From positions 124,001-188,000 of the forward strand of contig NZ_WOTB01000005.1 in the NCBI RefSeq assembly GCF_011516835.1: a stretch of 64,000 bases of DNA, in the 5' to 3' direction. Made by a program: the position numbers and the translations under genes. The first letter of the stretch is position 1; every line of letters begins with the position of its first letter. Source of the stretch: Acetobacter musti (lineage in GTDB: Bacteria > Pseudomonadota > Alphaproteobacteria > Acetobacterales > Acetobacteraceae). Below, one piece after another: positions 1-64,000 of the stretch. Below the pieces are notes generated by a model that saw only the letters and a program-made list of their open reading frames with translations, did not search any database and was not told where the DNA came from.

Positions 1-207
1 GTCGGGGCTGTGGTGGCGGAGTTCGTGGCCGGCACCGGAGGGAACAGTGCCGGTCTGGCTTACGAAATTCTTCAGTCAGGCTTTCAGATGGATATTCCGC
101 GGATGTTCGCGGCGCTGGCGCTCATCACACTGGCCGGCCTTGTTCTGTTCGGCGCCACAGCAGCGCTGCAGCAGCTCGTTCTCCGGCGGTGGCATGAACA
201 TGGCTGA
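1..207 (+). CDS. ABC transporter permease, C-terminal end (5' partial)
   Basis: The reading frame is open from base 1 and gives the last 68 residues of an inner-membrane permease. It contains GAVVAEFVAG followed by a GLAYEILQ stretch, the signature of SsuC/TauC/ThiX-type (BPD_transp_1) permeases, then one clear hydrophobic helix and a basic cytoplasmic tail. It would form the channel of an importer whose ATPase and permease start lie left of the window. The two binding-protein genes at 3252 and 4257 are of the NMT1/THI5/SsuA-like class that works with such permeases, so all three probably belong to one transporter. The substrate cannot be read from this fragment. Confidence 0.8.
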   Translation, partial: VGAVVAEFVAGTGGNSAGLAYEILQSGFQMDIPRMFAALALITLAGLVLFGATAALQQLVLRRWHEHG

Positions 208-231
208 GAAACCGGGGGCTGAGAAACCGGA
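202..231 (+). repeat. 15-bp tandem duplication just after the permease stop
   Basis: GGCTGAGAAACCGG occurs twice with a period of 15 bases (202-215 and 217-230). The second copy runs into a CGGAGG sequence (228-233). That ribosome-binding-like site precedes an ATG at 239 opening an 11-codon ORF. The ORF's TGA overlaps the ATG of the next gene at 274, so it could couple translation to the hydrolase gene. The coupling is inference. Confidence 0.5.
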
Positions 232-273
232 GGCATTGATGCCAGAGGCATGGATAAAGGAGCATCTCCGCTG

Positions 274-1944
274 ATGAGCCGGCGCTTTTTCCCTGTTCCG
301 CTTCCCCGCACGGAGGCGATGACTGCCCGCGACGGCACTGTTCTGGTGGCCGATATCTGGCAGCCGGAGGGGGCGGGACCGTTTCCCGTTCTGATGATGC
401 GTCAGGCCTACGGGCGAAAAATCGGCACGTCCCTCTGTTACGCGCCTCCGGAATGGTATGCGGCGCATGGCTATATCGTCGTCATGCAGGATGTTCGCGG
501 GCGGGGTGATTCCGGTGGCGCGTTCACCCTGTTTGAGCACGAGGCGGATGACGGCGCCGATGCTGTCGCATGGGCGGCTGCGCTCCCGGAAAGCAACGGC
601 CGTGTCGGGATGTTTGGCTTTTCCTTTCAGGGGACCAATCAGCTTCTCGCCGCCGGCACGCATTGTCCGGCCCTGAAGGCCGTGGCTCCGGCGATGATCG
701 GGTGGGATCTTTACCACGACTGGGCTTATGAGAACGGGGCTTTCGCGCTGCGGGCGAATATCGGCTGGGCGACGCAGCTGGCGGCGGAAACGGCGCGGCT
801 GGCCGGTGATCATGAGGCGCAGGCGGCGCTGTTTGCCGCCAGCCGGTCTCTGAATTTCTCCAGTCCCCGTCCGGCCTGGCCGGGGCATGACGCGCTGCTC
901 ACCCGGTACAGCCATTACGCCCGCTGGCGCGACACATCTGCGGACGATCCTTACTGGAGAACGATCTCTCCCGCGGCGCGTCTGACGGAGATTTCGGCCA
1001 CCGCTCCGGCGACTCTGCTGATCGGGGGCTGGTTCGACAGCCATTTTCCGGGAACGCTTGCGGCCTATCATGCTCTGAGTCCGCTGATGCCGACGCGGAT
1101 CGTTGTCGGGCCGTGGGCGCATTTTCCGTGGGACCGTCGTGTCGGGGATCTGGATTTCGGGCCGGATGCCGTCACCGATATCGACCAGCAGCAGATTGCC
1201 TGGTTCGACCACTGGCTGAAAGACGAGCCGGCCGTGTCTCCGCTGTCAGGCGCACGTCTTTTCGACATGGGGGCGGATCTGTGGCGCGAGTTTGCGTCTT
1301 TCCCTGAGAATAGCGAAGCTTTTGCGCTGTCTGGCTCCGGTCGTGCCGCGATCGACATGCGTGATGGCGTTCTCGGTGTGGCGGATGGTTCCGGGATCGC
1401 AGTAGCGACGGAGGTGGTGCCGACGGACTCCGTCACGCTGGACCCCTGGCGGCCTGCTTCGCCCTGCGGGGGTACGTTCGGTCAGCCGGCCGGGCCGGTC
1501 GACCGGGCGCAGACGGATGCGCGGTCCGACACGCTCACCTTCACCACCGCACCTTTCAGCACGGCACGGCTGCTGGCCGGGGCCGTCACTCTGGACATTG
1601 AGGCTGAGGCGACGGCTTTATCGTTCGACATCCACGCCGTGCTCTCCCGTGTCACGAAAGATGGTGCTGCTTATCCCCTCGCGGAGGGGTATGCGACCCT
1701 GAAACCCGGACAGGCGCGTGTGCCGATGCGGGCCACCTGCTGCACGGTCGGCGTCGGGGAGCGGCTTCGTCTGTCGATCTCTCCGGCCTGCTTCCCATGT
1801 TTTCCCGTCAACCCCGGTACCGATGCGGACCCGTGGAAGGCTTCTCTCGCCGACCAGCGCGTCCTGACCCTGCGCATTCACCGTGCCGCGTCCCGTCTTC
1901 ATCTCCCGATGCTGGCCGTGTCCGCAGGACACGGCAAGGAGTGA
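274..1944 (+). CDS. CocE/NonD family alpha/beta hydrolase
   Basis: A serine hydrolase of the CocE / X-Pro dipeptidyl-peptidase (S15) class, 556 residues. The nucleophile motif GFSFQG puts Ser at about residue 117. The acid is probably the Asp in GGWFDSHFPG and the base the His in GPWAHFPWD. The N-terminal two thirds is the alpha/beta-hydrolase domain with an inserted helical cap. The C-terminal part (from about residue 360) matches the jelly-roll PepX_C domain. No signal peptide is visible. I chose the ATG at 274 because AAAGGAG lies upstream at 256-262. An in-frame ATG at 250 has no good ribosome site. Family members hydrolyse amides or esters such as cocaine and glutaryl-7-ACA. With an amidase-type isochorismatase and an amidohydrolase downstream, an amide or ester substrate is likely, but which one is unknown. 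Confidence 0.85.
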   Translation: MSRRFFPVPLPRTEAMTARDGTVLVADIWQPEGAGPFPVLMMRQAYGRKIGTSLCYAPPEWYAAHGYIVVMQDVRGRGDSGGAFTLFEHEADDGADAVAWAAALPESNGRVGMFGFSFQGTNQLLAAGTHCPALKAVAPAMIGWDLYHDWAYENGAFALRANIGWATQLAAETARLAGDHEAQAALFAASRSLNFSSPRPAWPGHDALLTRYSHYARWRDTSADDPYWRTISPAARLTEISATAPATLLIGGWFDSHFPGTLAAYHALSPLMPTRIVVGPWAHFPWDRRVGDLDFGPDAVTDIDQQQIAWFDHWLKDEPAVSPLSGARLFDMGADLWREFASFPENSEAFALSGSGRAAIDMRDGVLGVADGSGIAVATEVVPTDSVTLDPWRPASPCGGTFGQPAGPVDRAQTDARSDTLTFTTAPFSTARLLAGAVTLDIEAEATALSFDIHAVLSRVTKDGAAYPLAEGYATLKPGQARVPMRATCCTVGVGERLRLSISPACFPCFPVNPGTDADPWKASLADQRVLTLRIHRAASRLHLPMLAVSAGHGKE

Positions 1945-1946
1945 TC

Positions 1947-2363
1947 ATGTCTTTTTTCAAAGCTTCCGTCGACAAGGTTCAGGCGTTCAGAATATCGCCT
2001 GACGACACGAACTATTTTGCCATTCTCTTTGACAGAGATGTCGCGAAATGCACATCGGTCGCCGTCGTGGAGATCTTTACCGCTGGTGGCAGGACGCCGC
2101 CAAATTCGCATGTCGCGGCCGATGAGCTGTTTTATGTGCTCAGTGGCGAGGGCCGCGCCCACTGTGACGGACAGACGACGGAGTTGCGTAAAGGTGACGC
2201 ACTGCTGGTCAGACCGGGCTCCGAACATGTTCTTGAAAACACCGGCTCGTCAAAACTCTATACGCTGACGGTCATGATTCCCGATGAGGAGTTCGGCGCC
2301 CTGATCCGCCGGGGTCAGCCTGTCGAACTGGATGCAGAAGATATCGCGGTGCTCTGCCGATGA
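1947..2363 (+). CDS. Small cupin-domain protein
   Basis: A single-domain cupin of 138 residues. Cupin motif 1 is HVAADELFYVLSGEG (about residues 52-66) and motif 2 is the GDALLVRPGSEHVLEN stretch, giving His and Glu residues that can bind a metal. The start at 1947 has AAGGAG at 1936-1941, which overlaps the end of the upstream hydrolase gene. The stop overlaps the next start (ATGA at 2360). Such cupins act as isomerases, dioxygenases or binding proteins in catabolic operons, and sequence alone does not say which applies here. Its position between two hydrolases suggests it handles the same intermediate. Confidence 0.85.
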   Translation: MSFFKASVDKVQAFRISPDDTNYFAILFDRDVAKCTSVAVVEIFTAGGRTPPNSHVAADELFYVLSGEGRAHCDGQTTELRKGDALLVRPGSEHVLENTGSSKLYTLTVMIPDEEFGALIRRGQPVELDAEDIAVLCR

Positions 2364-3133
2364 AGAGTCTTGGTTCCTCGCGCCCCAATGTCTGGCAGGT
2401 TTCGAAAGAGGCTGTCAGTTTCGTGCGCCCCCCTGCCCTGTCGTGCCCCGTGACGATTCCGGCGCGGCCGCAGATGCTGACATTCGATCTGGCGCGGTCG
2501 GCGATCCTCGTCATCGATATGCAGAACGATTTCTGTCATCCCGATGGCTGGCTGGCGAGCATTGGCGTGGATATCGCGCCTGTCCGCAAGCCCATATCGC
2601 CTTTGCAGACGGTGCTGCCGGCTCTTCGTCTGGCAGGCGTGCCGGTTCTGTGGGTCAACTGGGGAAATCGTCCCGACCGGTCGAATCTCAGTCCGTCTCT
2701 TCTGCATGTTTACAATCCGGATGGTGAGAGTACCGGAATCGGTGATCGTCTTTCGGGTCAGACCGAAGGTGTTCTTGAAGAAGGCAGCTGGAACGCTGCC
2801 ATCGTCGATGAACTGAAGACTGAAGCGGATGATATTCATGTCGCGAAATACCGGATGAGCGGTTTCTGGGACACGCCACTTGACTCCATTCTGAGAAATC
2901 TTCGCGTTGATACGTTACTTTTCGCGGGGGTTAACGTCGATCAGTGCGTTCTCTCGACGCTGGCCGATGCAAGCTGTCTTGGTTATGACTCCATTCTGCT
3001 TGAGGATTGCTGCGCCACGACCTCGCCGCAGTACTGTTCCGAAGCGACGCTGTACAATGTGCGGCAGTGTTTTGGATTTACTGCATTATCATCCGAGCTG
3101 AACAGTGCGTGCTCTGCGGGTGCCGGGCTGTGA
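2360..3133 (+). CDS. Isochorismatase-family cysteine hydrolase (RutB/biuret-hydrolase-like)
   Basis: A cytosolic cysteine hydrolase of 257 residues with the complete Asp-Lys-Cys triad: D53 in IDMQNDF, K163 in VAKYRMSGF and C196 in GVNVDQCV. This arrangement is typical of amidases in the family (ureidoacrylate, biuret and N-carbamoyl hydrolases) that release carbamate or ammonia. An N-terminal extension of about 40 residues precedes the core fold. Translation is coupled to the cupin gene by an ATGA overlap. Its surroundings (transporter binding proteins and a deaminase-like amidohydrolase) support a role in breaking down a ureido or carbamoyl intermediate from a nitrogen heterocycle. The exact substrate is not determined. 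Confidence 0.88.
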   Translation: MKSLGSSRPNVWQVSKEAVSFVRPPALSCPVTIPARPQMLTFDLARSAILVIDMQNDFCHPDGWLASIGVDIAPVRKPISPLQTVLPALRLAGVPVLWVNWGNRPDRSNLSPSLLHVYNPDGESTGIGDRLSGQTEGVLEEGSWNAAIVDELKTEADDIHVAKYRMSGFWDTPLDSILRNLRVDTLLFAGVNVDQCVLSTLADASCLGYDSILLEDCCATTSPQYCSEATLYNVRQCFGFTALSSELNSACSAGAGL

Positions 3134-3251
3134 TCGCCGGGACCGGACGCGGTATGGTCTGTTGCGATCATGGCATGATCCGGCAGCAGATATCCGGGAC
3201 TGAAAGCCGTGTCATCGCCATGGCGATTGCCGGATGGGAGATACAGTTCAG

Positions 3252-4235
3252 ATGAGCGCCGCAACGATCAGACGCAGAACATTCCTCGGAGCGGCGGCGA
3301 CGCTGGCCATGCCCCGGATTGCGCGCGGGGCGACGGAGCCGTTCCGCTTCCTGACCAACTGGTTCGCGCAGGCGGAGCATGCCGGATTTTATCAGGCGCA
3401 GGCAAAAGGATATTACAGGGCTGAAGGGCTGGATGTGGTCATCGACCATGGCGGTCCTCAGATCAACAATATTCAGCTGCTTCTGGCGGGACGTTATGAC
3501 GCCATCATTGGCGGCACGGGAGAGGCGATGCTCTGTGTCCAGCGGAACATGCCCGCTGTCACTGTCGCGACGACCTTTCAGACGTCTCTGGGGGGCATTC
3601 TGACCCATCCGGATATTACCCGGTTTTCCGATCTTAAAGGGCATACGATTCTTCTCAGCACGGAGGTGCGGTCGACGCTCTGGCCCTGGCTGCGAGACCA
3701 TTACGGTTTCGACGATTCACAGGTGCGCCCTTATGGTTATAATGTGCAGCCCTTCATCATCGATCCCAGCCTGGCGATCCAGGGCTTTGCCACCTCTGAG
3801 CCCTACGTGCTTCAGAGCAGGAAGATTCCCTACAACTACTTCCCTTTTTCCGATTACACGGTCGCGGATTACGGCAATCCGCTTCTATCGAGGCGCGATG
3901 TCGTAACGAAGCGCCGGGACGACGTCGCGCGTTTTCTCCATGCCAGCATGAAAGGCTGGGCGGACTGGATGGAAAACGATCCGGGTCCTGGCAATGCGCT
4001 GATCCGCGCTGAAAATCCGATCATGACAGACGATCAGATTGCATGGTCCCGCGGGCAGTTCCGCAAGATCAGCGGATTTGGGCCGGCCGGATCGCATATC
4101 GGCACGATACTGCCGGATCGCTGTCGCGCGGTCCGGGATTTCATGGTCGCCACACATCAGCTTTCCGGAGATGTTCACTGGGAAGAAGCGTTCGACTTTT
4201 CTTTCGCTCCGGCGATGGATTCCGTTTTTACCTGA
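3252..4235 (+). CDS. ABC transporter substrate-binding protein (NMT1/THI5-like), first of two
   Basis: A periplasmic binding protein of about 327 residues. A twin-arginine signal (RRRTFLGAAA) points to Tat export in folded form. The mature part starts near ATEPFRFLTNWF and keeps the NMT1/THI5 pattern: NWFAQAEHAGFY, then AKGYYRAEGLDV, GGPQINNIQLLLAG and an SDLKG motif. The start at 3252 is preferred because GGGAG lies 11 bases upstream. An in-frame ATG at 3234 lacks a ribosome site. The closest relative in the window is the next gene, and the two align from end to end. The family binds pyrimidine precursors, sulfonates, formylaminopyrimidines and similar heterocycles. It probably partners the permease whose end is at 1-207. 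Confidence 0.88.
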   Translation: MSAATIRRRTFLGAAATLAMPRIARGATEPFRFLTNWFAQAEHAGFYQAQAKGYYRAEGLDVVIDHGGPQINNIQLLLAGRYDAIIGGTGEAMLCVQRNMPAVTVATTFQTSLGGILTHPDITRFSDLKGHTILLSTEVRSTLWPWLRDHYGFDDSQVRPYGYNVQPFIIDPSLAIQGFATSEPYVLQSRKIPYNYFPFSDYTVADYGNPLLSRRDVVTKRRDDVARFLHASMKGWADWMENDPGPGNALIRAENPIMTDDQIAWSRGQFRKISGFGPAGSHIGTILPDRCRAVRDFMVATHQLSGDVHWEEAFDFSFAPAMDSVFT

Positions 4236-4256
4236 CAGATTAAGGACCGCGCTGAG

Positions 4257-5267
4257 ATGGCACTGTTGTCGCGCCGAACTTTCCTTGCCGCGTCGGGCTC
4301 CGGTCTGGCGGTGGCCGGTGCGGGGCTTTCGCCGTATCAGGCGAGAGCGGAGGGGCTGAAACCGGTCCGGCTGACGCTCTCCTGGTTCGCGCAGGCGCCG
4401 GTCGGGGGATTTTTTCAGGCGCTTGCAAAAGGGTTCTACCGGGACGCGGGTCTGGACGTGACGATCGCGAATGGCGGTCCTCAGGTGAATGCGGTGCAGC
4501 TTCTGCTTGCTGGTCAGTGTGATTTCATCACCGGCTATGACTTCCAGATCCTGCACGGCGTGGCGGGCGGAATGCCGCTGGTGACGGTCGCGACGTCCTT
4601 CCAGCATGACCAGCAGGGCATCATCATGCACGAGCCGGCGACGTCTCTTGCCGATCTGAAAACGAGGCGTCTTCTGATCGCAAGTTCATCGCGCCAGACA
4701 TTCTGGCCCTGGCTGCGCAAACGGTACGGGCTGAATGACGGACAGGTGGCGCCTTATACATTCAATCTCCAGCCGTTCTTCGTCTCTCCGGATATCGCGT
4801 TCCAGGGGTATGAGAGTTCGGAGATGTTCGATGTCGTGCAGAAGAACATTCCTGCCAGATTCTTCCGTCTTTCGGACGAGGGCTATCCTCCTTACGGCAC
4901 GACGCTCGTGACGACCCGCCCGATGACGGAGCGCGATCCCGGAACGGTTGCGTCATTCGTCCGGGCGTCGCTGCTCGGATGGCGGGATTATCTGCATGGT
5001 GATCCATCACCTGGAAATGCTCTTATTCAGAAGGCCTCGCCGCATGAATCGGCGGCCCGCATGGCGTATGGCATCAATGCGCTGAAAACCGCTAAGGTTC
5101 TGAACAGTGATGATCCGGCCTTTCATTATATCGGAACCATGACGCAGGACCGGTGGCGCGCGACGCATGAGTTCATGGTGGCCAATGGTCTGATCGGCGC
5201 CGACGCGCCGTGGCGGGACGCGTTTACGTCCCGTTTTGCCGACGCAGCGCAGGTGACGCCGCTATGA
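4257..5267 (+). CDS. ABC transporter substrate-binding protein (NMT1/THI5-like), second of two
   Basis: A paralogue of the preceding gene, 336 residues, with its own Tat signal (SRRTFLAASG) ending near AEGLKPVRL. Shared landmarks are SWFAQAPVGGFFQALAKGFY, GGPQVNAVQLLLAG, a shared FWPWLR/LWPWLR segment and the C-terminal DRWRATHEFMVA. The residue after LLLAG differs (QCDFITGYD versus RYDAIIGGT) in a region likely to touch ligand, so the two may bind different but related compounds. The stop overlaps the amidohydrolase start (ATGA at 5264). Two binding proteins feeding one permease would broaden the substrate range. That is inference. Confidence 0.88.
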   Translation: MALLSRRTFLAASGSGLAVAGAGLSPYQARAEGLKPVRLTLSWFAQAPVGGFFQALAKGFYRDAGLDVTIANGGPQVNAVQLLLAGQCDFITGYDFQILHGVAGGMPLVTVATSFQHDQQGIIMHEPATSLADLKTRRLLIASSSRQTFWPWLRKRYGLNDGQVAPYTFNLQPFFVSPDIAFQGYESSEMFDVVQKNIPARFFRLSDEGYPPYGTTLVTTRPMTERDPGTVASFVRASLLGWRDYLHGDPSPGNALIQKASPHESAARMAYGINALKTAKVLNSDDPAFHYIGTMTQDRWRATHEFMVANGLIGADAPWRDAFTSRFADAAQVTPL

Positions 5268-6646
5268 CGGAAATCGATACGGCCCTTTACCGGCACGATC
5301 TGGTGATCCGGAACGCGTCCGGCATCCTGACCGGACTGCGCGGTGAGGCGGCGCGACGTTCGGGCGATATCCGCGTTCGCGATGGCCGGATTGTAGCGAT
5401 CGGCGATATCGCGCCTTTGCCGGGCGATGAGGTGCTGGATGCGCGGGGCGGTATCGTCACTCCCGGCTTTGTCAGTGTTCATCATCATCTTTTCCAGAGC
5501 GTCCTCAAGGCTGTGCCTTCGGCCATCAATGCGCGGCTTGAGACATGGCTTCGTCTTGTTCCGGTTCATTACTGGCATAAGATCGACGAAGAGGCTCTGC
5601 AGGTCGCGGCGGAAATCGGGATTGCCGAGCTTCTTCTGAGCGGCTGCACGCTGGTCAACGATCATCATTATCTGTTTTCCGACCGCTATGGATACGATCC
5701 TGCCGCGGTGCTTTTCGATACGGCTGAACGTCTGGGCATAAGACTGGCGCTTTCACGCGGCGGCACGACACGGGACCGGTCCTATGACACGGACGATGTT
5801 GTGCCGATGCCGGTCGAGACCCTCGATGTCATGCTGGCGCGGGTGCAGGATCTCACGACACGCTATCACGATGCCGGTCCGGACAGCAGCCGGAAAATCC
5901 TGCTGGCTCCGAACACGCCGACCTGGGGCGCGACGCCGGAGGAACTGAAGGCAATGGCGGCGGCGGCGCGGCAGATGGGTATCGGTCTTCATTCGCATCT
6001 CTCCGAGACGGATCATTACGTCTCCTGGTGCCGCGAGGTTCATGACTGCCGGCCGGTGGAATTTGTCGCGCGGCATGACTGGGTGGGACCGGACGTGTTT
6101 TTCGCTCATCTGGTGCATGTCGATCAGGACGAAATCGCCGTGCTGGCCGCGACGGGCACCGGGATGGCGCATTGTCCGCAGAGCAACTGTCGTCTCGGGT
6201 CGGGCATCGCGCCGGCGGCGGCTCTGGACCGGGCCGGCGGGCGTGTGGCGATGGGCGTCGACGGGGCTGCCTCGAATGAAGCCTGCGACATGGCGAGCGA
6301 GATGCATGCGGGCTGGATGGTTCAGCGCGCGGTCGGGGGCGCGGATGCCGCTTCTGTCGAGGATGTGGTCCGCTGGTCCACGACGGCGGGAGCGGCGATG
6401 CTCGGCTACGAGGAGCTGGGGGTGGTCGCGGAGGGGCGGATCGCGGATCTTGTCGTTCACGGGCTGGACGATCCGCGACATGCGGGTCTGCATGATCCGC
6501 TGGCCGCGCCGGTTGTCTCCGGCGGGAGCTCGGTGCGCCATGTTCTGAAAGCCGGCCGGCCGGTGGTCACTGACGGGGTAATTCCCGGGTTCGACATGCC
6601 TCGTCTGATTGCGCGGGCGAGAGAGGTGGTCGCGCGGCTCGGATAA
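5264..6646 (+). CDS. Amidohydrolase (8-oxoguanine deaminase / TrzN-AtzA-SsnA type)
   Basis: A metal-dependent aminohydrolase of the cytosine-deaminase-like branch, 460 residues from the ATG at 5264, which overlaps the upstream stop. The metal-binding HxH is in SVHHHLFQS (H73, H75). Further ligands and catalytic residues lie in HSHLSETDHY, FAHLVHVD, HCPQSNCRLGSG and MGVDGAASNE. The HCPQSN and VDGAASN motifs are those of 8-oxoguanine deaminases and s-triazine hydrolases. It would remove an amino (or chloro) group from a purine- or triazine-like ring and release ammonia. It is the last gene of the operon; a convergent LysR gene ends five bases away. Family assignment is strong, substrate is not. 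Confidence 0.88.
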   Translation: MTEIDTALYRHDLVIRNASGILTGLRGEAARRSGDIRVRDGRIVAIGDIAPLPGDEVLDARGGIVTPGFVSVHHHLFQSVLKAVPSAINARLETWLRLVPVHYWHKIDEEALQVAAEIGIAELLLSGCTLVNDHHYLFSDRYGYDPAAVLFDTAERLGIRLALSRGGTTRDRSYDTDDVVPMPVETLDVMLARVQDLTTRYHDAGPDSSRKILLAPNTPTWGATPEELKAMAAAARQMGIGLHSHLSETDHYVSWCREVHDCRPVEFVARHDWVGPDVFFAHLVHVDQDEIAVLAATGTGMAHCPQSNCRLGSGIAPAAALDRAGGRVAMGVDGAASNEACDMASEMHAGWMVQRAVGGADAASVEDVVRWSTTAGAAMLGYEELGVVAEGRIADLVVHGLDDPRHAGLHDPLAAPVVSGGSSVRHVLKAGRPVVTDGVIPGFDMPRLIARAREVVARLG

Positions 6647-6651
6647 TCCGC

Positions 6652-7545
6652 TCAGGCGGTTTCCGGCAGAAGCGCCTCGATCCGCTCGACGAGAAACGGC
6701 AGCAGCGGATTGGTGTTGCGGGCGTGTGCGATGACCGAGAAGCGCTGGGGCTGCAGCTCCGCATCGCGGAAGGGCAGGAATTTCAGCATCCGTTCACGCT
6801 GTTCTCTGATGATATCGAGCGGGGTCAGATATGTTATCGCTTCGCCCCTCATGGCCATCTGGCGCATGAATTCGATCGAGTTCGTCTCCATGGCGGGGCT
6901 GAACGCCAGGTTCTGACGGTTATAGAATTCTTCGAGATGAGGCCGGATCGCCATCGTTTCGTCCGCGACGACCAGCGGCCAGGCTTCACATTCATGTACG
7001 CTGACTGATTCCTGGCACGCCAGGGGATGTGTGGCGCTGACCACCGCTCCCAGTGTTACGGACCGCGAACAGATGACCCGCAGCCCGGCTTCTCCGGGCA
7101 GGTCGAAACCGACGCCGATATCCGCTTCTCCGTCCTGGACGGTACGCACCAGCTCCGGCTGTCCGAGCCCCATGAGGTGAACTCTCACATTCCGGTGCGT
7201 TTTCCTCAGATCCGTGAGGGCGTCGGGCAGGAGCGCCGTGACGGGGCCATCCATTCCCGCGACGACGATTTCGCCTCTGTGCAGTCCCCGCACTTCGTCG
7301 ATCAGCTTGCGGGTGTGGCTCATCCCTCTGAGCGTCTCGCGCACGTGAGCGAGCAGAATTTCCCCGGCTGCCGTCAGAACGAGTTTTCGGGGCAGGCGCT
7401 CGAAGAGTGGTGTGCCGAGTTCCGCTTCCAGAGCCAGAATCTGCCGGTTGATCGCGGTGGATGCCACGTTGAGCTGCTCTCCGGCTTTGCGGATCGAGCC
7501 GCATCGGGCCACCGTGTCGAGATAGGCAAGGACGCGACTGTGCAA
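6652..7545 (-). CDS. LysR-family transcriptional regulator
   Basis: A 297-residue LysR-type regulator. The winged helix-turn-helix spans residues 1-60 (RKAGEQLNVASTAINRQILALEAELG), followed by a linker helix and a periplasmic-binding-like effector domain (about 90-290). The start is TTG, with GGAGAG about 6 bases upstream. It converges on the amidohydrolase gene, so it does not share a promoter with the heterocycle operon. It may still control that operon or the upstream transporter. It is an unusual position for a local LysR activator, which is usually divergent. The effector is unknown. Confidence 0.9.
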   Translation of the reverse strand: MHSRVLAYLDTVARCGSIRKAGEQLNVASTAINRQILALEAELGTPLFERLPRKLVLTAAGEILLAHVRETLRGMSHTRKLIDEVRGLHRGEIVVAGMDGPVTALLPDALTDLRKTHRNVRVHLMGLGQPELVRTVQDGEADIGVGFDLPGEAGLRVICSRSVTLGAVVSATHPLACQESVSVHECEAWPLVVADETMAIRPHLEEFYNRQNLAFSPAMETNSIEFMRQMAMRGEAITYLTPLDIIREQRERMLKFLPFRDAELQPQRFSVIAHARNTNPLLPFLVERIEALLPETA

Positions 7546-7948
7546 CAGGACTCTCCGCAGGGACTGGCGGCGTTGCGGGGTGCGCAGGTTTTCAGGACCG
7601 CCGGATTGCGGGAAGAATGACCCTCTGGGGACAGACCGTCAATCAGTGTGCCGGCGGGTGCCCGATCTGATCGGCGTTTCCGGGAGGCCGGTTCTTTTTG
7701 TCGGGTGGTCTCAGGGCGAGGGCCGGTTCTTTGTGAAGGCCCCGGAGAGCGGGTTATCGGTGCTTTCTCCCGCGGTTATGGGGCCTGCGGGGGTGACTAA
7801 CGGCGCTGTTTCCTTAACCTGCCCGTGAAACTGCCTGTAAATTATAAAGATGTTTCTGACGAAACTTTTTCGGGAAGCTGCTCGGGAACGCCGCCTTTTT
7901 GAAAAAAGGCGGCACCCAAAAACTTTTATTATTCAGGATCTGCAGGGA
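7546..7948. other. 403-bp intergenic region
   Basis: This lies between the start of the LysR gene and the end of an MFS gene, both leftward. No convincing coding sequence is seen. It holds the LysR promoter side and, at 7850-7925, a low-complexity segment with a strong hairpin listed separately. Confidence 0.6.
7890..7913. terminator. Strong hairpin GCCGCCTTTTT-GA-AAAAAGGCGGC, likely terminator or repeat element
   Basis: Perfect 11-base arms (7890-7900 and 7903-7913) with a 2-base loop lie 36 bases past the end of the leftward MFS gene. On either strand the stem contains its own A and T runs. The context (GAAACTTTTT before, ACCCAAAAACTTTTATT after) looks like an intergenic element I recall from acetic acid bacteria. 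That recollection is not verified. It could terminate transcription from the MFS operon. Confidence 0.6.
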
Positions 7949-9256
7949 TCATGCTGCCGGTTTCGTATCCATCATCGGAGACGCAACCGGAGCTTTTCCG
8001 GGCTTCGCTCTGAGCAGAAGCTGGATAACGCACCATGCCAGCACATAGGCACTGCTGCAGACGATGAACAGAAGATAATACCCTGTCGTGATGCTGTTGA
8101 TATGGCGGTAATGATCCAGAACGATACCGATTCCGACCGGAAACAGGATGCCACCAATGGAGCCAGCCATTCCGCCAATCCCCTGGACGGAGGCGATCAT
8201 CTCCTTTGGGAAATAGTCGGCCGGGATCGAGTAGATATTCGCGGACCAGCCCTGATGCGCGCCGGCGGCCACGCTGAGCAGCGCGACCATCAGCCACATC
8301 GAGTTCACCTGTGCGGAGACTGAAAGAGGCACGACCAGGAGCGCCATGATCAGCATGGTCAGCCGCCGGGCCGATGCGACTTTCCATCCATGTCCGATCA
8401 GAAAAGACGAGGCCCAGCCACCGCCGACGCTGCCAATGGAGGTCGAGCAGTAAACAACCATCAGCGGAAAACCGAGATGCTGCAGGTCGAGATGGTAACG
8501 GTCGGCGAAATAGGAGGGCAGCCAGAAGAGGATGAAGAACCAGATCGGATCGGTCATGAACTTTCCGATCGCGAAAGCCCAGGTCTCTTTCATTTTCAGC
8601 AGGTCGATCCAGCGGCCTTTAAATTCCGGCACGTCGTTCTCCGCCGGGCTCTGTCGGATATACCGCAACTCATCTGCCTGGAGGGCGGGCGTGTCTTCGG
8701 GCAGGCGGTAGATGCGCAGCCAGATCGCCAGCCAGATGAAGCCGGACAGGCCGGTGATGATGAACGCGGCCTGCCAGCCCCACATGACGGCGAGCCACGG
8801 CACCGTCGCAGGGGCCATGATCGCGCCGATGCTGGTTCCGGCGGTGACGACGCCAATGGCGAGCGAGCGCTCTTTTGCCGGGAACCATTCCGAGACGGCT
8901 TTCAGGGCGGACGGGAAGTTTCCGGATTCCCCGAAGCCGAGCAGTCCCCGGACGATACCGAAACTGACCGTTCCGCCGACGATGGCATGGCCGATGGAGG
9001 CGAGGCTCCAGCTCATCATGCAGAACGCATAGCCAAGACGTGTGCCGATTTTATCGATCACTTTCCCGCAGGAAAGAAAGCCTGCCGCGTAACAGGCCTG
9101 GAAAATGATCACCAGATAACTGTAATCCCTTTCAGACCAGCCAAATTTCTGCTCGAGCAGCGGCTTGAGCAGGCTGAGAACCTGCCGGTCAACGTAATTG
9201 ATCGTGGTGGCGGCAAAGAGCAGACCGCATATCATCCAGCGATATTTTCCGTTCAT
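7949..9256 (-). CDS. MFS transporter, ExuT-like (anion:cation symporter family)
   Basis: An inner-membrane symporter of 435 residues with 12 predicted helices. Helix 1 carries TTINYVDRQVLS, typical of the ExuT/GudP hexuronate-glucarate branch. It also shows RGLLGFGESGNFPSALKAV and SEWFPAKERSLAIG, the conserved loop signatures of that branch. I place the start at 9256, where GGAGGG sits 4-5 bases before the ATG. A longer version from 9325 adds 23 residues without a ribosome site. It is last in the OprB-MFS-MFS run, so it probably imports a sugar acid or other carboxylate used by the neighbouring oxidative pathway. Confidence 0.87.
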   Translation of the reverse strand: MNGKYRWMICGLLFAATTINYVDRQVLSLLKPLLEQKFGWSERDYSYLVIIFQACYAAGFLSCGKVIDKIGTRLGYAFCMMSWSLASIGHAIVGGTVSFGIVRGLLGFGESGNFPSALKAVSEWFPAKERSLAIGVVTAGTSIGAIMAPATVPWLAVMWGWQAAFIITGLSGFIWLAIWLRIYRLPEDTPALQADELRYIRQSPAENDVPEFKGRWIDLLKMKETWAFAIGKFMTDPIWFFILFWLPSYFADRYHLDLQHLGFPLMVVYCSTSIGSVGGGWASSFLIGHGWKVASARRLTMLIMALLVVPLSVSAQVNSMWLMVALLSVAAGAHQGWSANIYSIPADYFPKEMIASVQGIGGMAGSIGGILFPVGIGIVLDHYRHINSITTGYYLLFIVCSSAYVLAWCVIQLLLRAKPGKAPVASPMMDTKPAA

Positions 9257-9386
9257 AACGCCCTCCGGTTTTTCTTTTTGCGGGCACAGCGGCACCCGTT
9301 TTTCTGGGGACAGAACTTTTTTCAATCTCGCACCAGAGTGGCGACTGACGCAATATCCTGTGTCCGGTTAACAGATTTACGCAATC

Positions 9387-10619
9387 TTATATCGTCGAAC
9401 GTTCCGCTGTCCTGACTGTTTCACCGCCCCGAGCCATCAGCGAAATAAAAATCGCGAGACTGATGCCCACGGTTACGGCAAGGACGGTGCTGTAAGACCA
9501 GCCTTCATGCGTGGCGAGCCAGGCCTGTACCGTCGCGTTGGCGGAGGTGAGCAGGAAGCCGATCTGATAGACGAAGCCCGAGAATGTGCTGCGGATCGCG
9601 GCCGGCGCCAGTTCGTTGAGATAGGCAGGCATGACGCCATAGACGCACATGACGAGAAACTGCATGGCCACGGCTGAAAGCATTGTTGCCGGCAGGTCCG
9701 CAGCCATGGCCCAGAAAGGCAGAACCGCAAAGATGGCGCATGCGGCGAAGACGATCGCGCGACGGCGGCCATAACGCTGTGACAGCGCGCCGCCGCAGAG
9801 ACAGCCGGCGACGGCGGCGATATTGTAGGCCACAGCGACCAGGGCGACGGCATGCACGGTCAGGCCGCGTTCCGTTCGCAGCATGGTCGGGTAGAGATCC
9901 TGAGTCGCGTGGCTGAAGGTTGCGCCCGCGCTCATGAACAGAACGGCAAAGCCCAGGAGAGTCCACTGGCCTGTCATGTTCTGCCGGAAAGAGATGGTTC
10001 CCGTGCGGTCCTTCCGGCTGGCGGTCTGATAAACCGGCAGCGTGATGCGCAGGATGACGACACAGAGCGCCACGCCCATACTGACCAGATACATGCCGCG
10101 CCAGCCTGCAGTTTCGTAAATCAGCCCATACAGAACGGCGGCCAGAAGGTAGCCGGCGGGATAGCCGGACTGGAGGAGTCCGGAAACGAGGCCTCTTTTT
10201 CCCGGCGGGATGCTTTCCATTGCGTAGGACGTGCAGACGCCCCATTCTCCGCCCATCACCAGTCCGAACAGCGCCCGGAACAGGAGAAAAACGGACAGGG
10301 AGGGGGCGAGGCAGACACCGGCTTCACAAAGCACGAAGGCGATCATGTTGCCGGCGAGCACACGTTTTCGCCCGAAATTATCGGCCAGCCAGCCGACGCT
10401 CAGCGCGCCGAAAATCCGGGTGGCGAGCGGCAGGGACATGGCCCAGGTCATGGTTGTGAGATCGGTGGAGAAATCGTGCGCGATGCCGCTGAGCGCGAAA
10501 GCGGTAATGAAGAAATCGAATGCGTCCATCGTCCAGCCGCCGAAGCAGGCTGCGACGATGTGAACCTGCTGACGTCCTGAGATCATTCCGTTTCTCTTTT
10601 CACCCGGTGAATCTGGCAT
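9387..10619 (-). CDS. MFS transporter (JEN1/NanT-like carboxylate or sugar-acid symporter)
   Basis: Twelve-helix transporter of 410 residues with helix-1 sequence FGGWTMDAFDFFITAFALSG, typical of the sialate:H+ / lactate permease group. The MFS loop motif is GWLADNFGRKRVLAG, and RALFGLVMGGEWGV is the conserved helix-4 stretch. The first codon is 3 bases past the stop of the OprB gene. An internal ATG at 10586 (MISGRQQVH) has a better GAAAAGAG site and may be the true start. It is cotranscribed with the porin, which would let the substrate cross the outer membrane first. The substrate is unproven. Confidence 0.86.
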   Translation of the reverse strand: MPDSPGEKRNGMISGRQQVHIVAACFGGWTMDAFDFFITAFALSGIAHDFSTDLTTMTWAMSLPLATRIFGALSVGWLADNFGRKRVLAGNMIAFVLCEAGVCLAPSLSVFLLFRALFGLVMGGEWGVCTSYAMESIPPGKRGLVSGLLQSGYPAGYLLAAVLYGLIYETAGWRGMYLVSMGVALCVVILRITLPVYQTASRKDRTGTISFRQNMTGQWTLLGFAVLFMSAGATFSHATQDLYPTMLRTERGLTVHAVALVAVAYNIAAVAGCLCGGALSQRYGRRRAIVFAACAIFAVLPFWAMAADLPATMLSAVAMQFLVMCVYGVMPAYLNELAPAAIRSTFSGFVYQIGFLLTSANATVQAWLATHEGWSYSTVLAVTVGISLAIFISLMARGGETVRTAERSTI

Positions 10620-10622
10620 GAT

Positions 10623-12146
10623 TCAGAACTGAGAGGTCAGGCGGAAGCCGGCCAGCAGGGCATCCGGATAAACGTGGTTTCCGTCGGGATGAATGATGTA
10701 TTGCAGATCAGGAAACAGCTTGATTCCACGGCTGATGAAGGCCGTATAGGTCAGTTCGAGGACCTGGAAATTCGTCTGTGGGGCCGCCACGCCATTGAGG
10801 AGCGGCAATCCCAGATCGGCCTGCATCTCCTGCTCACGCGTGATTTTGTGATTGACGGTTTGTCTTGTCCAGAAAAACGAAATGGCGTCCGTGATTCTGG
10901 CCGGGAACATACCCTGTGAGATAATGCCGAGTGTATACTGGCTCTGATTGGGCAATGATGCGCCCATGTTGAAGCCAGCGAGGCCGAAAAGAATGAGGCC
11001 CTGGTTCGCGGCGGGACCGAAGCGGTAAACCATCTGATCCGCGCCGACATACCACGCGCCGCGCTGCCTTTCGGTTTTTCCGGGCAGGTGCGAAACCAGT
11101 TTCGGGCGACCGTCGATGGAGGTGAACGGATCGGGATGATCGGAGGTATCGACATAACCGCCGAGCTTGTAGTGGCCGGTCAGTTTATTCCGTCCGAGGG
11201 AGGGTTCCCATCCGATTTCCATCGGGATGACAAATCCCTGCTGCACGAACGAGAAATTGAATCCGGCGCGGCCGCCTTCCGTTGGCGACACTTCGTACAG
11301 ACCGGCCTGAGCGTAAAGATGGTAGCCCGGATTGACGCGTGCCATGATCCCCCATTGCGAGAACGGCCAGGAACGCCATTTGGAAGAATTGGACAATCCT
11401 GACGGATGGGCGCAGGTGATCATGTTCATTGCGTAACAGCCAAGATAGGACGTGCCGAATTTCATATTCGCGGGCATTCGTCCGAAATCGATGACGAGCT
11501 TTTTGTTCAGCAGCGATTCCTCGAAATACATGTAGACGAGCTTGTAGAGCACGTTGCCGCCCGCGCCGTAATCTTCCTGTGGCTGGATCAGGGATGTGAC
11601 GCCCATATAGTCGGTCGCGACATTGCGACCGGCGCGCTGGACACCCAGCATATGGAATGACAGTCCTTTCCAGTGAAGCATTTTTTCGAAATCGATATCG
11701 CCTCCCATGACCACCTGATGGGTGTAGTCGAAGCCTTTTCTGCGGCCGCCCGCGACGTCACCGAGGCTTTCGATCAGGTATGTCAGGGTAAAGGCGAAGC
11801 CGTAATCCTCCATTTTCGTCCTCAGGCCACCGATGGTGCCGAGAATACGGTCGTCTTTTGGAACCACGCGCACTTCCGACCATGCCGATCCGAGGGCGCT
11901 TGCGGCCATGCCGGTCCGCTCCCGCTGCTGGGAGGAGGCGGCGGCGTTATCGGCTTCCATGAAACGGACGATGCTGCCATCGTCCCAGAAATTTCGCCTG
12001 GGTTTTTCTTTTACTGCCGATTTCTCTGCGGCCGGTTTAGCGGAAGATGGCGTCTGATCCTGTGCTGAAGCAGTCTGCATCCATATGGTAAAAAGGAAAA
12101 TGACGGGAATACACCCCATCATTCTCCGCAGGGAGATGTTTTTCAT
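10623..12146 (-). CDS. Carbohydrate porin, OprB family
   Basis: An outer-membrane beta-barrel of about 507 residues. The ATG at 12146 gives a classical signal peptide (basic MKNISLRR, a hydrophobic run, cleavage after ASA before QDQTP). An Ala/Lys/Pro-rich linker follows. The barrel is of the OprB type: LTYLIESLGDVAGG, GLSFHMLGVQRAGRN, VIDFGRMPAN, YLGCYAMNMIT, and a C-terminal Phe (LTSQF). OprB porins admit sugars, polyols and sugar acids, and acetic acid bacteria have many. It leads an operon with two MFS genes. The promoter region carries the repeat shared with the CoA-transferase and aldehyde dehydrogenase operons. Confidence 0.88.
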   Translation of the reverse strand: MKNISLRRMMGCIPVIFLFTIWMQTASAQDQTPSSAKPAAEKSAVKEKPRRNFWDDGSIVRFMEADNAAASSQQRERTGMAASALGSAWSEVRVVPKDDRILGTIGGLRTKMEDYGFAFTLTYLIESLGDVAGGRRKGFDYTHQVVMGGDIDFEKMLHWKGLSFHMLGVQRAGRNVATDYMGVTSLIQPQEDYGAGGNVLYKLVYMYFEESLLNKKLVIDFGRMPANMKFGTSYLGCYAMNMITCAHPSGLSNSSKWRSWPFSQWGIMARVNPGYHLYAQAGLYEVSPTEGGRAGFNFSFVQQGFVIPMEIGWEPSLGRNKLTGHYKLGGYVDTSDHPDPFTSIDGRPKLVSHLPGKTERQRGAWYVGADQMVYRFGPAANQGLILFGLAGFNMGASLPNQSQYTLGIISQGMFPARITDAISFFWTRQTVNHKITREQEMQADLGLPLLNGVAAPQTNFQVLELTYTAFISRGIKLFPDLQYIIHPDGNHVYPDALLAGFRLTSQF

Positions 12147-12559
12147 GGCACACGGCAACCAGAATAATCCGGGGTTTCCGGCTTCCGGACACACGGGTCC
12201 GTCAGCAGGTTACGCCGTTATGTGAATGAAACCGTCGTACACCGAAGTGCTGCGGATACAGCCATCAGGGCGCGCAGACCCTGACGGTCTCAGATCGCAG
12301 CCATCATCTTTTTCTGTTGTCTCTGAGTGTCATCTGGTCATCTTTCTTTTTTTATTAACCAGTGGTGAGAATCTGACCCGTTCGTGAATGTTACCACGCT
12401 TTTTATCAGGCCGATTCTTATTAAGTAACCAGATAGGGCGTTATGGCGCGCGCGTCAATTCCCCGGGCAGATATTCCCGCGATTCTGAAGACTATTTCCG
12501 GCGGAGGTGACTGCTGGTGGCAAACTCACCCACTCCGCCCTGCGGTGCCCGGTCTCCTC
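12147..12559. other. Promoter region of the OprB-MFS-MFS unit
   Basis: 413 bases without a credible gene lie between the OprB start and the end of etfA. The stretch 12330-12425 is AT-richer than its neighbours. It contains TTAACCAGTGGTGA (12355-12368), a weaker relative of the regulon palindrome, and the clear AAGTAACCA half-site at 12423. Confidence 0.6.
12422..12439 (-). promoter_or_regulatory. Putative TetR operator half-site upstream of the OprB operon
   Basis: On the minus strand this reads TGGTTACTTAA, the same 11 bases found at 23186; the 10-mer TGGTTACTTA is also at 19848. The second arm is degenerate (CTA instead of ACCA). It lies about 280 bases upstream of the porin start. Binding by the TetR-type protein at 23346 is inference. 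Confidence 0.5.
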
Positions 12560-13486
12560 TCAGATTTTTTCCGTCAGTTCCGGAAGAATCCTGAAGAGAT
12601 CTCCGACCAGACCGTAATCGGCCACCTGAAAGATTGGCGCATCCTCATCCTTGTTGATGGCAACGATGATGCGGGAATCCTTCATTCCGGCCAGATGCTG
12701 AATCGCGCCGGAGATGCCGACTGCGATGTAGAGATCGGGCGCCACGATCTTGCCGGTCTGCCCGACCTGCCAGTCATTGGGGGCGTATCCGGCGTCGACC
12801 GCCGCACGGCTGGCGCCGACAGCGGCGTCCAGCTTATCGGCGAGCGCGGTGATCTGGTGGAAATTTTCCGCCGATCCCAGACCACGGCCACCAGAGACGA
12901 CGATTTTCGCTGAAGTGAGATCGGGTCTTTCGGAGGTGATGGTTCTGTCCTCGACCCATTCGGACAGGCCCGGATCGGGCGGGACGCTGATGGAGGTGAC
13001 GGGAGCCGGCCCACCGGCGCCGACGGGAGAAAAACCGGCGGTGCGGACGGTGAAGATTTTGATCGGGTCGGCTGAGCGGACAGTCTGAATGGCATTGCCG
13101 GCATAGACGGGTCGCTCGAATGTTTCGGCGTCCTTTATTGCCGTCACGTCGGAGAGGACCATGGCTTCCAGCAGCATGGCGGCTCTCGGCAGCGCATTCC
13201 GCGAAAACGCCGTCGCGCCGGCCGCGATATGTGTGTAATCCCCGGCCAGGCTTCTGATCAGGGCGGCGAGCGGCTCGGCGAGACCGTGCGCGAAGGAAGG
13301 ATCGTCCGCCAGCAGGACTTTCGAGACACCGGCCAGTTTCGCCGCCTCTTCGGCCGCGCCGGCGCTGTTGCCGCCTGTCACCAGGACGTCTGCGTCTCCC
13401 AGCGGCGCGACGGCGGACAGGGTGCGGGCGAGAAGATCGGTAAGGAGATGGCCGTCATGCGCTTCGGCCAGAACCAGAACGGACAT
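12560..13486 (-). CDS. etfA: Electron transfer flavoprotein subunit alpha
   Basis: The FAD-binding subunit of ETF, 308 residues. It carries electrons from acyl-CoA dehydrogenase to ETF:quinone oxidoreductase. The C-terminal FAD domain is intact: VVSGGRGLGSAENF, GASRAAVDAGY, QVGQTGKIVAPDLYIAVGIS and the terminal INKDEDAPIFQVADYGLVGD. The N-terminal domain packs against EtfB. The start overlaps the etfB stop by one base, as in most alphaproteobacteria. Its place at the end of a run that also encodes an acyl-CoA dehydrogenase suggests a pathway-dedicated ETF rather than the only ETF of the cell. A second copy elsewhere would support that. Confidence 0.93.
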   Translation of the reverse strand: MSVLVLAEAHDGHLLTDLLARTLSAVAPLGDADVLVTGGNSAGAAEEAAKLAGVSKVLLADDPSFAHGLAEPLAALIRSLAGDYTHIAAGATAFSRNALPRAAMLLEAMVLSDVTAIKDAETFERPVYAGNAIQTVRSADPIKIFTVRTAGFSPVGAGGPAPVTSISVPPDPGLSEWVEDRTITSERPDLTSAKIVVSGGRGLGSAENFHQITALADKLDAAVGASRAAVDAGYAPNDWQVGQTGKIVAPDLYIAVGISGAIQHLAGMKDSRIIVAINKDEDAPIFQVADYGLVGDLFRILPELTEKI

Positions 13487-14247
13487 CAGATGACTCCTGC
13501 TTCATTTTTCAGTTTCGACAACAGCTCATCGACGGACTGTATCTTCACGCCTGCCTGACGCTGACGGGGTTCGGTGGCGCTGACGACCGTGAGATGCGGG
13601 CGCGTGTCGACGCCGAGATCCGCCAGCGCCAGTTCCTCCAGCGGCTTTTTCTTTGCCTTCATGATCGCGGGAAGAGCCACATAGCGCGGCTCGTTCAGAC
13701 GCAGGTCGGTTGTGACGACGGCCGGCAGCTTCAGGCGGATCGTCTGAAGGCCGCCGTCGATTTCCCGTGTGACCAGCGCGCTGCCTTCATCAATTCTGAC
13801 GGCGGAGGCGAATGTGCCCTGCCCCCAGCCGAGCAGGGCGGCGAGCATCTGACCGGTGGCGTTCATATCGTTGTCGATCGCCTGTTTGCCTGCGATCACC
13901 AGTTCCGGCTTTTCCGTCGCCACGACTTTCGCGAGGATGCGGGCAACGGAGAGCGGCTCCAGATCCTGACTGACATCATCGCCGGATTTAACGAGAATGG
14001 CGCGATCGGCGCCCATGGCAAGCGCTGTCCTCAGCGTGTCCTTTGCCTGTGGCACGCCGATAGAGACGGCGACGATCTCGGTGGCGATGCCCTTTTCCCT
14101 GAGGCGCACCGCTTCTTCGAGGGCGATTTCGTCGAACGGGTTCATCGACATTTTGACGTGGTTCAGGTCCACGCCGGAGCCGTCGGGCCGGACCCGGACG
14201 CGCACGTTGTAATCGACGACACGTTTGACCGGAACGAGAATTTTCAT
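13486..14247 (-). CDS. etfB: Electron transfer flavoprotein subunit beta
   Basis: The AMP-binding subunit of ETF, 253 residues. It begins [19 protein letters not shown] and has the family hallmarks [17 protein letters not shown] and [21 protein letters not shown], which form the AMP site. The C-terminal arm contains the conserved [17 protein letters not shown] recognition loop with the Leu that contacts acyl-CoA dehydrogenases. GGAGA lies just upstream of the ATG. It follows the TIM-barrel gene by 15 bases and overlaps etfA. Confidence 0.93.
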
Positions 14248-14262
14248 AAGGCTCTCCGTTTT

Positions 14263-15120
14263 TCAGCAGACGGTGCGAAAGCGTTCTGTCATGACATCCA
14301 GCACTTCGGCCGGGTCGCGTTTCCACCAGTTGTTCGCAGAGAAAATTTCAACCTCGCAGAAGCCGTCATAACCGGCGCCCTCGACGGCCGCGCGGAGGCC
14401 TTTCAGGTCGGCTACGCCGTCTCCCATCATGCCGCGATCCACCAGAAAATCCGTGGTGTGGGCCAGCCAGTCACAGAGATGGAAGCCGAAGATGCGCGGG
14501 CCGGCGCGCCTGAGCTGACGGGGCAGGTCCGTGTCCCACCAGACATGGTAAACATCGATGGCGACACCGAGGATATCGGAACTGAGGGCGTCGCACAGAT
14601 CGAGCGCGTCCCGCGTGGTCGTCAGGCAGGAGCGGTCTCCGCCGTACATCGGGTGCAGCGGCTCCAGGGCCAGTCTGACGCCGCAGGATCGGGCATGATC
14701 CAGCACGGGCGCGAGCCGGTCGGCGACCAGACTGAGACTGCCGGGAATGCCCTTTGTGCCCGGCTGCACGCCGCCGGTGACGATGGTAAGGATATCGCCT
14801 TCCAGCGCGGCGGTCTCGTCGATCGCCCTGTAAAAATCGTCGGTGATTTCGGACGGGTTCTGAAAGCCGAGCGGGCCTGTCAGGAAGGGAGAGCGGCAGA
14901 GGCCGACGACTTTCACGCCGGTCTCACGCGCCCGGCGTCCGATTTCAGCGGCGCGTCCCGCGATTTCCGGCCGCCAGAAGACGATACCGCCGATGCCGCG
15001 TTCGGCGCAGGCGTCGAGCGTGCGCTCCGGGGACCAGCCGGCCCCGGCACCCGGAACATTGTGACCGAGCGTGGCCGTGTTGAGCGCCAGCGCGGAATGA
15101 TCCCGGCTGAAATCGCGCAT
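14263..15120 (-). CDS. Sugar phosphate isomerase/epimerase-like TIM-barrel protein
   Basis: A xylose-isomerase-like (AP_endonuc_2) TIM barrel of 285 residues. Metal-binding candidates are the Glu in RLALEPLHPMY, the Asp/His in VAIDVYHVWWD, the His in GFHLCDW and the Glu in FCEVEIFS. It starts with the ATG that overlaps the DUF993 stop (TGATG), so the two are translationally coupled. Members include hydroxypyruvate isomerase, sugar epimerases and inosose dehydratase-related enzymes. Coupling to DUF993 inside a CoA/ETF operon is unusual and suggests the two proteins act in sequence on a polyhydroxylated intermediate. The reaction is unknown. Confidence 0.85.
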   Translation of the reverse strand: MRDFSRDHSALALNTATLGHNVPGAGAGWSPERTLDACAERGIGGIVFWRPEIAGRAAEIGRRARETGVKVVGLCRSPFLTGPLGFQNPSEITDDFYRAIDETAALEGDILTIVTGGVQPGTKGIPGSLSLVADRLAPVLDHARSCGVRLALEPLHPMYGGDRSCLTTTRDALDLCDALSSDILGVAIDVYHVWWDTDLPRQLRRAGPRIFGFHLCDWLAHTTDFLVDRGMMGDGVADLKGLRAAVEGAGYDGFCEVEIFSANNWWKRDPAEVLDVMTERFRTVC

Positions 15121-16271
15121 CAGTCGGCTCCGTAGAGCGCGAGCAGGGACTGCATGCGACGGACTGCGAGATCGGGTTCCCGCAGCAGGCCGCAGCCATC
15201 CGCAAGACGGAAGATTTCCGTGAAGTATGGCAAAGGCCGCATCGACTGCGCGCCGTTCAGCATGATGAAGTGATTCTGAAATCCGTTGAGCCAGGCGAGG
15301 AAGACGACGCCGGTTTTGTAATACTGCGTCGGGGCCGCGAACATCAGCCGCGCCAGGGGGACGGTGGGATCGAGCAGTTCGTGGAAACCGGCCCTGTCCT
15401 CCTCCCCCAGCCGGCTGACCGCGCTGGCGGCGAGAGGGGCGATCGGGTCGAAGATTCCGAGCAGGGCGTGGCTGTAGCCCTGGTCGTCGCCGGCGATCAG
15501 TTCGGGATAGTTAAAGTCATCGCCGGTGTACATCTTCACGCCTTCGGGCAGGCGGCGGCGCATGACGATTTCCTTCTCCTTGTCGAGGAGGGAGATCTTG
15601 ATGCCATCCACTTTCGCGACGTTCTGGCCGATCATCTCCAGAACAGTTTCCAGCGCCTCGCTGAAATCCCGCGCGCCCCAGTATCCGGCAAGGGCGGGAT
15701 CGAAAGCCTCGCCGAGCCAGTGCAGCACGACGGGCTGGTCACAGGCGCTGAGAACCTTCGCATAGACGCGAAGATAGTCTTCCGGCCCCTTCGCCACCCT
15801 GACCAGGGCGCGGCTGGCCATCAGGATGATGCGTGCGCCGGCTTTCTGGATGGCCTCGACCTGTTCCATATAGGCGGCGATAACATCATCGACGCTGCGG
15901 GCGTCCGCCGGGTCGAGGTGGTCGGTGCCGCAGCCATTGACGACCCTGGCGTGTGGCAGCTCGGCTTTTGTACGGCGGATCAGTTCGAGCGCGCCGGTCC
16001 AGTCCAGGCCCATGCCGCGCTGGGCGGTGTCCATCGCCTCCGCGATGCCCAGTCCGAGACCGGTGAGGTGATGGCGGAAGGCCATCGTGGTTTTCCAGTC
16101 GATCTTCGCCGGGCCGGAGGGCGGCGTGTCGCTGAACGGATCGGCTGTGACATGGGCGGCGGAATAGACGATGCGGGCCGGGTGCGCGGACAGGGGCACA
16201 TGCGGCGCGGTTTTGCCGGTCAGATGATAATCCGTTTTCCGGCCTTCTTTATCGGGAAGTGCTATTTTCAT
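15120..16271 (-). CDS. DUF993 protein, dihydrodipicolinate-synthase-like aldolase fold
   Basis: A 383-residue member of DUF993, distantly related to class I DapA/NAL aldolases. A Schiff-base lysine candidate is K225 in KVDGIKISLLD, the position equivalent to the catalytic Lys of DapA in the sixth strand. Other conserved-looking stretches are RVVNGCGTDHLDP, PVVLHWLGEAFDP and YTGDDFNYPEL. No function is established for the family to my knowledge. The operon context (CoA transferase, acyl-CoA dehydrogenase, SDR, ETF) would fit a retro-aldol cleavage late in a pathway. That is inference. Confidence 0.85.
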   Translation of the reverse strand: MKIALPDKEGRKTDYHLTGKTAPHVPLSAHPARIVYSAAHVTADPFSDTPPSGPAKIDWKTTMAFRHHLTGLGLGIAEAMDTAQRGMGLDWTGALELIRRTKAELPHARVVNGCGTDHLDPADARSVDDVIAAYMEQVEAIQKAGARIILMASRALVRVAKGPEDYLRVYAKVLSACDQPVVLHWLGEAFDPALAGYWGARDFSEALETVLEMIGQNVAKVDGIKISLLDKEKEIVMRRRLPEGVKMYTGDDFNYPELIAGDDQGYSHALLGIFDPIAPLAASAVSRLGEEDRAGFHELLDPTVPLARLMFAAPTQYYKTGVVFLAWLNGFQNHFIMLNGAQSMRPLPYFTEIFRLADGCGLLREPDLAVRRMQSLLALYGAD

Positions 16272-16279
16272 GGCCGTTC

Positions 16280-17047
16280 TCAGAAGCGGGGCACAAGCAT
16301 TCCGGCATCCGCCGAAATGACCTGGCCTGTGGTGTAAGGGAGTTTTCCGGATGCGAGGCTCGCGACGATACGGCCGATCTCCGCCGGTTCACCGACGCGG
16401 GGCAAAAGCGTCAGTCCCTCTTCCGCGCGTTTGCGGTACTGGTCGATGACGGGTGCGGTCATTTTCGTGGCGATGAGGCCTGGCTGCACGTCGTAGACCG
16501 CGATGTTTTCCGGACCGAGACGCACGGCAAGGGTTCTGGAGACCATCGCCGCGGCAGCCTTGGAGGCGCAGTATTCCGAGCGGGCCGTTGCGACGGCGAC
16601 GGCGTTGGAGGATGTGATATTCACAATGGAATGAAACAGGTTTTCCGGACGGTCGCGGGACAGAAGGCGGCGGGCGAAGGCCTGGGAAAGGAAGAACATC
16701 GCCCGTGCATTGACGGAGAAGCAGCGGTCCCAGCTTTCCTCTGTCACATCCAGCAGATCACCGCGTTTCAGGACGCCGACACCGGCATTGTTGACCAGCG
16801 TGGTCAGCGGGCCGAGTTCGGCTTCCACCCGCGCGAGACAGCCGGCCTGTCCCCGGAGGTTCGAGACATCGAACGCGATTCCGATGACCGGGACATCGAA
16901 CGTGGAAAGATGCTTTACCGCATTGCGGAGTTCCTCGTCATCCGTCAGTCCGTTGACCGCCAGCGCGAAGCCCTCTTTCGCGAGGGCCTCGGCGGTCGCG
17001 AGACCGATGCCGCGCGACGCACCGGTGACGAGCGCCGTCTGTCTCAT
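16280..17047 (-). CDS. SDR-family NAD(P)-dependent oxidoreductase
   Basis: A classical short-chain dehydrogenase of 255 residues. The cofactor motif is TGASRGIGLATAEAL, followed by NNAGVG. The catalytic set is Ser in NITSSNAVAV and Tyr/Lys in YCASKAA. It resembles the FabG-like 3-oxoacyl reductases. The start overlaps the acyl-CoA dehydrogenase stop (ATGA), and DUF993 begins 8 bases after its end. It would oxidise a hydroxyl to a ketone (for example 3-hydroxyacyl-CoA to 3-oxoacyl-CoA) after the dehydrogenase step. No enoyl-CoA hydratase is encoded nearby, so hydration must be supplied elsewhere or is not needed. Confidence 0.88.
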   Translation of the reverse strand: MRQTALVTGASRGIGLATAEALAKEGFALAVNGLTDDEELRNAVKHLSTFDVPVIGIAFDVSNLRGQAGCLARVEAELGPLTTLVNNAGVGVLKRGDLLDVTEESWDRCFSVNARAMFFLSQAFARRLLSRDRPENLFHSIVNITSSNAVAVATARSEYCASKAAAAMVSRTLAVRLGPENIAVYDVQPGLIATKMTAPVIDQYRKRAEEGLTLLPRVGEPAEIGRIVASLASGKLPYTTGQVISADAGMLVPRF

Positions 17048-18186
17048 GACGTGGCGCCTTTGCGCAGGAGTTCGCGCGCGATGATCATGCGCTGGATCTG
17101 GTTCGTGCCTTCGTAGATCTGGGTGATTTTTGCGTCACGGTAGAGGCGCTCGACCTCGAAGCCCCGGATGTAGCCGGAGCCGCCGAACACCTGCACCGCA
17201 TCCGCCGTGCGGGCCACGGCCATGTCGCCGGCGAAGCATTTCGCCATCGAGCAGGAGCGTGTGGCGTCGAGCCCCCGGTCGATCTTCATGGCGGCGGAGT
17301 AAACGAGGAGGCGGGCGGCCTCGATATCCTTCGCCATATCGGCCAGCAGCCACTGGACGCCCTGGAATTCGGAAATCTGCTTGCCGAACTGTTTGCGGGT
17401 GCCGGCGTAGTCGACCGCCGCTTCCAGCCCGGCCTGGCCGATGCCGACGGCCAGCGCCGCGATGCCGACGCGGCCTTTGTCGAGCACGCTCATCATCATG
17501 TGGAAGCCCCGGTTCATTTCGCCGAGCAGGGCGTTCGGCCCGAGGCGGACTTCCGAGAAACCCAGTGCGCCGACCTGGCTGGCGCGCTGACCCATCTTGT
17601 GTTCCTTCGGGCCACGTTCGACGCCTTTCGCATGCAGGTCCACGATGAAGATGGACATGCCGCGATTGCCGGCTTCCTTGTCCGTGCGGGCGAGGACGAA
17701 GCCGGTATCGGCGACGGGGGCATTGTGAATCCAGATCTTGCCGCCGTTCAGTACCCAGCCGTCACCATCTTTTACGGCGGTGGTGCGGATGCCGGAGACA
17801 TCCGTGCCGGCTTCCGGCTCGGTGATGCAGTAAGCCACCTTGCGCTTCATGGACATCACGTCCGGCAGCATTTTCTGCTGTTCGGGTGTGCCGTGGCGGA
17901 CGAGCAGGGTGGAGATCAGTTCCACGAGGCCGCACTGATCGGCGATGCTGGCGTAACCGCGTGACAGCTCTTCCATGACGACGGCATAGGTCAGCGTGTC
18001 GAACCCCGGTCCGCCGAGGTCTTCCGGCACGGCGATGCCGAACAGGCCGAGTTTGCCCATTTCTTCATAGATTTCGGAGGGAAAACGCTCTTCACGATCC
18101 AGCGCCTCGGCAGCGGGACGAATGACGGCGTTTACGAAATTCCGTGTCGTGTTGCGGACTTCTTCCTGCGTTTCGTTGAGAAACAT
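17044..18186 (-). CDS. Acyl-CoA dehydrogenase
   Basis: A 380-residue FAD enzyme with the full acyl-CoA dehydrogenase layout. It has an N-terminal helical domain, CITEPEAGTDVSGIRTTAV and WVLNGGKIWIHNAP in the middle domain, and a C-terminal helical bundle ending in the IYEGTNQIQRMIIARELL motif. The Glu in YEGT is the catalytic base in short- and medium-chain enzymes, so the active site is intact. Electrons go to EtfAB encoded at the end of the same operon. It follows the CoA-transferase gene by 52 bases, which fits activation of an acid followed by alpha,beta-dehydrogenation. Confidence 0.92.
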   Translation of the reverse strand: MFLNETQEEVRNTTRNFVNAVIRPAAEALDREERFPSEIYEEMGKLGLFGIAVPEDLGGPGFDTLTYAVVMEELSRGYASIADQCGLVELISTLLVRHGTPEQQKMLPDVMSMKRKVAYCITEPEAGTDVSGIRTTAVKDGDGWVLNGGKIWIHNAPVADTGFVLARTDKEAGNRGMSIFIVDLHAKGVERGPKEHKMGQRASQVGALGFSEVRLGPNALLGEMNRGFHMMMSVLDKGRVGIAALAVGIGQAGLEAAVDYAGTRKQFGKQISEFQGVQWLLADMAKDIEAARLLVYSAAMKIDRGLDATRSCSMAKCFAGDMAVARTADAVQVFGGSGYIRGFEVERLYRDAKITQIYEGTNQIQRMIIARELLRKGATS

Positions 18187-18238
18187 GATCGGCTCCGGAT
18201 TTGTATCTGAATAAGGCTGTTATGAAGACGGGAAGGTT

Positions 18239-19810
18239 TCAGAGTTCGAGGCCCATGGGCGCATCGCGGAACAGGGCGGCGTCCATCTCCTTCAGATCGG
18301 GGGCGACGTGCAGCTGGCCGGTAGCCTGATCGATGACATCACGCTGCAGGTCTATGCCGGGTGCGATTTCGGTTACGGTCAGTCTGCCGTCGAGAAGTCT
18401 GATGACGCAGCGCTCCGTGACGTAGCTGATCTCCTGGCCGGTTTCCGTCGCCCTGCGGCCGGAGAAGCTGACCTGGGAGACTTCCGGCACGATCTTTGCG
18501 ATCTTACCTTCGCGGTCGATGACCAGTCTGCCGTCCTCGATGTGCATTTTCGCGCCGGCGTTGAAATTTCCTGAGAAAATAATGCGTTTTGCGCGACTGG
18601 TGATATCGACGAATCCGCCGGCGCCTGCGGTGCGATGTGGTGTGGCGGCGAGACGGCTGACATTGACGGAGCCGTCCTGGCCGATTTCGAGGAAGGAAAG
18701 CAGCGAGCAGTCGAAGCCGCCGGCCTGGAAATAGGAGAACTGGTGCGGCGAGGCGACGAAGGCTTCGGCGTTGGCCGCGCAGCCGAATTTGAAGTCCAGC
18801 AGAGGGACACCGCCGACGGCGCCCTGTTCGATGACCCAGGTGACGGCGCCGTGCTGACCTTCCTCCAGGAGAATACGCGGCACGTTCGCGGAGATTCCGA
18901 AACCGATATTGACGGCCCAGCCATTTTTCATCTCCCGGGCGACACGGCGGGCCATGGCCTTGTTCGGGCCGAAAGCGGGGATGTCGAAAGTGGAGAGCGG
19001 GCGGAAGATTTCGCCGGAGATGCCGGGATCGTACAGCGTGGCGGTGGTCTGGAGCTGATCGGGGGCTTCCACGACGAAGTCCACGAGGATGCCGGGCACG
19101 CGGACATCGTGCGGTTTGAGCGTGCCCTGGGCGGCGACGCGGCGCACCTGGGCGATGACGATCCCGCCGTTGTTGTGGGCGGCGAGCGCCATCTCCATGG
19201 CGCCGAGCGTGGCTCCTTCCTGCTCGAAGGTCAGGTTGCCTTTTTCATCGGCGGTGCTGGCGCGGATGATCGCGACATCCGGTTGCAGGGCCGGGAAATA
19301 GAGCCATTCCTCGCCTTCGAATTCCATGGTTCGGACGATGGGACGTTCGCGGGCGGTGGCGTTCATCGCGCAGCCGTCGCGGCGCGGATCGGCGAAGGTG
19401 TCGAGCCCGACTTTCGTCAGCACGCCGGGGCGTCTGGCCGCGCCCTCCCGCAGCATGTCGAACACGATGCCGGAGGGAACATTATAGGCTGTGAGGTTTT
19501 CTTCCAGGATGCGCTGCCAGATGAGAGGCGGTTCGGCATTACTCGGGCCTGAGGGATAGGAGCCGCCGATGATGCGCGAGATCATGCCTGGTCTGGCCAG
19601 ATGGTCGACGCCCTTTGTGCCGAACATGTCACCCGCGCAGATCGGGTGAATGGTGGTCAGATTTTTCGGCACCCCTTCCGCCGCGAAACGCTGTCCGAGC
19701 GCTTCCAGGACGGCATCGGGGCACAGAAGCCCGGAAGAGGAATTGACGGCGACCATTGCGCCGTTCTGAACGTGGCTGACAGCTTCAGCGGCTGTTCTGA
19801 CTTTTGTCAT
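18239..19810 (-). CDS. Acyl-CoA:acetate / 3-oxoacid CoA-transferase, fused alpha-beta type
   Basis: A class I CoA-transferase of 523 residues in which both halves are fused, as in propionate CoA-transferase and YdiF. The catalytic glutamate is E328 in WVIEQGAVGGVP, which forms the enzyme-CoA thioester. The start at 19810 (MTKVRTAAEA) is chosen because CGGAG precedes it and homology begins there. A longer frame to 19888 would run through the operator at 19840. It moves CoA from acetyl-CoA or similar to a free acid without ATP. As first gene of a seven-gene run it would activate the acid made by the aldehyde dehydrogenase encoded at 21528. Confidence 0.9.
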   Translation of the reverse strand: MTKVRTAAEAVSHVQNGAMVAVNSSSGLLCPDAVLEALGQRFAAEGVPKNLTTIHPICAGDMFGTKGVDHLARPGMISRIIGGSYPSGPSNAEPPLIWQRILEENLTAYNVPSGIVFDMLREGAARRPGVLTKVGLDTFADPRRDGCAMNATARERPIVRTMEFEGEEWLYFPALQPDVAIIRASTADEKGNLTFEQEGATLGAMEMALAAHNNGGIVIAQVRRVAAQGTLKPHDVRVPGILVDFVVEAPDQLQTTATLYDPGISGEIFRPLSTFDIPAFGPNKAMARRVAREMKNGWAVNIGFGISANVPRILLEEGQHGAVTWVIEQGAVGGVPLLDFKFGCAANAEAFVASPHQFSYFQAGGFDCSLLSFLEIGQDGSVNVSRLAATPHRTAGAGGFVDITSRAKRIIFSGNFNAGAKMHIEDGRLVIDREGKIAKIVPEVSQVSFSGRRATETGQEISYVTERCVIRLLDGRLTVTEIAPGIDLQRDVIDQATGQLHVAPDLKEMDAALFRDAPMGLEL

Positions 19811-19839
19811 GGCTCCGGTCCGTTTTCTTATTATGTATC

Positions 19840-19857
19840 TAACCAGATGGTTACTTA
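19840..19857 (+). promoter_or_regulatory. Putative TetR operator, palindrome TAACCA-GA-TGGTTA
   Basis: A perfect 6+6 palindrome (19840-19853) followed by CTTA lies 30 bases upstream of the CoA-transferase start, where a repressor would block transcription. The layout resembles the RutR operator (TTGACCA-N2-TGGTCAA), another TetR-family site. The same TGGTTACTTA 10-mer recurs at 23186 and, inverted, at 12431. Assignment to the regulator at 23346 is inference. Confidence 0.65.
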
Positions 19858-19932
19858 TAACATGCACTGAAAAACCGTGCTCTGGCAAGACGCAGTTTCG
19901 TGAACTGCCGGAGCACGGAAGCAGCGTCCTTC

Positions 19933-21528
19933 TCAGGCGTTGCCCTGGATGAAATCGGCCGCCCGCTCCCCGATCATGATGGTGGCGGCATTGGTGTTGG
20001 ACCCGAGCAGAGAGGGCATGACGGAGCTGTCGCAGATCCGGATGCCGTCAAGGCCGTGAACCCGCAGACGCGGATCGACCACGGTGTTTTCGTCCCGGCC
20101 CATCCGGCAGGTGCAGGTCGGGTGGTAGGAGGTCCGGCCATGCGCGCGCGCATAGGCGCGAAATGACTCCGTGGTGGGTGTTTTATCCCCGAAGAAGCAG
20201 ATCTGCCGGATGTATTTCCGGAGCGAGGGCTGGGAGAACATCTCGTAGCTCAGCCGCACGCCCTCCGCCGCGACCCGCAGATCGTCCGGGTCGGCGAGGA
20301 AGTTGGGGTCCACCAGCGGGTTTTCGCGTGCGTCGGCGGATTTCAGTCTGACCGTGCCGTGTGATTTCGGGCGCAGCACGTAACTGTTCAGCGTGATTCC
20401 CGAACGTCCGTCCGGGACCGACATCACGCCGGCTTCCGCGCCGGCTCCGGCGAGGAAATGAAACTGCACGTCGGGGACATCGGATGACGGGTCGGCGTAC
20501 CAGAAGGCTCCTGCCTCGACGACGTTGGAGGTGGCGGGGCCGGTGCCGAACAGGGTGTACTGCAGGCCCACCCACATCATCTTATGCAGTTTGTTATACT
20601 TATCGAGGCTTTCACTGCCTTTCAGTTCCGCGACGATATCGACACCGAAATGGTCCTGAAGGTTTTCGCCGACGCCGGGCAGGTCCTGCACGACCGGGAT
20701 GCCGTGCTCGCGCAGATGCTTCGCCGGTCCGACGCCGGAGAGCATCATCAGCTTCGGCGTGCCGATGGCGCCCGAGGTGACGAGCACTTCCTGGGCAGCG
20801 GTAACGGTGGTCAGCGCGCCGTTGGCGATATACTGCACGCCGGTCGCGCGCGTGCCGCTGAAGGTGACTTTCAGGACGAGCGCCCGCGTTACGACCGTCA
20901 GGTTCTTGCGGTTCATCACCGGACGCAGATAACCCACCGCCGTCGAGCAGCGCCGTTTATCGCGGATAGTCATCTGATAGATCCCGGCGCCTTCCTGTGA
21001 AGGGCCATTGAAATCCGGGTTATAGGGCAGGCCCATTTCCTGGCAGCTCCGCACGAAGGCGAGGCTGGTCGGGTTGGGATCGCCGAGGCATGAGACGCCC
21101 TGCGGTCCGTCGGTGCCGTGCCACCTGCCGGCCAGGACGCTGTTCCCTTCCGAGCGGATGAAATATTTCTGCACATCGCTGAACGCCCACCCGTCGGCGC
21201 CTTCCCTTGCCCACCGGTCGAAGTCGGAAGGGTGGCCGCGTGTGAACACTTCGGCGTTGATCGAGGAGCCGCCGCCCAGGACGCGGCCCTGCACGTAGGG
21301 TATGCGCCGGTTATCGGCGTGCTTCTGTGGCTCGGAGACGAGCCCCCAGGTCAGCGGGCCGCTGGTCATTTTGGCGAACCCGACCGGCATGTGGATCAGC
21401 GGGTTTGTGTCCCGCTTCCCGGCCTCGATAAGGCACACACTCACCGATGGGTTTTCGGACAGGCGGGCGGCCAGCACGCATCCTGCGGAGCCTCCGCCAA
21501 CGACGATATAGTCAAATCCCTTTGTCAT
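19933..21528 (-). CDS. GMC-family FAD oxidoreductase (choline dehydrogenase-like alcohol dehydrogenase)
   Basis: A 531-residue flavoprotein of the glucose-methanol-choline family. The N-terminal FAD motif is VVGGGSAGCVLAARLSENP, and GRVLGGGSSINAEVFTRGHP is the first GMC signature. TSGAIGTPKLMMLSGVGP is the second signature. The catalytic His lies in YHPTCTCRMG and the C-terminal partner region is SLLGSNTNAATIMIGERAA. The TAATG overlap couples it to the aldehyde dehydrogenase gene upstream. It would oxidise a primary alcohol to an aldehyde, passing electrons to the respiratory chain. The true alcohol is unknown; choline is possible but no betaine-specific gene is near. Confidence 0.9.
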   Translation of the reverse strand: MTKGFDYIVVGGGSAGCVLAARLSENPSVSVCLIEAGKRDTNPLIHMPVGFAKMTSGPLTWGLVSEPQKHADNRRIPYVQGRVLGGGSSINAEVFTRGHPSDFDRWAREGADGWAFSDVQKYFIRSEGNSVLAGRWHGTDGPQGVSCLGDPNPTSLAFVRSCQEMGLPYNPDFNGPSQEGAGIYQMTIRDKRRCSTAVGYLRPVMNRKNLTVVTRALVLKVTFSGTRATGVQYIANGALTTVTAAQEVLVTSGAIGTPKLMMLSGVGPAKHLREHGIPVVQDLPGVGENLQDHFGVDIVAELKGSESLDKYNKLHKMMWVGLQYTLFGTGPATSNVVEAGAFWYADPSSDVPDVQFHFLAGAGAEAGVMSVPDGRSGITLNSYVLRPKSHGTVRLKSADARENPLVDPNFLADPDDLRVAAEGVRLSYEMFSQPSLRKYIRQICFFGDKTPTTESFRAYARAHGRTSYHPTCTCRMGRDENTVVDPRLRVHGLDGIRICDSSVMPSLLGSNTNAATIMIGERAADFIQGNA

Positions 21529-23024
21529 TACGAAATCCAGTGCGTACGCTTGTTGGTTTCGATGTGGACCGTCTTGATCTGGGTATATTCCTCGACGCCG
21601 TAAATTCCGGACTCCCGCCCCCAGCCGGACTGCGCGAAGCCGCCGATCGGTGTTTCCGGGCCGCCGCTCATGATGGTGTTGACCCAGAACCGGCCCGCGC
21701 GGACGCCGCGTGTCACTGTCAGCGCCTTGCTGAGATCTTTCGTCCAGACCGATGCGGAGAGCCCGTATACCGTGTCGTTGGCCAGCGAGATCGCTTCAGC
21801 GACGCTGTCGAAACGGAAGGATGAGAGGACCGGGCCGAAGATTTCCTCGCTTGCGATGGCCATTGAGGGGCTGACATTTGTGAACAGGGTTGGCGCGATA
21901 TACTGGCCTTTTCCGAAATTCAGGGCCTTGCCACCACAGAGGAGTGTGGCGCCTTCCTCTCTTCCTTTGTCAATGAATTTCAGGATGGTTCTGTTCTGCG
22001 CGTCCGTGGTGATGGCGCCGATCTGGGTTTCCGGATCGAACGGGTCTCCGACGCGGATTTTCTCCATCTTCTTTGCCACGAGGCGTTCGAATTCGTCGGC
22101 GACGGAGCGCTCGACGATCAGGCGGCTGGTGGAGACGCAGCACTGTCCGGTGTTGAAGCTGACACCGAACGCCACGGCGTCGGCGGCGTCCTCCAGATCG
22201 CTGTCGGCGAAGACGATGATCGGGTTCTTACCGCCCAGTTCGAGACCGAGTTTCTTGAGGTTGCTGTCGGCCGCCGCATGGACGCAGGAGCGTCCGACGC
22301 CGGTTGAACCGGTGAAAGAGAGCATGTCGATGCCCGGATGTTCCGCCATGGCCTGCCCGATCAGGCTGCCGGCGCCGGTGACGACGTTGTAAACGCCCTT
22401 TGGCAGGCCGGCTTCCGTCAGGATGTCCGCCAGGATCAGGGTTGTTGCGCTGGTGACTTCGGCCGGTTTGACGACGAGCGTGCAGCCTGAGGCCAGGATA
22501 AATGGCGCGCGCTCGCAGAGGATCATGAACGGGAAATTCCAGGGCGTGATCAGTCCCACCACGCCGACAGGCTCCCGCAGGACCATGCCGAACAGATCTT
22601 TTCCCAGATTGTTGAAGGTATCGCCATGCAGCAGCCGCGCGGCGCCGGCGGCCATTTCGAAACAGGCGATACAGTGCCCGATCTCGCCTTTCGCCTGAGC
22701 GATCGGCTTGCCGTTTTCGAGGACTTCCCAGTAAGCGATCTCATCGACGCGGCCGCGCAGGAGGTCCGCGACACGGAGCAGAACGGCGGCGCGGCCGGCG
22801 GCCGGGATGGTGGCCCAGCTGTCATTTTCAAAGGCGTGGCGGGCCGCAGCCACTGCTTCGTCGAGGTCTTCTTTCGTGCAGCGCGGCGTGCGGGTGACGA
22901 CGGTATCATGGGCGGGCGAGGCCCGGTCGTACAGTTCGCGCCCTTGACGCCATGTGCCGTCGATGAAGAAGCCGAATTCACGCGGCTTTGCCGGCACAGA
23001 AAGTTTACGCTCAGTCGTAGCCAT
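21528..23024 (-). CDS. Aldehyde dehydrogenase family protein
   Basis: A 498-residue NAD(P)-dependent aldehyde dehydrogenase. The nucleophile Cys is in FNTGQCCVSTSRL, the general base Glu in LELGGKNPI and the cofactor motif is SFTGSTGVGR. ITPWNFPFMI is the substrate-tunnel signature. GGAAGG lies upstream of the ATG at 23024. It is first in a two-gene leftward unit with the GMC oxidoreductase and is divergent from the TetR-type regulator. Together they would turn an alcohol into an acid, which the CoA-transferase can activate. It is not obviously the missing succinate-semialdehyde dehydrogenase of the lactone module at 31287, though that cannot be excluded. Confidence 0.92.
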   Translation of the reverse strand: MATTERKLSVPAKPREFGFFIDGTWRQGRELYDRASPAHDTVVTRTPRCTKEDLDEAVAAARHAFENDSWATIPAAGRAAVLLRVADLLRGRVDEIAYWEVLENGKPIAQAKGEIGHCIACFEMAAGAARLLHGDTFNNLGKDLFGMVLREPVGVVGLITPWNFPFMILCERAPFILASGCTLVVKPAEVTSATTLILADILTEAGLPKGVYNVVTGAGSLIGQAMAEHPGIDMLSFTGSTGVGRSCVHAAADSNLKKLGLELGGKNPIIVFADSDLEDAADAVAFGVSFNTGQCCVSTSRLIVERSVADEFERLVAKKMEKIRVGDPFDPETQIGAITTDAQNRTILKFIDKGREEGATLLCGGKALNFGKGQYIAPTLFTNVSPSMAIASEEIFGPVLSSFRFDSVAEAISLANDTVYGLSASVWTKDLSKALTVTRGVRAGRFWVNTIMSGGPETPIGGFAQSGWGRESGIYGVEEYTQIKTVHIETNKRTHWIS

Positions 23025-23177
23025 TTATCATAACCTTCCCGCATTTTTACGCCGGAACACCGGTAAAATTCTCTGGTTTTCACCCGGTTTTCTGCGTTTA
23101 TCCGGCGTCTGTTTTATTTTTCTTCGCTTTGCACCGCCTTTGAGCTGTGGACGGTCTTCCGTCTCCTAACGCCGTTC

Positions 23178-23196
23178 GCACCAATTGGTTACTTAA
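23178..23196 (+). promoter_or_regulatory. Putative TetR operator between aldehyde dehydrogenase and tetR
   Basis: ACCAATTGGT (23180-23189) is a perfect palindrome that extends on the right into TGGTTACTTAA. It sits in the divergent region between the aldehyde dehydrogenase start (23024) and the regulator start (23346), where it could control both. The region 23025-23345 otherwise holds no gene that I can support. Confidence 0.6.
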
Positions 23197-23345
23197 AGCT
23201 GAGTCATTTTCTGTGGGGGAACGTTCACGTCCGGTTGATGGCTTAACGCGCCGCCGAAAGCTGATTATGAATGTTTTTTTATGCTTCTTTTTTCTGTCCC
23301 GCGCGCTCAATACGCAGCATCAGCAAAATCCGCAGGATCACCGAC

Positions 23346-24005
23346 TTGACGCCACCCGAGAAAAATCAGCCTTCAGATCTGCCGAAACATCGTGTTCGGG
23401 ATGCTGAGGCGACGAAGCTGCGTATTCTTGAGGCGGCGAAAAAGGAGTTCTCACAGAACGGACTGGAAGGCGCGAGAGTGGACAGTATTGCGCTGGAGGC
23501 CCGGGCCAACAAGCGGATGATTTACCATTATTTTGAGAGCAAGGAGAATCTCTTCAAAGTCGTTCTTGAAATAGCCTATCTCGATATCAGAACGCAGGAA
23601 GCAAATTTAAATCTCGAAAAACTGCCTCCCAAAGAAGCGATGATAACGTTTGTTCGCTTTACATGGGATTACTATATCAAAAACCCGGAATTCATCACGC
23701 TCGTCAACAGTGAGAACCTGTGTCAGGCGCGTCACCTCAGAGATTCTCCGTTGCTGCAGGAAGTCAGCCAGAAATTCGTCAGCCGCATTCAGGCTATTCT
23801 CGATCAGGGTGCCCGGGAAGGCGTTTTTCGTCCGGATCTTGATGCCGTTCAGGTCAACATCACCATCGCTTCAATCGGGTACTATTACTTTACAAACCGA
23901 TATACCGGATCGGTTATTTTCAACCGTGATTTTCTTTCACCGGCCGCGCTGAAAGAACGTCTTGCTTTCAATACCGATACGATCCTTCGTCTTCTGTGCC
24001 TGTAG
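23346..24005 (+). CDS. TetR-family transcriptional regulator
   Basis: A 219-residue regulator. The N-terminal helix-turn-helix spans about residues 23-70 (ILEAAKKEFSQNGLEGARVD, then ANKRMIYHYFESKENLF). The C-terminal domain contains the ITFVRFTWDYYIKNPEF region seen in RutR-like members. The start is uncertain. I choose the TTG at 23346 because AGGA lies 8 bases upstream and the preceding in-frame stretch from the ATG at 23271 (MFFYASFFC) looks non-coding. It is divergent from the aldehyde dehydrogenase operon, with a palindrome between them. The palindrome resembles RutR-type sites, so it is the best candidate to control the three operons carrying TGGTTACTTA. The ligand is unknown, probably a pathway intermediate. 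Confidence 0.87.
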   Translation: MTPPEKNQPSDLPKHRVRDAEATKLRILEAAKKEFSQNGLEGARVDSIALEARANKRMIYHYFESKENLFKVVLEIAYLDIRTQEANLNLEKLPPKEAMITFVRFTWDYYIKNPEFITLVNSENLCQARHLRDSPLLQEVSQKFVSRIQAILDQGAREGVFRPDLDAVQVNITIASIGYYYFTNRYTGSVIFNRDFLSPAALKERLAFNTDTILRLLCL

Positions 24006-24091
24006 GTCTGTCGTTATCAGGTGTTTCGTGGCGGCAGGTCGTTGCATTTACAGAATATTGTCTGGTCCGGCACCGGCTTCCGGGGTAACCC

Positions 24092-25201
24092 TCAGATTTT
24101 CTGCCGGCCGCCGACCCAGACTTCCGTGACCTCAAAATCCTCGTTCATCACCACGAAATCCGCCCGCAGGCCGGGTTCGATCCGGCCACGGTCATGGAGA
24201 CCGAGGAAGCGGGCAGCATTGCCGGACACGAGAGCGGAAGCGGCGGCCACGGACATTCCGCCTTCTCTCATGGCGTTGCGGAATGCCGTGTCGAGCGTCA
24301 GCACGCTTCCTGCCAGGGAACCATCCGGAAGACGAACGGCACCGTCACGGATTTCCACAGCCTGTCCTCCGAGCTGACTGGGTCCTTCGGACATGCCGGC
24401 GCCGCGCATGGCGTCGGTCACGAACAGCAGACGGTTTCCCATCAGACGTCTGGCGAGCCGGAAGTTTGCCGGGTGAACATGGTGAAGATCGAAAATCATT
24501 TCCGCATATGTCACATCGCTGCACATCAGCGCAGCCACCGGGCCAGGATTGCGGCCGGCGACGGGTGACATCGCGTTGAACAGGTGGGTGGCACCCGGCA
24601 CGCCGCCTGCGGCGCAGATGCGGCAGATGGCCTGCTCCGTCTGCTCGTAGCCTGCTGTTGTGTGTCCGATGCTGACCCTTACGCCGGCTTTCGCGAATGC
24701 GGCGACAGCGCTGTCCGCGTGTTCCAGTTCCGGCGCCAGCGTGACGACGCGGACGATTCCGGTGCCGATGACTTCCGCGACCTTATCGGGACCGGGAGAC
24801 ACACTGAACGGTGGCTGGGCGCCCAGTTTATGCGGACTGACGAAGGGACCTTCCAGATGGGCGCCATAAATTTCCGGTCCGTCCGGTTGCGGTGCCGAGA
24901 CGACTTCGGCGACGGCCCGTAATGCGTCCATCACCTCGTTCCAGGGACGGGTGATGGTTGTCGGCAGAATGGTGGTCGTGCCGCATCGGAGATGAAATGC
25001 GGAAAGGCGGCGGATGGCTGCGACGCCATCCATTGTGTCGGCGCCGTCGCCGCCATGAACGTGGCAGTCTATGAAACCGGGCAGGATGTAACGCCGGCCG
25101 GCGTCATGGGATGGCGTGATGGTCTGGATGCCGCTTTCTTCAAAACGGACTGTTCCGGGCACAACGCGATCCGGCAGAACGATCTGGCCACTGAGTAACA
25201 T
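24092..25201 (-). CDS. nagA: N-acetylglucosamine-6-phosphate deacetylase
   Basis: A cytosolic amidohydrolase of 369 residues that removes acetate from GlcNAc-6-phosphate to give glucosamine-6-phosphate. Motifs include PGFIDCHVHGGDGADTMD, the metal-binding Glu in YGAHLEGPFV, SIGHTTAGYEQ, ATHLFNAMSPVAGRNPG and the catalytic Asp in VTDAM. Length is close to other bacterial NagA. It ends a leftward operon with a hexosaminidase gene 194 bases upstream, nagB and a sugar transporter. It converges on the TetR gene, leaving an 86-base gap without a clear terminator. Confidence 0.93.
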   Translation of the reverse strand: MLLSGQIVLPDRVVPGTVRFEESGIQTITPSHDAGRRYILPGFIDCHVHGGDGADTMDGVAAIRRLSAFHLRCGTTTILPTTITRPWNEVMDALRAVAEVVSAPQPDGPEIYGAHLEGPFVSPHKLGAQPPFSVSPGPDKVAEVIGTGIVRVVTLAPELEHADSAVAAFAKAGVRVSIGHTTAGYEQTEQAICRICAAGGVPGATHLFNAMSPVAGRNPGPVAALMCSDVTYAEMIFDLHHVHPANFRLARRLMGNRLLFVTDAMRGAGMSEGPSQLGGQAVEIRDGAVRLPDGSLAGSVLTLDTAFRNAMREGGMSVAAASALVSGNAARFLGLHDRGRIEPGLRADFVVMNEDFEVTEVWVGGRQKI

Positions 25202-25395
25202 GATTCAGAATTCCTGCTTTCGGGATAACGATACAATGATGGAGAGCGGATGCACACGGACACGGACGACTGCCGGGCCGGCAGATCGTTGCTATTGTAG
25301 CGTATCGTGACGGACGACAAAACCATGCGCCCGGATGGCTGAAACGGGACAAACCGGCGAGCCGGTCATCGATTTGTCCGTTTATATGCCTGTAT

Positions 25396-27564
25396 TCAGA
25401 GGCCGGCCAGTTTTCGTACGGCGGGCTCAATGGTGATCATCAGGCCGCCGGAAGGCAGATTTGCGGCACCCGAGGCCCCTGACACATCGGTCGATCTGCT
25501 GATGACGGCATCTTCATCATCAATGATTTTTCTCTCCTCCGAAGACAATGCCTTTTTATGTCCGCTCAGCGCATTCAATCCGATACCGGCGATAACCGCG
25601 AGATTATGCGAGACTGGCAAAGCCTCCGAAAGGCCGCGCACAGTCGCGACCTGAATGAAGGACGCATCGTTATCATGCCAGATCTGAAGCTGAGCCAGGA
25701 GATCCGGCACCACCGAATGATCCCCGGAGATGTAGCGATCGGCCAGCATGCTGAACCGTATCGCCGGGAACGGATCGGGAGAGGCGATTTCGCCGATGGC
25801 ATCGAGATTGTTGCCGTGCCGTCCGACATAGCGGTTCATATTGTAATTTTGCAGCGGGACCGTGGCGCTGACGAGAATCTGCACGGGGTCCGGATTGCCG
25901 CGGGAGAGTCTCGCCGCCATGCGTCCGGTACTGGCCTGCGCGTGCAGTCCGGTGATCTGAAGTTCTGAATTCACGACGGCAAGGCGACGATACATATCCT
26001 TCACATCCCGCACGGCAGCCGGGGACCAGAAACGTTCCGCGATGGCCGCCGCGCGGGGCCAGTAGCGCGCGTCGAGCATCTCATCGGTCACCAGTTCGGC
26101 CCAGAGCGGCGCCTCGCCACCGAGAATGTATTTTTTCTGCTCGTCCGTCAGCGATGGTGGCGCAGGCTCTTTCAGAAAGGCGTTGACCAGATCGGGATTT
26201 ACGCCCTTCCTGAGCAGGACATCCGCCTGGGCTTTCGTAATTCCGTTGGCGGCGGGATCATAAGGGTCAACGAGATAATGCTGTGACGCCGGCTGAAGCA
26301 GGTCAAGATAATAGCCTGCCGAAACGATGACCGGATGATGAGTGGCGGAGGCCGAGGCGATGAATTTTGAACTTCTCCAGACATCCACAATGACGTCCTC
26401 CGGAATCGGTGCTTCACTGACCTCATCCCAGCCGACCATGATCTTTCCCTGGGCCGCGAGAATTTTCTGTACCTGGGCGGTGAATTCAGCCTGCAGCGCC
26501 TGAGGCGTCGCGAAGCCGTTCTGCTTCATATAGGCGACGATTTTAGGATTTTTAAGCCATTCATCCGGGTCGACTTCGTCACCGCCTGAATGAAAACAGG
26601 TGTCAGGAAAAAGCCTGCTCATTTCGCCATAAAGTCTGCGGACAAGATTCAGCGAACCGGGAACCGTGGGATCGAGCGCGGCTGTATTTTTGTTTTTCGG
26701 TGCCGGATTGACCGGTTTCTGAGCGGCGAGTTCCGGATGCGCGAAGAGCAGCGCGAGGGCGTGGCCGGGAACATCAAATTCCGGCACGATCCGGATACCG
26801 CGATCGGCGGCATAGGCGATAAGGTCCCGGATTTCGTTCCGGGTGTAATACTGGCCGTGCGATCCTTTGATGGTCAGTTCGGGCAGGACTTTGCTTTCCA
26901 CACGAAAACCGGTGCCATCACTGAGATGCAGGTGCAGCACGTTGAGTTTCAGCAGCTCCATGGCGTCGATCTGGCGCTTGATGGTTGCGATGCTCATGAA
27001 ATGTCGCGACGTATCAATCATGATTCCACGCCATGGGAAGCGTGGACTGTCCGTGATCGTTGCGAAGGCGAGCGTCGGGCCGTTTTCGTCCCGGGTGACC
27101 AGCTGCGTGAGGGTGGCAAGACCATGAATGACGCCGTCAGGACCGTCAGCGGTCAGTTTTACGCCGTCATGGCCGACTGAAAGGCTGTAATTCTCCCTGG
27201 CGTGGACCGTCAGGGCTTCCGGATCGTCTCCCACCTGAATTTTTACCGGTATGGCGGCATTTTTTGCGTCAGGCGCGGCAGGATCAGGCGCGGGAAGAAT
27301 GCGGCCCGCAAGAGCGTTGATGCGATCGGTGAAACGCTGTGCGGCTCTGCTCAGCATTGGGGAAGGCGGACGGCTCCAGGAAATGCTTATTCCACCGGAC
27401 AGAGAGAACGCTTCAGGAGAAAAAGAGACGGATGCGGGAAGCGGCATAAGAGCCGGTGCGACATTCTGTGCCGCAGCCATAGCCGTCCCCGTCATGGTGC
27501 TCATAAGCAGAGCGGAACCGAGCAGAGCCATGCGCCATGTGAGAAAACACTCTCTGAATATCAT
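25396..27564 (-). CDS. Beta-N-acetylhexosaminidase, GH20, exported
   Basis: A family 20 glycoside hydrolase of 722 residues. It has an N-terminal signal peptide ending near TAMA-AAQNV. A GH20b-like domain follows (about 35-175), and the TIM barrel opens with PWRGIMIDTSRHFM. The catalytic Asp-Glu pair is D329-E330 in FHSGGDEVDPDEW. Other signatures are LHLHLSDGTGF and IVPEFDVPGHALA. It would split terminal GlcNAc from chitooligosaccharides or glycans in the periplasm or outside, and the monosaccharide then enters through the transporter at 28706. The C-terminal 180 residues are less typical and may be an accessory domain. The ATG follows directly after the TAA of a small upstream ORF. Confidence 0.92.
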   Translation of the reverse strand: MIFRECFLTWRMALLGSALLMSTMTGTAMAAAQNVAPALMPLPASVSFSPEAFSLSGGISISWSRPPSPMLSRAAQRFTDRINALAGRILPAPDPAAPDAKNAAIPVKIQVGDDPEALTVHARENYSLSVGHDGVKLTADGPDGVIHGLATLTQLVTRDENGPTLAFATITDSPRFPWRGIMIDTSRHFMSIATIKRQIDAMELLKLNVLHLHLSDGTGFRVESKVLPELTIKGSHGQYYTRNEIRDLIAYAADRGIRIVPEFDVPGHALALLFAHPELAAQKPVNPAPKNKNTAALDPTVPGSLNLVRRLYGEMSRLFPDTCFHSGGDEVDPDEWLKNPKIVAYMKQNGFATPQALQAEFTAQVQKILAAQGKIMVGWDEVSEAPIPEDVIVDVWRSSKFIASASATHHPVIVSAGYYLDLLQPASQHYLVDPYDPAANGITKAQADVLLRKGVNPDLVNAFLKEPAPPSLTDEQKKYILGGEAPLWAELVTDEMLDARYWPRAAAIAERFWSPAAVRDVKDMYRRLAVVNSELQITGLHAQASTGRMAARLSRGNPDPVQILVSATVPLQNYNMNRYVGRHGNNLDAIGEIASPDPFPAIRFSMLADRYISGDHSVVPDLLAQLQIWHDNDASFIQVATVRGLSEALPVSHNLAVIAGIGLNALSGHKKALSSEERKIIDDEDAVISRSTDVSGASGAANLPSGGLMITIEPAVRKLAGL

Positions 27565-27900
27565 TTATTTTTCTTTTCCATACGGCAGCCGCGTCCGGTG
27601 CTTATCTGATTCTTCCGATGATCCCGGCATCTGATGAAGCGGTCTGTTCTCCGGAACCTGTTTGCCGGACGAGTCTGTGGCGGGAGCCAGGAAGACGCTG
27701 CTTCGGGATGCGCCGGCTGAGATGCCGCTGGCGGCTATGGTGGAGAAGCGCTGCATCGTCCTCAGTCTTTCGGGGAGAGTCAGTTCTCCTGTCGTCAGCG
27801 CCGGTCTGCGCCCGATCCGGCCAGGCATTCCGTTACCTGTCATGAACGGACTTTCAGGACCATCAATGCAGGTTTCTTTTACGATATCAGGATGAAACAT
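27565..27900 (-). CDS. Unrecognised 111-residue ORF between nagB and the hexosaminidase gene
   Basis: This frame exactly fills the gap between two genes of the operon. Its ATG overlaps the nagB stop (TGATG at 27900) and its TAA is followed at once by the hexosaminidase ATG. I recognise no family. There is a basic, Arg/Pro/Gly-rich middle (GMPGRIGRRPALTTGELTLP), an Ala/Ser-rich segment and a charged tail ending KEK. No signal peptide, membrane helix or Cys pair is evident. It lacks a strong ribosome site of its own and would depend on coupling. It may be a real small protein or a chance ORF in a translated leader. Confidence 0.4.
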   Translation of the reverse strand: MFHPDIVKETCIDGPESPFMTGNGMPGRIGRRPALTTGELTLPERLRTMQRFSTIAASGISAGASRSSVFLAPATDSSGKQVPENRPLHQMPGSSEESDKHRTRLPYGKEK

Positions 27901-28700
27901 CAGCTGCCATCTGCTGACAGAGCGATGAGTTCGGGATCGTGGCGCATCTGCCATTCGATGGCGTCCCGCTGGGTGAGACCTGACGCGGCGGCGTTATCCA
28001 GAATGACGAGGCAGTGAGGATGAAACTGCAGCGCTGATCCGGGCACCAGGGCGCTGACGGGGCCTTCGATGACGCGGGCGGTTATGTCGGCTTTTTTTGA
28101 GCCCGTCACAACGAGAAGCACCTTGCGGGAGTCCAGGATTGTGCCCGTTCCCATGGTAAGGGCGCGGGTGGGAACCCTGCCGGGATCGCCGCCGAACATA
28201 ACGGCATTCTGTTCGAGAGTGGCCTGCGCCAGGGTTACGACACGGGTGCGGCTGCTCAGTGACGACAGAGGCTCGTTAAAGCCGATATGGCCGTTCTCTC
28301 CCAGCCCCAGAAGCTGGAGATCGATGCCGCCTGCTGCCGCAATCCGGTTTTCATAGGATACGGCCTCAGCTTCCACATCGGCAGCGGAACCATCGGGAAC
28401 ATGCGTTCGGTCCGGTGCGATATTGACGTGATCGAACAGGTGCTTCCGCATATAGTAGCGATAGGACTGGTCGTGACCGGCATGCAGGCCGGCATATTCA
28501 TCAAGATTGAATGTTGTGACGGCGCTGAAATCGATTTCATCATGCCGGGATCTTTCCGCCAGCAGGCTGTAAATGGCCTCCATGGTGCGGCCGGTCGCGA
28601 GGCCCAGGACGGAAGCAGGCTTCTCCCTGATCTGATCGGAAAGAATTCGCGCGGCCAGCGTCCTTGCGTGCGAAGCATCGGGACAGATCATAATCTTCAT
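27900..28700 (-). CDS. nagB: Glucosamine-6-phosphate deaminase
   Basis: A cytosolic enzyme of 266 residues that converts glucosamine-6-phosphate to fructose-6-phosphate and ammonia. Diagnostic stretches are GLATGRTMEAIYSLL, TTFNLDEYAGL, the active-site loop LLGLGENGHIGFNEP and ALTMGTGTIL. The start at 28700 (MKIMICPDASH) has AGGAGA 9 bases upstream. A longer in-frame version would run into the upstream transporter gene and is rejected. With nagA it completes the route from GlcNAc-6-phosphate into glycolysis. Confidence 0.93.
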   Translation of the reverse strand: MKIMICPDASHARTLAARILSDQIREKPASVLGLATGRTMEAIYSLLAERSRHDEIDFSAVTTFNLDEYAGLHAGHDQSYRYYMRKHLFDHVNIAPDRTHVPDGSAADVEAEAVSYENRIAAAGGIDLQLLGLGENGHIGFNEPLSSLSSRTRVVTLAQATLEQNAVMFGGDPGRVPTRALTMGTGTILDSRKVLLVVTGSKKADITARVIEGPVSALVPGSALQFHPHCLVILDNAAASGLTQRDAIEWQMRHDPELIALSADGS

Positions 28701-28705
28701 AAAAA

Positions 28706-30007
28706 TCAGTCTCCTAGCGTCATGATGATCGATTCCGGGACAGGAGCACCGGTTTTCGCACGCAGCGCTACAGTCCATCCGGCAATAAAGAGATAGGACG
28801 GAATGACAAGGGTCATGAAGGCGGCCGATGTTCCCAGAGACGGCGCGAGATGGACAAAAAGCTGTGGCAGGACAGCGCCGCCGGAAAATGCCATGACGAG
28901 AAATGCGGTCGCGCCCGCGCCGCCGGAGCCGGCTTCCGCGAGGACGACAGGAAAAAGCGCCGGCATGATCATCGCATTGGCGAAACCCAGGAGCGCGACA
29001 CACAGGACCGGGATCATTCCGGGAGTCATCGTGGCCATGAAACAAAGGATAATGCCCATGAGGCAGGAGATGAGCATATAGCGTTCCTGGCTGACCAGGC
29101 GGGGCACGATCATCATTCCGACGATGTAACCGGCCATCATTGAGGCCAGGGTCACCGTTGTGAGATATTTTGTGACATCGAGGGAAAGACCGAAGGATCG
29201 CCCGTAGAAGCCGATGGCGTCTCCGGCCATGACTTCCACGCCGACATAAAGGAACATTGCGAACACGCCTGTCATCAGCCAGAGCGGGTGTGTCCCGCGG
29301 GCGTCTGTTCCGGTCTGAACGGGGCTCTGCATTTCGATTTCCGGCAGCCGCGCACGGGCGACGAGCACCGCAAGCAGAACGAGGAGACCGGCCATCACCT
29401 GATAGGGGATGTGGACGGCGTGGGTGAACTGCGAGAGAATTGCGTCTCTCGCCGGACCTGCGGGGGTGCTGCGTATGCTGGCAGCGACGTCTCCGACGCT
29501 GGGCATAATGATGATGGCGAAAAGAGCCGGGGCGACGATCCCGGCGAATTTATTGGCGATACCCATGATGGCGATACGCTGGGCGGCGCGCTCGTGGTCG
29601 CCCAGCAGGCTGACATAAGGATTGATGGTGATCTGGAGCAGCGACAGGCCGGCCCCGATGACGGTCAGTCCACTGAGGGCTCCGGCGTACCAGCGGTCGT
29701 TGACGCATTCGCCGAACAGTGCCGTGCCGGCTGCCATGACGGCCAGAGCGGCGATCAGGCCGCGACGCAGGCCGATCCGGCGCGCGAGCGCCGTGGCAGG
29801 CAGGGGAAACACGAAATAAGCGAGGTAAAAACAGACCGGGACGAGGAAGGAAGCGACATCGCTCAGGCTGAACGCCACCTGGACGAATGTAATCAGCGGT
29901 CCGTTCAGCCAGGTGACAAATCCGATGCTGAAAAACAGAGCGGCCATGATCAGGACGGGGCGCCAGCCATAGGCTCCGGCCGGGCTTGATATCGGGAACC
30001 TGAGCAA
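28706..30007 (-). CDS. Sugar MFS transporter, FucP/glucose-galactose type (NagP-like)
   Basis: Twelve-helix symporter of 433 residues related to FucP and GluP. Helix-1 sequence FFSIGFVTWLNGPLI and the VQVAFSLSDVASFLVPVCFY stretch are family hallmarks, as are QITINPYVSLLG and VGVEVMAGDAIGFYG. It uses a TTG start with AAGGAAG just upstream. It is the first gene of the GlcNAc operon and ends five bases before nagB, so GlcNAc is the likely cargo, as for NagP of other proteobacteria. Import by a symporter leaves GlcNAc unphosphorylated. A GlcNAc kinase is required and is not encoded in this window. Confidence 0.88.
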   Translation of the reverse strand: MLRFPISSPAGAYGWRPVLIMAALFFSIGFVTWLNGPLITFVQVAFSLSDVASFLVPVCFYLAYFVFPLPATALARRIGLRRGLIAALAVMAAGTALFGECVNDRWYAGALSGLTVIGAGLSLLQITINPYVSLLGDHERAAQRIAIMGIANKFAGIVAPALFAIIIMPSVGDVAASIRSTPAGPARDAILSQFTHAVHIPYQVMAGLLVLLAVLVARARLPEIEMQSPVQTGTDARGTHPLWLMTGVFAMFLYVGVEVMAGDAIGFYGRSFGLSLDVTKYLTTVTLASMMAGYIVGMMIVPRLVSQERYMLISCLMGIILCFMATMTPGMIPVLCVALLGFANAMIMPALFPVVLAEAGSGGAGATAFLVMAFSGGAVLPQLFVHLAPSLGTSAAFMTLVIPSYLFIAGWTVALRAKTGAPVPESIIMTLGD

Positions 30008-30126
30008 GCGGCGCTTCCTTCAAAGATAACGTTTCGATCTGGCCGGACAGGCTGAGACCGGACAGCAGCGTGGGGAAGTATATAAACTTAACCGGAACTG
30101 GCTATCGATCTCATCACTGGCTGAAG

Positions 30127-30150
30127 ACTGGTTTCATGGGAGTTACCAGT
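30127..30150. promoter_or_regulatory. Possible operator upstream of the GlcNAc operon (ACTGGT-N12-ACCAGT)
   Basis: Perfect 6-base inverted arms lie 120 bases upstream of the transporter start. The half-site ACTGGT resembles the outer half of the GntR-type NagR/DasR consensus, but the spacing differs. No regulator gene is present in the operon. Confidence 0.25.
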
Positions 30151-30381
30151 TTGTGGGTGCGTGGGCGAAATTCTGATCAGGAATACAGGTCATCTCCATT
30201 CATTCCGGGCTGAAAATGGTGCCCTGTTCCTATGCTGATCCGTGTCCTGAGCGTGAATATGTAATGGTTAAAAGGTGAAGATGCATTCTGATCTGATTAT
30301 CTCGCTTTCTGCGGACAGAATGTTTCGACGGGACAGGCTTCCTGACAAGAGGTCATTACAAACCCGATATGGATGCTGAAC

Positions 30382-30799
30382 ACCGGTCCGGGGCATGTCG
30401 TCAGCAATCCACGTAATCGCCGATGCCCTGGGAAGCACCGCTGTTTTCCCCTGACAGCCTGGCAGACGGCTGATGTGACCGGGATAGAACTCTCGTGAAG
30501 AACCTCAATTCCGACCCCTGCATCGCTGACAGGGCTTACGATGCGGGTCCGCTCATCGAGATGCGGGTCCGCTCATCGAAAGGCCCGGGAGCGGGACATT
30601 GTCCCGGTCATTTCTTCACAGAGACACCTCTGCAAGCTCCGGAACAGAAGCTTTTCTACTGGCAGTAAAAGAAACGTTATTGGACGCTTTTTCGCCGGGA
30701 CTGACGCAGTTCAGAAACGCCGTAGCAGGTTACGACACGCTGACATCAATCTTTCATGTCGCCATCCAGGTCGTTCCGGTGGTCATCAGTTTTAGCTGA
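30382..30799 (+). pseudogene. Decayed IS5-family transposase, 3' part
   Basis: Translation in shifting frames recovers the end of an IS5-type (DDE) transposase. The pieces are SSAIHVIADALGS (from 30401), then LTAWQTADVTGIELS after a frame change, IADRAYDAGPLIEMR (from 30522), KRNVIGRFFAG, and finally LTQFRNAVAGYDTLTSIF up to the TGA at 30797. These match the conserved TKIHVIADALG, ADRAYDA, RNxIERFFAxLKQFR and YDKL blocks of the family in the right order. At least two frameshifts, a stop and a 20-base duplication destroy it. The 5' half and the terminal inverted repeats are not evident. Confidence 0.7.
30540..30579 (+). repeat. 20-bp perfect tandem duplication inside the transposase remnant
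   Basis: GATGCGGGTCCGCTCATCGA occurs twice in a row (30540-30559, 30560-30579). The first copy encodes DAGPLI of the transposase, so the second is a later duplication and one of the inactivating changes. Confidence 0.85.
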
Positions 30800-31087
30800 C
30801 TGTCGCCCGGAAGCCTGACCGGTGTCTGGTGACAACATACAATAAAGGCGGCCTGACCTTCGGTGGTCTCATTACCACTCGCAGGGCTTCGGAAATCACG
30901 CCTCCGCCATAACCTGATTCGCTGCATCTCCGGCCAGTCAGGACAGCGGAGGCAATCAGAAGATGCCTCCTGTTCGCTCAGCGGTGTAGCTTGTTTTCGT
31001 CGTCATTCCTCTGGCTGTTTAGCGCAGGCCTTGCTGATTCCTTGACAGGTTTCAGCCACCCGGCCATTGTTCCATATATAAAAACAA

Positions 31088-31106
31088 GTTCAGCATAATG
31101 AACATC
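31088..31106. promoter_or_regulatory. Palindrome GTTCA-N6-TGAAC followed by ATC, shared with the iclR promoter
   Basis: GTTCAGCATAATGAACATC lies 184 bases upstream of the Fe-alcohol dehydrogenase gene. The same arms, spacing and trailing ATC occur at 52514-52532, 25 bases before the iclR start. AttJ/BlcR-type IclR regulators control lactone operons in Agrobacterium. A common regulator for the two sites is inference. Confidence 0.4.
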
Positions 31107-31228
31107 AGCATCGAGCAAACGATGACCTGCCTGATCAGCTCCTCTCCTCTGAAGAACGCTTATGTGGCCGGCGAGCGCCGGATTCCAGTGCAGATCGGAA
31201 CCTTGTCGTGAGAGATTCCGTTATGAGA

Positions 31229-31244
31229 TCGGGAAATATCCCGA
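31229..31244. promoter_or_regulatory. Palindrome TCGGGA-AATA-TCCCGA upstream of the lactone module
   Basis: Perfect 6-base arms with a 4-base spacer lie 42 bases before the dehydrogenase start. That position suits an operator overlapping the promoter or early leader. No second copy was noticed. Confidence 0.4.
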
Positions 31245-31286
31245 GATCAGATATCTGTGCCGGTGATCGGGCAGGAGGCAGGCAGA

Positions 31287-32441
31287 ATGAAGCCGTTTGA
31301 GTTCCGGACTGTTCCGTCCATTGACGTGGCCTGGGGCGGAGCGCTTCGTCTCGGAGAACGCCTGAGCGGGCGTTTTGAGGCGCGGCGTGCCATGCTGGTG
31401 ACGGATGGTGGCCTGGTAAAGGCCGGGCTGATTACGCCGGTTGTATCCGGGCTGGAAGCTGCGGGTTTTACCGTGCATATCTTTGACGGTGTCGTGGCTG
31501 ATCCTCCGGAATCGGTCGTCGGCGAGTGTGCCCGCATGGCCAGGGAGAATGGAACCAACATCGTGATCGGACTTGGCGGCGGGTCCTCTCTGGACATTTC
31601 CAAGCTTGTGGCTGTTCTGGCCATCTCCGACCAGCCATTGTCCGGGATGTACGGGATCGGCAACGTGAAGGGCGGTCGCCTGCCGCTTGTTCTGGTGCCC
31701 ACGACGGCGGGAACGGGCTCCGAAGTCACGAATATCTCAATCATCACCACGGGTGAGACAACCAAGATGGGCGTTGTGGCGCCCCAGCTTTATGGCGATT
31801 ACGTGTTGCTGGACGCGGAACTGACGATCGGGCTGCCGAAGCTGCATACGGCTGCGACCTGTATCGACGCGATGGTTCACGCGATTGAAGCCTATACGAG
31901 CCTGCACAAAAAAAATGTCCTGTCCGATATGCTGGCGCGCGAGGCGTTGCGGCTGATGAGCGGCAATCTGATTGCGGCCTGCGAGGATGGCACGAACCGG
32001 GATGCGCGTGAGTCGCTTCTGCTGGGCGCACTGCTGGCGGGACAGGCTTTTGCCAACGCGCCGGTGGCGGCGGTTCATGCCCTCGCCTACCCGCTGGGAG
32101 GGCATTACCATGTGCCGCATGGGCTTTCGAACGCGCTGATGCTCGGGCCGGTGCTTCGGTTCAACAGCGGGGTGGCGGCGCCGCTTTATGCGGAACTTGC
32201 CGATGTGGTCGGGGCCGGAGATGGGGACGATACGCCGGCGCGCGCGAAAGCGTTTGTCCGGCACATGGAAAATCTGATGGACCGGAGCGGTGCGCCGCGT
32301 CGTCTGCGCGACGTGGGGGTGACGGACAACATGCTGACCGTCATGGCGTCTGATGCGATGAAACAGACGCGGCTTTTAGGCAATAACCCGGTTGAGGTGC
32401 GCGAGGAGGATGCTCTCGCGCTCTACCGCGAGGCGTTCTGA
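31287..32441 (+). CDS. Iron-containing alcohol dehydrogenase, BlcB/AttL-like 4-hydroxybutyrate dehydrogenase
   Basis: A group III (Fe-dependent) alcohol dehydrogenase of 384 residues. The cofactor loop is GLGGGSSLDISK, followed by PTTAGTGSEVT. Metal ligands lie in AATCIDAMVHAIEAYTS (Asp and His) and in the HALAYPLGGHYHVPHG stretch (His residues). The start at 31287 has GGAGG about 8 bases upstream. An in-frame codon at 31257 lacks one. The next gene, 26 bases on, is a close match to the BlcC/AttM lactonase. The same pair order occurs in the Agrobacterium blc operon, where this enzyme oxidises 4-hydroxybutyrate to succinate semialdehyde. The function here is inferred from that pairing. Confidence 0.88.
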   Translation: MKPFEFRTVPSIDVAWGGALRLGERLSGRFEARRAMLVTDGGLVKAGLITPVVSGLEAAGFTVHIFDGVVADPPESVVGECARMARENGTNIVIGLGGGSSLDISKLVAVLAISDQPLSGMYGIGNVKGGRLPLVLVPTTAGTGSEVTNISIITTGETTKMGVVAPQLYGDYVLLDAELTIGLPKLHTAATCIDAMVHAIEAYTSLHKKNVLSDMLAREALRLMSGNLIAACEDGTNRDARESLLLGALLAGQAFANAPVAAVHALAYPLGGHYHVPHGLSNALMLGPVLRFNSGVAAPLYAELADVVGAGDGDDTPARAKAFVRHMENLMDRSGAPRRLRDVGVTDNMLTVMASDAMKQTRLLGNNPVEVREEDALALYREAF

Positions 32442-32467
32442 CGCGGCACGAAAAAAGGCGTTGTCAA

Positions 32468-33259
32468 ATGACCGATATCCGGCTCTGCATGCTTCAGTCC
32501 GGCACGCTGAAATGTAAAGTCCACAACATCAGAATGAATGAGGGCGACGGGGCTCCTTACGAGATTCCCGTGCCGTTTTTCCTGATTACTCACCCGGACG
32601 GCCATACCATCATCGATGGCGGAAACGCTGTCGAGGTGGCGACGGACCCGCGCGGATACTGGGGTGCAGTCTGCGATGTTTACTGGCCTGTCCTTGATAA
32701 GGACAAGGGCTGCGTTGATCAGGTCCGCGCTCTGGGGATCGATCCGGCCGATGTGCGCTATGTGGTGCAGTCCCATCTGCACCTTGACCACACCGGCGCT
32801 GTGGGCCGCTTTCCGAATGCGACTCATATCGTCCAGCGAGCGGAATATGAGTATGCTTTCACAGCGGACTGGTTTGCGGCAGGCGGCTATATTCGCAAGG
32901 ACTTCGACCGGCCAGGACTGAAATGGCAGTTTCTGAACGGAACGCAGGACGATTTCTATGACGTGTATGGCGACGGGACGCTCACGACTGTATTCACGCC
33001 GGGCCATGCGCCCGGACATCAGTCTTTCCTGGTGCGTCTGCCGCAAAGCGGGTCATTTATCCTGACCATTGATGCTGCCTATACACTCGATCACTGGAAT
33101 GAACGGTCGCTTCCCGGCTTTTTGACGTCCACGATTGAATCGGTTCGCTCTGTACAGAAACTCCGGGCTCTGGCGGAGAAGACAAATGCTACGGTCGTCA
33201 CAGGGCACGACCCCGAGGCGTGGCCCGGATTTCGTAAAGCGCCTGATTATTATGCGTGA
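32468..33259 (+). CDS. Metallo-beta-lactamase-fold lactonase, BlcC/AttM-like (gamma-butyrolactone / N-acyl homoserine lactone)
   Basis: A dinuclear zinc hydrolase of 263 residues. The metal motif is QSHLHLDHTG with H103, H105, D107 and H108. Further ligands lie in FTPGHAPGHQS, LTIDAAYT and VVTGHDPEAW. The N-terminus MTDIRLCMLQSGTLKCKVHN and the run GGGNAVEVATDPRG-like region closely resemble AttM/BlcC as I remember it. BlcC opens gamma-butyrolactone to 4-hydroxybutyrate and also cleaves acyl homoserine lactones, so quorum quenching is a possible secondary activity. It forms a two-gene unit with the dehydrogenase upstream. The third Blc enzyme, succinate-semialdehyde dehydrogenase, is not adjacent. 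Confidence 0.9.
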   Translation: MTDIRLCMLQSGTLKCKVHNIRMNEGDGAPYEIPVPFFLITHPDGHTIIDGGNAVEVATDPRGYWGAVCDVYWPVLDKDKGCVDQVRALGIDPADVRYVVQSHLHLDHTGAVGRFPNATHIVQRAEYEYAFTADWFAAGGYIRKDFDRPGLKWQFLNGTQDDFYDVYGDGTLTTVFTPGHAPGHQSFLVRLPQSGSFILTIDAAYTLDHWNERSLPGFLTSTIESVRSVQKLRALAEKTNATVVTGHDPEAWPGFRKAPDYYA

Positions 33260-33326
33260 TCGGGAGTTTCTGTCCATCTTCTGCTGATAGCGGACGGTCC
33301 GGGCAGCGTGTGGTGAGATACAGGGG

Positions 33327-33352
33327 CGGTCTGTAAACTTCGTGACAGACCG
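33327..33352. terminator. Hairpin downstream of the lactonase gene
   Basis: CGGTCTGT (33327-33334) pairs perfectly with ACAGACCG (33345-33352) across a 10-base loop, 68 bases past the lactonase stop. There is no following T run, so it is a weak terminator candidate or an operator-like palindrome. Confidence 0.3.
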
Positions 33353-33941
33353 GATCAGAAACGGGAAAAGGAATGTCCGTTGTCGGTCGGCTGGTCCGGA
33401 GACCGGATCTGTGGTGCCGGTTTATAAATACCGACGCCTGGTTCTCACTGAGATGAGCTTACAGTGTTGAGATAGTTATCGGGACGATTGTCATATCGGG
33501 TCCCGGTCGCCTTTCAGGGAGATGAAAGCCGGGTGAGGCCAGCGTCATAATCAAGGCTCCTGTCCCAGGCTGCATCAGAGGAGTTACAGATTGGTGCTTA
33601 ATGGCTACTGCCATCGTCCAGTCCTTCGTCTACCCCCTCCAGACCAGGTATCCGTCCAGAAGATTTTGATCATCCTTGCTTGCGGATAAAAATTATTTAT
33701 CAGAACCAGCAGCGATGTGAGCAGGGTGAAATGTTCTGCAGACCATTCGAACCACCTCTCTTCTGACAGAAATAAGCAGACAGACGTTACTCGTACTCAT
33801 TTCGGTCGTTCAGACGAGATTCATAACTTAGGGCGAGCTATCAGAGTGGATGCAGTGACCATGTTTCCTTTGTGCCGTCATTCTCTGATATGCTGTTTAA
33901 TATATACCAGAAAGATATTTCCGAAATTCAACGAAGCGTCT

Positions 33942-33971
33942 CCAGCCGGGAGCCTAACCGTATCCGGCTGG
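33942..33971 (-). terminator. Hairpin downstream of the long leftward operon
   Basis: CCAGCCGG (33942-33949) pairs perfectly with CCGGCTGG (33964-33971) across a 14-base loop, 54 bases past the last stop of the operon. It lacks a T run on the minus strand, so termination is plausible but not shown. Confidence 0.35.
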
Positions 33972-34024
33972 ATCGGAACGATACCCGCTCTCTCTGAACA
34001 TGGTATTGACTGATTTATACTCTT

Positions 34025-35719
34025 TCAGTCCGTCTCCGTGGACGCAGCGCCGTAAACCTGGATCGCAGCCCCGGCCGAAATATAGCCCAGGGCCAGGTCG
34101 CGGGCGACAGCCTCCGGAGCACGCGTCCTCGGGTCACCGAAACCGCCGCCGCCAGGCTGGCTGAACCGGACGATATCGCCGTACTGCATCATATCGCGGC
34201 CACTCATTGTCAGCGGCTGGTCGTCCCGTATGCAGATGACGCCAGGGGCGCCCGGCAGCCCCCCTTCCCTTCCCTGCGCAGGCTCGGCGAACCGTCCGCC
34301 ACCAAAAGCGACCTGAACCGGTGTGCGGTTCAGGCACAGCATAACGGTGTCCTGCCCCAGTCCACCCCGGAACCTGCCTGCGCCGCCACTGTCCTGTCGC
34401 AACTCGCGCGACAGGACGCGGTATGGCGCTTCCAGTTCGAACAGTTCCACTGAGGTCGTTGCGATGTTTCCAGGAAAGACCACGGCGGAAACCCCATCGC
34501 GATCCCGGAATGCGCCCTGGCCGCCCTGGGCGTTGTAATGCGATAAAAATTCTGTGCCATCGTCGCGTGTACCGGCGAATTTCTCGATCCAGAGAGGATA
34601 GGTGCCGGAAGCGGCCATGCCGAGATCAGGCGCAATCTGATACAATGCGCTCATGACCGCCTCGACAACGAAATAAGAAAGAAGCGAGCGATACATTCCC
34701 GGAGCGGGATAGAGGGGATTGAGGATACTGCCCTCCGGTACGCACAGCACGATCGGACTAAACGCTCCCGCGTTCATCGGTAATTCGGGACAAAGCGTGG
34801 CAACAAAAGGAAAGATGCAATAGGAACGGGTAATATTGAGGACAGCATTCACCGGCATCGGAACCTGGGGTGAGGTGCCCGTGAAATCCAGATGCACTTC
34901 ACCTTCCCCTACCGTCATCGACAGGCGGATTCGCAGCCTGTTGCCGTCAGGATCGCGCAGTTCGTGAAAGACTTCGGCGTCAGAGCGACCACGCGGCAGG
35001 CGTCGAAGCGCGGACCGAAACATATCTTCGGTCCGTGCCGTGATCTGATCGGCAATATCCGTCAGTGTCTTCAGATCGAAATCGTCCATTACCTGCCGGA
35101 TGCCCCGCGCGCCGACCCGGAAGGCTGCGATCTGTGCGTCGATGTCGCCCAGTACTTTTTCCGACATCCGCACATTCCGCGCGAGGAGACGATAGAGTTC
35201 CTCGTTACGTTCTCCTCCCCGATGCAGTTTGCTGACCGGAATGATGACACCTTCCTCATAGACATCGCGGGCGTCGACCGCGCCCAGACGGCCGCCCATA
35301 TCCGCCTGATGCGCGCAGGTGCAGGCGAAGCCGGCCAGCGTGCCGCCTGAAACACCATCGGACGGCGCATGCCGGAAGACGGGGACGGCGATGAACACAT
35401 CCGGGGCATGTCCGGCACCGATCCAGGGATCGTTGCAGATCAGCACGTCTCCCTCGGTCAGCACGTCGGCGGGGTAGCTGTTCAGCATCGCGGCGATGAC
35501 CGTCGGGGTCGATCCTGCCTGTCCGGGCGTGCACTGGCTGGACTGCGCGAGCATGACCCCGCGCGCATCATAGAGTGCGCAGGCATAATCCTTGTTGTCG
35601 CGGACAATCAGGGAAAAGGCGGTTCGTTCCAGTGTTGTGGCGATTTCATCCGCGACCGAGATCAGTCGTGACCAGATGACCTGAAGCCGTATGGGGTCTA
35701 TGACATCGGATGTGGTCAT
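34025..35719 (-). CDS. Hydantoinase/oxoprolinase family, subunit B (pair 1)
   Basis: A HyuB-type subunit of 564 residues. The N-terminus shows the family core IWSRLISVADEIATTLERTA, then CNDPWIGAGHAPDVF and GFACTCAHQADMGG. The C-terminal Gly-rich motif is SQPGGGGFGDPRTRAPEAVARD. HyuB partners HyuA in ATP-dependent opening or carboxylation of cyclic amides and ketones (N-methylhydantoinase, 5-oxoprolinase, caprolactamase, acetone and acetophenone carboxylases). The start at 35719 overlaps the HyuA stop (ATGA), the order HyuA then HyuB. This pair is more divergent than the other two pairs in the window, which argues for a separate substrate or origin. It is the last gene of the long leftward operon. 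Confidence 0.88.
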   Translation of the reverse strand: MTTSDVIDPIRLQVIWSRLISVADEIATTLERTAFSLIVRDNKDYACALYDARGVMLAQSSQCTPGQAGSTPTVIAAMLNSYPADVLTEGDVLICNDPWIGAGHAPDVFIAVPVFRHAPSDGVSGGTLAGFACTCAHQADMGGRLGAVDARDVYEEGVIIPVSKLHRGGERNEELYRLLARNVRMSEKVLGDIDAQIAAFRVGARGIRQVMDDFDLKTLTDIADQITARTEDMFRSALRRLPRGRSDAEVFHELRDPDGNRLRIRLSMTVGEGEVHLDFTGTSPQVPMPVNAVLNITRSYCIFPFVATLCPELPMNAGAFSPIVLCVPEGSILNPLYPAPGMYRSLLSYFVVEAVMSALYQIAPDLGMAASGTYPLWIEKFAGTRDDGTEFLSHYNAQGGQGAFRDRDGVSAVVFPGNIATTSVELFELEAPYRVLSRELRQDSGGAGRFRGGLGQDTVMLCLNRTPVQVAFGGGRFAEPAQGREGGLPGAPGVICIRDDQPLTMSGRDMMQYGDIVRFSQPGGGGFGDPRTRAPEAVARDLALGYISAGAAIQVYGAASTETD

Positions 35720-37782
35720 GACGGACCTGCCTCCATAGTAATTTCGAGCCATCCACGATCGTGCCGCAAGGCGCGGCATCCCCGTGCAATCCGCACAACA
35801 GCTCCTCGCTGGCTGACAAGCGCCGGCCCCTCCAGGGGAGCGCGGATCGCCGCGAATTCCAGCGTGCGGTGCGGGATCATTGCTCCGGCAGCATCATCCC
35901 ACGCGAGGCGCTCACCCTCCGCCGGCTCGTCGCTATGACTCAGTGGCCTGAAGGCCGGTCCGGGAAGGTCGGCGCACGCCTCGACACGCAGCGTTACGAT
36001 CTCGATATTAATATCATCGCAGCAATATCCGTAGATATCGAAATAGTCGCGTCTGAAGGCGTCCGCGATGATTCTCCGTTCGGATTGTTCGATCCGGACG
36101 CGCAACTGATGCCCCTGGCCAACATAGCGAAGATCGGCCAAGAGACTGTGGCTCTGCGGCGCGCCAGGAGCAGCACCAGCGACGACGGCTTCAGCCTGAA
36201 GCCGCAATTCGTCGAAGATTCCAGTCAGCATATCATCGGTGATCTGATCCAGCCGCCGCGGATATGAGCGCGAGGTTTCGTAACGGGGGGCCGCCATCAA
36301 AAAACCCAGTGCGGAAAAGACTCCGGCGGCCTCAGGCACGATGACACGCGGCATTTTCAGTTTGCGTGCGACATCCACGGCATGCAGGGGTCCGCCGCCG
36401 CCAAAGGCGACCATGACTGACGCGGACAGATCGCCAGCGTTTTCCGCCGAGTAGATTCGCGCAGCCTGCGACATGCTTTCATTGACGATTTCGATTATGG
36501 CAGCAGCGGCCTGAAGGACAGGAATGCCCAGGGGGTCCGCAATACTCCGCTGCACTGCTGTGTATGCCGCGTTCGGGTCCAGCACGATGCCGCTGGCGAC
36601 GAAGTCCGCCGGGTCCAGATATCCAAGCAGCAAATTGGCGTCGGTCACTGTCGGCAGGACGCCGCCACGGCCGAAACAGGCGGGACCAGGATCGGCGGCG
36701 GCGCTGTCCGGTCCTACCCGCAGACGGCCAAGATCGTCTATCCGCGCGATTGATCCGCCACCCGCTCCGATTTCGATCAGATCGACGGTCGGTACCGCCA
36801 GAGGGGTTCCGGAACCACGTTTGAAACGATGGACACGGTCGACCTCATAATGACTGGTGACCGGCATTTCTCCCTTGCGGATCAGACAGGCCTTGGCGGT
36901 GGTGCCCCCCATATCGAATGCCAGCGCATCGGGATATCCGGCGAGACGGGCGAGATCGCGTGTCGCAAGCACCCCGCCAACCGGCCCGGATTCCGCCAGC
37001 CTGACCGGGCTGTGCCTCGCGGTCAGCGCCGTGACGATACCGCCTCCCGACTGCATCAGATAGAGCGGGACGCTGAATCCCCGGCTGGCAAGCGCATCTT
37101 CGACACCGGCGAGGTAGCGATCCACTTTTTGTTTCACATAGGCATTGAGTGCCGTTGTCGAAAATCGCTCGAATTCCCGGACTTCGGGCAGGACCTCCGA
37201 TGACAGCGACAGGGACAGAAAGGGAGCCGCCTGCTCCGCTATGGCCGCGATTTGCCGTTCATGATCCGGGTTGGCGTAGGAATTGATGAAGCAGACCGCG
37301 ACGGATTCGATCCCGTCATCCGCAAGCCGTCGCAGCACCGTTTTAACTTCGCATGGGTCGGGCGGCTGGATTTCGGTACCATCTGATGCAATGCGGCCAG
37401 CCACGCCGATGCGCAGATTGCGGGGAATGACCGGCGTGGGGAAAATCTGACGAATATCGTAGATATCGTAACGGATTTCGCGCCGTGTTTCGATCACGTC
37501 GCGAAATCCGGCTGTTGTCAGCAGGGCGGTACGGGCGCCTTTACGTTCGAGAATGGCATTGATGACAAGTGTCGTCCCATGGATCAGCGTCTTCAGCGAC
37601 GTGGGCAATGCGGCGTGCTGTCTGGCCAGATGATCGATTCCGGCTGTCAGCCCCTGTTCGGGAGCGTCCGGTGTCGTGGCGACCTTGAGTGTCACGACTG
37701 CGCCGGTCGAAGCGTCATAAAGGATGAAATCGGTGAAACTGCCGCCGATATCGCATCCGATTCTGTATTCGGTCGGACTCAT
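35716..37782 (-). CDS. Hydantoinase/oxoprolinase family, subunit A (pair 1)
   Basis: An ATP-binding HyuA-type subunit of 688 residues with an actin/hexokinase-like fold. The N-terminal domain begins RIGCDIGGSFTDFILYDAS. The central domain has LAESGPVGGVLATRDLA, AFDMGGTTAKACLI and IEIGAGGGSIARID, and the C-terminal HyuA_C domain starts after about residue 510. It phosphorylates the carbonyl oxygen of its substrate, and HyuB then hydrolyses or carboxylates the product. GGAGA precedes the ATG. The SDR gene ends 29 bases upstream, so an alcohol-to-ketone step may feed this enzyme, as in ketone-carboxylase routes. That is inference. Confidence 0.9.
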   Translation of the reverse strand: MSPTEYRIGCDIGGSFTDFILYDASTGAVVTLKVATTPDAPEQGLTAGIDHLARQHAALPTSLKTLIHGTTLVINAILERKGARTALLTTAGFRDVIETRREIRYDIYDIRQIFPTPVIPRNLRIGVAGRIASDGTEIQPPDPCEVKTVLRRLADDGIESVAVCFINSYANPDHERQIAAIAEQAAPFLSLSLSSEVLPEVREFERFSTTALNAYVKQKVDRYLAGVEDALASRGFSVPLYLMQSGGGIVTALTARHSPVRLAESGPVGGVLATRDLARLAGYPDALAFDMGGTTAKACLIRKGEMPVTSHYEVDRVHRFKRGSGTPLAVPTVDLIEIGAGGGSIARIDDLGRLRVGPDSAAADPGPACFGRGGVLPTVTDANLLLGYLDPADFVASGIVLDPNAAYTAVQRSIADPLGIPVLQAAAAIIEIVNESMSQAARIYSAENAGDLSASVMVAFGGGGPLHAVDVARKLKMPRVIVPEAAGVFSALGFLMAAPRYETSRSYPRRLDQITDDMLTGIFDELRLQAEAVVAGAAPGAPQSHSLLADLRYVGQGHQLRVRIEQSERRIIADAFRRDYFDIYGYCCDDINIEIVTLRVEACADLPGPAFRPLSHSDEPAEGERLAWDDAAGAMIPHRTLEFAAIRAPLEGPALVSQRGAVVRIARGCRALRHDRGWLEITMEAGPS

Positions 37783-37811
37783 TCAGATGTCTCCGGCGAT
37801 AACGTCCTGTG

Positions 37812-38582
37812 TCAGAGGTGGTACTGAAGGCCGTCGACGACGAAGTCCTGACCCGTGATGAAGCAGGGTTCCGACATGGCGAGAAAGACGACCAGTTGTG
37901 CGATGTCATCCGTGGTCCCGACCCTGTGAAGTGCGATGCCGTTCCGCACGAGGTCCGCGCCGCGCTCCGACAGCACGACATGCTTCGTCAGCTCGGTTTC
38001 GATCATGCCGGGACAGATCGCGTTCACGAGGATGGTGGGGCCGAGTTCCTTGGCGAGCGCGCGGGTAAGGCCAAGAATGCCGGCTTTCGCGGCGGCATAG
38101 GCGAACCGGCTTACGGCGGCGGTGACGCCCCCGGAATGTGCGTTCAGCGACGACATGGAGACGATCCGGCCGCCACCCTGCCCGAGCATGACGGGCGCGA
38201 CCGCTCTGATGTAATTGAAACAGCTCTTGAGATTGATGGACAGCGTCCGGTCGAACTCCGCCTCGGTAATGTCGAGAATGCCAGCCGGTGCGGATTTTCC
38301 CGCATTGTTCAGGAGGAAATCGACCTTGCCGAAATGACTGACAGTCTCCCGGACGACCGTATGCGCCCGCTCATAGTCCGTAACGTCGGCCTCGAACGTC
38401 AGAACATCGACACCGGACTCCCGGATTTCTGTTGCCGTCCGCGCCAGCTCCTGCGTCAGGACATCGACAAGCGCGAGGGCGAAACCGGAACGGGCCAGGG
38501 CCTGTGCGCAGCCCCGGCCGATACCCTGTGCTGCTCCGGTCACCAGCGCGACCTTTCCGGACTTTAATCGCAACGTCGTCAT
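37812..38582 (-). CDS. SDR-family oxidoreductase
   Basis: A classical short-chain dehydrogenase of 256 residues. The cofactor motif is VTGAAQGIGRGCAQAL, an acidic residue near VDVLTQE suggests NAD preference, and NNAG is followed by the catalytic Ser in VSMSSLNAH and Tyr/Lys in YAAAKAGILG. The start at 38582 has GGAG 8 bases upstream. An in-frame codon at 38612 is less well supported. It precedes the HyuAB pair 1 genes by 29 bases and follows an MFS gene by 65. It would oxidise a secondary alcohol or reduce a ketone in the same pathway. Confidence 0.88.
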   Translation of the reverse strand: MTTLRLKSGKVALVTGAAQGIGRGCAQALARSGFALALVDVLTQELARTATEIRESGVDVLTFEADVTDYERAHTVVRETVSHFGKVDFLLNNAGKSAPAGILDITEAEFDRTLSINLKSCFNYIRAVAPVMLGQGGGRIVSMSSLNAHSGGVTAAVSRFAYAAAKAGILGLTRALAKELGPTILVNAICPGMIETELTKHVVLSERGADLVRNGIALHRVGTTDDIAQLVVFLAMSEPCFITGQDFVVDGLQYHL

Positions 38583-38647
38583 GGCATCCACTCCGGTTCT
38601 GTAGTCACCCATGCAAAAATGGCCGATTATGGGTAAGATTTCCGCGT

Positions 38648-40003
38648 TCAGTCTGCCGCCATGACAGGGGCGTCTGTGTCGTCGGTGGCATCGTCGGTGA
38701 ATGGCAGGCCAGCCGGCTCACTGAGTGTCAGCAAAGTTATGAAACTGAGCATTCCCGCGCCAACCACGTAAAAGGCCGCAGCATCGAGCCGGCCGGTCCA
38801 GCTGATGAGCAGGGTTCCGATAAAAGGACCGAACCCTCCGAATATGGTCACGCTCAGACCGTATCCGATCGACAATCCGGTCAGCCGGATTGTCGTCGGG
38901 AACAGCTCGGTCAGCAGCGGGACCAGAGGGCCTGCGGAAATGCCGAGAAGCACGGCAGCGACGAACTGGCCACAGATGAAGCCTGTCAGATCATGGCTGT
39001 CGATCACCATGCGGAAGAGGGGCCATGCCAGGAGCACCTGTCCCCCGATCCCGACCAGCATGGGTGGTCTGCGTCCGACGTGGTCGGAAAGACGACCTGA
39101 CAGCGGTGTCACCAGTGCCATGGCCGTCGCGCAGAGCGCGGTCGCGTAATAGGTGGATCGGGGAGAAATATGGAAATTCTGGATGGCGAAAGTCGGAAAG
39201 AAGATCAGGAACATGTAGTTGCTTGCTGTGCCGGCGGCCGAAATGGCGAAGGCCGTCAGAATCCGGCGCCAGTGAAGGGTCAGCGCCTCCCGGACCGGTG
39301 CCCGGGGGATCTGGTGGTGGCGGCTTTCGACGAGGAAGGAGGGGGTCTCGACCAGGGCCTGTGATCGCAGGTACAGGGCAACGGGAGCCAGCACGAAGGC
39401 GACGAGGAAGGGAATGCGCCAGCCCCAGGCGAACATGGTGGCGGAGGGGATCACGGTTTGCAGAAACGCCGCAAACAGGGTGGATGCCGCGAGAGCCAGG
39501 GCAGCGCTGCACTGATGCAGGCTCCCGATCCTTCCCCTTTCACCGGGGTCCGCATATTCCACCAGGAAAGTCGCCGCTCCTCCCCATTCACCGCCTGCGG
39601 AAAATCCTTGCAGCAGCCTCAGCATAACGAGAAGGATCGGCGCGCCGACACCGATATCCGCATAGACGGGGAGGATACCGATCACGCCGGTGGTGACGGC
39701 CATCAGTCCGACGGTCAGGATCAGAACCTGCCTGCGCCCTTTCTTATCTCCGTAGCTTCCGAAGAAGACCGCGCCGAGAGGGCGCATGACGAAGCCTACT
39801 CCGTAGGTCGCGAAGACCGAGAGAATGGAGATGAGAGGACTGCGTGCCGGAAAGAAATTAGCGGAGATTTCCAGGGCGAAAAAGCCGAACATGATGAAAT
39901 CGAACAATTCGATGAAATTGCCGATTGCGCCGGCCGCGATCGCCTGGATCTGGCGCCGGCCATGTCGTTCGTATCCTTGTTTCATGGTTCCGGCGCTCAT
40001 CAT
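38648..40003 (-). CDS. MFS transporter, metabolite:H+ symporter (MHS/KgtP-ProP) type
   Basis: Twelve-helix permease of 451 residues. Helix 1 carries GAIGNFIELFDFIMFGFFA, the pattern of alpha-ketoglutarate, citrate and proline-betaine permeases. The family loop is FFGSYGDKKGRRQVL and helix 4 is RLLQGFSAGGEWGGAATFLVEY. It starts one base past the stop of the M20 gene. A second MHS gene lies at 41197. Two related symporters in one operon suggest import of two forms of the substrate, or uptake and efflux. Confidence 0.9.
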   Translation of the reverse strand: MMSAGTMKQGYERHGRRQIQAIAAGAIGNFIELFDFIMFGFFALEISANFFPARSPLISILSVFATYGVGFVMRPLGAVFFGSYGDKKGRRQVLILTVGLMAVTTGVIGILPVYADIGVGAPILLVMLRLLQGFSAGGEWGGAATFLVEYADPGERGRIGSLHQCSAALALAASTLFAAFLQTVIPSATMFAWGWRIPFLVAFVLAPVALYLRSQALVETPSFLVESRHHQIPRAPVREALTLHWRRILTAFAISAAGTASNYMFLIFFPTFAIQNFHISPRSTYYATALCATAMALVTPLSGRLSDHVGRRPPMLVGIGGQVLLAWPLFRMVIDSHDLTGFICGQFVAAVLLGISAGPLVPLLTELFPTTIRLTGLSIGYGLSVTIFGGFGPFIGTLLISWTGRLDAAAFYVVGAGMLSFITLLTLSEPAGLPFTDDATDDTDAPVMAAD

Positions 40004-40004
40004 C

Positions 40005-41147
40005 TCAGGACAATGTCTGCATCAGGCGCAGCAAAAGCCTGCCCCGTGGCATCAGGGATGAGATCACGATCTGCTCCTCTAGCGTATGGGCGCCACGACC
40101 ATCTACGCCCAGCCCGTCGAGGGTTGCGACGCCGAGCGCCGCCGTGAAATTGCCGTCACTTCCTCCCCCGGTCATAAGATCCCTGAGTTCGAAGCCGATC
40201 TCAGATGCCAGGCGACCTGCATGGCTGAAAAGCTTCTCTATATCCTGCGTCTTTTCGTAGGCCGGCCGGTTGAGACCCCCCGTGACCTCAACGGTCACAT
40301 CGGGATCATGGGCGCGAAGGGCCAATATCCGTGCGACCGTTTTGTCGCAGCTTTCGCTGTCCGGTGCCCGCATGTCGATTTCGGCTCGCGCGAAGGCCGG
40401 GACCACGTTGGCGCGGGTTCCGGCTTCTACGATGCCGACATTTACCGTGACGCCGCTCTCATAGTCGGTGATGGATTCCAGTTCGAGAATCTGCCTTGCC
40501 AGTTCGCGAATCGCACTTCTTCCGTCCTGATGACGGGTACCCGAATGTGCCGGCCGCCCCCTGATCGTCAGTTCGAACCGTGCGGTTGCCTTGCGGGCGG
40601 TGACGATCCGCCCCCCTTCGCGGGCAGGTTCGGTCACCAGTACGAATTTTGCGCGGCGGGCTTCGGCCTCGATCAGCGGGCGTGAGTCCAGAGACCCCTC
40701 TTCCTCATCGGAGACGAAAAGCTGGCGGATGGGCAGGGGCGTTCTGCCGCCGGCTGCCGCGCAGTCGCGAAACGCGGCGAACGCCAGCAGCGCGCCGCCC
40801 TTCATATCGTAGATACCCGGACCGAAGGCGGTATCTCCCTCGATCCGAAAGGGAAAACCGGTCAGCGTGCCCGTCGGGTGGACCGTATCGGTATGGCTCA
40901 GGACCAGGATGCCCGGCTCTTCCGCCTCTCCCCAGGGAGTTTCGACCAGCAGGTGATCACCGTAATTCCGGCCTCCCGCAATACGCTTTACCCGAAGCCC
41001 CGAAGAGACAGCGTCACCTTCGATACGATCGACGAGGCGGTTGACCGCCCGGGCATCGGTGGTCGGGGTTTCGATCCCGACCCAGTCACGTAGTTCGCGC
41101 AGCAGCGTATCTTCGCAAAGCATTGCGGCGGGGCGTGTTTCGGTCAT
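40005..41147 (-). CDS. M20 family metallopeptidase (glutamate carboxypeptidase-like)
   Basis: A two-zinc hydrolase of 380 residues similar to carboxypeptidase G2. Metal ligands are the His/Asp of VLSHTDTVHPTG, the Asp of GIYDMKGGAL and the Glu pair of SDEEEGSLDSR, with a further Asp and His at TEPAREGG and in the C-terminal HTLEE. The dimerisation domain begins ARKATARFELTIRGRPAHSGT. GGAGA lies 8 bases before the ATG at 41147. No signal peptide is present, so it acts in the cytosol on an N-acyl, N-carbamoyl or dipeptide bond. N-carbamoyl amino acids are the usual products of hydantoinases, which makes a carbamoylase role attractive but unproven. Confidence 0.88.
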   Translation of the reverse strand: MTETRPAAMLCEDTLLRELRDWVGIETPTTDARAVNRLVDRIEGDAVSSGLRVKRIAGGRNYGDHLLVETPWGEAEEPGILVLSHTDTVHPTGTLTGFPFRIEGDTAFGPGIYDMKGGALLAFAAFRDCAAAGGRTPLPIRQLFVSDEEEGSLDSRPLIEAEARRAKFVLVTEPAREGGRIVTARKATARFELTIRGRPAHSGTRHQDGRSAIRELARQILELESITDYESGVTVNVGIVEAGTRANVVPAFARAEIDMRAPDSESCDKTVARILALRAHDPDVTVEVTGGLNRPAYEKTQDIEKLFSHAGRLASEIGFELRDLMTGGGSDGNFTAALGVATLDGLGVDGRGAHTLEEQIVISSLMPRGRLLLRLMQTLS

Positions 41148-41196
41148 TGTCTGAATCTCCGTTGCATCGGGTTGAGACGGGTGGTTCGTCGTTTCG

Positions 41197-42579
41197 TCAG
41201 GTGTCCTTTTTTCCCTGTTCCCCGCTGGTCCGGCCGAACGAACGAGGGTGGCGATTTCTGACGGACAGCATGGAAATGATCGTGAGCAGCGAAGCGATTC
41301 CGACTGCGACCATGACCGCAAGCAGGCTGTGCAGTTTCTGCGTCAGGAACAGATCGACCGACGGAGTCAGCCCGCCAAAGAGCGTGACTGCCAGGCTGTA
41401 GGAGGTCGAAAGACCCGACAGGCGGATATCCGTCGTAAAGATTTCACAGAGATACGCGCAGAGCGGACCGCTGAGACAGGTCAGGCACGCGGCGAAAATC
41501 ATCTGGGTTGTGATCAGGGTTCCGAAAGATGGTGTCAGATACAGGCGATACAGCGCAAAGGGCAGCAGAAGTATCAGGGCGATGGCACCCGTCAGCACTA
41601 CGGGCTGACGCCCGAATTTATCCGACGCGGCCCCGGCGAAAGGTATTCCCAGCGAAAAGACGAGTGCGGCGAGCATGGACGACAGGAAGACCGGGGCTCC
41701 GGCCATGGACAGGGAAGAAGTCGCGAATGCCGGAAGGAATATGTTGGTCGTCTGACTTGCGACGATGCACAGAGCGGATGCTCCGAAACCGCGCAGGAGT
41801 GCCGCGCGATGCGTGCGGAACAGGGTGGAGAGAGGAGAGATCTCCGAAGCGCCTTCGGCAAGACTGCTTGTATAGACAGGCGTTTCGCAGACCCTTGAGC
41901 GGACATAGAGCCCCAGCGGAAACAAGGCGAAGCCGAGAGCGAAGGGTATGCGCCAGCCCCACTGCTCCATCTGGAGCGGAGACAACGCAAAACTGAGCAG
42001 GGCGATGATGCTGGCGCCCATGATATTTCCCGCGCCCACCCCAAGCTGCTGAAGACTGCCGAACAGTCCGCGCCGCTCTACCGGGGCATGTTCCACCAGG
42101 AAGACAGCGGCGCCGCCCCATTCGCCACCCGCAGCGATTCCCTGGATCAGTCTGCAGGAAATCAGCAGGACAGGAGCGAAGATGCCAATTCTGGAATAGG
42201 GCGGTATCAGCGCGATACAGGCTGTCGTGATCGCCATCAGACCCGATGTGAGGATCAGAGTGGCCCGCCGGCCATGCCTGTCCCCGTAGGAGCCCAGGAT
42301 CATGCCGCCGAGAGGGCGTGTGAGGAATCCGACGCCGTAGGTCGAAAGGGCAGCCAGAAGCGAAAGGGAGCCATCGTGCCCCGGAAAGAAATTTCCGGAA
42401 ATCTGGCGCGCCAGCAATCCGAAGACGACGAAGTCGAACATCTCCATGAAATTGCCGAAGGACGAGGCGAGAACCGCCCGTCCTGTCTCCCGGCTGCCCG
42501 GGCCGAAGAGACCAGCGGGAGCGGGAGTCTCATTGAGAGCGAAGTCGTTCGGCACAGGGGACACTGCCTGACCAGCCAT
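41197..42579 (-). CDS. MFS transporter, MHS type (second copy)
   Basis: A 460-residue permease of the same class as the gene at 38648. It has SSFGNFMEMFDFVVFGLLA in helix 1, MILGSYGDRHGRRATLILT in the loop and CRLIQGIAAGGEWGGAAVFL in helix 4. The start at 42579 has AGGAGA 6 bases upstream. It follows an M20 gene and precedes the other one, so each MHS transporter is paired with an M20 hydrolase. That pairing suggests two related transporter-hydrolase cassettes inside the operon. Confidence 0.9.
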   Translation of the reverse strand: MAGQAVSPVPNDFALNETPAPAGLFGPGSRETGRAVLASSFGNFMEMFDFVVFGLLARQISGNFFPGHDGSLSLLAALSTYGVGFLTRPLGGMILGSYGDRHGRRATLILTSGLMAITTACIALIPPYSRIGIFAPVLLISCRLIQGIAAGGEWGGAAVFLVEHAPVERRGLFGSLQQLGVGAGNIMGASIIALLSFALSPLQMEQWGWRIPFALGFALFPLGLYVRSRVCETPVYTSSLAEGASEISPLSTLFRTHRAALLRGFGASALCIVASQTTNIFLPAFATSSLSMAGAPVFLSSMLAALVFSLGIPFAGAASDKFGRQPVVLTGAIALILLLPFALYRLYLTPSFGTLITTQMIFAACLTCLSGPLCAYLCEIFTTDIRLSGLSTSYSLAVTLFGGLTPSVDLFLTQKLHSLLAVMVAVGIASLLTIISMLSVRNRHPRSFGRTSGEQGKKDT

Positions 42580-42615
42580 CACCGGTCTCCTCTCAAAACA
42601 TACTGGAAGGGTGGT

Positions 42616-44022
42616 TCAGCTATCTCTCGCCGGCCAGCGGGTTTCACCGAGATCCCAGAAAACTCCGGCTGCGATGGCGAGTCCCTCGCGCACGAGCGGG
42701 ACCAGGGCGTGCTCATTGGGGGCATGCTGGGAACAGCCTGTGTAGGAGTGCGGGATGTAGATGGTCGGCAGGCCGAGTGTGTTCGCGAAGCTGTCATTGG
42801 GCAGCGAACCACCGGAGTTCGGCATGATCATCGCTTCCTTGCCGGTCGTCTCCATGATGGATGCCGCCACAAGACGTGGCCATGGTCCTTCCGGGTCCAT
42901 TCGCGTGGCGTACCATTCCGCTCCGCTCTTAACGGAAACGACCTCGACATCATCGAAGCCTTTCTCCCGGAGATGGCGGGAAATGGCGGGCAGGAACTCA
43001 TTCACGTCCCTGTCGACCGTGTAGCGTATCTGGCAGCGCGCGAAGGCATCGGGCGGCACGGCGTTGACCGGCGCATGCGGTGTTCCGGTGCTGAAGGCCA
43101 GGACTTCGAACGTGTTCCAGCCCAGCACCTTTTCCGCAGCAGTCAGGCCGGGCTCTCCCCACCATGCGTCTATTGCGGGGCCGCTTCCGTCCTGACCGAC
43201 GATGCATTTCGCCAGGGCACGCTTTATCCCGTCGGGGATGCATTCCGGTACCAGATCCGGAACGAGAACCTGTCCGGTGGGGCCGACAAGAGAAGCGATG
43301 GCGTGCGCCAGACGGATGCCCGGATTGGCCAGCAGGCCGCCCCAGTTTCCTGAATGGTGGCCGCCCTCACGGTAACGGACCCGGAGATCGAAATTCAGCG
43401 CACCCCGCGTTCCGAGCATCAGGGTGGGCGTTTCCGGGACAAGGCGTGGACCGTCCGAGGCGATCAGCACATCCGCGGCCAGCCGGTCTTTGTGTTCCCG
43501 GCAGATCTCGTCGATGCCCGGAGAACCGACCTCTTCGCTCATCTCCATCAGCAACCGGACATTATAGCCCAGCCGGCCACCTCTTTCCGCGCGCACCGCC
43601 TCCAGCGCCATCAGATTGGCGGTGTGCTGTCCCTTATTGTCCACCACTCCGCGGCCGTACAGCCGGTCTCCCCGTCGGGTCAGCTGCCAGGGAGACAATC
43701 CTTCCTCCCATCCCGCGTCCAGACCGGGCACGACGTCGCCGTGGCCGTATGTCAGCAATGTGGGAAGCGCCGGGTCCTCGATCCGTTCGGCGATCAGGAA
43801 GGGACCGCCCTTTCCTGTGGGATTGGGCAGAATTTCGCAACTGTATCCCCGGACGCGCAGCCAGGGGGCCACGTCTTTCTCGAGATAGGCCTGCAGGGCA
43901 GGTCCTGAGGTGGGGTCCTGGCTTGCGGTCGGTATCGCGATGCGATCCGCCAGAACGGCCTCGTACACACCATCGTCCAGACAGGCTACCGCCCGGGCAA
44001 TCGCGGCTTCACGACCTGACAT
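42616..44022 (-). CDS. M20 family dipeptidase/amidohydrolase
   Basis: A 468-residue M20 hydrolase of the PepV/CNDP-like group, larger than the neighbouring 380-residue one. Zinc ligands lie in LTYGHGDVVPG, the Asp of YGRGVVDNKGQHTANL and the Glu pair of EMSEEVGSPGIDE, with HHSGNWGG in the dimerisation region and a C-terminal His in PHSYTGCSQHAPNEH. The ATG overlaps the stop of HyuA pair 2 (TAATG). A cytosolic enzyme is expected. It would cut an amide or peptide bond in the product of the adjacent HyuAB pair. Confidence 0.88.
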   Translation of the reverse strand: MSGREAAIARAVACLDDGVYEAVLADRIAIPTASQDPTSGPALQAYLEKDVAPWLRVRGYSCEILPNPTGKGGPFLIAERIEDPALPTLLTYGHGDVVPGLDAGWEEGLSPWQLTRRGDRLYGRGVVDNKGQHTANLMALEAVRAERGGRLGYNVRLLMEMSEEVGSPGIDEICREHKDRLAADVLIASDGPRLVPETPTLMLGTRGALNFDLRVRYREGGHHSGNWGGLLANPGIRLAHAIASLVGPTGQVLVPDLVPECIPDGIKRALAKCIVGQDGSGPAIDAWWGEPGLTAAEKVLGWNTFEVLAFSTGTPHAPVNAVPPDAFARCQIRYTVDRDVNEFLPAISRHLREKGFDDVEVVSVKSGAEWYATRMDPEGPWPRLVAASIMETTGKEAMIMPNSGGSLPNDSFANTLGLPTIYIPHSYTGCSQHAPNEHALVPLVREGLAIAAGVFWDLGETRWPARDS

Positions 44023-46073
44023 TACCGGCTCTCCTTTATTTTGTGCCGCAGGATCAGCGAGCCGCTCTCATCCATGACGGCGTGCCAGCCTGGTGGCACG
44101 AGAGTTGTCGCGTCCAGCTGTGTGACAATTGCCGGCCCTTCGAATGTATCCCCGGCTCCCAGCATGGTCCGGTCGTAGACCGGGGTTTCCAGTGGTTCGG
44201 ACGCGAACAGGACTGTCTGCATGCCGGTGGCGCGGGCACCCTGACCGGGTGGCAGAGAACGGGTGATTGCGCCGCCCAGCCTCCCGACTGCCTCCACGCG
44301 CAGGGAGACCAGTTCCACCGTTGCGTCCGGAAGATCGAAGCCATAGAGGGCGCGATGCTCGGCGGCGAATGTTTCCGCGGCCTGAGCCATTGTGCCGGGC
44401 CACGGCACGGTCAGCTCGACGCCCTGACCAGCATAACGCATGAGCGCCACACGCGACATTTCACGCCGGGCGTCCGGGACGCCTTCTTCCGTGAACCACG
44501 TGGTGGCGTCCGTTTCTGCCGCTGTGAAGCTCTGTTCAACCATGACCGCGTCGGGCGTGCCGGTCGCCCTCAGCCCCCTGCTGAATTCGGCCCGCAGATC
44601 CGCGGCCAGCAATCCCTGGGCGCACAGGACGCCAGGTGACGGAGGAATGAGTACCGTGCGGATCCCGACCAGTTCAGCAAGCGCGCATCCATGCAGCGGT
44701 CCTGCTCCGCCAAACGGAACCAGCACGAAGTCACGAGGATCGTAGCCGCGCTCGACGGAGACGACGCGGATCGCACCGACCATCGCGTTATTCGCAATGG
44801 CGAGAATACCACGTGCCGCTTCGCCGGGTTCCAGGCCGAGCGGGTTTGCGACCGTATCCGCGATGGCCTTCCGGGCCGCCTGGACGTCGATGTCCATTCC
44901 TCCTCCCAGAAGACTGGGAAGATGTCCGAGGACGACATGCGCGTCGGTGACGGTGGCCTGAGTGCCGCCACGGCGATAGGCAGCCGGCCCGGGTACAGAA
45001 CCGGCGCTTTCCGGGCCTACCGCCAGCACTCCGTCCGGCGTGACGCGGGCCAGGGAACCTCCGCCGGCGCCAATCGTCACCATGTCAACCATCGGCAGGG
45101 GGAGCGGCCATTCTCCGATCCGTCCATGCTGTGTCAGCCTGATCGCACCGTCCTTCATCAGGCAGATATCGGCGCTCGTGCCGCCTATATCGACCGTTAT
45201 GATATCGGAGAAACCAGCCGCCATCGCGACAGCACGGGCGCCTACCACGCCGGCCGCAGGACCTGACAGGGCCGTCGTCGCCGGTGAACGGCAGATGGAG
45301 CCGCCGCTTGCGACCCCTCCGTTGCTCTTCATCAGCAACAGGGGAGCCGCGATACCGTATCCGGTCAGTCTCTCCTCCAGACGCCGGACATAGGAAGAGA
45401 CACCAGGCATGACCTGCGCGTTGATGACCGTGGCAAGGGAACGTTCGTATTCCCGGACGACGGGCAGGATGTCGCTGGAGGCTGTGATGGTCACACCCGG
45501 CAGCATGTCGGTGAGAATTCCGACCACCCGACGTTCATGGACCGGCTGGGCAAAGGCATGAAGGAGACAGACAGCGACGGAACGCACGCCGGCGCTGAGA
45601 CAGGCCCGCCCGGCTTCGCGGACGGACTCCTCGTCAAGCTCAATCAGGACATTCCCTTCCGCGGAAAGGCGTTCTGAGACCTCAAAGACATGAGCGGGCG
45701 GGACGGGACGGGCGGGCTTGATCCATGTGTACAGGTTAGCCTTGCGGGGAATATCCTGTCGTCCGATTTCCAGAACATGACGAAATCCCCTGGTTGTCAC
45801 CAGGGCCGTCGCTACGGCCTTGTTCTCAAGGATCATGTTGGTGGCGATCGTCGTGCCGTGAAGCACACGCCTGACGTCGTGCGACGGGATGCCAGCTTTG
45901 CTCAGCGCCTGGCTGACACCGAGAAGAAATGCCTCCGACGGATCACCTGGCGTGGACGGAGTCTTAGCGGTCCATGCCTGGCCCTGCCGGTCCTGGACTG
46001 TGATATCAGTGAATGTACCGCCAATATCGACCGCAACCGAAACGACAGAGGAGACGGGATCAGTCGAGGACAT
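44022..46073 (-). CDS. Hydantoinase/oxoprolinase family, subunit A (pair 2)
   Basis: A HyuA subunit of 683 residues, the same length as the pair 3 homologue and clearly its paralogue. Landmarks: SVAVDIGGTFTDITVQD at the start, then HGTTIATNMILE, FRHVLEIGRQDIPR, LMKSNGGVASGG, ALSGPAAGVVGAR, TVDIGGTSADICLM and TIGAGGGSLARV. ANNAMVGAIRVVSVERGYDP and PFGGAGPLHGCAL follow. It overlaps HyuB pair 2 by 14 bases and the M20 gene by one, so all three are translationally coupled. The order is HyuB then HyuA, opposite to pair 1. Confidence 0.9.
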   Translation of the reverse strand: MSSTDPVSSVVSVAVDIGGTFTDITVQDRQGQAWTAKTPSTPGDPSEAFLLGVSQALSKAGIPSHDVRRVLHGTTIATNMILENKAVATALVTTRGFRHVLEIGRQDIPRKANLYTWIKPARPVPPAHVFEVSERLSAEGNVLIELDEESVREAGRACLSAGVRSVAVCLLHAFAQPVHERRVVGILTDMLPGVTITASSDILPVVREYERSLATVINAQVMPGVSSYVRRLEERLTGYGIAAPLLLMKSNGGVASGGSICRSPATTALSGPAAGVVGARAVAMAAGFSDIITVDIGGTSADICLMKDGAIRLTQHGRIGEWPLPLPMVDMVTIGAGGGSLARVTPDGVLAVGPESAGSVPGPAAYRRGGTQATVTDAHVVLGHLPSLLGGGMDIDVQAARKAIADTVANPLGLEPGEAARGILAIANNAMVGAIRVVSVERGYDPRDFVLVPFGGAGPLHGCALAELVGIRTVLIPPSPGVLCAQGLLAADLRAEFSRGLRATGTPDAVMVEQSFTAAETDATTWFTEEGVPDARREMSRVALMRYAGQGVELTVPWPGTMAQAAETFAAEHRALYGFDLPDATVELVSLRVEAVGRLGGAITRSLPPGQGARATGMQTVLFASEPLETPVYDRTMLGAGDTFEGPAIVTQLDATTLVPPGWHAVMDESGSLILRHKIKESR

Positions 46074-47835
46074 GCGCGTAGCTCCCGCGATGAAAATCTT
46101 TTGTTTCGTATCGGTTTTTCCGCAACGCGGCTGTAGCTTCCATATCGACGGTGCGATCCGCGATTACCACGCCGTATATGTTCTCGGCAGCAGCGGTGCT
46201 GACCATGCCGCCGAGAACATCGGCCAGCACTGATGCCGGGGGCCGGTCGAACGGATGTCCGCGACCGCCGCCGCCGCCGGTTTCGATGCGAAGGATGTCA
46301 CCTTTGACAAGCCGGTTGCCATCCGACAGCGGTTTCAGATGGCGTTCCCGGGGAGTTCCCGGATTGACGACGACCCGGCCGGGTCCTGCCGACATTCCCC
46401 CGTCCGCACCCCAGGGAGGATTGTGTACGCCGTCGAGGCGGATCGCGAGGATCGCTTCATCGGCGAGAATCTCGAATTCTCGTATGATGCCGCAACCACC
46501 ACGCCAGCGTCCGGGACCGCCGCTGTCGCGGTTCAGTCCGTATTCACGCAGAATAACCGGATATTCCAGCTCAAGAAATTCTACGGGGTAGTTTTCCTGG
46601 GCGACGAAATAAACGCCGTCCGGACCGTCGCCATAGGCGCGGGCACCGTAGCCCACGCCAATTCCGTCGCTCATCAGGAAATGCCTTTCTCCGACGTGCC
46701 CCCTCAGAAGCACAACGACGTAGGATGAATGGGCAGCGGGTGCCGGACTGCCTGCCACGGACAGCAGACCGTTGAGCGCGCTCAGCGTCCGCATCATGGT
46801 CAGACCGCGCATTCCCAGCGGCGCGGGAAAGCGGGGCTGCAGCAGCGAGCCTTCACGCAACCGGACCTCGTCGAGCGAACGGGGGGCTCCCGCGTTCATC
46901 ACATGATCCGGATTGCCCCCCAGGAAGTAAAGGCCAAGCGCCATCCCAGGCACGTCCCGGTTCATAAGAAAATTGACCGGTCCCACGGACTGATCGTCTG
47001 TCGCGGTCGCGTCGATTATGAAGTGATCGTCCTCTGTACGGGTCATCTCGAAGACCAGCCGCAGCGTGCCGCTGCCATGCCCGTCTCCGTCGATACGATC
47101 TACGAAGCGACATGTACCGACCGGAAAGACGTCACGCAGGCACTTCTGGACCACGGCGCGCGTGCGAAAGACAAGCTGTTCCAGCGCGTCACCAAGGCAT
47201 GCGGGACCGAACCGGGAAGCAAGCTCGCGCATGCGGGTCACGCCGAGTTCGACACTCGCGATCAGTGCCCGGGTGTCTCCGCGTGCACTCGCGGGATATC
47301 TGCTGTTGCGGTAAAACATCGTCAGGGCGGCATCATTGTAGACACCTCCGGTCGCCAGCTTCATTGGCGGGACGATGATTCCTTCCTGAAAGATGTCGGT
47401 GGTATCGGGGGAGATCGAACCAGGACGAAGTCCTCCAATATCGGCAAAATGCGCCCAGCTCATTACGAATCCCACCCGGCGTTCACCAAGAAAGACCGGT
47501 GCCAGAAAAACCTGATCGTTTGAATGACTGACCGCACCCATTGATCCGTAGCAGTCGTTATACCAGTAAAGATCTCCCTCCCGCATCGTCTCAAGGGGAA
47601 AATCCCGGGCAACGGGGCCGACGAGGTCACCGAAAATGGGATTATTAGAACAGACTGCCATGATGCCCGACGCATCGAAGACGGCCGTATAGAAATCTTT
47701 CTTCTCGCGAATGAAGGGTGACATGGCGGTGCGCTCTATCAGCGCCTCCATCTCGGCCTGGATCGACCGGATACCGCCGCGGATAATCTCAAGATTGACG
47801 GAGTCGCATGTCTCCGCTGTCTTCGTCTCTGTCAT
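46060..47835 (-). CDS. Hydantoinase/oxoprolinase family, subunit B (pair 2)
   Basis: A HyuB subunit of 591 residues with SIQAEMEALIERTAMSPFIR near the N-terminus, WYNDCYGSMGAVSHSNDQVF, SWAHFADIGGLRPGS and the C-terminal ETGGGGGRGHPFDRPPASV. The start at 47835 has GGGAGAG a few bases upstream. A start at 47871 would overlap the receptor stop but has no site. It closely resembles the HyuB at 59303. Following directly after a TonB-dependent receptor, it links outer-membrane uptake to ring opening or carboxylation. Confidence 0.9.
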   Translation of the reverse strand: MTETKTAETCDSVNLEIIRGGIRSIQAEMEALIERTAMSPFIREKKDFYTAVFDASGIMAVCSNNPIFGDLVGPVARDFPLETMREGDLYWYNDCYGSMGAVSHSNDQVFLAPVFLGERRVGFVMSWAHFADIGGLRPGSISPDTTDIFQEGIIVPPMKLATGGVYNDAALTMFYRNSRYPASARGDTRALIASVELGVTRMRELASRFGPACLGDALEQLVFRTRAVVQKCLRDVFPVGTCRFVDRIDGDGHGSGTLRLVFEMTRTEDDHFIIDATATDDQSVGPVNFLMNRDVPGMALGLYFLGGNPDHVMNAGAPRSLDEVRLREGSLLQPRFPAPLGMRGLTMMRTLSALNGLLSVAGSPAPAAHSSYVVVLLRGHVGERHFLMSDGIGVGYGARAYGDGPDGVYFVAQENYPVEFLELEYPVILREYGLNRDSGGPGRWRGGCGIIREFEILADEAILAIRLDGVHNPPWGADGGMSAGPGRVVVNPGTPRERHLKPLSDGNRLVKGDILRIETGGGGGRGHPFDRPPASVLADVLGGMVSTAAAENIYGVVIADRTVDMEATAALRKNRYETKDFHRGSYAHVLD

Positions 47836-47870
47836 AATCTCTCCCGAATCCGTCCTGCGCGTGTCTGTCA

Positions 47871-50300
47871 TCAGAACCCGGTGGACATCGACACGAAAGC
47901 CGAGAAGCCACCTCCCACCCAGTAAGTCGGAGCGCTTCCACTGATCATCGTGCCATAAACTCCCCGCGTCGTCTTTGCTGCCCCGGTCACGCCAAACGCA
48001 CCGGAAAGGTATTTCTCGTCACCGATATTAACGAGGTTTATTTGTATCTGCGGATGTTTCAGCCACCAGACATTCCGGAACCGATATCCCATCGTAACAT
48101 TAGAAGTGATCCGGCTGGGAATCGATTCATCGTTCATGAACGTCGAATACTGGCTGTCTACGTAATTGAGCGCGAAGTTCCCAAAGGCGCTGCCGTTATC
48201 ATAGCTCAGACCAATCGACCCGCTGAATTTCGGCGACAGAACCTCGCTTTTCCCCTTTGTCGGCAGATAGTCAGAACCGCTCAGAAGATTATTATCGATG
48301 GATGTATGGAGATATTGTCCGGAAACATAAGGGCTGAAATGATGCCATGGCCTCAGTCCGAATTCCGCATTGATTCCTCGTCCTGTTTCTCCGCCGGCAT
48401 TGATGTACACGCCGGTTGCCACTCCATTAATGAGCGATTGTGACGAAATCTGTTTATTTGAGATATTATAATTAAACGCACTAACAGAGAAATTAAACAG
48501 ACCATGATGTCTGAAGCCAATTTCTTCAGCAATTGAATACTCCGGAGCCAGATTTCCAGAGTTCAGTGTAGACAGCTTTCCTGTTTTAACATTGAACACA
48601 TCCCAGTAGTTTCCACTGAGCTGAGAAAACGACGTTGTTCCATTTATATATATCTGATCTTTTTCTGTCAGCTGATAGCTGGCCGAGACCTGCGGTAAAG
48701 GCTCAAATACCTGCGATGAACTGCTATACGCAGCCCCCGGGACCGCATTTGTTGCATAGCGGGAGACCATAACGGCCTTGAAACCTGCATTCAGAGTAAG
48801 CTTATCACCGAACAGCTTAAGTGTATCGTCGACGTAAAGCCCGTTATCCTGCTGAATGAGATGCCCGTCCCAGGTACGGAGGGGCTTTCCATTGCCCATC
48901 AGAATCGGATATGCGCCGTACTGGCTCGCAACATTGCCATTGAGGCCAATCAGCGCGAAGGATGTCGCCTGCTGGAAATCCATATAGGAGTACCACCAAC
49001 CGAAGCGCATGGTATTGTTGCGTGACGTCCGCCATTTGAAATAAGAGTTTTGCCCTCCCATATATTCGCGGTAGAGCGCCTGACTTTGGACTGTTGTCTG
49101 ACCATCCACCTGGTTCGGCAGATTCAGCGGGCCTGCCGGTTCCGCACCGTTGAAGCTGTTGTCATTACTGAGGTTCGTAACGCCATTTGGCGTGCTTTTC
49201 ACATAAAAAAAGTATGGATTGATAACAAGATCCAGGCTGTTCGTAAGCCGGAGTGTCGTTGGCGCATTCATTTTTATAACGTCACGATAATAATCAGACA
49301 GCTTCTGGTAACTCGCTACACCAGGGGTAAATGTTTTGTTGTAGTTGTACGAAATGCCATACTGTTTCCACTGGGCCATGGTTGGGTACGTATCTGTAGG
49401 AGACACCATGGAGTTCCAGCCCAGCCGAAATGCAAAACTGCTGCCACGTCCCCATTCCTTCAGGAGTTTTGCGTCGACATGCTCACGCCGCCCCTGACCG
49501 GAACCACGCCATTCATTGTAGGTCACGTCGGAAAAGGAAACAAACGCCTTAACACCCGTTTTTCCGATTTCACCTGTGTCAACACGGATGAACTCACGCT
49601 CAAGCGATTTACGGCCATAACTGACATCGATCAGTCCACCAAACCTGTCTGATGGATTACGAACTTTCGTTTCAAGGGCCCCTCCGACAGCATTATGAAC
49701 CGGATACGTAATGTCCGGATTCCCTTGTGAAACTGTCACACTTTGTATGTTATCCGCATCCACCCATTCTCCCGGAAAAGCGAGATAGGAAATCGGGTCA
49801 GCGACGGGCATTCCTTCAAGCAGGGAACCGACTTCATTTTGCGGCAGACCACGCATGGAGATTCCCATGTGGTCTCCAATTCCGAGAGGGTCGGTACCAG
49901 ACACAACCACACCGGGAAGATTAGCGACCAGAGTAAGAGAATTTGATGTCGGAACCTGCTTGGCGATGAAATCACGCGTTACTGCACTGACGCTTTTTGG
50001 CGCTGTCTGCGGCGGCATGAGACCGCCTCCCGGTGTTGTGTTCGTCACACCGTTATCGAACCGCGCAGCCCCCGTCACCTGCACCTCCTCCGGAGACGCG
50101 GTTGAAACAGTCGATACCGGAGCAGCATGCAAAACAGCTACCGGTTTCTGCGAGGGAACTGCTTTTATGTGCCGCGGAGGCACCCGGTGGCCGTGGAGAC
50201 GTGTCGCAGCGTCAGATGTCCCCGCGAAAACGCTTCCCGAGGTGAGAATGGTACCGAGGAGACATATACGTCGGGCGCGGGCGGAGCCTTCACTGATCAT
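47871..50300 (-). CDS. TonB-dependent outer-membrane receptor
   Basis: A 22-strand barrel receptor of 809 residues. A signal peptide (about 1-30, ending near GTSDA) is followed by a long Ala/Val/Pro linker and a plug domain. The plug shows KSVSAVTRDFIAKQVPTSNS, MGISMRGLPQNEVGSLLEGM and VTVSQGNPDITYP. The barrel ends with an aromatic residue (STGF). The minus-strand ribosome site AGGAGA precedes the ATG. Parts of the barrel (48420-48700) are AT-richer than the rest of the operon. As first gene after the M28-like hydrolase gene it would bring a large or scarce substrate across the outer membrane. No siderophore genes are near, so iron uptake is not the obvious role. Confidence 0.9.
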   Translation of the reverse strand: MISEGSARARRICLLGTILTSGSVFAGTSDAATRLHGHRVPPRHIKAVPSQKPVAVLHAAPVSTVSTASPEEVQVTGAARFDNGVTNTTPGGGLMPPQTAPKSVSAVTRDFIAKQVPTSNSLTLVANLPGVVVSGTDPLGIGDHMGISMRGLPQNEVGSLLEGMPVADPISYLAFPGEWVDADNIQSVTVSQGNPDITYPVHNAVGGALETKVRNPSDRFGGLIDVSYGRKSLEREFIRVDTGEIGKTGVKAFVSFSDVTYNEWRGSGQGRREHVDAKLLKEWGRGSSFAFRLGWNSMVSPTDTYPTMAQWKQYGISYNYNKTFTPGVASYQKLSDYYRDVIKMNAPTTLRLTNSLDLVINPYFFYVKSTPNGVTNLSNDNSFNGAEPAGPLNLPNQVDGQTTVQSQALYREYMGGQNSYFKWRTSRNNTMRFGWWYSYMDFQQATSFALIGLNGNVASQYGAYPILMGNGKPLRTWDGHLIQQDNGLYVDDTLKLFGDKLTLNAGFKAVMVSRYATNAVPGAAYSSSSQVFEPLPQVSASYQLTEKDQIYINGTTSFSQLSGNYWDVFNVKTGKLSTLNSGNLAPEYSIAEEIGFRHHGLFNFSVSAFNYNISNKQISSQSLINGVATGVYINAGGETGRGINAEFGLRPWHHFSPYVSGQYLHTSIDNNLLSGSDYLPTKGKSEVLSPKFSGSIGLSYDNGSAFGNFALNYVDSQYSTFMNDESIPSRITSNVTMGYRFRNVWWLKHPQIQINLVNIGDEKYLSGAFGVTGAAKTTRGVYGTMISGSAPTYWVGGGFSAFVSMSTGF

Positions 50301-50401
50301 TGCCTTCTCCTGTTTCAGGTTTTTTGGTTATTTACAAGAAAACGTACATTTTTTATTTCCGACGGAGGCAATCGCCGGAGAAAAAGGATTAAAAACAGCG
50401 T

Positions 50402-52147
50402 TTACGTGGACGGTATACTCTCCAGGAGCCTGATCCCGTCATTGATCGCCGCGCAGTATCTGTTGAGGCCTCTCATAAGGTCGGTCACGGCACAGTGGCG
50501 TAAATTTCCATCGAGTTTCGAAATCTCACTCGCGACAGACAGCACAGGAAGCGGCTTCGCCGTGACGGCCGGATCGTGTTCGAAACGTGGGAGGCGAGTA
50601 AAGTTTATCGGCACAAGAATCCGCGCCAGATCCATTGAAAGCCGGTTTTTTCTGGTCGGCGGGCAGTCTGATGAAAAAACGCCTTCAATCAGTTTTCCGA
50701 ATTTCGCGGTCGCATTATGTGCCGCCGTGAAATCTCCCGCTCCGTTCGCCATCTGATCATAATTTCTGAGCGTATGTTTGATTTCGCTGACTGTGTCGGT
50801 CCAGCGGAACGGGAGCACTTCCGGCATCGCGATACGAAGCACGGAAAGAAGGTATATCTTCATATCCGTCAGCAGGACGTCCGGATCGGCAATCTCCATA
50901 GTGTCATTTTCAGTATGCCAGGCTATATTCCCGCCACATCCGGAAACGTCGTAGTAACCTTTCTCCTTACGAAGCGCATCGGGCATCGTCGAGCTGAGCA
51001 TATAGAGACTGGAAAGGCCTATATTATTGAAAGAGTAGTCTCCTGCCTGATGCGGACGCTCAATGCCGATATCTGCGTCCGGAACCACATCCCGAATGCT
51101 GGTCGTGGCGATATGGGCACATTCTGAAAATGCCGAAGTGTGATGATAACTTGTCGCCCATCGACAGCCGGGACTATCGCAGTTGATCTGCGCGACACAA
51201 TGATGATCGAGTTCCTGAGCGAAATTATCCGCGAACCACGTTGAACCGGCGTAACGACCGGTGGAATGACCTGGCCACCAGGCGATTTTTACTGATCGCC
51301 TCAACTGCAATCTGTTATTCCAGAGCACTCTCGCCAGTTCGAGAAGCGTTGCATCGCCGGTGGCATTATCTCCGACGCCGACATCCCAGCTGTCGTAATG
51401 ACCGTGCAGAAGAATAAAATCATCCGGCTCGGATGCTCCGGGAATCGTCACAACCGGAATTTTCTGAGGAAACCAGCCTTCCTGAAGTGTTGTCCGGATA
51501 ACAACGCCACACGTTTCATCAGCGCGCCGCATAAGACGCTCACCGTCGGGAGCGGATACCGCCGCCACCGGTATTCGGGGTTTGCGCGCAAGATCCGCGA
51601 GCCCGGGATTTCCCCAGATCGTTGTGCAGGTGCCCCAATGAACATCTGCTCCTGGATTGGCGACGATCAGGCCCAGTCCGCCCGCCTGTTCGATCAGAGA
51701 CGTCAGGGCGGGATTTCCAAATCCGGACAGGACAGGTATTTTTCCGCGGACGCGTTCGGAGAGATCCGCCATCGTATGGATTCCACCACCGAACAGTCCG
51801 TCAATATCCCGCGTATAGCTTCGAAGATTTGACCGGTTAGCTTCAAGATGAACGAGTTCGCCGGACACGCCGTCCGGTGCACTGAACGACGATGAGGGTG
51901 CTTTGGCCCGGATTGCAGCACCGTCAAGCGCGATGGATGCCTCGAGCGGGACTGAAAGATAAAGATCAGGTTCGCAGACCTGGACAGGAATCCCAAGAGC
52001 ACTCAGAGCGGAAGTAATGTCATCCGCCGCTGCATTAACGTCCTGCGGACGCCAGCGAGGTTTCATTGAAAACAGTTCAATAAGTTTCCATGCGGTTTCG
52101 ACCCGGACCTCATCCAGAAACCGTTTCTCCAGATCCGTGACAGTCAT
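50402..52147 (-). CDS. M28-like metallohydrolase with atypical metal site (first copy)
   Basis: A 581-residue protein with an M28 (aminopeptidase/glutamate carboxypeptidase II-like) core and a PA-type insert (about 90-215). The ligands expected at H250 and D252 (HGHYDSWD), D260 (GDNATGDA), D324 (INCDSPG) and H411 (AWHTEND) are present. The Glu-Glu motif that normally supplies the general base and a zinc ligand is replaced by GHSTGRYAGS (H294). The same replacement occurs in the gene at 53461, so it is a subfamily trait and not decay. No signal peptide is seen, so it is probably cytosolic. It would be the first gene of the long leftward run, divergent from iclR. The substrate and even hydrolase activity are uncertain. 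Confidence 0.85.
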   Translation of the reverse strand: MTVTDLEKRFLDEVRVETAWKLIELFSMKPRWRPQDVNAAADDITSALSALGIPVQVCEPDLYLSVPLEASIALDGAAIRAKAPSSSFSAPDGVSGELVHLEANRSNLRSYTRDIDGLFGGGIHTMADLSERVRGKIPVLSGFGNPALTSLIEQAGGLGLIVANPGADVHWGTCTTIWGNPGLADLARKPRIPVAAVSAPDGERLMRRADETCGVVIRTTLQEGWFPQKIPVVTIPGASEPDDFILLHGHYDSWDVGVGDNATGDATLLELARVLWNNRLQLRRSVKIAWWPGHSTGRYAGSTWFADNFAQELDHHCVAQINCDSPGCRWATSYHHTSAFSECAHIATTSIRDVVPDADIGIERPHQAGDYSFNNIGLSSLYMLSSTMPDALRKEKGYYDVSGCGGNIAWHTENDTMEIADPDVLLTDMKIYLLSVLRIAMPEVLPFRWTDTVSEIKHTLRNYDQMANGAGDFTAAHNATAKFGKLIEGVFSSDCPPTRKNRLSMDLARILVPINFTRLPRFEHDPAVTAKPLPVLSVASEISKLDGNLRHCAVTDLMRGLNRYCAAINDGIRLLESIPST

Positions 52148-52553
52148 TTCGTCTCTCCATCGATTCTTGTTTCTGTATCAGTCTGGATATTTTCGTAATT
52201 CAGCGCATTACGGCGATTTTATATTTGTGTTTAATACTTACGACAGAACATATGATGCCAACGGCGTTCTTATTTCTTTCACAATTCAATGAAATTAAAT
52301 TTCATCGTTATGAAGTATTTTCGGAACACTCACAGTGATAATAAATCCATTTTCTGGCACAGAAATTCAGCAGCGAAAGGGAGCGTCCTGTCAGACGCCC
52401 GACTGCTGCTCCGTGACAGATACTGATCCCGAACCGCAACGGAGATAATGGATATATCCCTCGGCCGGTTCAGCGGTCTTCAGATTTCTCTTTACATTTG
52501 CATCGGATCATCCGTTCATATATGTGAACATCGTTTCCGTAGGAGAATGTTGC
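52148..52553. promoter_or_regulatory. Divergent promoter region between the M28-like operon and iclR, with three palindromes
   Basis: 406 AT-rich bases hold three perfect inverted repeats: CGTAAT-N7-ATTACG (52194-52212), ATGAAAT-TAA-ATTTCAT (52289-52305) and GTTCA-N6-TGAAC (52514-52529). The first is 47 bases before the M28-like start and the last is 25 bases before the iclR start, both suited to repression or autoregulation. No gene is supported in this stretch. Which site the IclR protein binds cannot be told from sequence. Confidence 0.55.
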
Positions 52554-53381
52554 ATGACCGAACCGTATCGTCAAACAAAAACTGATCCTGCTGAGAACCA
52601 AAAGGCCGATACTTCGGTCAAATCGGCCGGGCGTATTCTCGATATCCTCGATCTTCTCGCTTTACGGACCGAACCTGTCTCGCTCGCCGAAGTCCGCAAT
52701 GTGCTTGCCTTGCCGAAAAGCAGTGCTCTGCTGCTGCTGAGAACTCTTGTCTCCCGTGGTTACGCTATGAAAAACGCGGAAGGACGCTACTACCTTGATC
52801 CCATTCTGAATGCAGGCGGGGCGGACTGGGTTGGAGGACCAAACTGCGCGATGCTGCGTCTGGTGCGCCCGGTCATGCTCACGCTCTCGCAGGCTGTCCG
52901 GGAAACGGTTCTGTACGGCGTCATGCAGCCCGATCTGACTGTAAGGCTGGTAGAAAAATGTGTGAGCCCACAGGTTATCCGATACGATACAGATATTGCG
53001 AACCCGGTTCCAGCTTATTGCACAGCAATTGGCCGATCTATACTTGCTTATTCTCCGACAGATTTTGTTGAATATTATATACAGAATACACCAATGCCTC
53101 CGTTGACGGCCAGTACGATTGTTGAACCTGATGCATTCCGGGCCAGTCTGCGGCACATCCGTGAACAGGGTTTCGCAGTCAATTTTGAGGAACGCATGGT
53201 CGGCGCTTCTTCGGTGGCAGCACCGTTCTTCGACAGCGCAGGCAAGGTACTCGGCGCAATCAATGTTGGCTGCGTCACTAGCAGTTTTGTCGAACATCGC
53301 GAGACGATTCTGGAGAATCTGCTATCGAATGTGCAGGACCTGACCAGCCGTCTCAGACAGATAAATGGCGTTGCCGCGTGA
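52554..53381 (+). CDS. IclR-family transcriptional regulator
   Basis: A 275-residue regulator. The N-terminal winged helix-turn-helix spans about residues 22-85 (SAGRILDILDLLALRTEPVS, then LPKSSALLLLRTLVSRGY). The C-terminal effector domain (GAF-like) includes YCTAIGRSILAY and FAVNFEERMVGASSVAAP, the usual IclR signatures. AGGAG lies 8 bases before the ATG at 52554. It is divergent from the 11-gene leftward run and precedes the second M28-like gene by 79 bases, so it is the likely master regulator of the HyuAB cluster. The ligand is unknown. Confidence 0.9.
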   Translation: MTEPYRQTKTDPAENQKADTSVKSAGRILDILDLLALRTEPVSLAEVRNVLALPKSSALLLLRTLVSRGYAMKNAEGRYYLDPILNAGGADWVGGPNCAMLRLVRPVMLTLSQAVRETVLYGVMQPDLTVRLVEKCVSPQVIRYDTDIANPVPAYCTAIGRSILAYSPTDFVEYYIQNTPMPPLTASTIVEPDAFRASLRHIREQGFAVNFEERMVGASSVAAPFFDSAGKVLGAINVGCVTSSFVEHRETILENLLSNVQDLTSRLRQINGVAA

Positions 53382-53460
53382 CCTCGGCGATTACCGGCAT
53401 TTTTGTAACGCCTGTTCGGCAGCCGAGATCACATTCCCGTTTCAATGCAGGAGAAAACTC

Positions 53461-55236
53461 GTGACTGATACCATAGCGTCGGATTCGACGGATGTCCCGG
53501 AAGCACCACATGCCGCCGTGGACATGGATGTGATGATGGCTCACATGACTGAATTCGCGCGGCGGACAAAGATGTCCGGATCGCCCGACGAATATGCCAG
53601 CTTTCTCTACCTGGAAAAGACGCTGACCGGTTATGGCTACGACACAACTCTGTTTCGCCATGCCGCCTATATCAGCGAACCCGGAGAGGCGCAGATCGAG
53701 ATCGACGGTGTTTTTCCGACATGCATCACGCATTCCTTTTCGCAATCAACGCCGGCGACCGGCATCTCCGGCGAAGTGATCTGGGCGGGGCGTGGAGATC
53801 CGGCCGATTTCGCCGACAGGAATGTGGCAGGCAAGATCGTTCTCATGGACGGAATAGCGAATCCCGGCGCCAGTTTGCGTGCAGGACAGGCGGGAGCAAT
53901 TGGCCAGATTCAGATCAGCCCGCATGAACATCTGCATGATATGTGCATCTCCCCGGTCTGGGGCAGTCCAACAGATATTGAGCAGGGGAACCTGCCGAAG
54001 ACCGCTGTCGTCAGCGTTCTGAACCACGTTGGCGTTTCGTTGAAACAACGCCTGGCGAAAGGCGAGACTGTAACTGCGACACTCCACACAAGAGTCATAA
54101 CAGAATGGCGAAAGATACCGCTTCTCGTTGCGGAATTAACGTCTCCGCGCGACAATGACGACAGTTTCGTTCTGCTGTCGGGTCATCATGACGCTTGGTA
54201 TTTCGGAGTGATGGATAACGGAAGTGCCAACGCCACGATGCTGGAAGCGGCGCGTGTTCTGGCAGAACGGCGTGCTGAGTGGCAACGGGGGCTCCGGCTT
54301 TGTTTCTGGTCGGGACATTCCCACGGGCGATACGCCGGTTCGGCGTGGTATGCTGATCATTACTGGGAAGAACTCGCCGGGCGTTGCGCAGCCCATGTGA
54401 ATGTGGACTCGACCGGCGGAAAGGGAGCCACCGTACTGGCGGATGCCCCGGTCTCAGCGGAGCTGGCAGCGCTCGCCATGCGGGCTGTGAAACGGGAGGC
54501 GGGTCAGGATCTCACGGGACGCCGCATGCTTCGGGCGGGGGACCAGTCATTCTGGGGTATCGGCATTCCCTCGATGTTCATGAGTTTGAGCGAGCAACCG
54601 GCTGTTCCGGGTTCAGGAAAAGATGACCGGCAGGGTGGTGGCCTTGGCTGGTGGTGGCACACGCCGGAAGATCTCATCGACAAGATTGATCCCGAATTTC
54701 TTCTGCGTGATACAAAGGTTTACGTAGATGTCCTGTGGCAGCTTCTGGCTTCGGCAATCCTGCCGCTGGACTATCAGAGCGCGACAGCCGCACTCCTGTC
54801 CGAACTCGAAGCTCTGCAGAACCACCTGGATGGCAGATTTTCGCTTACCTCTCTTGTGGCCCGGGCAAGGCAGTTGCACGCGCAGTGTGTCGGCCTGCGT
54901 TACACCCTTGCGGAAACAATGGAAGAACGCAAGATTCCGGCCATCAATACTGCCCTGATCGCGGTGTCACGCGCATTCGTTCCAGTCGATTACACCACGG
55001 GCGACCGTTTCGGCCATGATCCGGCGCTTCCGCAGCATGCCTGGCCGGTTCTGGACCCGTTGCGAAAACTGGTGGATGTGCCAGCGGAAACGGATGAAAG
55101 CCTGTTTCTCGAAGTTGCGGCCCAACGCAGCGTCAACCGGATGATGTTTGCGTTGCAGCAGGCGATCGCCGCGCTGCAGCCTGTCGCTGCACAGGACAGC
55201 GTGGGGGAGGCACTGCAAACACAGACAGGAGAATAA
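53461..55236 (+). CDS. M28-like metallohydrolase with atypical metal site (second copy)
   Basis: A 591-residue paralogue of the gene at 50402. Matching ligands are H242 and D244 (SGHHDAWY), D252 (VMDNGSAN), D316 (NVDSTGG) and H400 (WWWHTPEDL). The usual Glu-Glu motif is again replaced, here by GHSHGRYAGS with H286. The GTG start at 53461 is chosen because AGGAG precedes it by 7 bases. An in-frame ATG at 53365 would overlap the end of iclR. The C-terminal 180 residues are mostly helical and may mediate dimerisation. Two copies flanking one IclR gene suggest two related substrates or a heteromeric enzyme. Confidence 0.86.
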   Translation: MTDTIASDSTDVPEAPHAAVDMDVMMAHMTEFARRTKMSGSPDEYASFLYLEKTLTGYGYDTTLFRHAAYISEPGEAQIEIDGVFPTCITHSFSQSTPATGISGEVIWAGRGDPADFADRNVAGKIVLMDGIANPGASLRAGQAGAIGQIQISPHEHLHDMCISPVWGSPTDIEQGNLPKTAVVSVLNHVGVSLKQRLAKGETVTATLHTRVITEWRKIPLLVAELTSPRDNDDSFVLLSGHHDAWYFGVMDNGSANATMLEAARVLAERRAEWQRGLRLCFWSGHSHGRYAGSAWYADHYWEELAGRCAAHVNVDSTGGKGATVLADAPVSAELAALAMRAVKREAGQDLTGRRMLRAGDQSFWGIGIPSMFMSLSEQPAVPGSGKDDRQGGGLGWWWHTPEDLIDKIDPEFLLRDTKVYVDVLWQLLASAILPLDYQSATAALLSELEALQNHLDGRFSLTSLVARARQLHAQCVGLRYTLAETMEERKIPAINTALIAVSRAFVPVDYTTGDRFGHDPALPQHAWPVLDPLRKLVDVPAETDESLFLEVAAQRSVNRMMFALQQAIAALQPVAAQDSVGEALQTQTGE

Positions 55237-55267
55237 CGACAAAGCCTGTGTTCGGATATTGTTTCGG

Positions 55268-56461
55268 TTACAGCTCTGTCGCGCGTGAACAGGCGCGCGG
55301 ACGAATACGGATACCGCTTTTCTGCTGTTCAATGGCATGGGCGATCCATCCGATCGAACGGCTGATTGTGAACAAAGTCTCCGCTACTTCCTGTCCCAGG
55401 CCGTAGCCGGTTTCAGTGATCACCAGGGCGAGTTCGACATTGGGACGCAGCCCCGTCAGCCTGGCGACACTGTCGATCAGTTTCGCGGTCGCCGGTGGCA
55501 CCGGCACATGCGCCATGATGGCGGCGGCACGCGGATCGCCCTCCGGGTAAAGACGGTGAAAGAAACCTGGAAGGGCGCCGTTCTTCCCGGTTCTTTGCCT
55601 GACGAAATCTTCCAGGTCGTCCGTGGCCGCAGCTTCTTCCAGAAGAACCCGGACATCTTTGAAGGCGGTTACGTGTTCGAGGCCACGAAAGGCCCCGAGA
55701 CCTGCGAGCAATGCCGAGGTAAGGTCCGCATCCATCGACGCAACGACCCGGACCGCGAATGAGGCTGCGTTCAGTTCGTGATCTGCGCAGCAGACCAGGA
55801 TGCGCCGGATGACTTCGCGTGCGTCTGGGCGCTGCCACGTTTCCGCCAGAGCATCATGCAGGTTTTTCGTGACATCCAGTTTCGCGGATGCCATGGCACA
55901 GGCCAGAGCCCGCACGAGACAGACGGCGGCGGCCAGACGTTCGTTTTCCGGTCGTCGTGCAGAGGAGGCCGACGGGTCCATAAGGGCCAGCAGCGCGAGC
56001 GCGCGATCAACGGGCGGTGCATTCGCCTTGATCCGTGCCGTTCCGGCCCATCCCGGAACGAGAGCGGGGTCGAAATGTGCTTTATCGAACGGAGCGGCAT
56101 GCGCGTCCCACAGAAGCACGGCAACGTCTTCAAGCGATGCATGACCGGCGAGAGCGGTGATATCCCGCCCCCGATAAGTCAGCCGCCCTTTCTCGATCTG
56201 ACTGATATGTGTCTCGAGGATCGGCAATCCCCAGTCCAGTGCGGTGGCGACGGCGGCCGAGGGTCTGCGTGCATGATTCTTACGCCATACCAGCCTGTCG
56301 ACATCAGCCTGAACATACAGCCTGGCACGGCTGTTTCCCGGTTGCGGGACCGAACGGATCAGGCCACGGCTCACATAGGCATAGAGTGTCGACCGGCTGA
56401 CGCTGAGCGAAGCAGAGGCCGAGGCGGCATCGACAAATCCATGCGGATTTTCCTGAGACAT
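55268..56461 (-). CDS. Citrate synthase-family protein with N-terminal helix-turn-helix
   Basis: A 397-residue fusion. Residues 8-62 form a MerR/excisionase-like helix-turn-helix (VSRSTLYAYVSRGLIRSVP and a RLYVQADVDRL wing). From about 75 on there is a citrate-synthase fold. Equivalent catalytic residues are H228 in ADHELNAASF, H263 in FRGLEHVTAF (the usual HGGA glycines are replaced by VT) and H302-R303 in FFHRLYPEGDPRA. It may be a real condensing enzyme ((methyl)citrate type), a metabolite-sensing transcription factor, or both. It is transcribed alone and leftward, between rightward genes. Its upstream region has inverted repeats that could be autoregulatory. The MmgE/PrpD gene nearby also belongs to the (methyl)citrate enzyme superfamily. 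Confidence 0.85.
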   Translation of the reverse strand: MSQENPHGFVDAASASASLSVSRSTLYAYVSRGLIRSVPQPGNSRARLYVQADVDRLVWRKNHARRPSAAVATALDWGLPILETHISQIEKGRLTYRGRDITALAGHASLEDVAVLLWDAHAAPFDKAHFDPALVPGWAGTARIKANAPPVDRALALLALMDPSASSARRPENERLAAAVCLVRALACAMASAKLDVTKNLHDALAETWQRPDAREVIRRILVCCADHELNAASFAVRVVASMDADLTSALLAGLGAFRGLEHVTAFKDVRVLLEEAAATDDLEDFVRQRTGKNGALPGFFHRLYPEGDPRAAAIMAHVPVPPATAKLIDSVARLTGLRPNVELALVITETGYGLGQEVAETLFTISRSIGWIAHAIEQQKSGIRIRPRACSRATEL

Positions 56462-56481
56462 CGGCTTTCTTTCTAAATATA

Positions 56482-56515
56482 TTGAAAGATTGATTCAACA
56501 TTGACACGAAGTCAA
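56482..56515. promoter_or_regulatory. Adjacent inverted repeats upstream of the HTH-citrate synthase gene
   Basis: TTGAA-N7-TTCAA (56482-56498) is followed by TTGAC-N5-GTCAA (56501-56515), 20-55 bases upstream of the leftward start. Both lie in an AT-rich promoter-like stretch shared with the rightward M20 gene at 56657. Binding by the fusion protein's helix-turn-helix is inference. Confidence 0.45.
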
Positions 56516-56656
56516 CTTCTCCATAGCTCTTCAAAAAGTCGGCAATATATAAGGATCAGTCCGAATATTCCGACTTCAACACCGGATCAGCGCGATGCAG
56601 GATGACCCGCCCTGCCCCATCTGCGCTGTGACCCGCCTGAAGGAGGAGACGCCGGC

Positions 56657-57850
56657 ATGCGTGCATCAGAAGCAGCCAGTGAGCTGGAACGGGCCCTTCG
56701 CCTGATTCGGGAACAGGAACCGCAGATGATGGCGGAACTCCTGGATCTGGTGACCATTCCGGCTCCTCCTTTCGGAGAAGCACAACGCAGCAGCCGGATC
56801 GCGGAACGGTTTGTGTGTGCCGGACTTTCCGATGTCACCACTGATGAAATCGGAAATGTGATCGGACACTGGAAAGGAGGAGCGGGTCCACGGGTCATGG
56901 TCATCTCGCATATGGACACCGTGTTTCCGGCCGGCACCCCGCTTGTCCCGAGATTTGAACAGGACCGCGTATTCTGTCCCGGCATCCGGGACAATACCGC
57001 TGCTGTCGCCAGTCTGATCAGACTGCCCCAGGTTCTCGCTGAGGCTGACCTCTCTTTGCCCTGCGATCTCTGGCTGGCCAGCAGCGTCGGAGAAGAGGGG
57101 CTGGGAGATCTTCGTGGAATGCGGAAGCTGATGGCCGACCGGGGCGCGTCATTTGATGCTGTTGTGGTCTACGATGGCGATCTGGGCAATGTCGTTCATT
57201 GCGGCGTGGGGAGCCGACGTTTCAGAATCACCTATCGGGCGTCGGGCGGACACAGTTTCGCGGATTTCGGAAAGCCCAGCGCAGTTCACGGACTGGCAAG
57301 CGCCTGCGCGCAGTTTTGCCAGATTTCACTGCCGCCCGAGCCGAAGACCACTCTCAACATAGGCGAATTTCATGGTGGCACCTCAGTTAATGCCATTGCC
57401 CAGGAGGCAGTCGCCATTATTGACATGCGCTCGGTTTCCCAGACGGAACTTGAAAAACTTGTTATCTCCGTGCTCGATATTTTTTCGGAGACCGCGAAAG
57501 TGTTTGATTGCGGGATGGAACTGGAACAGGTCGGAGACCGGCCTGCGGGTATGCTTCCGGCCGACCATCCGCTCGTGCGGACAGGAGCAGATGTGCTGCA
57601 TGGGATGGGTATTACGCCCCGTCTCTCTGCGGCGAGTACAGACGCTAATATTGCATTATCGATGGGCATTCCCGCTATCTGCGTCGGGTCAGGCCTTGGA
57701 AAGAATGTGCACAGGCCGGACGAAAGTCTTTATGTTCCTTCGATCGTTGACGGCCTGCAACAACTCGTCCTGCTTCTGGCGCGTCTTGATTACACAGTTG
57801 TTCCGCGTCGCGATGTCATCGCAACGACGCCGGATTTCCACACGGCATGA
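56657..57850 (+). CDS. M20 family metallopeptidase (PepT/ArgE-like)
   Basis: A two-zinc hydrolase of 397 residues. Ligands lie in MVISHMDTVFPAG (His, Asp), PGIRDNTAAVASL (Asp), SSVGEEGLGD (Glu pair), VVYDGDLGN (Asp) and the C-terminal His in GLGKNVHRPDESLY. The dimerisation domain includes RASGGHSFADFGKPSAVHG. GGAGGAG lies upstream of the ATG. Its stop overlaps the MmgE/PrpD start (ATGA). This is the third M20 enzyme of the cluster and the first gene of a four-gene rightward unit. It probably removes an acyl or carbamoyl group from an amino-acid-like intermediate. Confidence 0.88.
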   Translation: MRASEAASELERALRLIREQEPQMMAELLDLVTIPAPPFGEAQRSSRIAERFVCAGLSDVTTDEIGNVIGHWKGGAGPRVMVISHMDTVFPAGTPLVPRFEQDRVFCPGIRDNTAAVASLIRLPQVLAEADLSLPCDLWLASSVGEEGLGDLRGMRKLMADRGASFDAVVVYDGDLGNVVHCGVGSRRFRITYRASGGHSFADFGKPSAVHGLASACAQFCQISLPPEPKTTLNIGEFHGGTSVNAIAQEAVAIIDMRSVSQTELEKLVISVLDIFSETAKVFDCGMELEQVGDRPAGMLPADHPLVRTGADVLHGMGITPRLSAASTDANIALSMGIPAICVGSGLGKNVHRPDESLYVPSIVDGLQQLVLLLARLDYTVVPRRDVIATTPDFHTA

Positions 57851-59205
57851 ATCATCTCTCCACGAGTGTTATCGGATCCGTTGCCCGCCGGACCGTGCAT
57901 GATACACAGTTCAGTCTGACCGCGCGTACCCGGGCATCGCACGCTTTCACGGATACGATCGGCTGCATCGTGTCCGGTGTCGCGGAAGCGCCTGTCGTTA
58001 TGGCGCGTCAGGCGCTTTCTGCTCCGGCGGGAGGTCCCTGCGCGGTGATCGGCGGTGGCGGAGCGCCGGCGGGGCACGCGGCGCTGATCAATGCGACGGC
58101 CGCCCATGCCCAGGATTACGATGATACGTTCGGGCCATTGTCGGGGCATGCCTCCGCAGTGCTTGTCCCCGCCCTGCTGGGGGTGGCTGGTCTGGTCAGC
58201 ACCAGTGGTATGCGCCTGACGGAGGCCTATCTCATTGGTCTGGAAGCGCAGGCGCTCTTTGGGCGTGGTCTCAATCCCGGTCATTACGCTGCCGGATGGC
58301 ATGCGACGTCGACAGTGGGCGCGATCGGGGCATCGATAGGGACAGCCTGGCTGCTGGGACTCGACGAGGAGGGTATGACCCGTGCCGCCAGTCTTGCCGT
58401 CAGCATGGCCTCGGGCCTCAAGGGACAGTTTGGCACACCGGCAAAGCCGCTTCATGCCGGTCTTGCAGCGCGGAATGCCGTCGAAGCGGCATTGCTCGCT
58501 GCGACCGGTCTGACGGGACGGCCGGACATCATCGAACATGCGATGGGTCTGGAAAAAGTCTGTGCCGGCAAAGGCGAGAAATGGGCGCAGATCATGATGT
58601 CGCCAGGCGCACCGCATTCCATTGAGTCCATCGGCCTGACGCCCAAGCGCTATCCCTGCTGCGCCGCAACACACGACACGCTTGACAGGCTGCTTGATCT
58701 CAGGACCCTGCATGGTTTTGACGCGGCGGACGTGGAACGGGTCGATATCGCGCTGGATGCGGTGGCCATGGACAATCTGTCCTACATGGAACCGGTGAAC
58801 GGGATGCAGGCGCGTTTCTCGATGACTTACTGTGCGGCTGTCACACTTCTTCAGGGCGTGCCGCGTCTTTCGGACTTCACGCAGGAGGCTGTGGAGGAAC
58901 CGGCGAGGCGTCGGCTCCTCTCCCTGATCCATCCGCATCTTTGTGGCGCAGAAGAATCTGCCGTCCCGCGACATCGTGTGACCGTAAGGCTCAAAGACGG
59001 ACGGACACTGCGGTCCGGACGGACGGCGGAGGCAAGTCCGCCTGCCCGCACCTTCAACGAGAACGACCGGCGGGACAAGTATCTGGACTGCTGCAGCCGG
59101 CATCTCGATCGTTCTGATGCTGACACTCTTTATGAGCGGCTTCTGACGCTTGAGAAGCAACCGGATCTGGCTTTCATCGCCTGTGCTTTCGGGAAGGCAC
59201 GATAA
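57847..59205 (+). CDS. MmgE/PrpD family protein
   Basis: A 452-residue member of the 2-methylcitrate dehydratase / aconitate decarboxylase superfamily. The N-terminal helical domain has DTIGCIVSGV and NATAAHAQDYDDTF, which contains the conserved acidic cluster. The middle part shows GRGLNPGHYAAGWHATSTVG, followed by FGTPAKPLHAGLAARNAVEA. KRYPCCAATHDTLD is the usual lid-domain signature. Members dehydrate, decarboxylate or isomerise tricarboxylates and related compounds, and many are unassigned. Its neighbours are an M20 hydrolase (overlapping) and HyuAB pair 3. The nearby citrate-synthase-like fusion suggests a link to (methyl)citrate-type chemistry, but that is inference. Confidence 0.88.
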   Translation: MNHLSTSVIGSVARRTVHDTQFSLTARTRASHAFTDTIGCIVSGVAEAPVVMARQALSAPAGGPCAVIGGGGAPAGHAALINATAAHAQDYDDTFGPLSGHASAVLVPALLGVAGLVSTSGMRLTEAYLIGLEAQALFGRGLNPGHYAAGWHATSTVGAIGASIGTAWLLGLDEEGMTRAASLAVSMASGLKGQFGTPAKPLHAGLAARNAVEAALLAATGLTGRPDIIEHAMGLEKVCAGKGEKWAQIMMSPGAPHSIESIGLTPKRYPCCAATHDTLDRLLDLRTLHGFDAADVERVDIALDAVAMDNLSYMEPVNGMQARFSMTYCAAVTLLQGVPRLSDFTQEAVEEPARRRLLSLIHPHLCGAEESAVPRHRVTVRLKDGRTLRSGRTAEASPPARTFNENDRRDKYLDCCSRHLDRSDADTLYERLLTLEKQPDLAFIACAFGKAR

Positions 59206-59302
59206 TGCTTCCGGAATGCAGCCCCTGCCGGGACATGCACAGGGTTTGTTTGCAGGGCGGTCGCGGCATATCGGCGGGATCCGAAGGAAAGGGGCATTAC
59301 CT

Positions 59303-61165
59303 GTGAGTGACAGCAATACGGAGGCGACCATATGTCGCAAATCGATCGTCGTGCCGGTGACGACCGAGATCATCAAAGGTGCGCTGCGTTCAGCCCAGGC
59401 GGAGATGGAGCGTCTTCTCCAGCGTACGGCGATGTCGCCGGTAATCCGGGAAAAGCAGGATTATTTCTGCGGTCTTTTCGATCGTGACGGACGTCTTCTG
59501 ATCGGTACGAAGCTGCCGATTCTCGGCAATATTCTTGCACCGGTCCTTGAGCGGTTTCCGATCGCGGATATGCGGGACGGCGATGTTTACTGGTACAATG
59601 ACCCCTATCTTTCTGAGGGTGGTGTTTCGCATACGCCGGACCAGGTCTTCGTCAGTCCGATCTTCGTGGATGGGGCCCTGGTGGGCTTCACTCATTCCTG
59701 GGCACATTTTCTGGACATAGGCGGAACCCGCTCCGGTTCGACAACGCCCGACGCCACGGAGATATTTCACGAAGGCATTCTCGTGCCACCGGTCAGGCTC
59801 TACAGGGAAGGCGTGCTCAACGAGGATTTGTTTCGTACCTTCGCGCGCAATTCACGCTTTCCCGATATTGTCGTTGGCGATGTCCGGGCCATGATCGCCT
59901 CCGTCGAACTGGGGCGGCGGCGCATGATCGAGATATTCAGCCGCTTCGGCATCGGTCCCGCACACCTGGCGTTCGATATACTGATTGACCAGACAAGAAA
60001 CTTCGCCCGGAAGAGGATGCGGGAGATATTCCGCTCCGGCACATACAAGTTTGCCGAACTGATCGACACGGACGGGCATGGTACCGGACCGATCGCCATC
60101 CGGATGGTGATGACCGCGGCGCAGGACAGGCTGGTTCTGGATGCCACCGGTACGGACGATCAGACCAGGGGGCCGATCAATTTTCTGATGCATCCCTCTG
60201 CTGTGCAGATGATTTTCGGAATCCATATGATCTCCGGTCATCCTGAATTCATGTTCAACGAAGGATTGCTCACCCTTGTAGACGAGGTCCGGCTCCGGAA
60301 AGGAAGCATTCTCCAGCCCTGTTTCCCGGCTTCTCTCGGCCAGCGGTCGGTCACCCTCGCACGGGTCATGAGCGCCTGCGTCGGTCTGATCAATGTGGCG
60401 AAACCGGAGCGCCCGCAGGCATCGAGTTCAGCCTACAGTGCGAATAAGCTTCGGGGAACATGGCCGGTCACGCACACACCTTTTCTTAAGACTCTGGCCG
60501 TCGCAGCCGGTCAGGGCGCACGTCATGACTCCGACGGGCCTGATGCGATCTATTTCCTCAGCCAGCAAAATTATCCTGTCGAATTTGCCGAACAGAATTA
60601 TCCACTCATCATCAGATGCTATGCCATCAATCGGGATTCCGGCGGCCCGGGACGCTGGCGGGGCGGATGCGGGGTCATCCGGGAATTCGAGATGCGCTCG
60701 GAAACAGCCTCTGTATCATTGAGGATGAGTAACGTGGAGTGGCCGGCCTACGGCGTGGAAGGCGGCCTTTGCGGGCGTTCAGGTCGTTTCACACTTAATC
60801 CCGGCAGACCAGACGAGCGGATTCTGCCATCCCTGCAGGACGGAGTTATTCTGCGTACTGGCGATGTTCTGAGGATTGCCATGCCCGGAGGGGGTGGAGT
60901 CGGACATCCGTTTGACCGGGAACCGGAACAGGTTCTGCGGGACGTGACAGCCGGGTTCGTAAGCATGGAAAGCGCACTGGAGGAATATGGCGTGGTGATC
61001 GAGCCGGAAACGGAAACGATCGATCTCGTCGCCACTCTCGACCATCGTTCGGTGAAACGCTGGCCGACAAAGCTTTTCCACCGGAGGCACTATTTCGACC
61101 CCAGAAGCTGGTGGGATGAGGCCGATGCCGCGACCCGCAACGAGGCTCTGCCTTCCGTTACATGA
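59303..61165 (+). CDS. Hydantoinase/oxoprolinase family, subunit B (pair 3)
   Basis: A HyuB subunit of 620 residues. Its N-terminal SAQAEMERLLQRTAMSPVIR matches pair 2 almost word for word, as do WYNDPYLSEGGVSHTPDQVF, SWAHFLDIGGTRSGS and the C-terminal MPGGGGVGHPFDREPEQV. I chose the GTG at 59303, since AAGGGG lies 8 bases upstream and alignment with pair 2 begins there. An in-frame ATG at 59216 is possible. It follows the PrpD gene by 97 bases. Close similarity to pair 2 points to duplication within the cluster. Confidence 0.88.
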   Translation: MSDSNTEATICRKSIVVPVTTEIIKGALRSAQAEMERLLQRTAMSPVIREKQDYFCGLFDRDGRLLIGTKLPILGNILAPVLERFPIADMRDGDVYWYNDPYLSEGGVSHTPDQVFVSPIFVDGALVGFTHSWAHFLDIGGTRSGSTTPDATEIFHEGILVPPVRLYREGVLNEDLFRTFARNSRFPDIVVGDVRAMIASVELGRRRMIEIFSRFGIGPAHLAFDILIDQTRNFARKRMREIFRSGTYKFAELIDTDGHGTGPIAIRMVMTAAQDRLVLDATGTDDQTRGPINFLMHPSAVQMIFGIHMISGHPEFMFNEGLLTLVDEVRLRKGSILQPCFPASLGQRSVTLARVMSACVGLINVAKPERPQASSSAYSANKLRGTWPVTHTPFLKTLAVAAGQGARHDSDGPDAIYFLSQQNYPVEFAEQNYPLIIRCYAINRDSGGPGRWRGGCGVIREFEMRSETASVSLRMSNVEWPAYGVEGGLCGRSGRFTLNPGRPDERILPSLQDGVILRTGDVLRIAMPGGGGVGHPFDREPEQVLRDVTAGFVSMESALEEYGVVIEPETETIDLVATLDHRSVKRWPTKLFHRRHYFDPRSWWDEADAATRNEALPSVT

Positions 61166-61223
61166 CCGCCACCCCGTCACTCCTGACATGAAGCTTCCAC
61201 CCTGTCAGACAGAAGGAGCCACC

Positions 61224-63275
61224 GTGAACCGTACAATTTCGATAGCTGTCGATACTGGCGGAACGTTTACAGACATAACGCTTGTCGATCGTGAGACCGG
61301 AATCCTCTGCAAGGCCAAGGTTCCCTCGACACCGGACGACCCTTCAGTCGGATTTATCACCGGGGTCAGAACCATACTTGCGCAGGCAGGCCTGACTCCT
61401 GACAGCATCAGCCATTTTTTCCACGGGACAACGGTCGCAACCAATACAATCCTGGAGATGAACGGTGCTGCCTGTGCTCTGCTGACTACTGCCGGATTCC
61501 GTCATGTCCTTGAAATCGGTCGCCACGACATTCCCCGAGACGGGAATATCCATTCCTGGGTGAAGCCGGAACGACCAGTGCCAGCAAACCGAATTTACGA
61601 AATCGAAGGCCGCCTCGATTTCGAGGGGAAGCAGATCGCCCCCCTGTCGGAGGATACGGTGCGCCGTGCCGTCGCCGATATCCGCCGCAGGGGCATTCCG
61701 GTCATCGCGGTATCCTATCTTCATGCCTATGTCAGTGCCGTTCATGAGCAGCGCACGCGGGAAATCATCGCCGAGGAATATCCCCGGGCTCTGGTCTCTC
61801 TGTCCTCGGATGTCCTGCCGGTTTTCCGGGAATTCGAGCGCAGTATGGCGACGCTGCTGAATGGCTATGTCATGCCGAAAGTATCGCGTTACGTCACCAG
61901 CCTCGAAGAGAGGATCGCCGGAGAGGGAGCGGACGGACGCCTTCTGATCATGAAATCGAACGGCGGTGTGACGGGAGCCGGTTCGATCCGTCGCCTGCCG
62001 ATCCATACGGCATTGTCGGGACCGGCTGCCGGTGCGGTCGGAGCCAGTCTTATCGGCCGGCTGACCGGCGAGAACAGGCTCATCTCGTTCGACGTGGGTG
62101 GTACATCGGCGGATATCTGTCTCATCGACGGAAACATACCGACCGTGACAACGGAAGGCAGTGTCGGAAACTGGCCGCTGGCGTTGCCGATGGTTGATAT
62201 CCATACGATCGGAGCGGGTGGCGGTTCGATAGCCCGGGTTGAGAATGGCTCCCTCCTGGTCGGTCCCGGCAGTGCGGGAGCGTTACCGGGACCTGCCTGT
62301 TACGGGCACGGCGGAACGGACCCGACCGTGACCGATGCACACGTCGTACTGGGTCATCTTCCACCACGCCTGCTGAACGGCACGATGACACTGGACGTCG
62401 ATGCCGCGGCCCGGGCGATAGAACGTGCGGTGGCGCGTCCTCTCGGCATCGGTCTCCACGAAGCCGCGCGCGGGATCCTTGATATCGCCAACAATGCGAT
62501 GATCGGTGCCATCCGTGTGGTTTCGGTCGAGCGTGGATATGATCCCGCCGAATTCGTTCTGGCACCATTCGGTGGTGCGGGACCGCTGCATGGCGGCTTT
62601 CTCACCCGCCTTCTGGGCATGAAGGCGGCAATGGTGCCACCGGAGGCAGGCGTGCTGTCAAGTCTTGGACTGCTCTGGTCGGACCTGAAAAGCGATTTTT
62701 CGCAGACATGTATTCTGAAAACGAACAGTTTAGATCTTTCCTTATTAGATAAAGCATTTCAGTCACTCGATACCCAGGCCAGAAACTGGCTCGAAACGGA
62801 GGGTGTGCCAGACAGCGACCGGGATATTCTGTGGTTCGTCAGCATGCGCTATGCTCACCAGGGCTTTGAACTCCTTGTCCCGTGGCCGGTAAAAGAGGTG
62901 TCTGACGCGACACTGACTGCTGCGATCGGGAATTTTCACTCAGCGCATCACCAGCTTTATACGTTCTCTCAGCCGGAAATGCCGGTGGAGCTTGTGCTGG
63001 CACGCGCAACGGCAGTCGGCCGGTTTGCCAAACCTGCGCTCCGCACGCTGAAAATCACGGGAGCCGCAAGCGATGCCATAACGGGCTCGCAGCAGGTCTA
63101 CAGCAATGGCGACTGGCTTTCCTGCCCCGTCTATGATCGCGATCGGCTCGGCGCCGGAGCGACGTTCAGCGGACCTGCGATCATTGAGCAACTGGACGCC
63201 ACGACCTACGTGCTTCCTGGTCAGCGCGCTTCAGTGGACTGCTATGGCATTCTCTGTGTCAGCGAGGAAAGTTAG
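61224..63275 (+). CDS. Hydantoinase/oxoprolinase family, subunit A (pair 3)
   Basis: A HyuA subunit of 683 residues from a GTG with AGAAGGAG 5 bases upstream. Landmarks: SIAVDTGGTFTDITLVD, HGTTVATNTILE, FRHVLEIGRHDIPR, IMKSNGGVTGAG, ALSGPAAGAVGAS, SFDVGGTSADICLID and ANNAMIGAIRVVSVERGYDP. These match pair 2 in order and wording. One difference is the first phosphate loop, DTGG here versus DIGG in pair 2. It is the last gene of the four-gene rightward unit. A 79-base gap without a clear terminator separates it from the convergent glycosyltransferase gene. Confidence 0.9.
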   Translation: MNRTISIAVDTGGTFTDITLVDRETGILCKAKVPSTPDDPSVGFITGVRTILAQAGLTPDSISHFFHGTTVATNTILEMNGAACALLTTAGFRHVLEIGRHDIPRDGNIHSWVKPERPVPANRIYEIEGRLDFEGKQIAPLSEDTVRRAVADIRRRGIPVIAVSYLHAYVSAVHEQRTREIIAEEYPRALVSLSSDVLPVFREFERSMATLLNGYVMPKVSRYVTSLEERIAGEGADGRLLIMKSNGGVTGAGSIRRLPIHTALSGPAAGAVGASLIGRLTGENRLISFDVGGTSADICLIDGNIPTVTTEGSVGNWPLALPMVDIHTIGAGGGSIARVENGSLLVGPGSAGALPGPACYGHGGTDPTVTDAHVVLGHLPPRLLNGTMTLDVDAAARAIERAVARPLGIGLHEAARGILDIANNAMIGAIRVVSVERGYDPAEFVLAPFGGAGPLHGGFLTRLLGMKAAMVPPEAGVLSSLGLLWSDLKSDFSQTCILKTNSLDLSLLDKAFQSLDTQARNWLETEGVPDSDRDILWFVSMRYAHQGFELLVPWPVKEVSDATLTAAIGNFHSAHHQLYTFSQPEMPVELVLARATAVGRFAKPALRTLKITGAASDAITGSQQVYSNGDWLSCPVYDRDRLGAGATFSGPAIIEQLDATTYVLPGQRASVDCYGILCVSEES

Positions 63276-63354
63276 GCGCTATCCTTTGTCCCGATCTTCC
63301 AGTGCTGAACCGGGTGGTGATCAGCGATTCAACAGATAACATCCTGAACCTGTC

Positions 63355-64000
63355 TCAGTGTTTCGCCCGGTCAGACGCCGCGAAAACATGTTGCAGAATA
63401 GTATTGAGACTTACCTTGTAAGCTTTTTCGCTGTTCTCTTCCTCAAGAGCCCGCAGCGAACCGGCGCGGACAGCGTTCCAGAGGTCCTCGTCATTGTACA
63501 GCCCGGCAAGACGGGCTGCGAAGCGGTGCGGGTCGTTTGTGCCGCCTGAGACGATTTCCTGTCCGTCACGCCAGCCAAGCTGCCGGCAGAGCAGTTCTGA
63601 TGCGACGACCGGAAGGCCATAGGATGCAGCTTCATGAATCTTGAACGGAATGCCTCCGGCGAAGCGCGTCGGCGCCACGAAGACACGGTGCGTTCCGTAA
63701 AGAACTGAGGCGTCTGCGACCGGGCCGATCAGCTCGACGCGCGGATCGCGACCCAGAGCGCTGAGATCGACGGCCGGTCCCCGGAAGCCGGCCACAGTAA
63801 AGCGGACATCTTCCGGCAGCCGGTCCTTCAGCAGAGGCAGAACCTCGCGGACGAACCATATCAGACTGTCATGATTGGGTGAGTCCGGCTCATGGATCGC
63901 ACCGAGAAACAGGAGATTCCGCCTGTCCGCCCATCCCGCCGGTGTGGGCCTGACCGGGCAGAGATGACCCAGTTCGGCGACATTGTCGTAACCGGCATCA
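63355..64000 (-). CDS. Glycosyltransferase, GT4-like C-terminal part (5' partial)
   Basis: The frame is open to the right edge and shows the last 214 residues. It contains NLLFLGAIHEPDSPNHDSL, VRFTVAGFRGP, VELIGPVADASVLYGTHRVF and APTRFAGGIPFKIHEAASYG with the Glu of the GT4 EX7E region, then GLPVVASELLCRQLGW. These are C-terminal nucleotide-sugar-binding features of GT-B fold glycosyltransferases. The start and acceptor domain lie outside the window. It is unrelated by function to the HyuAB cluster and probably marks the island border. Confidence 0.85.
   Translation of the reverse strand, partial: DAGYDNVAELGHLCPVRPTPAGWADRRNLLFLGAIHEPDSPNHDSLIWFVREVLPLLKDRLPEDVRFTVAGFRGPAVDLSALGRDPRVELIGPVADASVLYGTHRVFVAPTRFAGGIPFKIHEAASYGLPVVASELLCRQLGWRDGQEIVSGGTNDPHRFAARLAGLYNDEDLWNAVRAGSLRALEEENSEKAYKVSLNTILQHVFAASDRAKH

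Follow-up and report, generated by a model that had tools for sequence, protein, structure and literature searches.

The window, by which we mean the whole 64 000-nucleotide stretch analyzed here, contains on its minus strand an open reading frame (ORF; positions 55268–56461, 397 amino acids) in which a winged helix-turn-helix (HTH) is fused to a citrate synthase (CS) fold. Judging from its sequence and those of its relatives, this protein (the window HTH-CS), which belongs to a widespread HTH-CS family, is probably a one-component transcription regulator with an operator at its own promoter, and in this copy the synthase domain would act as a sensor only, most likely without being an enzyme. 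The original prediction, which extended from 55268 to 56515, had proposed such a fusion; the rest of that range (56462–56515) is DNA upstream of the ORF.

The fusion was confirmed by profile searches, structure prediction and fold alignments. The CS fold occupies residues 77–389 (55295–56233, minus strand; Pfam Citrate_synt, PF00285, E = 1.4e-54), and the winged HTH residues 8–64 (codons at 56270–56440, minus strand). HTH_17 matched residues 16–60 (E = 7.7e-4) with 20.1 bits, below its curated cut-off of 27, and the MerR-type profiles were also under their curated cut-offs (MerR_1, 17 versus 21.6 bits; MerR, 14.3 versus 28.2 bits); in an NCBIfam search, no model reached its cut-off. An AlphaFold model made from 35 aligned sequences (mean pLDDT 87.7) shows a winged HTH at residues 9–64, built from helices 12–19 and 23–31, a wing of strands 37–40 and 43–50, and a helix 51–64; residues 67–80 are badly predicted, and the CS fold follows them. 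The order of HTH and wing is that of the MerR/excisionase type (HTH_17, MerR_1), from which the window HTH-CS differs by its scores below the curated cut-offs and by having a citrate synthase fold as effector domain. With this model, the top Foldseek matches were 2-methylcitrate synthases, and nearly all of the 50 rows listed by VIA-align (Z 28.7–32.0) were named citrate or 2-methylcitrate synthases; because these rows mainly span residues 52–397, they hardly cover the HTH. PrpC 3o8j, 3tqg and B. subtilis CitA 2c6x aligned with Z values of 29.6–31.3 (rmsd 2.9–3.8, 313–322 residues, 23–24% identity), and the window protein has in addition the winged HTH, which lies outside those alignments. A PDB sequence search with the HTH part returned a single match at chance level (E = 0.7). 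The GC contents at the three codon positions (0.69/0.51/0.64) are of the coding type and resemble those of the neighbouring genes, and the ORF is intact.

We compared the protein with 136 distinct HTH-CS homologues from family, order and phylum genomes, public genome contigs (the best 80 of 208 relatives) and plasmids (four HTH-CS stretches fetched out of 110 records with a match). Exact duplicates were dropped (L003 and L004, which are the window itself, L053, L055 and L024), and one locus (L010) was added manually without an upstream score, leaving 135 scored upstream regions. Outside this set stand 17 HTH-CS places from the phylum search, 11 of which were fetched and used solely for scans of neighbours and operator sites, and one from the larger family sample, which held nothing closer to the window copy. 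The set leans to similar members, since the window protein served as the query and conserved CS motifs contained two of the six peptides used to search the public contigs; identities to the window HTH-CS are mostly 34–44%. No full-length match above 44% identity was found in 49 genus genomes, 200 and 397 family genomes (overlapping samples), 395 order genomes and 398 phylum genomes, and within the genus Acetobacter the other 48 genomes gave no match at E = 1e-20. The longest match in the plasmid DNA search was 39 bases. In a FastTree phylogeny of 137 HTH-CS and 30 CS rows (30 of the 87 CS rows available), a branch with a support of 100 separated all synthases from the HTH-CS rows. The window protein formed a long terminal branch (1.09) beside L025 from Microvirga (support 94), a position to be read with the program's own caveat that the placement of long branches is unsure.

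Loss of the recognition helix among homologues would have spoken against DNA binding, and no such loss was observed. The helix TLYAYVSRG (residues 25–33) is near-invariant: R32 and S31 are present in 136/136 homologues, Y27 in 135, T25 and L26 in 133 and Y29 in 131. In the ten HTH columns tested, the window copy shows no change, and the same is true of 104 of the 136 homologues. Local regulators usually vary their recognition helix, and a helix that is nearly fixed throughout the family therefore predicts one common DNA site. We also considered co-variation of residue 24 with the operator's dyad edge (proteins with Q24 mostly have T..A, and the edge is more varied in those with A24), and make no claim from it since related sequences dominate the comparison.

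Such a common site does lie just upstream of most HTH-CS genes and reads TCAAT-n-TTGAT-N7-ATCAATAT. A position weight matrix (PWM) was trained without the window on 126 sites from 135 upstream regions, each of 250 bp with a further 30 bp of coding sequence. It has a near-invariant core, TCAAT-n-TTGA, with ATCAATAT 7 nt after the T; nine of the ten core columns (8–17) are at 96–99% and the sixth is variable, while the columns on either side are not very informative. A search for the dyad TTGAT-N7-ATCAA was positive in 86 of 136 upstream regions, with that of the window HTH-CS among the negatives, and in none after mononucleotide shuffling. At a threshold of 12 bits, which was picked by eye, 125 of the 135 regions contained an operator, with six named phyla represented, and 10 had none. 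The site was found whatever the divergently transcribed partner: citrate synthase, 78/83; CoA-transferase, 23/24; HMGL-like, 8/8; DUF2332, 7/7; other genes, 6/10; and cases too short to classify, 3/3. By phylum, it was present in Pseudomonadota (54/59), Chloroflexota (9/9), Acidobacteriota (3/5), Myxococcota (2/2), Latescibacterota (1/1), Gemmatimonadota (1/1) and sequences from plasmids or with no phylum name (55/58). Under an older labelling of the loci by divergent synthase (77 paired, 53 unpaired and 6 unseen), a PWM from CS-paired genes scored no site in the entire fetched locus higher than the one at the HTH-CS promoter in 46 of 53 unpaired loci; with a PWM from unpaired genes, this held for 73 of 77 paired loci.

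The operator is also specific to these loci in whole genomes. A strict match was found once in each of 13 out of 20 genomes and in none of the other seven, and a backwards control pattern had no match in the same 20. Twelve of the 13 sites lie directly upstream of an HTH-CS gene. The thirteenth belongs to a member outside the 136 (L185), has a second, inverted site beside it and is located 2.9 kb upstream of HTH-CS, with no site directly at the HTH-CS start. The two opposed copies (at 3095 and 3288, ∼190 bp apart) are flanked on one side by a divergent gene whose similarity to its L180 counterpart marks it as a 2-hydroxyacid dehydrogenase gene, and on the other by an SDR-MFS gene pair, which lies ahead of HTH-CS on its strand and ∼500 bp from it. 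These sites are at the promoters of other genes, and the operator can therefore serve other promoters of the locus. Taken at the sequence level, HTH-CS genes carry a matching, locus-specific predicted operator at their own promoter, regardless of the divergent gene.

The window follows this pattern. Its predicted operator, GTCAATGTTGAATCAATCTTTCAATATAT (56477–56505, minus strand), lies 16–44 bp upstream of the start codon and scored 22.9 bits with the family PWM, compared with 6.9 for the next best site in the 64 kb and 7.8 for the top-scoring one among 2000 shuffled versions of the upstream region, and is thus well above what chance would give. Within the family this is a weak site, between the 10th (19.3) and 25th (33.5) percentiles (median 43). 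The near-invariant core TCAATnTTGA is at 56495–56504 (minus strand). With the pattern TCAATNTTGAN9TCAA, the window operator was the sole exact match in the 4.7-Mb genome; one mismatch was found at two places and two mismatches at 48, that is, 51 places with up to two mismatches compared with 10 for a control pattern, so that with looser matches this common only the exact one is telling. One of the single-mismatch cores (G000:C9:61539-61561) is ∼170 bp upstream of gltA, which encodes the main citrate synthase, and sits at the 3΄ end of the preceding ORF, and is probably due to chance. Both palindromes of the original prediction exist, each as one copy in the window, and they differ in meaning. 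TTGAA-N7-TTCAA (56482–56498, minus strand) is the right-hand dyad of the family operator, its edges changed symmetrically from TTGAT..ATCAA to TTGAA..TTCAA, and the TTGAATCAA variant recurs in L025, the sister of the window protein in the phylogeny. TTGAC-N5-GTCAA (56501–56515, minus strand) is no family feature: its GTCAA half is the left end of the operator and its TTGAC half is not conserved, an extra TTGA half-site 5–6 nt before the operator being seen at 6 of 126 sites, the window's included. With a near-invariant helix and an operator conserved together with the gene, binding of the window HTH-CS at its own promoter, as originally suggested, is very likely.

We next consider the pocket of the synthase domain in ten active-site columns (H228, S233, H263, G264, G301, H302, R311, D343, R368 and R387). 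By analogy with the numbering of pig citrate synthase, we take H228, R311, R368 and R387 to bind oxaloacetate, H263, H302 and D343 to be catalytic, and G264 and G301 to adjoin the two catalytic histidines. The window copy keeps H228, R311, R368 and R387, the carboxylate-binding residues that it shares with PF00285 citrate and 2-methylcitrate synthases, and H263 and H302. The histidines and R303 that the original prediction had listed (H228, H263 within HVTA, H302 and R303) are all present, although R303 is no family residue (R in 6/77 CS-paired and 12/53 unpaired homologues). The window protein differs from the synthases by S233A, G264V, G301F and D343E, of which D343E, S233A and G301F had escaped the original prediction; the catalytic His-His-Asp triad and its adjoining glycines are therefore incomplete. 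Among the homologues, 119 of 136 had no change in the ten columns and 17 had one, whereas none had more than one; G264 and S233 are present in all 136, which makes V264 and A233 unique to the window copy. Conservation of the catalytic Asp and His, which the original prediction had suggested comparing, holds for the family (H263, H302 and D343 are kept in 129/136) and fails for the Asp of the window copy. D343E alone does not prove a loss of activity because Glu is usual at this column in the other citrate synthases compared (54/64), most of which are divergent partners of HTH-CS genes. As a separate observation, these divergent synthases (e.g. L025:4836-5972) mostly have Glu at the column in which a catalytic Asp is usual for citrate synthases, while the HTH-CS proteins keep Asp. 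Loss of the divergent synthase was rejected as a general cause of pocket decay: active-site residues are about equally kept in CS-paired and unpaired homologues, and the window pocket is therefore an individual case.

From these residues, the pocket has probably kept its carboxylate site and lost its acyl-CoA and condensation chemistry. Larger side chains next to each of the catalytic histidines, together with Glu in place of Asp, suggest that the window copy has most likely lost acyl-CoA/oxoacid condensation. Of the ligands originally envisaged, acyl-CoA is a less likely effector than an oxo-, di- or tricarboxylate since the substituted residues V264, T265 and F301 flank the catalytic histidines and H228, R311, R368 and R387 are retained.

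A different reading is that of a trigger enzyme, that is, a catalytically active synthase of the citrate or 2-methylcitrate type, coupling catalysis to regulation by repressing the gene that encodes it. The retention of the catalytic triad in nearly all homologues, of the carboxylate-binding residues in the window copy and the frequent Glu at the Asp column of other synthases are in its favour, and because 129/136 members keep H263, H302 and D343, the HTH-CS family as a whole may be enzymatic. However, the window copy stands alone with V264 and A233, to which F301 and E343 are added, and its genome encodes two citrate synthases that score better (472 and 406 versus 185 bits). An ordinary enzyme regulating its own gene, the second option of the original prediction, is less likely for a copy that is alone in having four of ten active-site positions changed, and we consider the trigger enzyme an unlikely explanation here. 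Alternatively, horizontal transfer might have left behind a copy that has no function and is decaying, which would account for its presence in 1 of 49 genus genomes, the long terminal branch, the active-site changes and the weaker operator. Such decay is nevertheless highly improbable, given an intact ORF with coding-type base composition, the retention of 48 of the 53 columns conserved at ≥95% in the family and of all ten HTH columns, and an operator that has been kept in a variant shared with L025.

It might further be supposed that the HTH is a structural or protein–protein interaction domain and that the motif is a promoter or RNA element rather than the operator of the protein. The motif does hug the start codon, its end falling at the median 4 nt past the point that aligns with residue 1 of the window HTH-CS, and PWM columns 22–27 look like a –10 box. 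Against this, the core TCAA-N2-TTGA cannot make an RNA hairpin with its 2-nt loop, and the outer dyad edge shows no co-variation (T-A 88, T-T 20, C-A 12, T-G 3 and A-A 2; n = 125), and an RNA element was rejected on these grounds. Moreover, the L185 motif is found 2.9 kb from the HTH-CS start, in two opposed copies at the promoters of other genes, and none of the 20 genomes searched has a strict match outside an HTH-CS locus. We regard a promoter or RNA element as very unlikely, and a DNA-binding regulator whose synthase domain is a sensor remains the preferred reading.

The gene diverging from the window HTH-CS is the first of four on the plus strand: an M20 family metallo-hydrolase (56657–57850), a MmgE/PrpD family protein (57847–59205), a hydantoinase B/oxoprolinase family protein (HyuB; 59150–61165, start uncertain) and a hydantoinase A/oxoprolinase family protein (HyuA; 61116–63275, start uncertain). 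We classified the divergent genes of the 136 loci by profile HMMs, with Pfam on representatives. These classes replace the older pairing labels, which missed some divergent synthases; a pairing split from a gene caller (41/71 of 112) was poorer and served only for choosing neighbours. The partners were citrate synthase (83), CoA-transferase III (24), HMGL-like (8), DUF2332 (8) and other genes (10), and three cases were too short to read. The four named classes, which together cover 123 of 136 loci, are usual rather than defining, and the M20-PrpD-HyuB-HyuA unit of the window belongs to none of them. In a neighbour BLAST (threshold E = 1e-10) of 202 loci, including the window's own, with flanks of 1.5 to 10 kb, no M20 match was found beside the other fetched HTH-CS loci, and a PrpD-like ORF in L064 was the only neighbour matching any of the four genes. 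The start of the divergent synthase is no more than 500 bp away in 80 of the 83 cases, whereas L123, L132 and L133 have it at ∼1.0–1.1 kb, behind another gene. In L133 (L164), this is a PEP-mutase/isocitrate-lyase-like gene, an order that resembles prpB-prpC of the 2-methylcitrate cycle, and this arrangement may connect the family with 2-methylcitrate metabolism and with the PrpD of the window. The pairing label (older labels) switches 17 to 21 times on the tree; the regulator therefore keeps its operator while the partner gene is exchanged. Independently of the window, DUF2332, a family of unknown function, was repeatedly found divergent from HTH-CS (8/136; L044, L092, L107, L175 and others), which is a hint to the pathway of DUF2332.

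On the basis of the conserved helix and operator, we infer that the window HTH-CS binds DNA in a ligand-dependent manner. As a CS-type oligomer, the protein would place more than one HTH on the TCAA/TTGA half-sites arrayed at 56477–56505, and once bound it would repress or gate both the HTH-CS promoter and the divergent M20-PrpD-HyuB-HyuA unit, the direction of control being conjectural. A small carboxylate from the pathway of that unit might bind the old oxaloacetate site and shift the open/closed state of the CS domain, which would alter DNA binding. Autoregulation is the safer half of this scheme because the operator is near the HTH-CS start in most members. Control of the M20-PrpD-HyuB-HyuA unit, which the original prediction had raised, is plausible and is the weaker half because its first start codon is ∼150 bp away from the operator; the only promoter-like match points towards M20 (9/12, with 0.2 expected by chance).

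Regulators with enzyme-derived sensor domains are a known kind. A literature search, with most subscription papers and preprints out of its scope, found no description of an HTH-citrate synthase regulator or of its operator, and citrate synthase as the sensor of a regulator with a conserved operator appears to be undescribed. On balance, we lean slightly towards the broader view that HTH-CS proteins constitute an undescribed, multi-phylum class of transcription factors with a CS sensor, a near-fixed helix and operator and swapped targets (CS, CoA-transferase, HMGL-like, DUF2332 and transporters), of which the window member would have gone furthest by abandoning catalysis and re-tooling its pocket for an effector of the M20-PrpD-hydantoinase unit. 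The fold of a central metabolic enzyme would be an unusual sensor for a local gene switch. If this view is correct, many genes annotated as 'citrate synthase family protein', as HTH-CS genes often are in public databases, would encode transcription factors, and the number of citrate synthase isoenzymes per genome would be overestimated. The defined operator makes the regulator idea directly testable, and the classes of divergent genes hint at carboxylate and CoA metabolites to try.

A named relative is ATU_RS25370 (WP_236762366.1) on pAtC58 of Agrobacterium fabrum C58, which is 40% identical to the window HTH-CS over residues 25–390 and is annotated as 'citrate synthase family protein', with no function beyond the name. 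Like the window gene, it is divergent from another gene and has an operator upstream (TCAATCTTGATTTATATAATCAATA); unlike it, the divergent partner is a citrate synthase, and G301, which is R there, is the sole change among the ten active-site columns. In Streptomyces coelicolor, a passage of one report describes the adjacent genes SCO5831 and SCO5832 (citA3/citA4) both as putative citrate synthases and states that MtrA binds between them (PMC12323332). So described, the pair resembles HTH-CS loci in its adjacent citrate synthase genes with a common intergenic regulatory region.

Two other parts of the window deserve mention. The region 44022–63275 contains two sets of hydantoinase A/B genes (44022–47871 and 59150–63275) and also groups two M28 peptidases, M20, PrpD, a TonB receptor and an IclR regulator. 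Its M28 proteins share 52–62% identity with their counterparts in a plasmid cluster of Roseomonas marmotae (L109), in which HyuB, M20, IclR and ABC transporter genes are found and no HTH-CS is annotated within the fetched stretch. Positions 13596–19764, which encode a CoA-transferase, an acyl-CoA dehydrogenase and ETF, had their best hits among the matches listed in Sinorhizobium, Ensifer and Paracoccus plasmids (73–77% identity), and this similarity suggests that the segment has been exchanged with plasmids.
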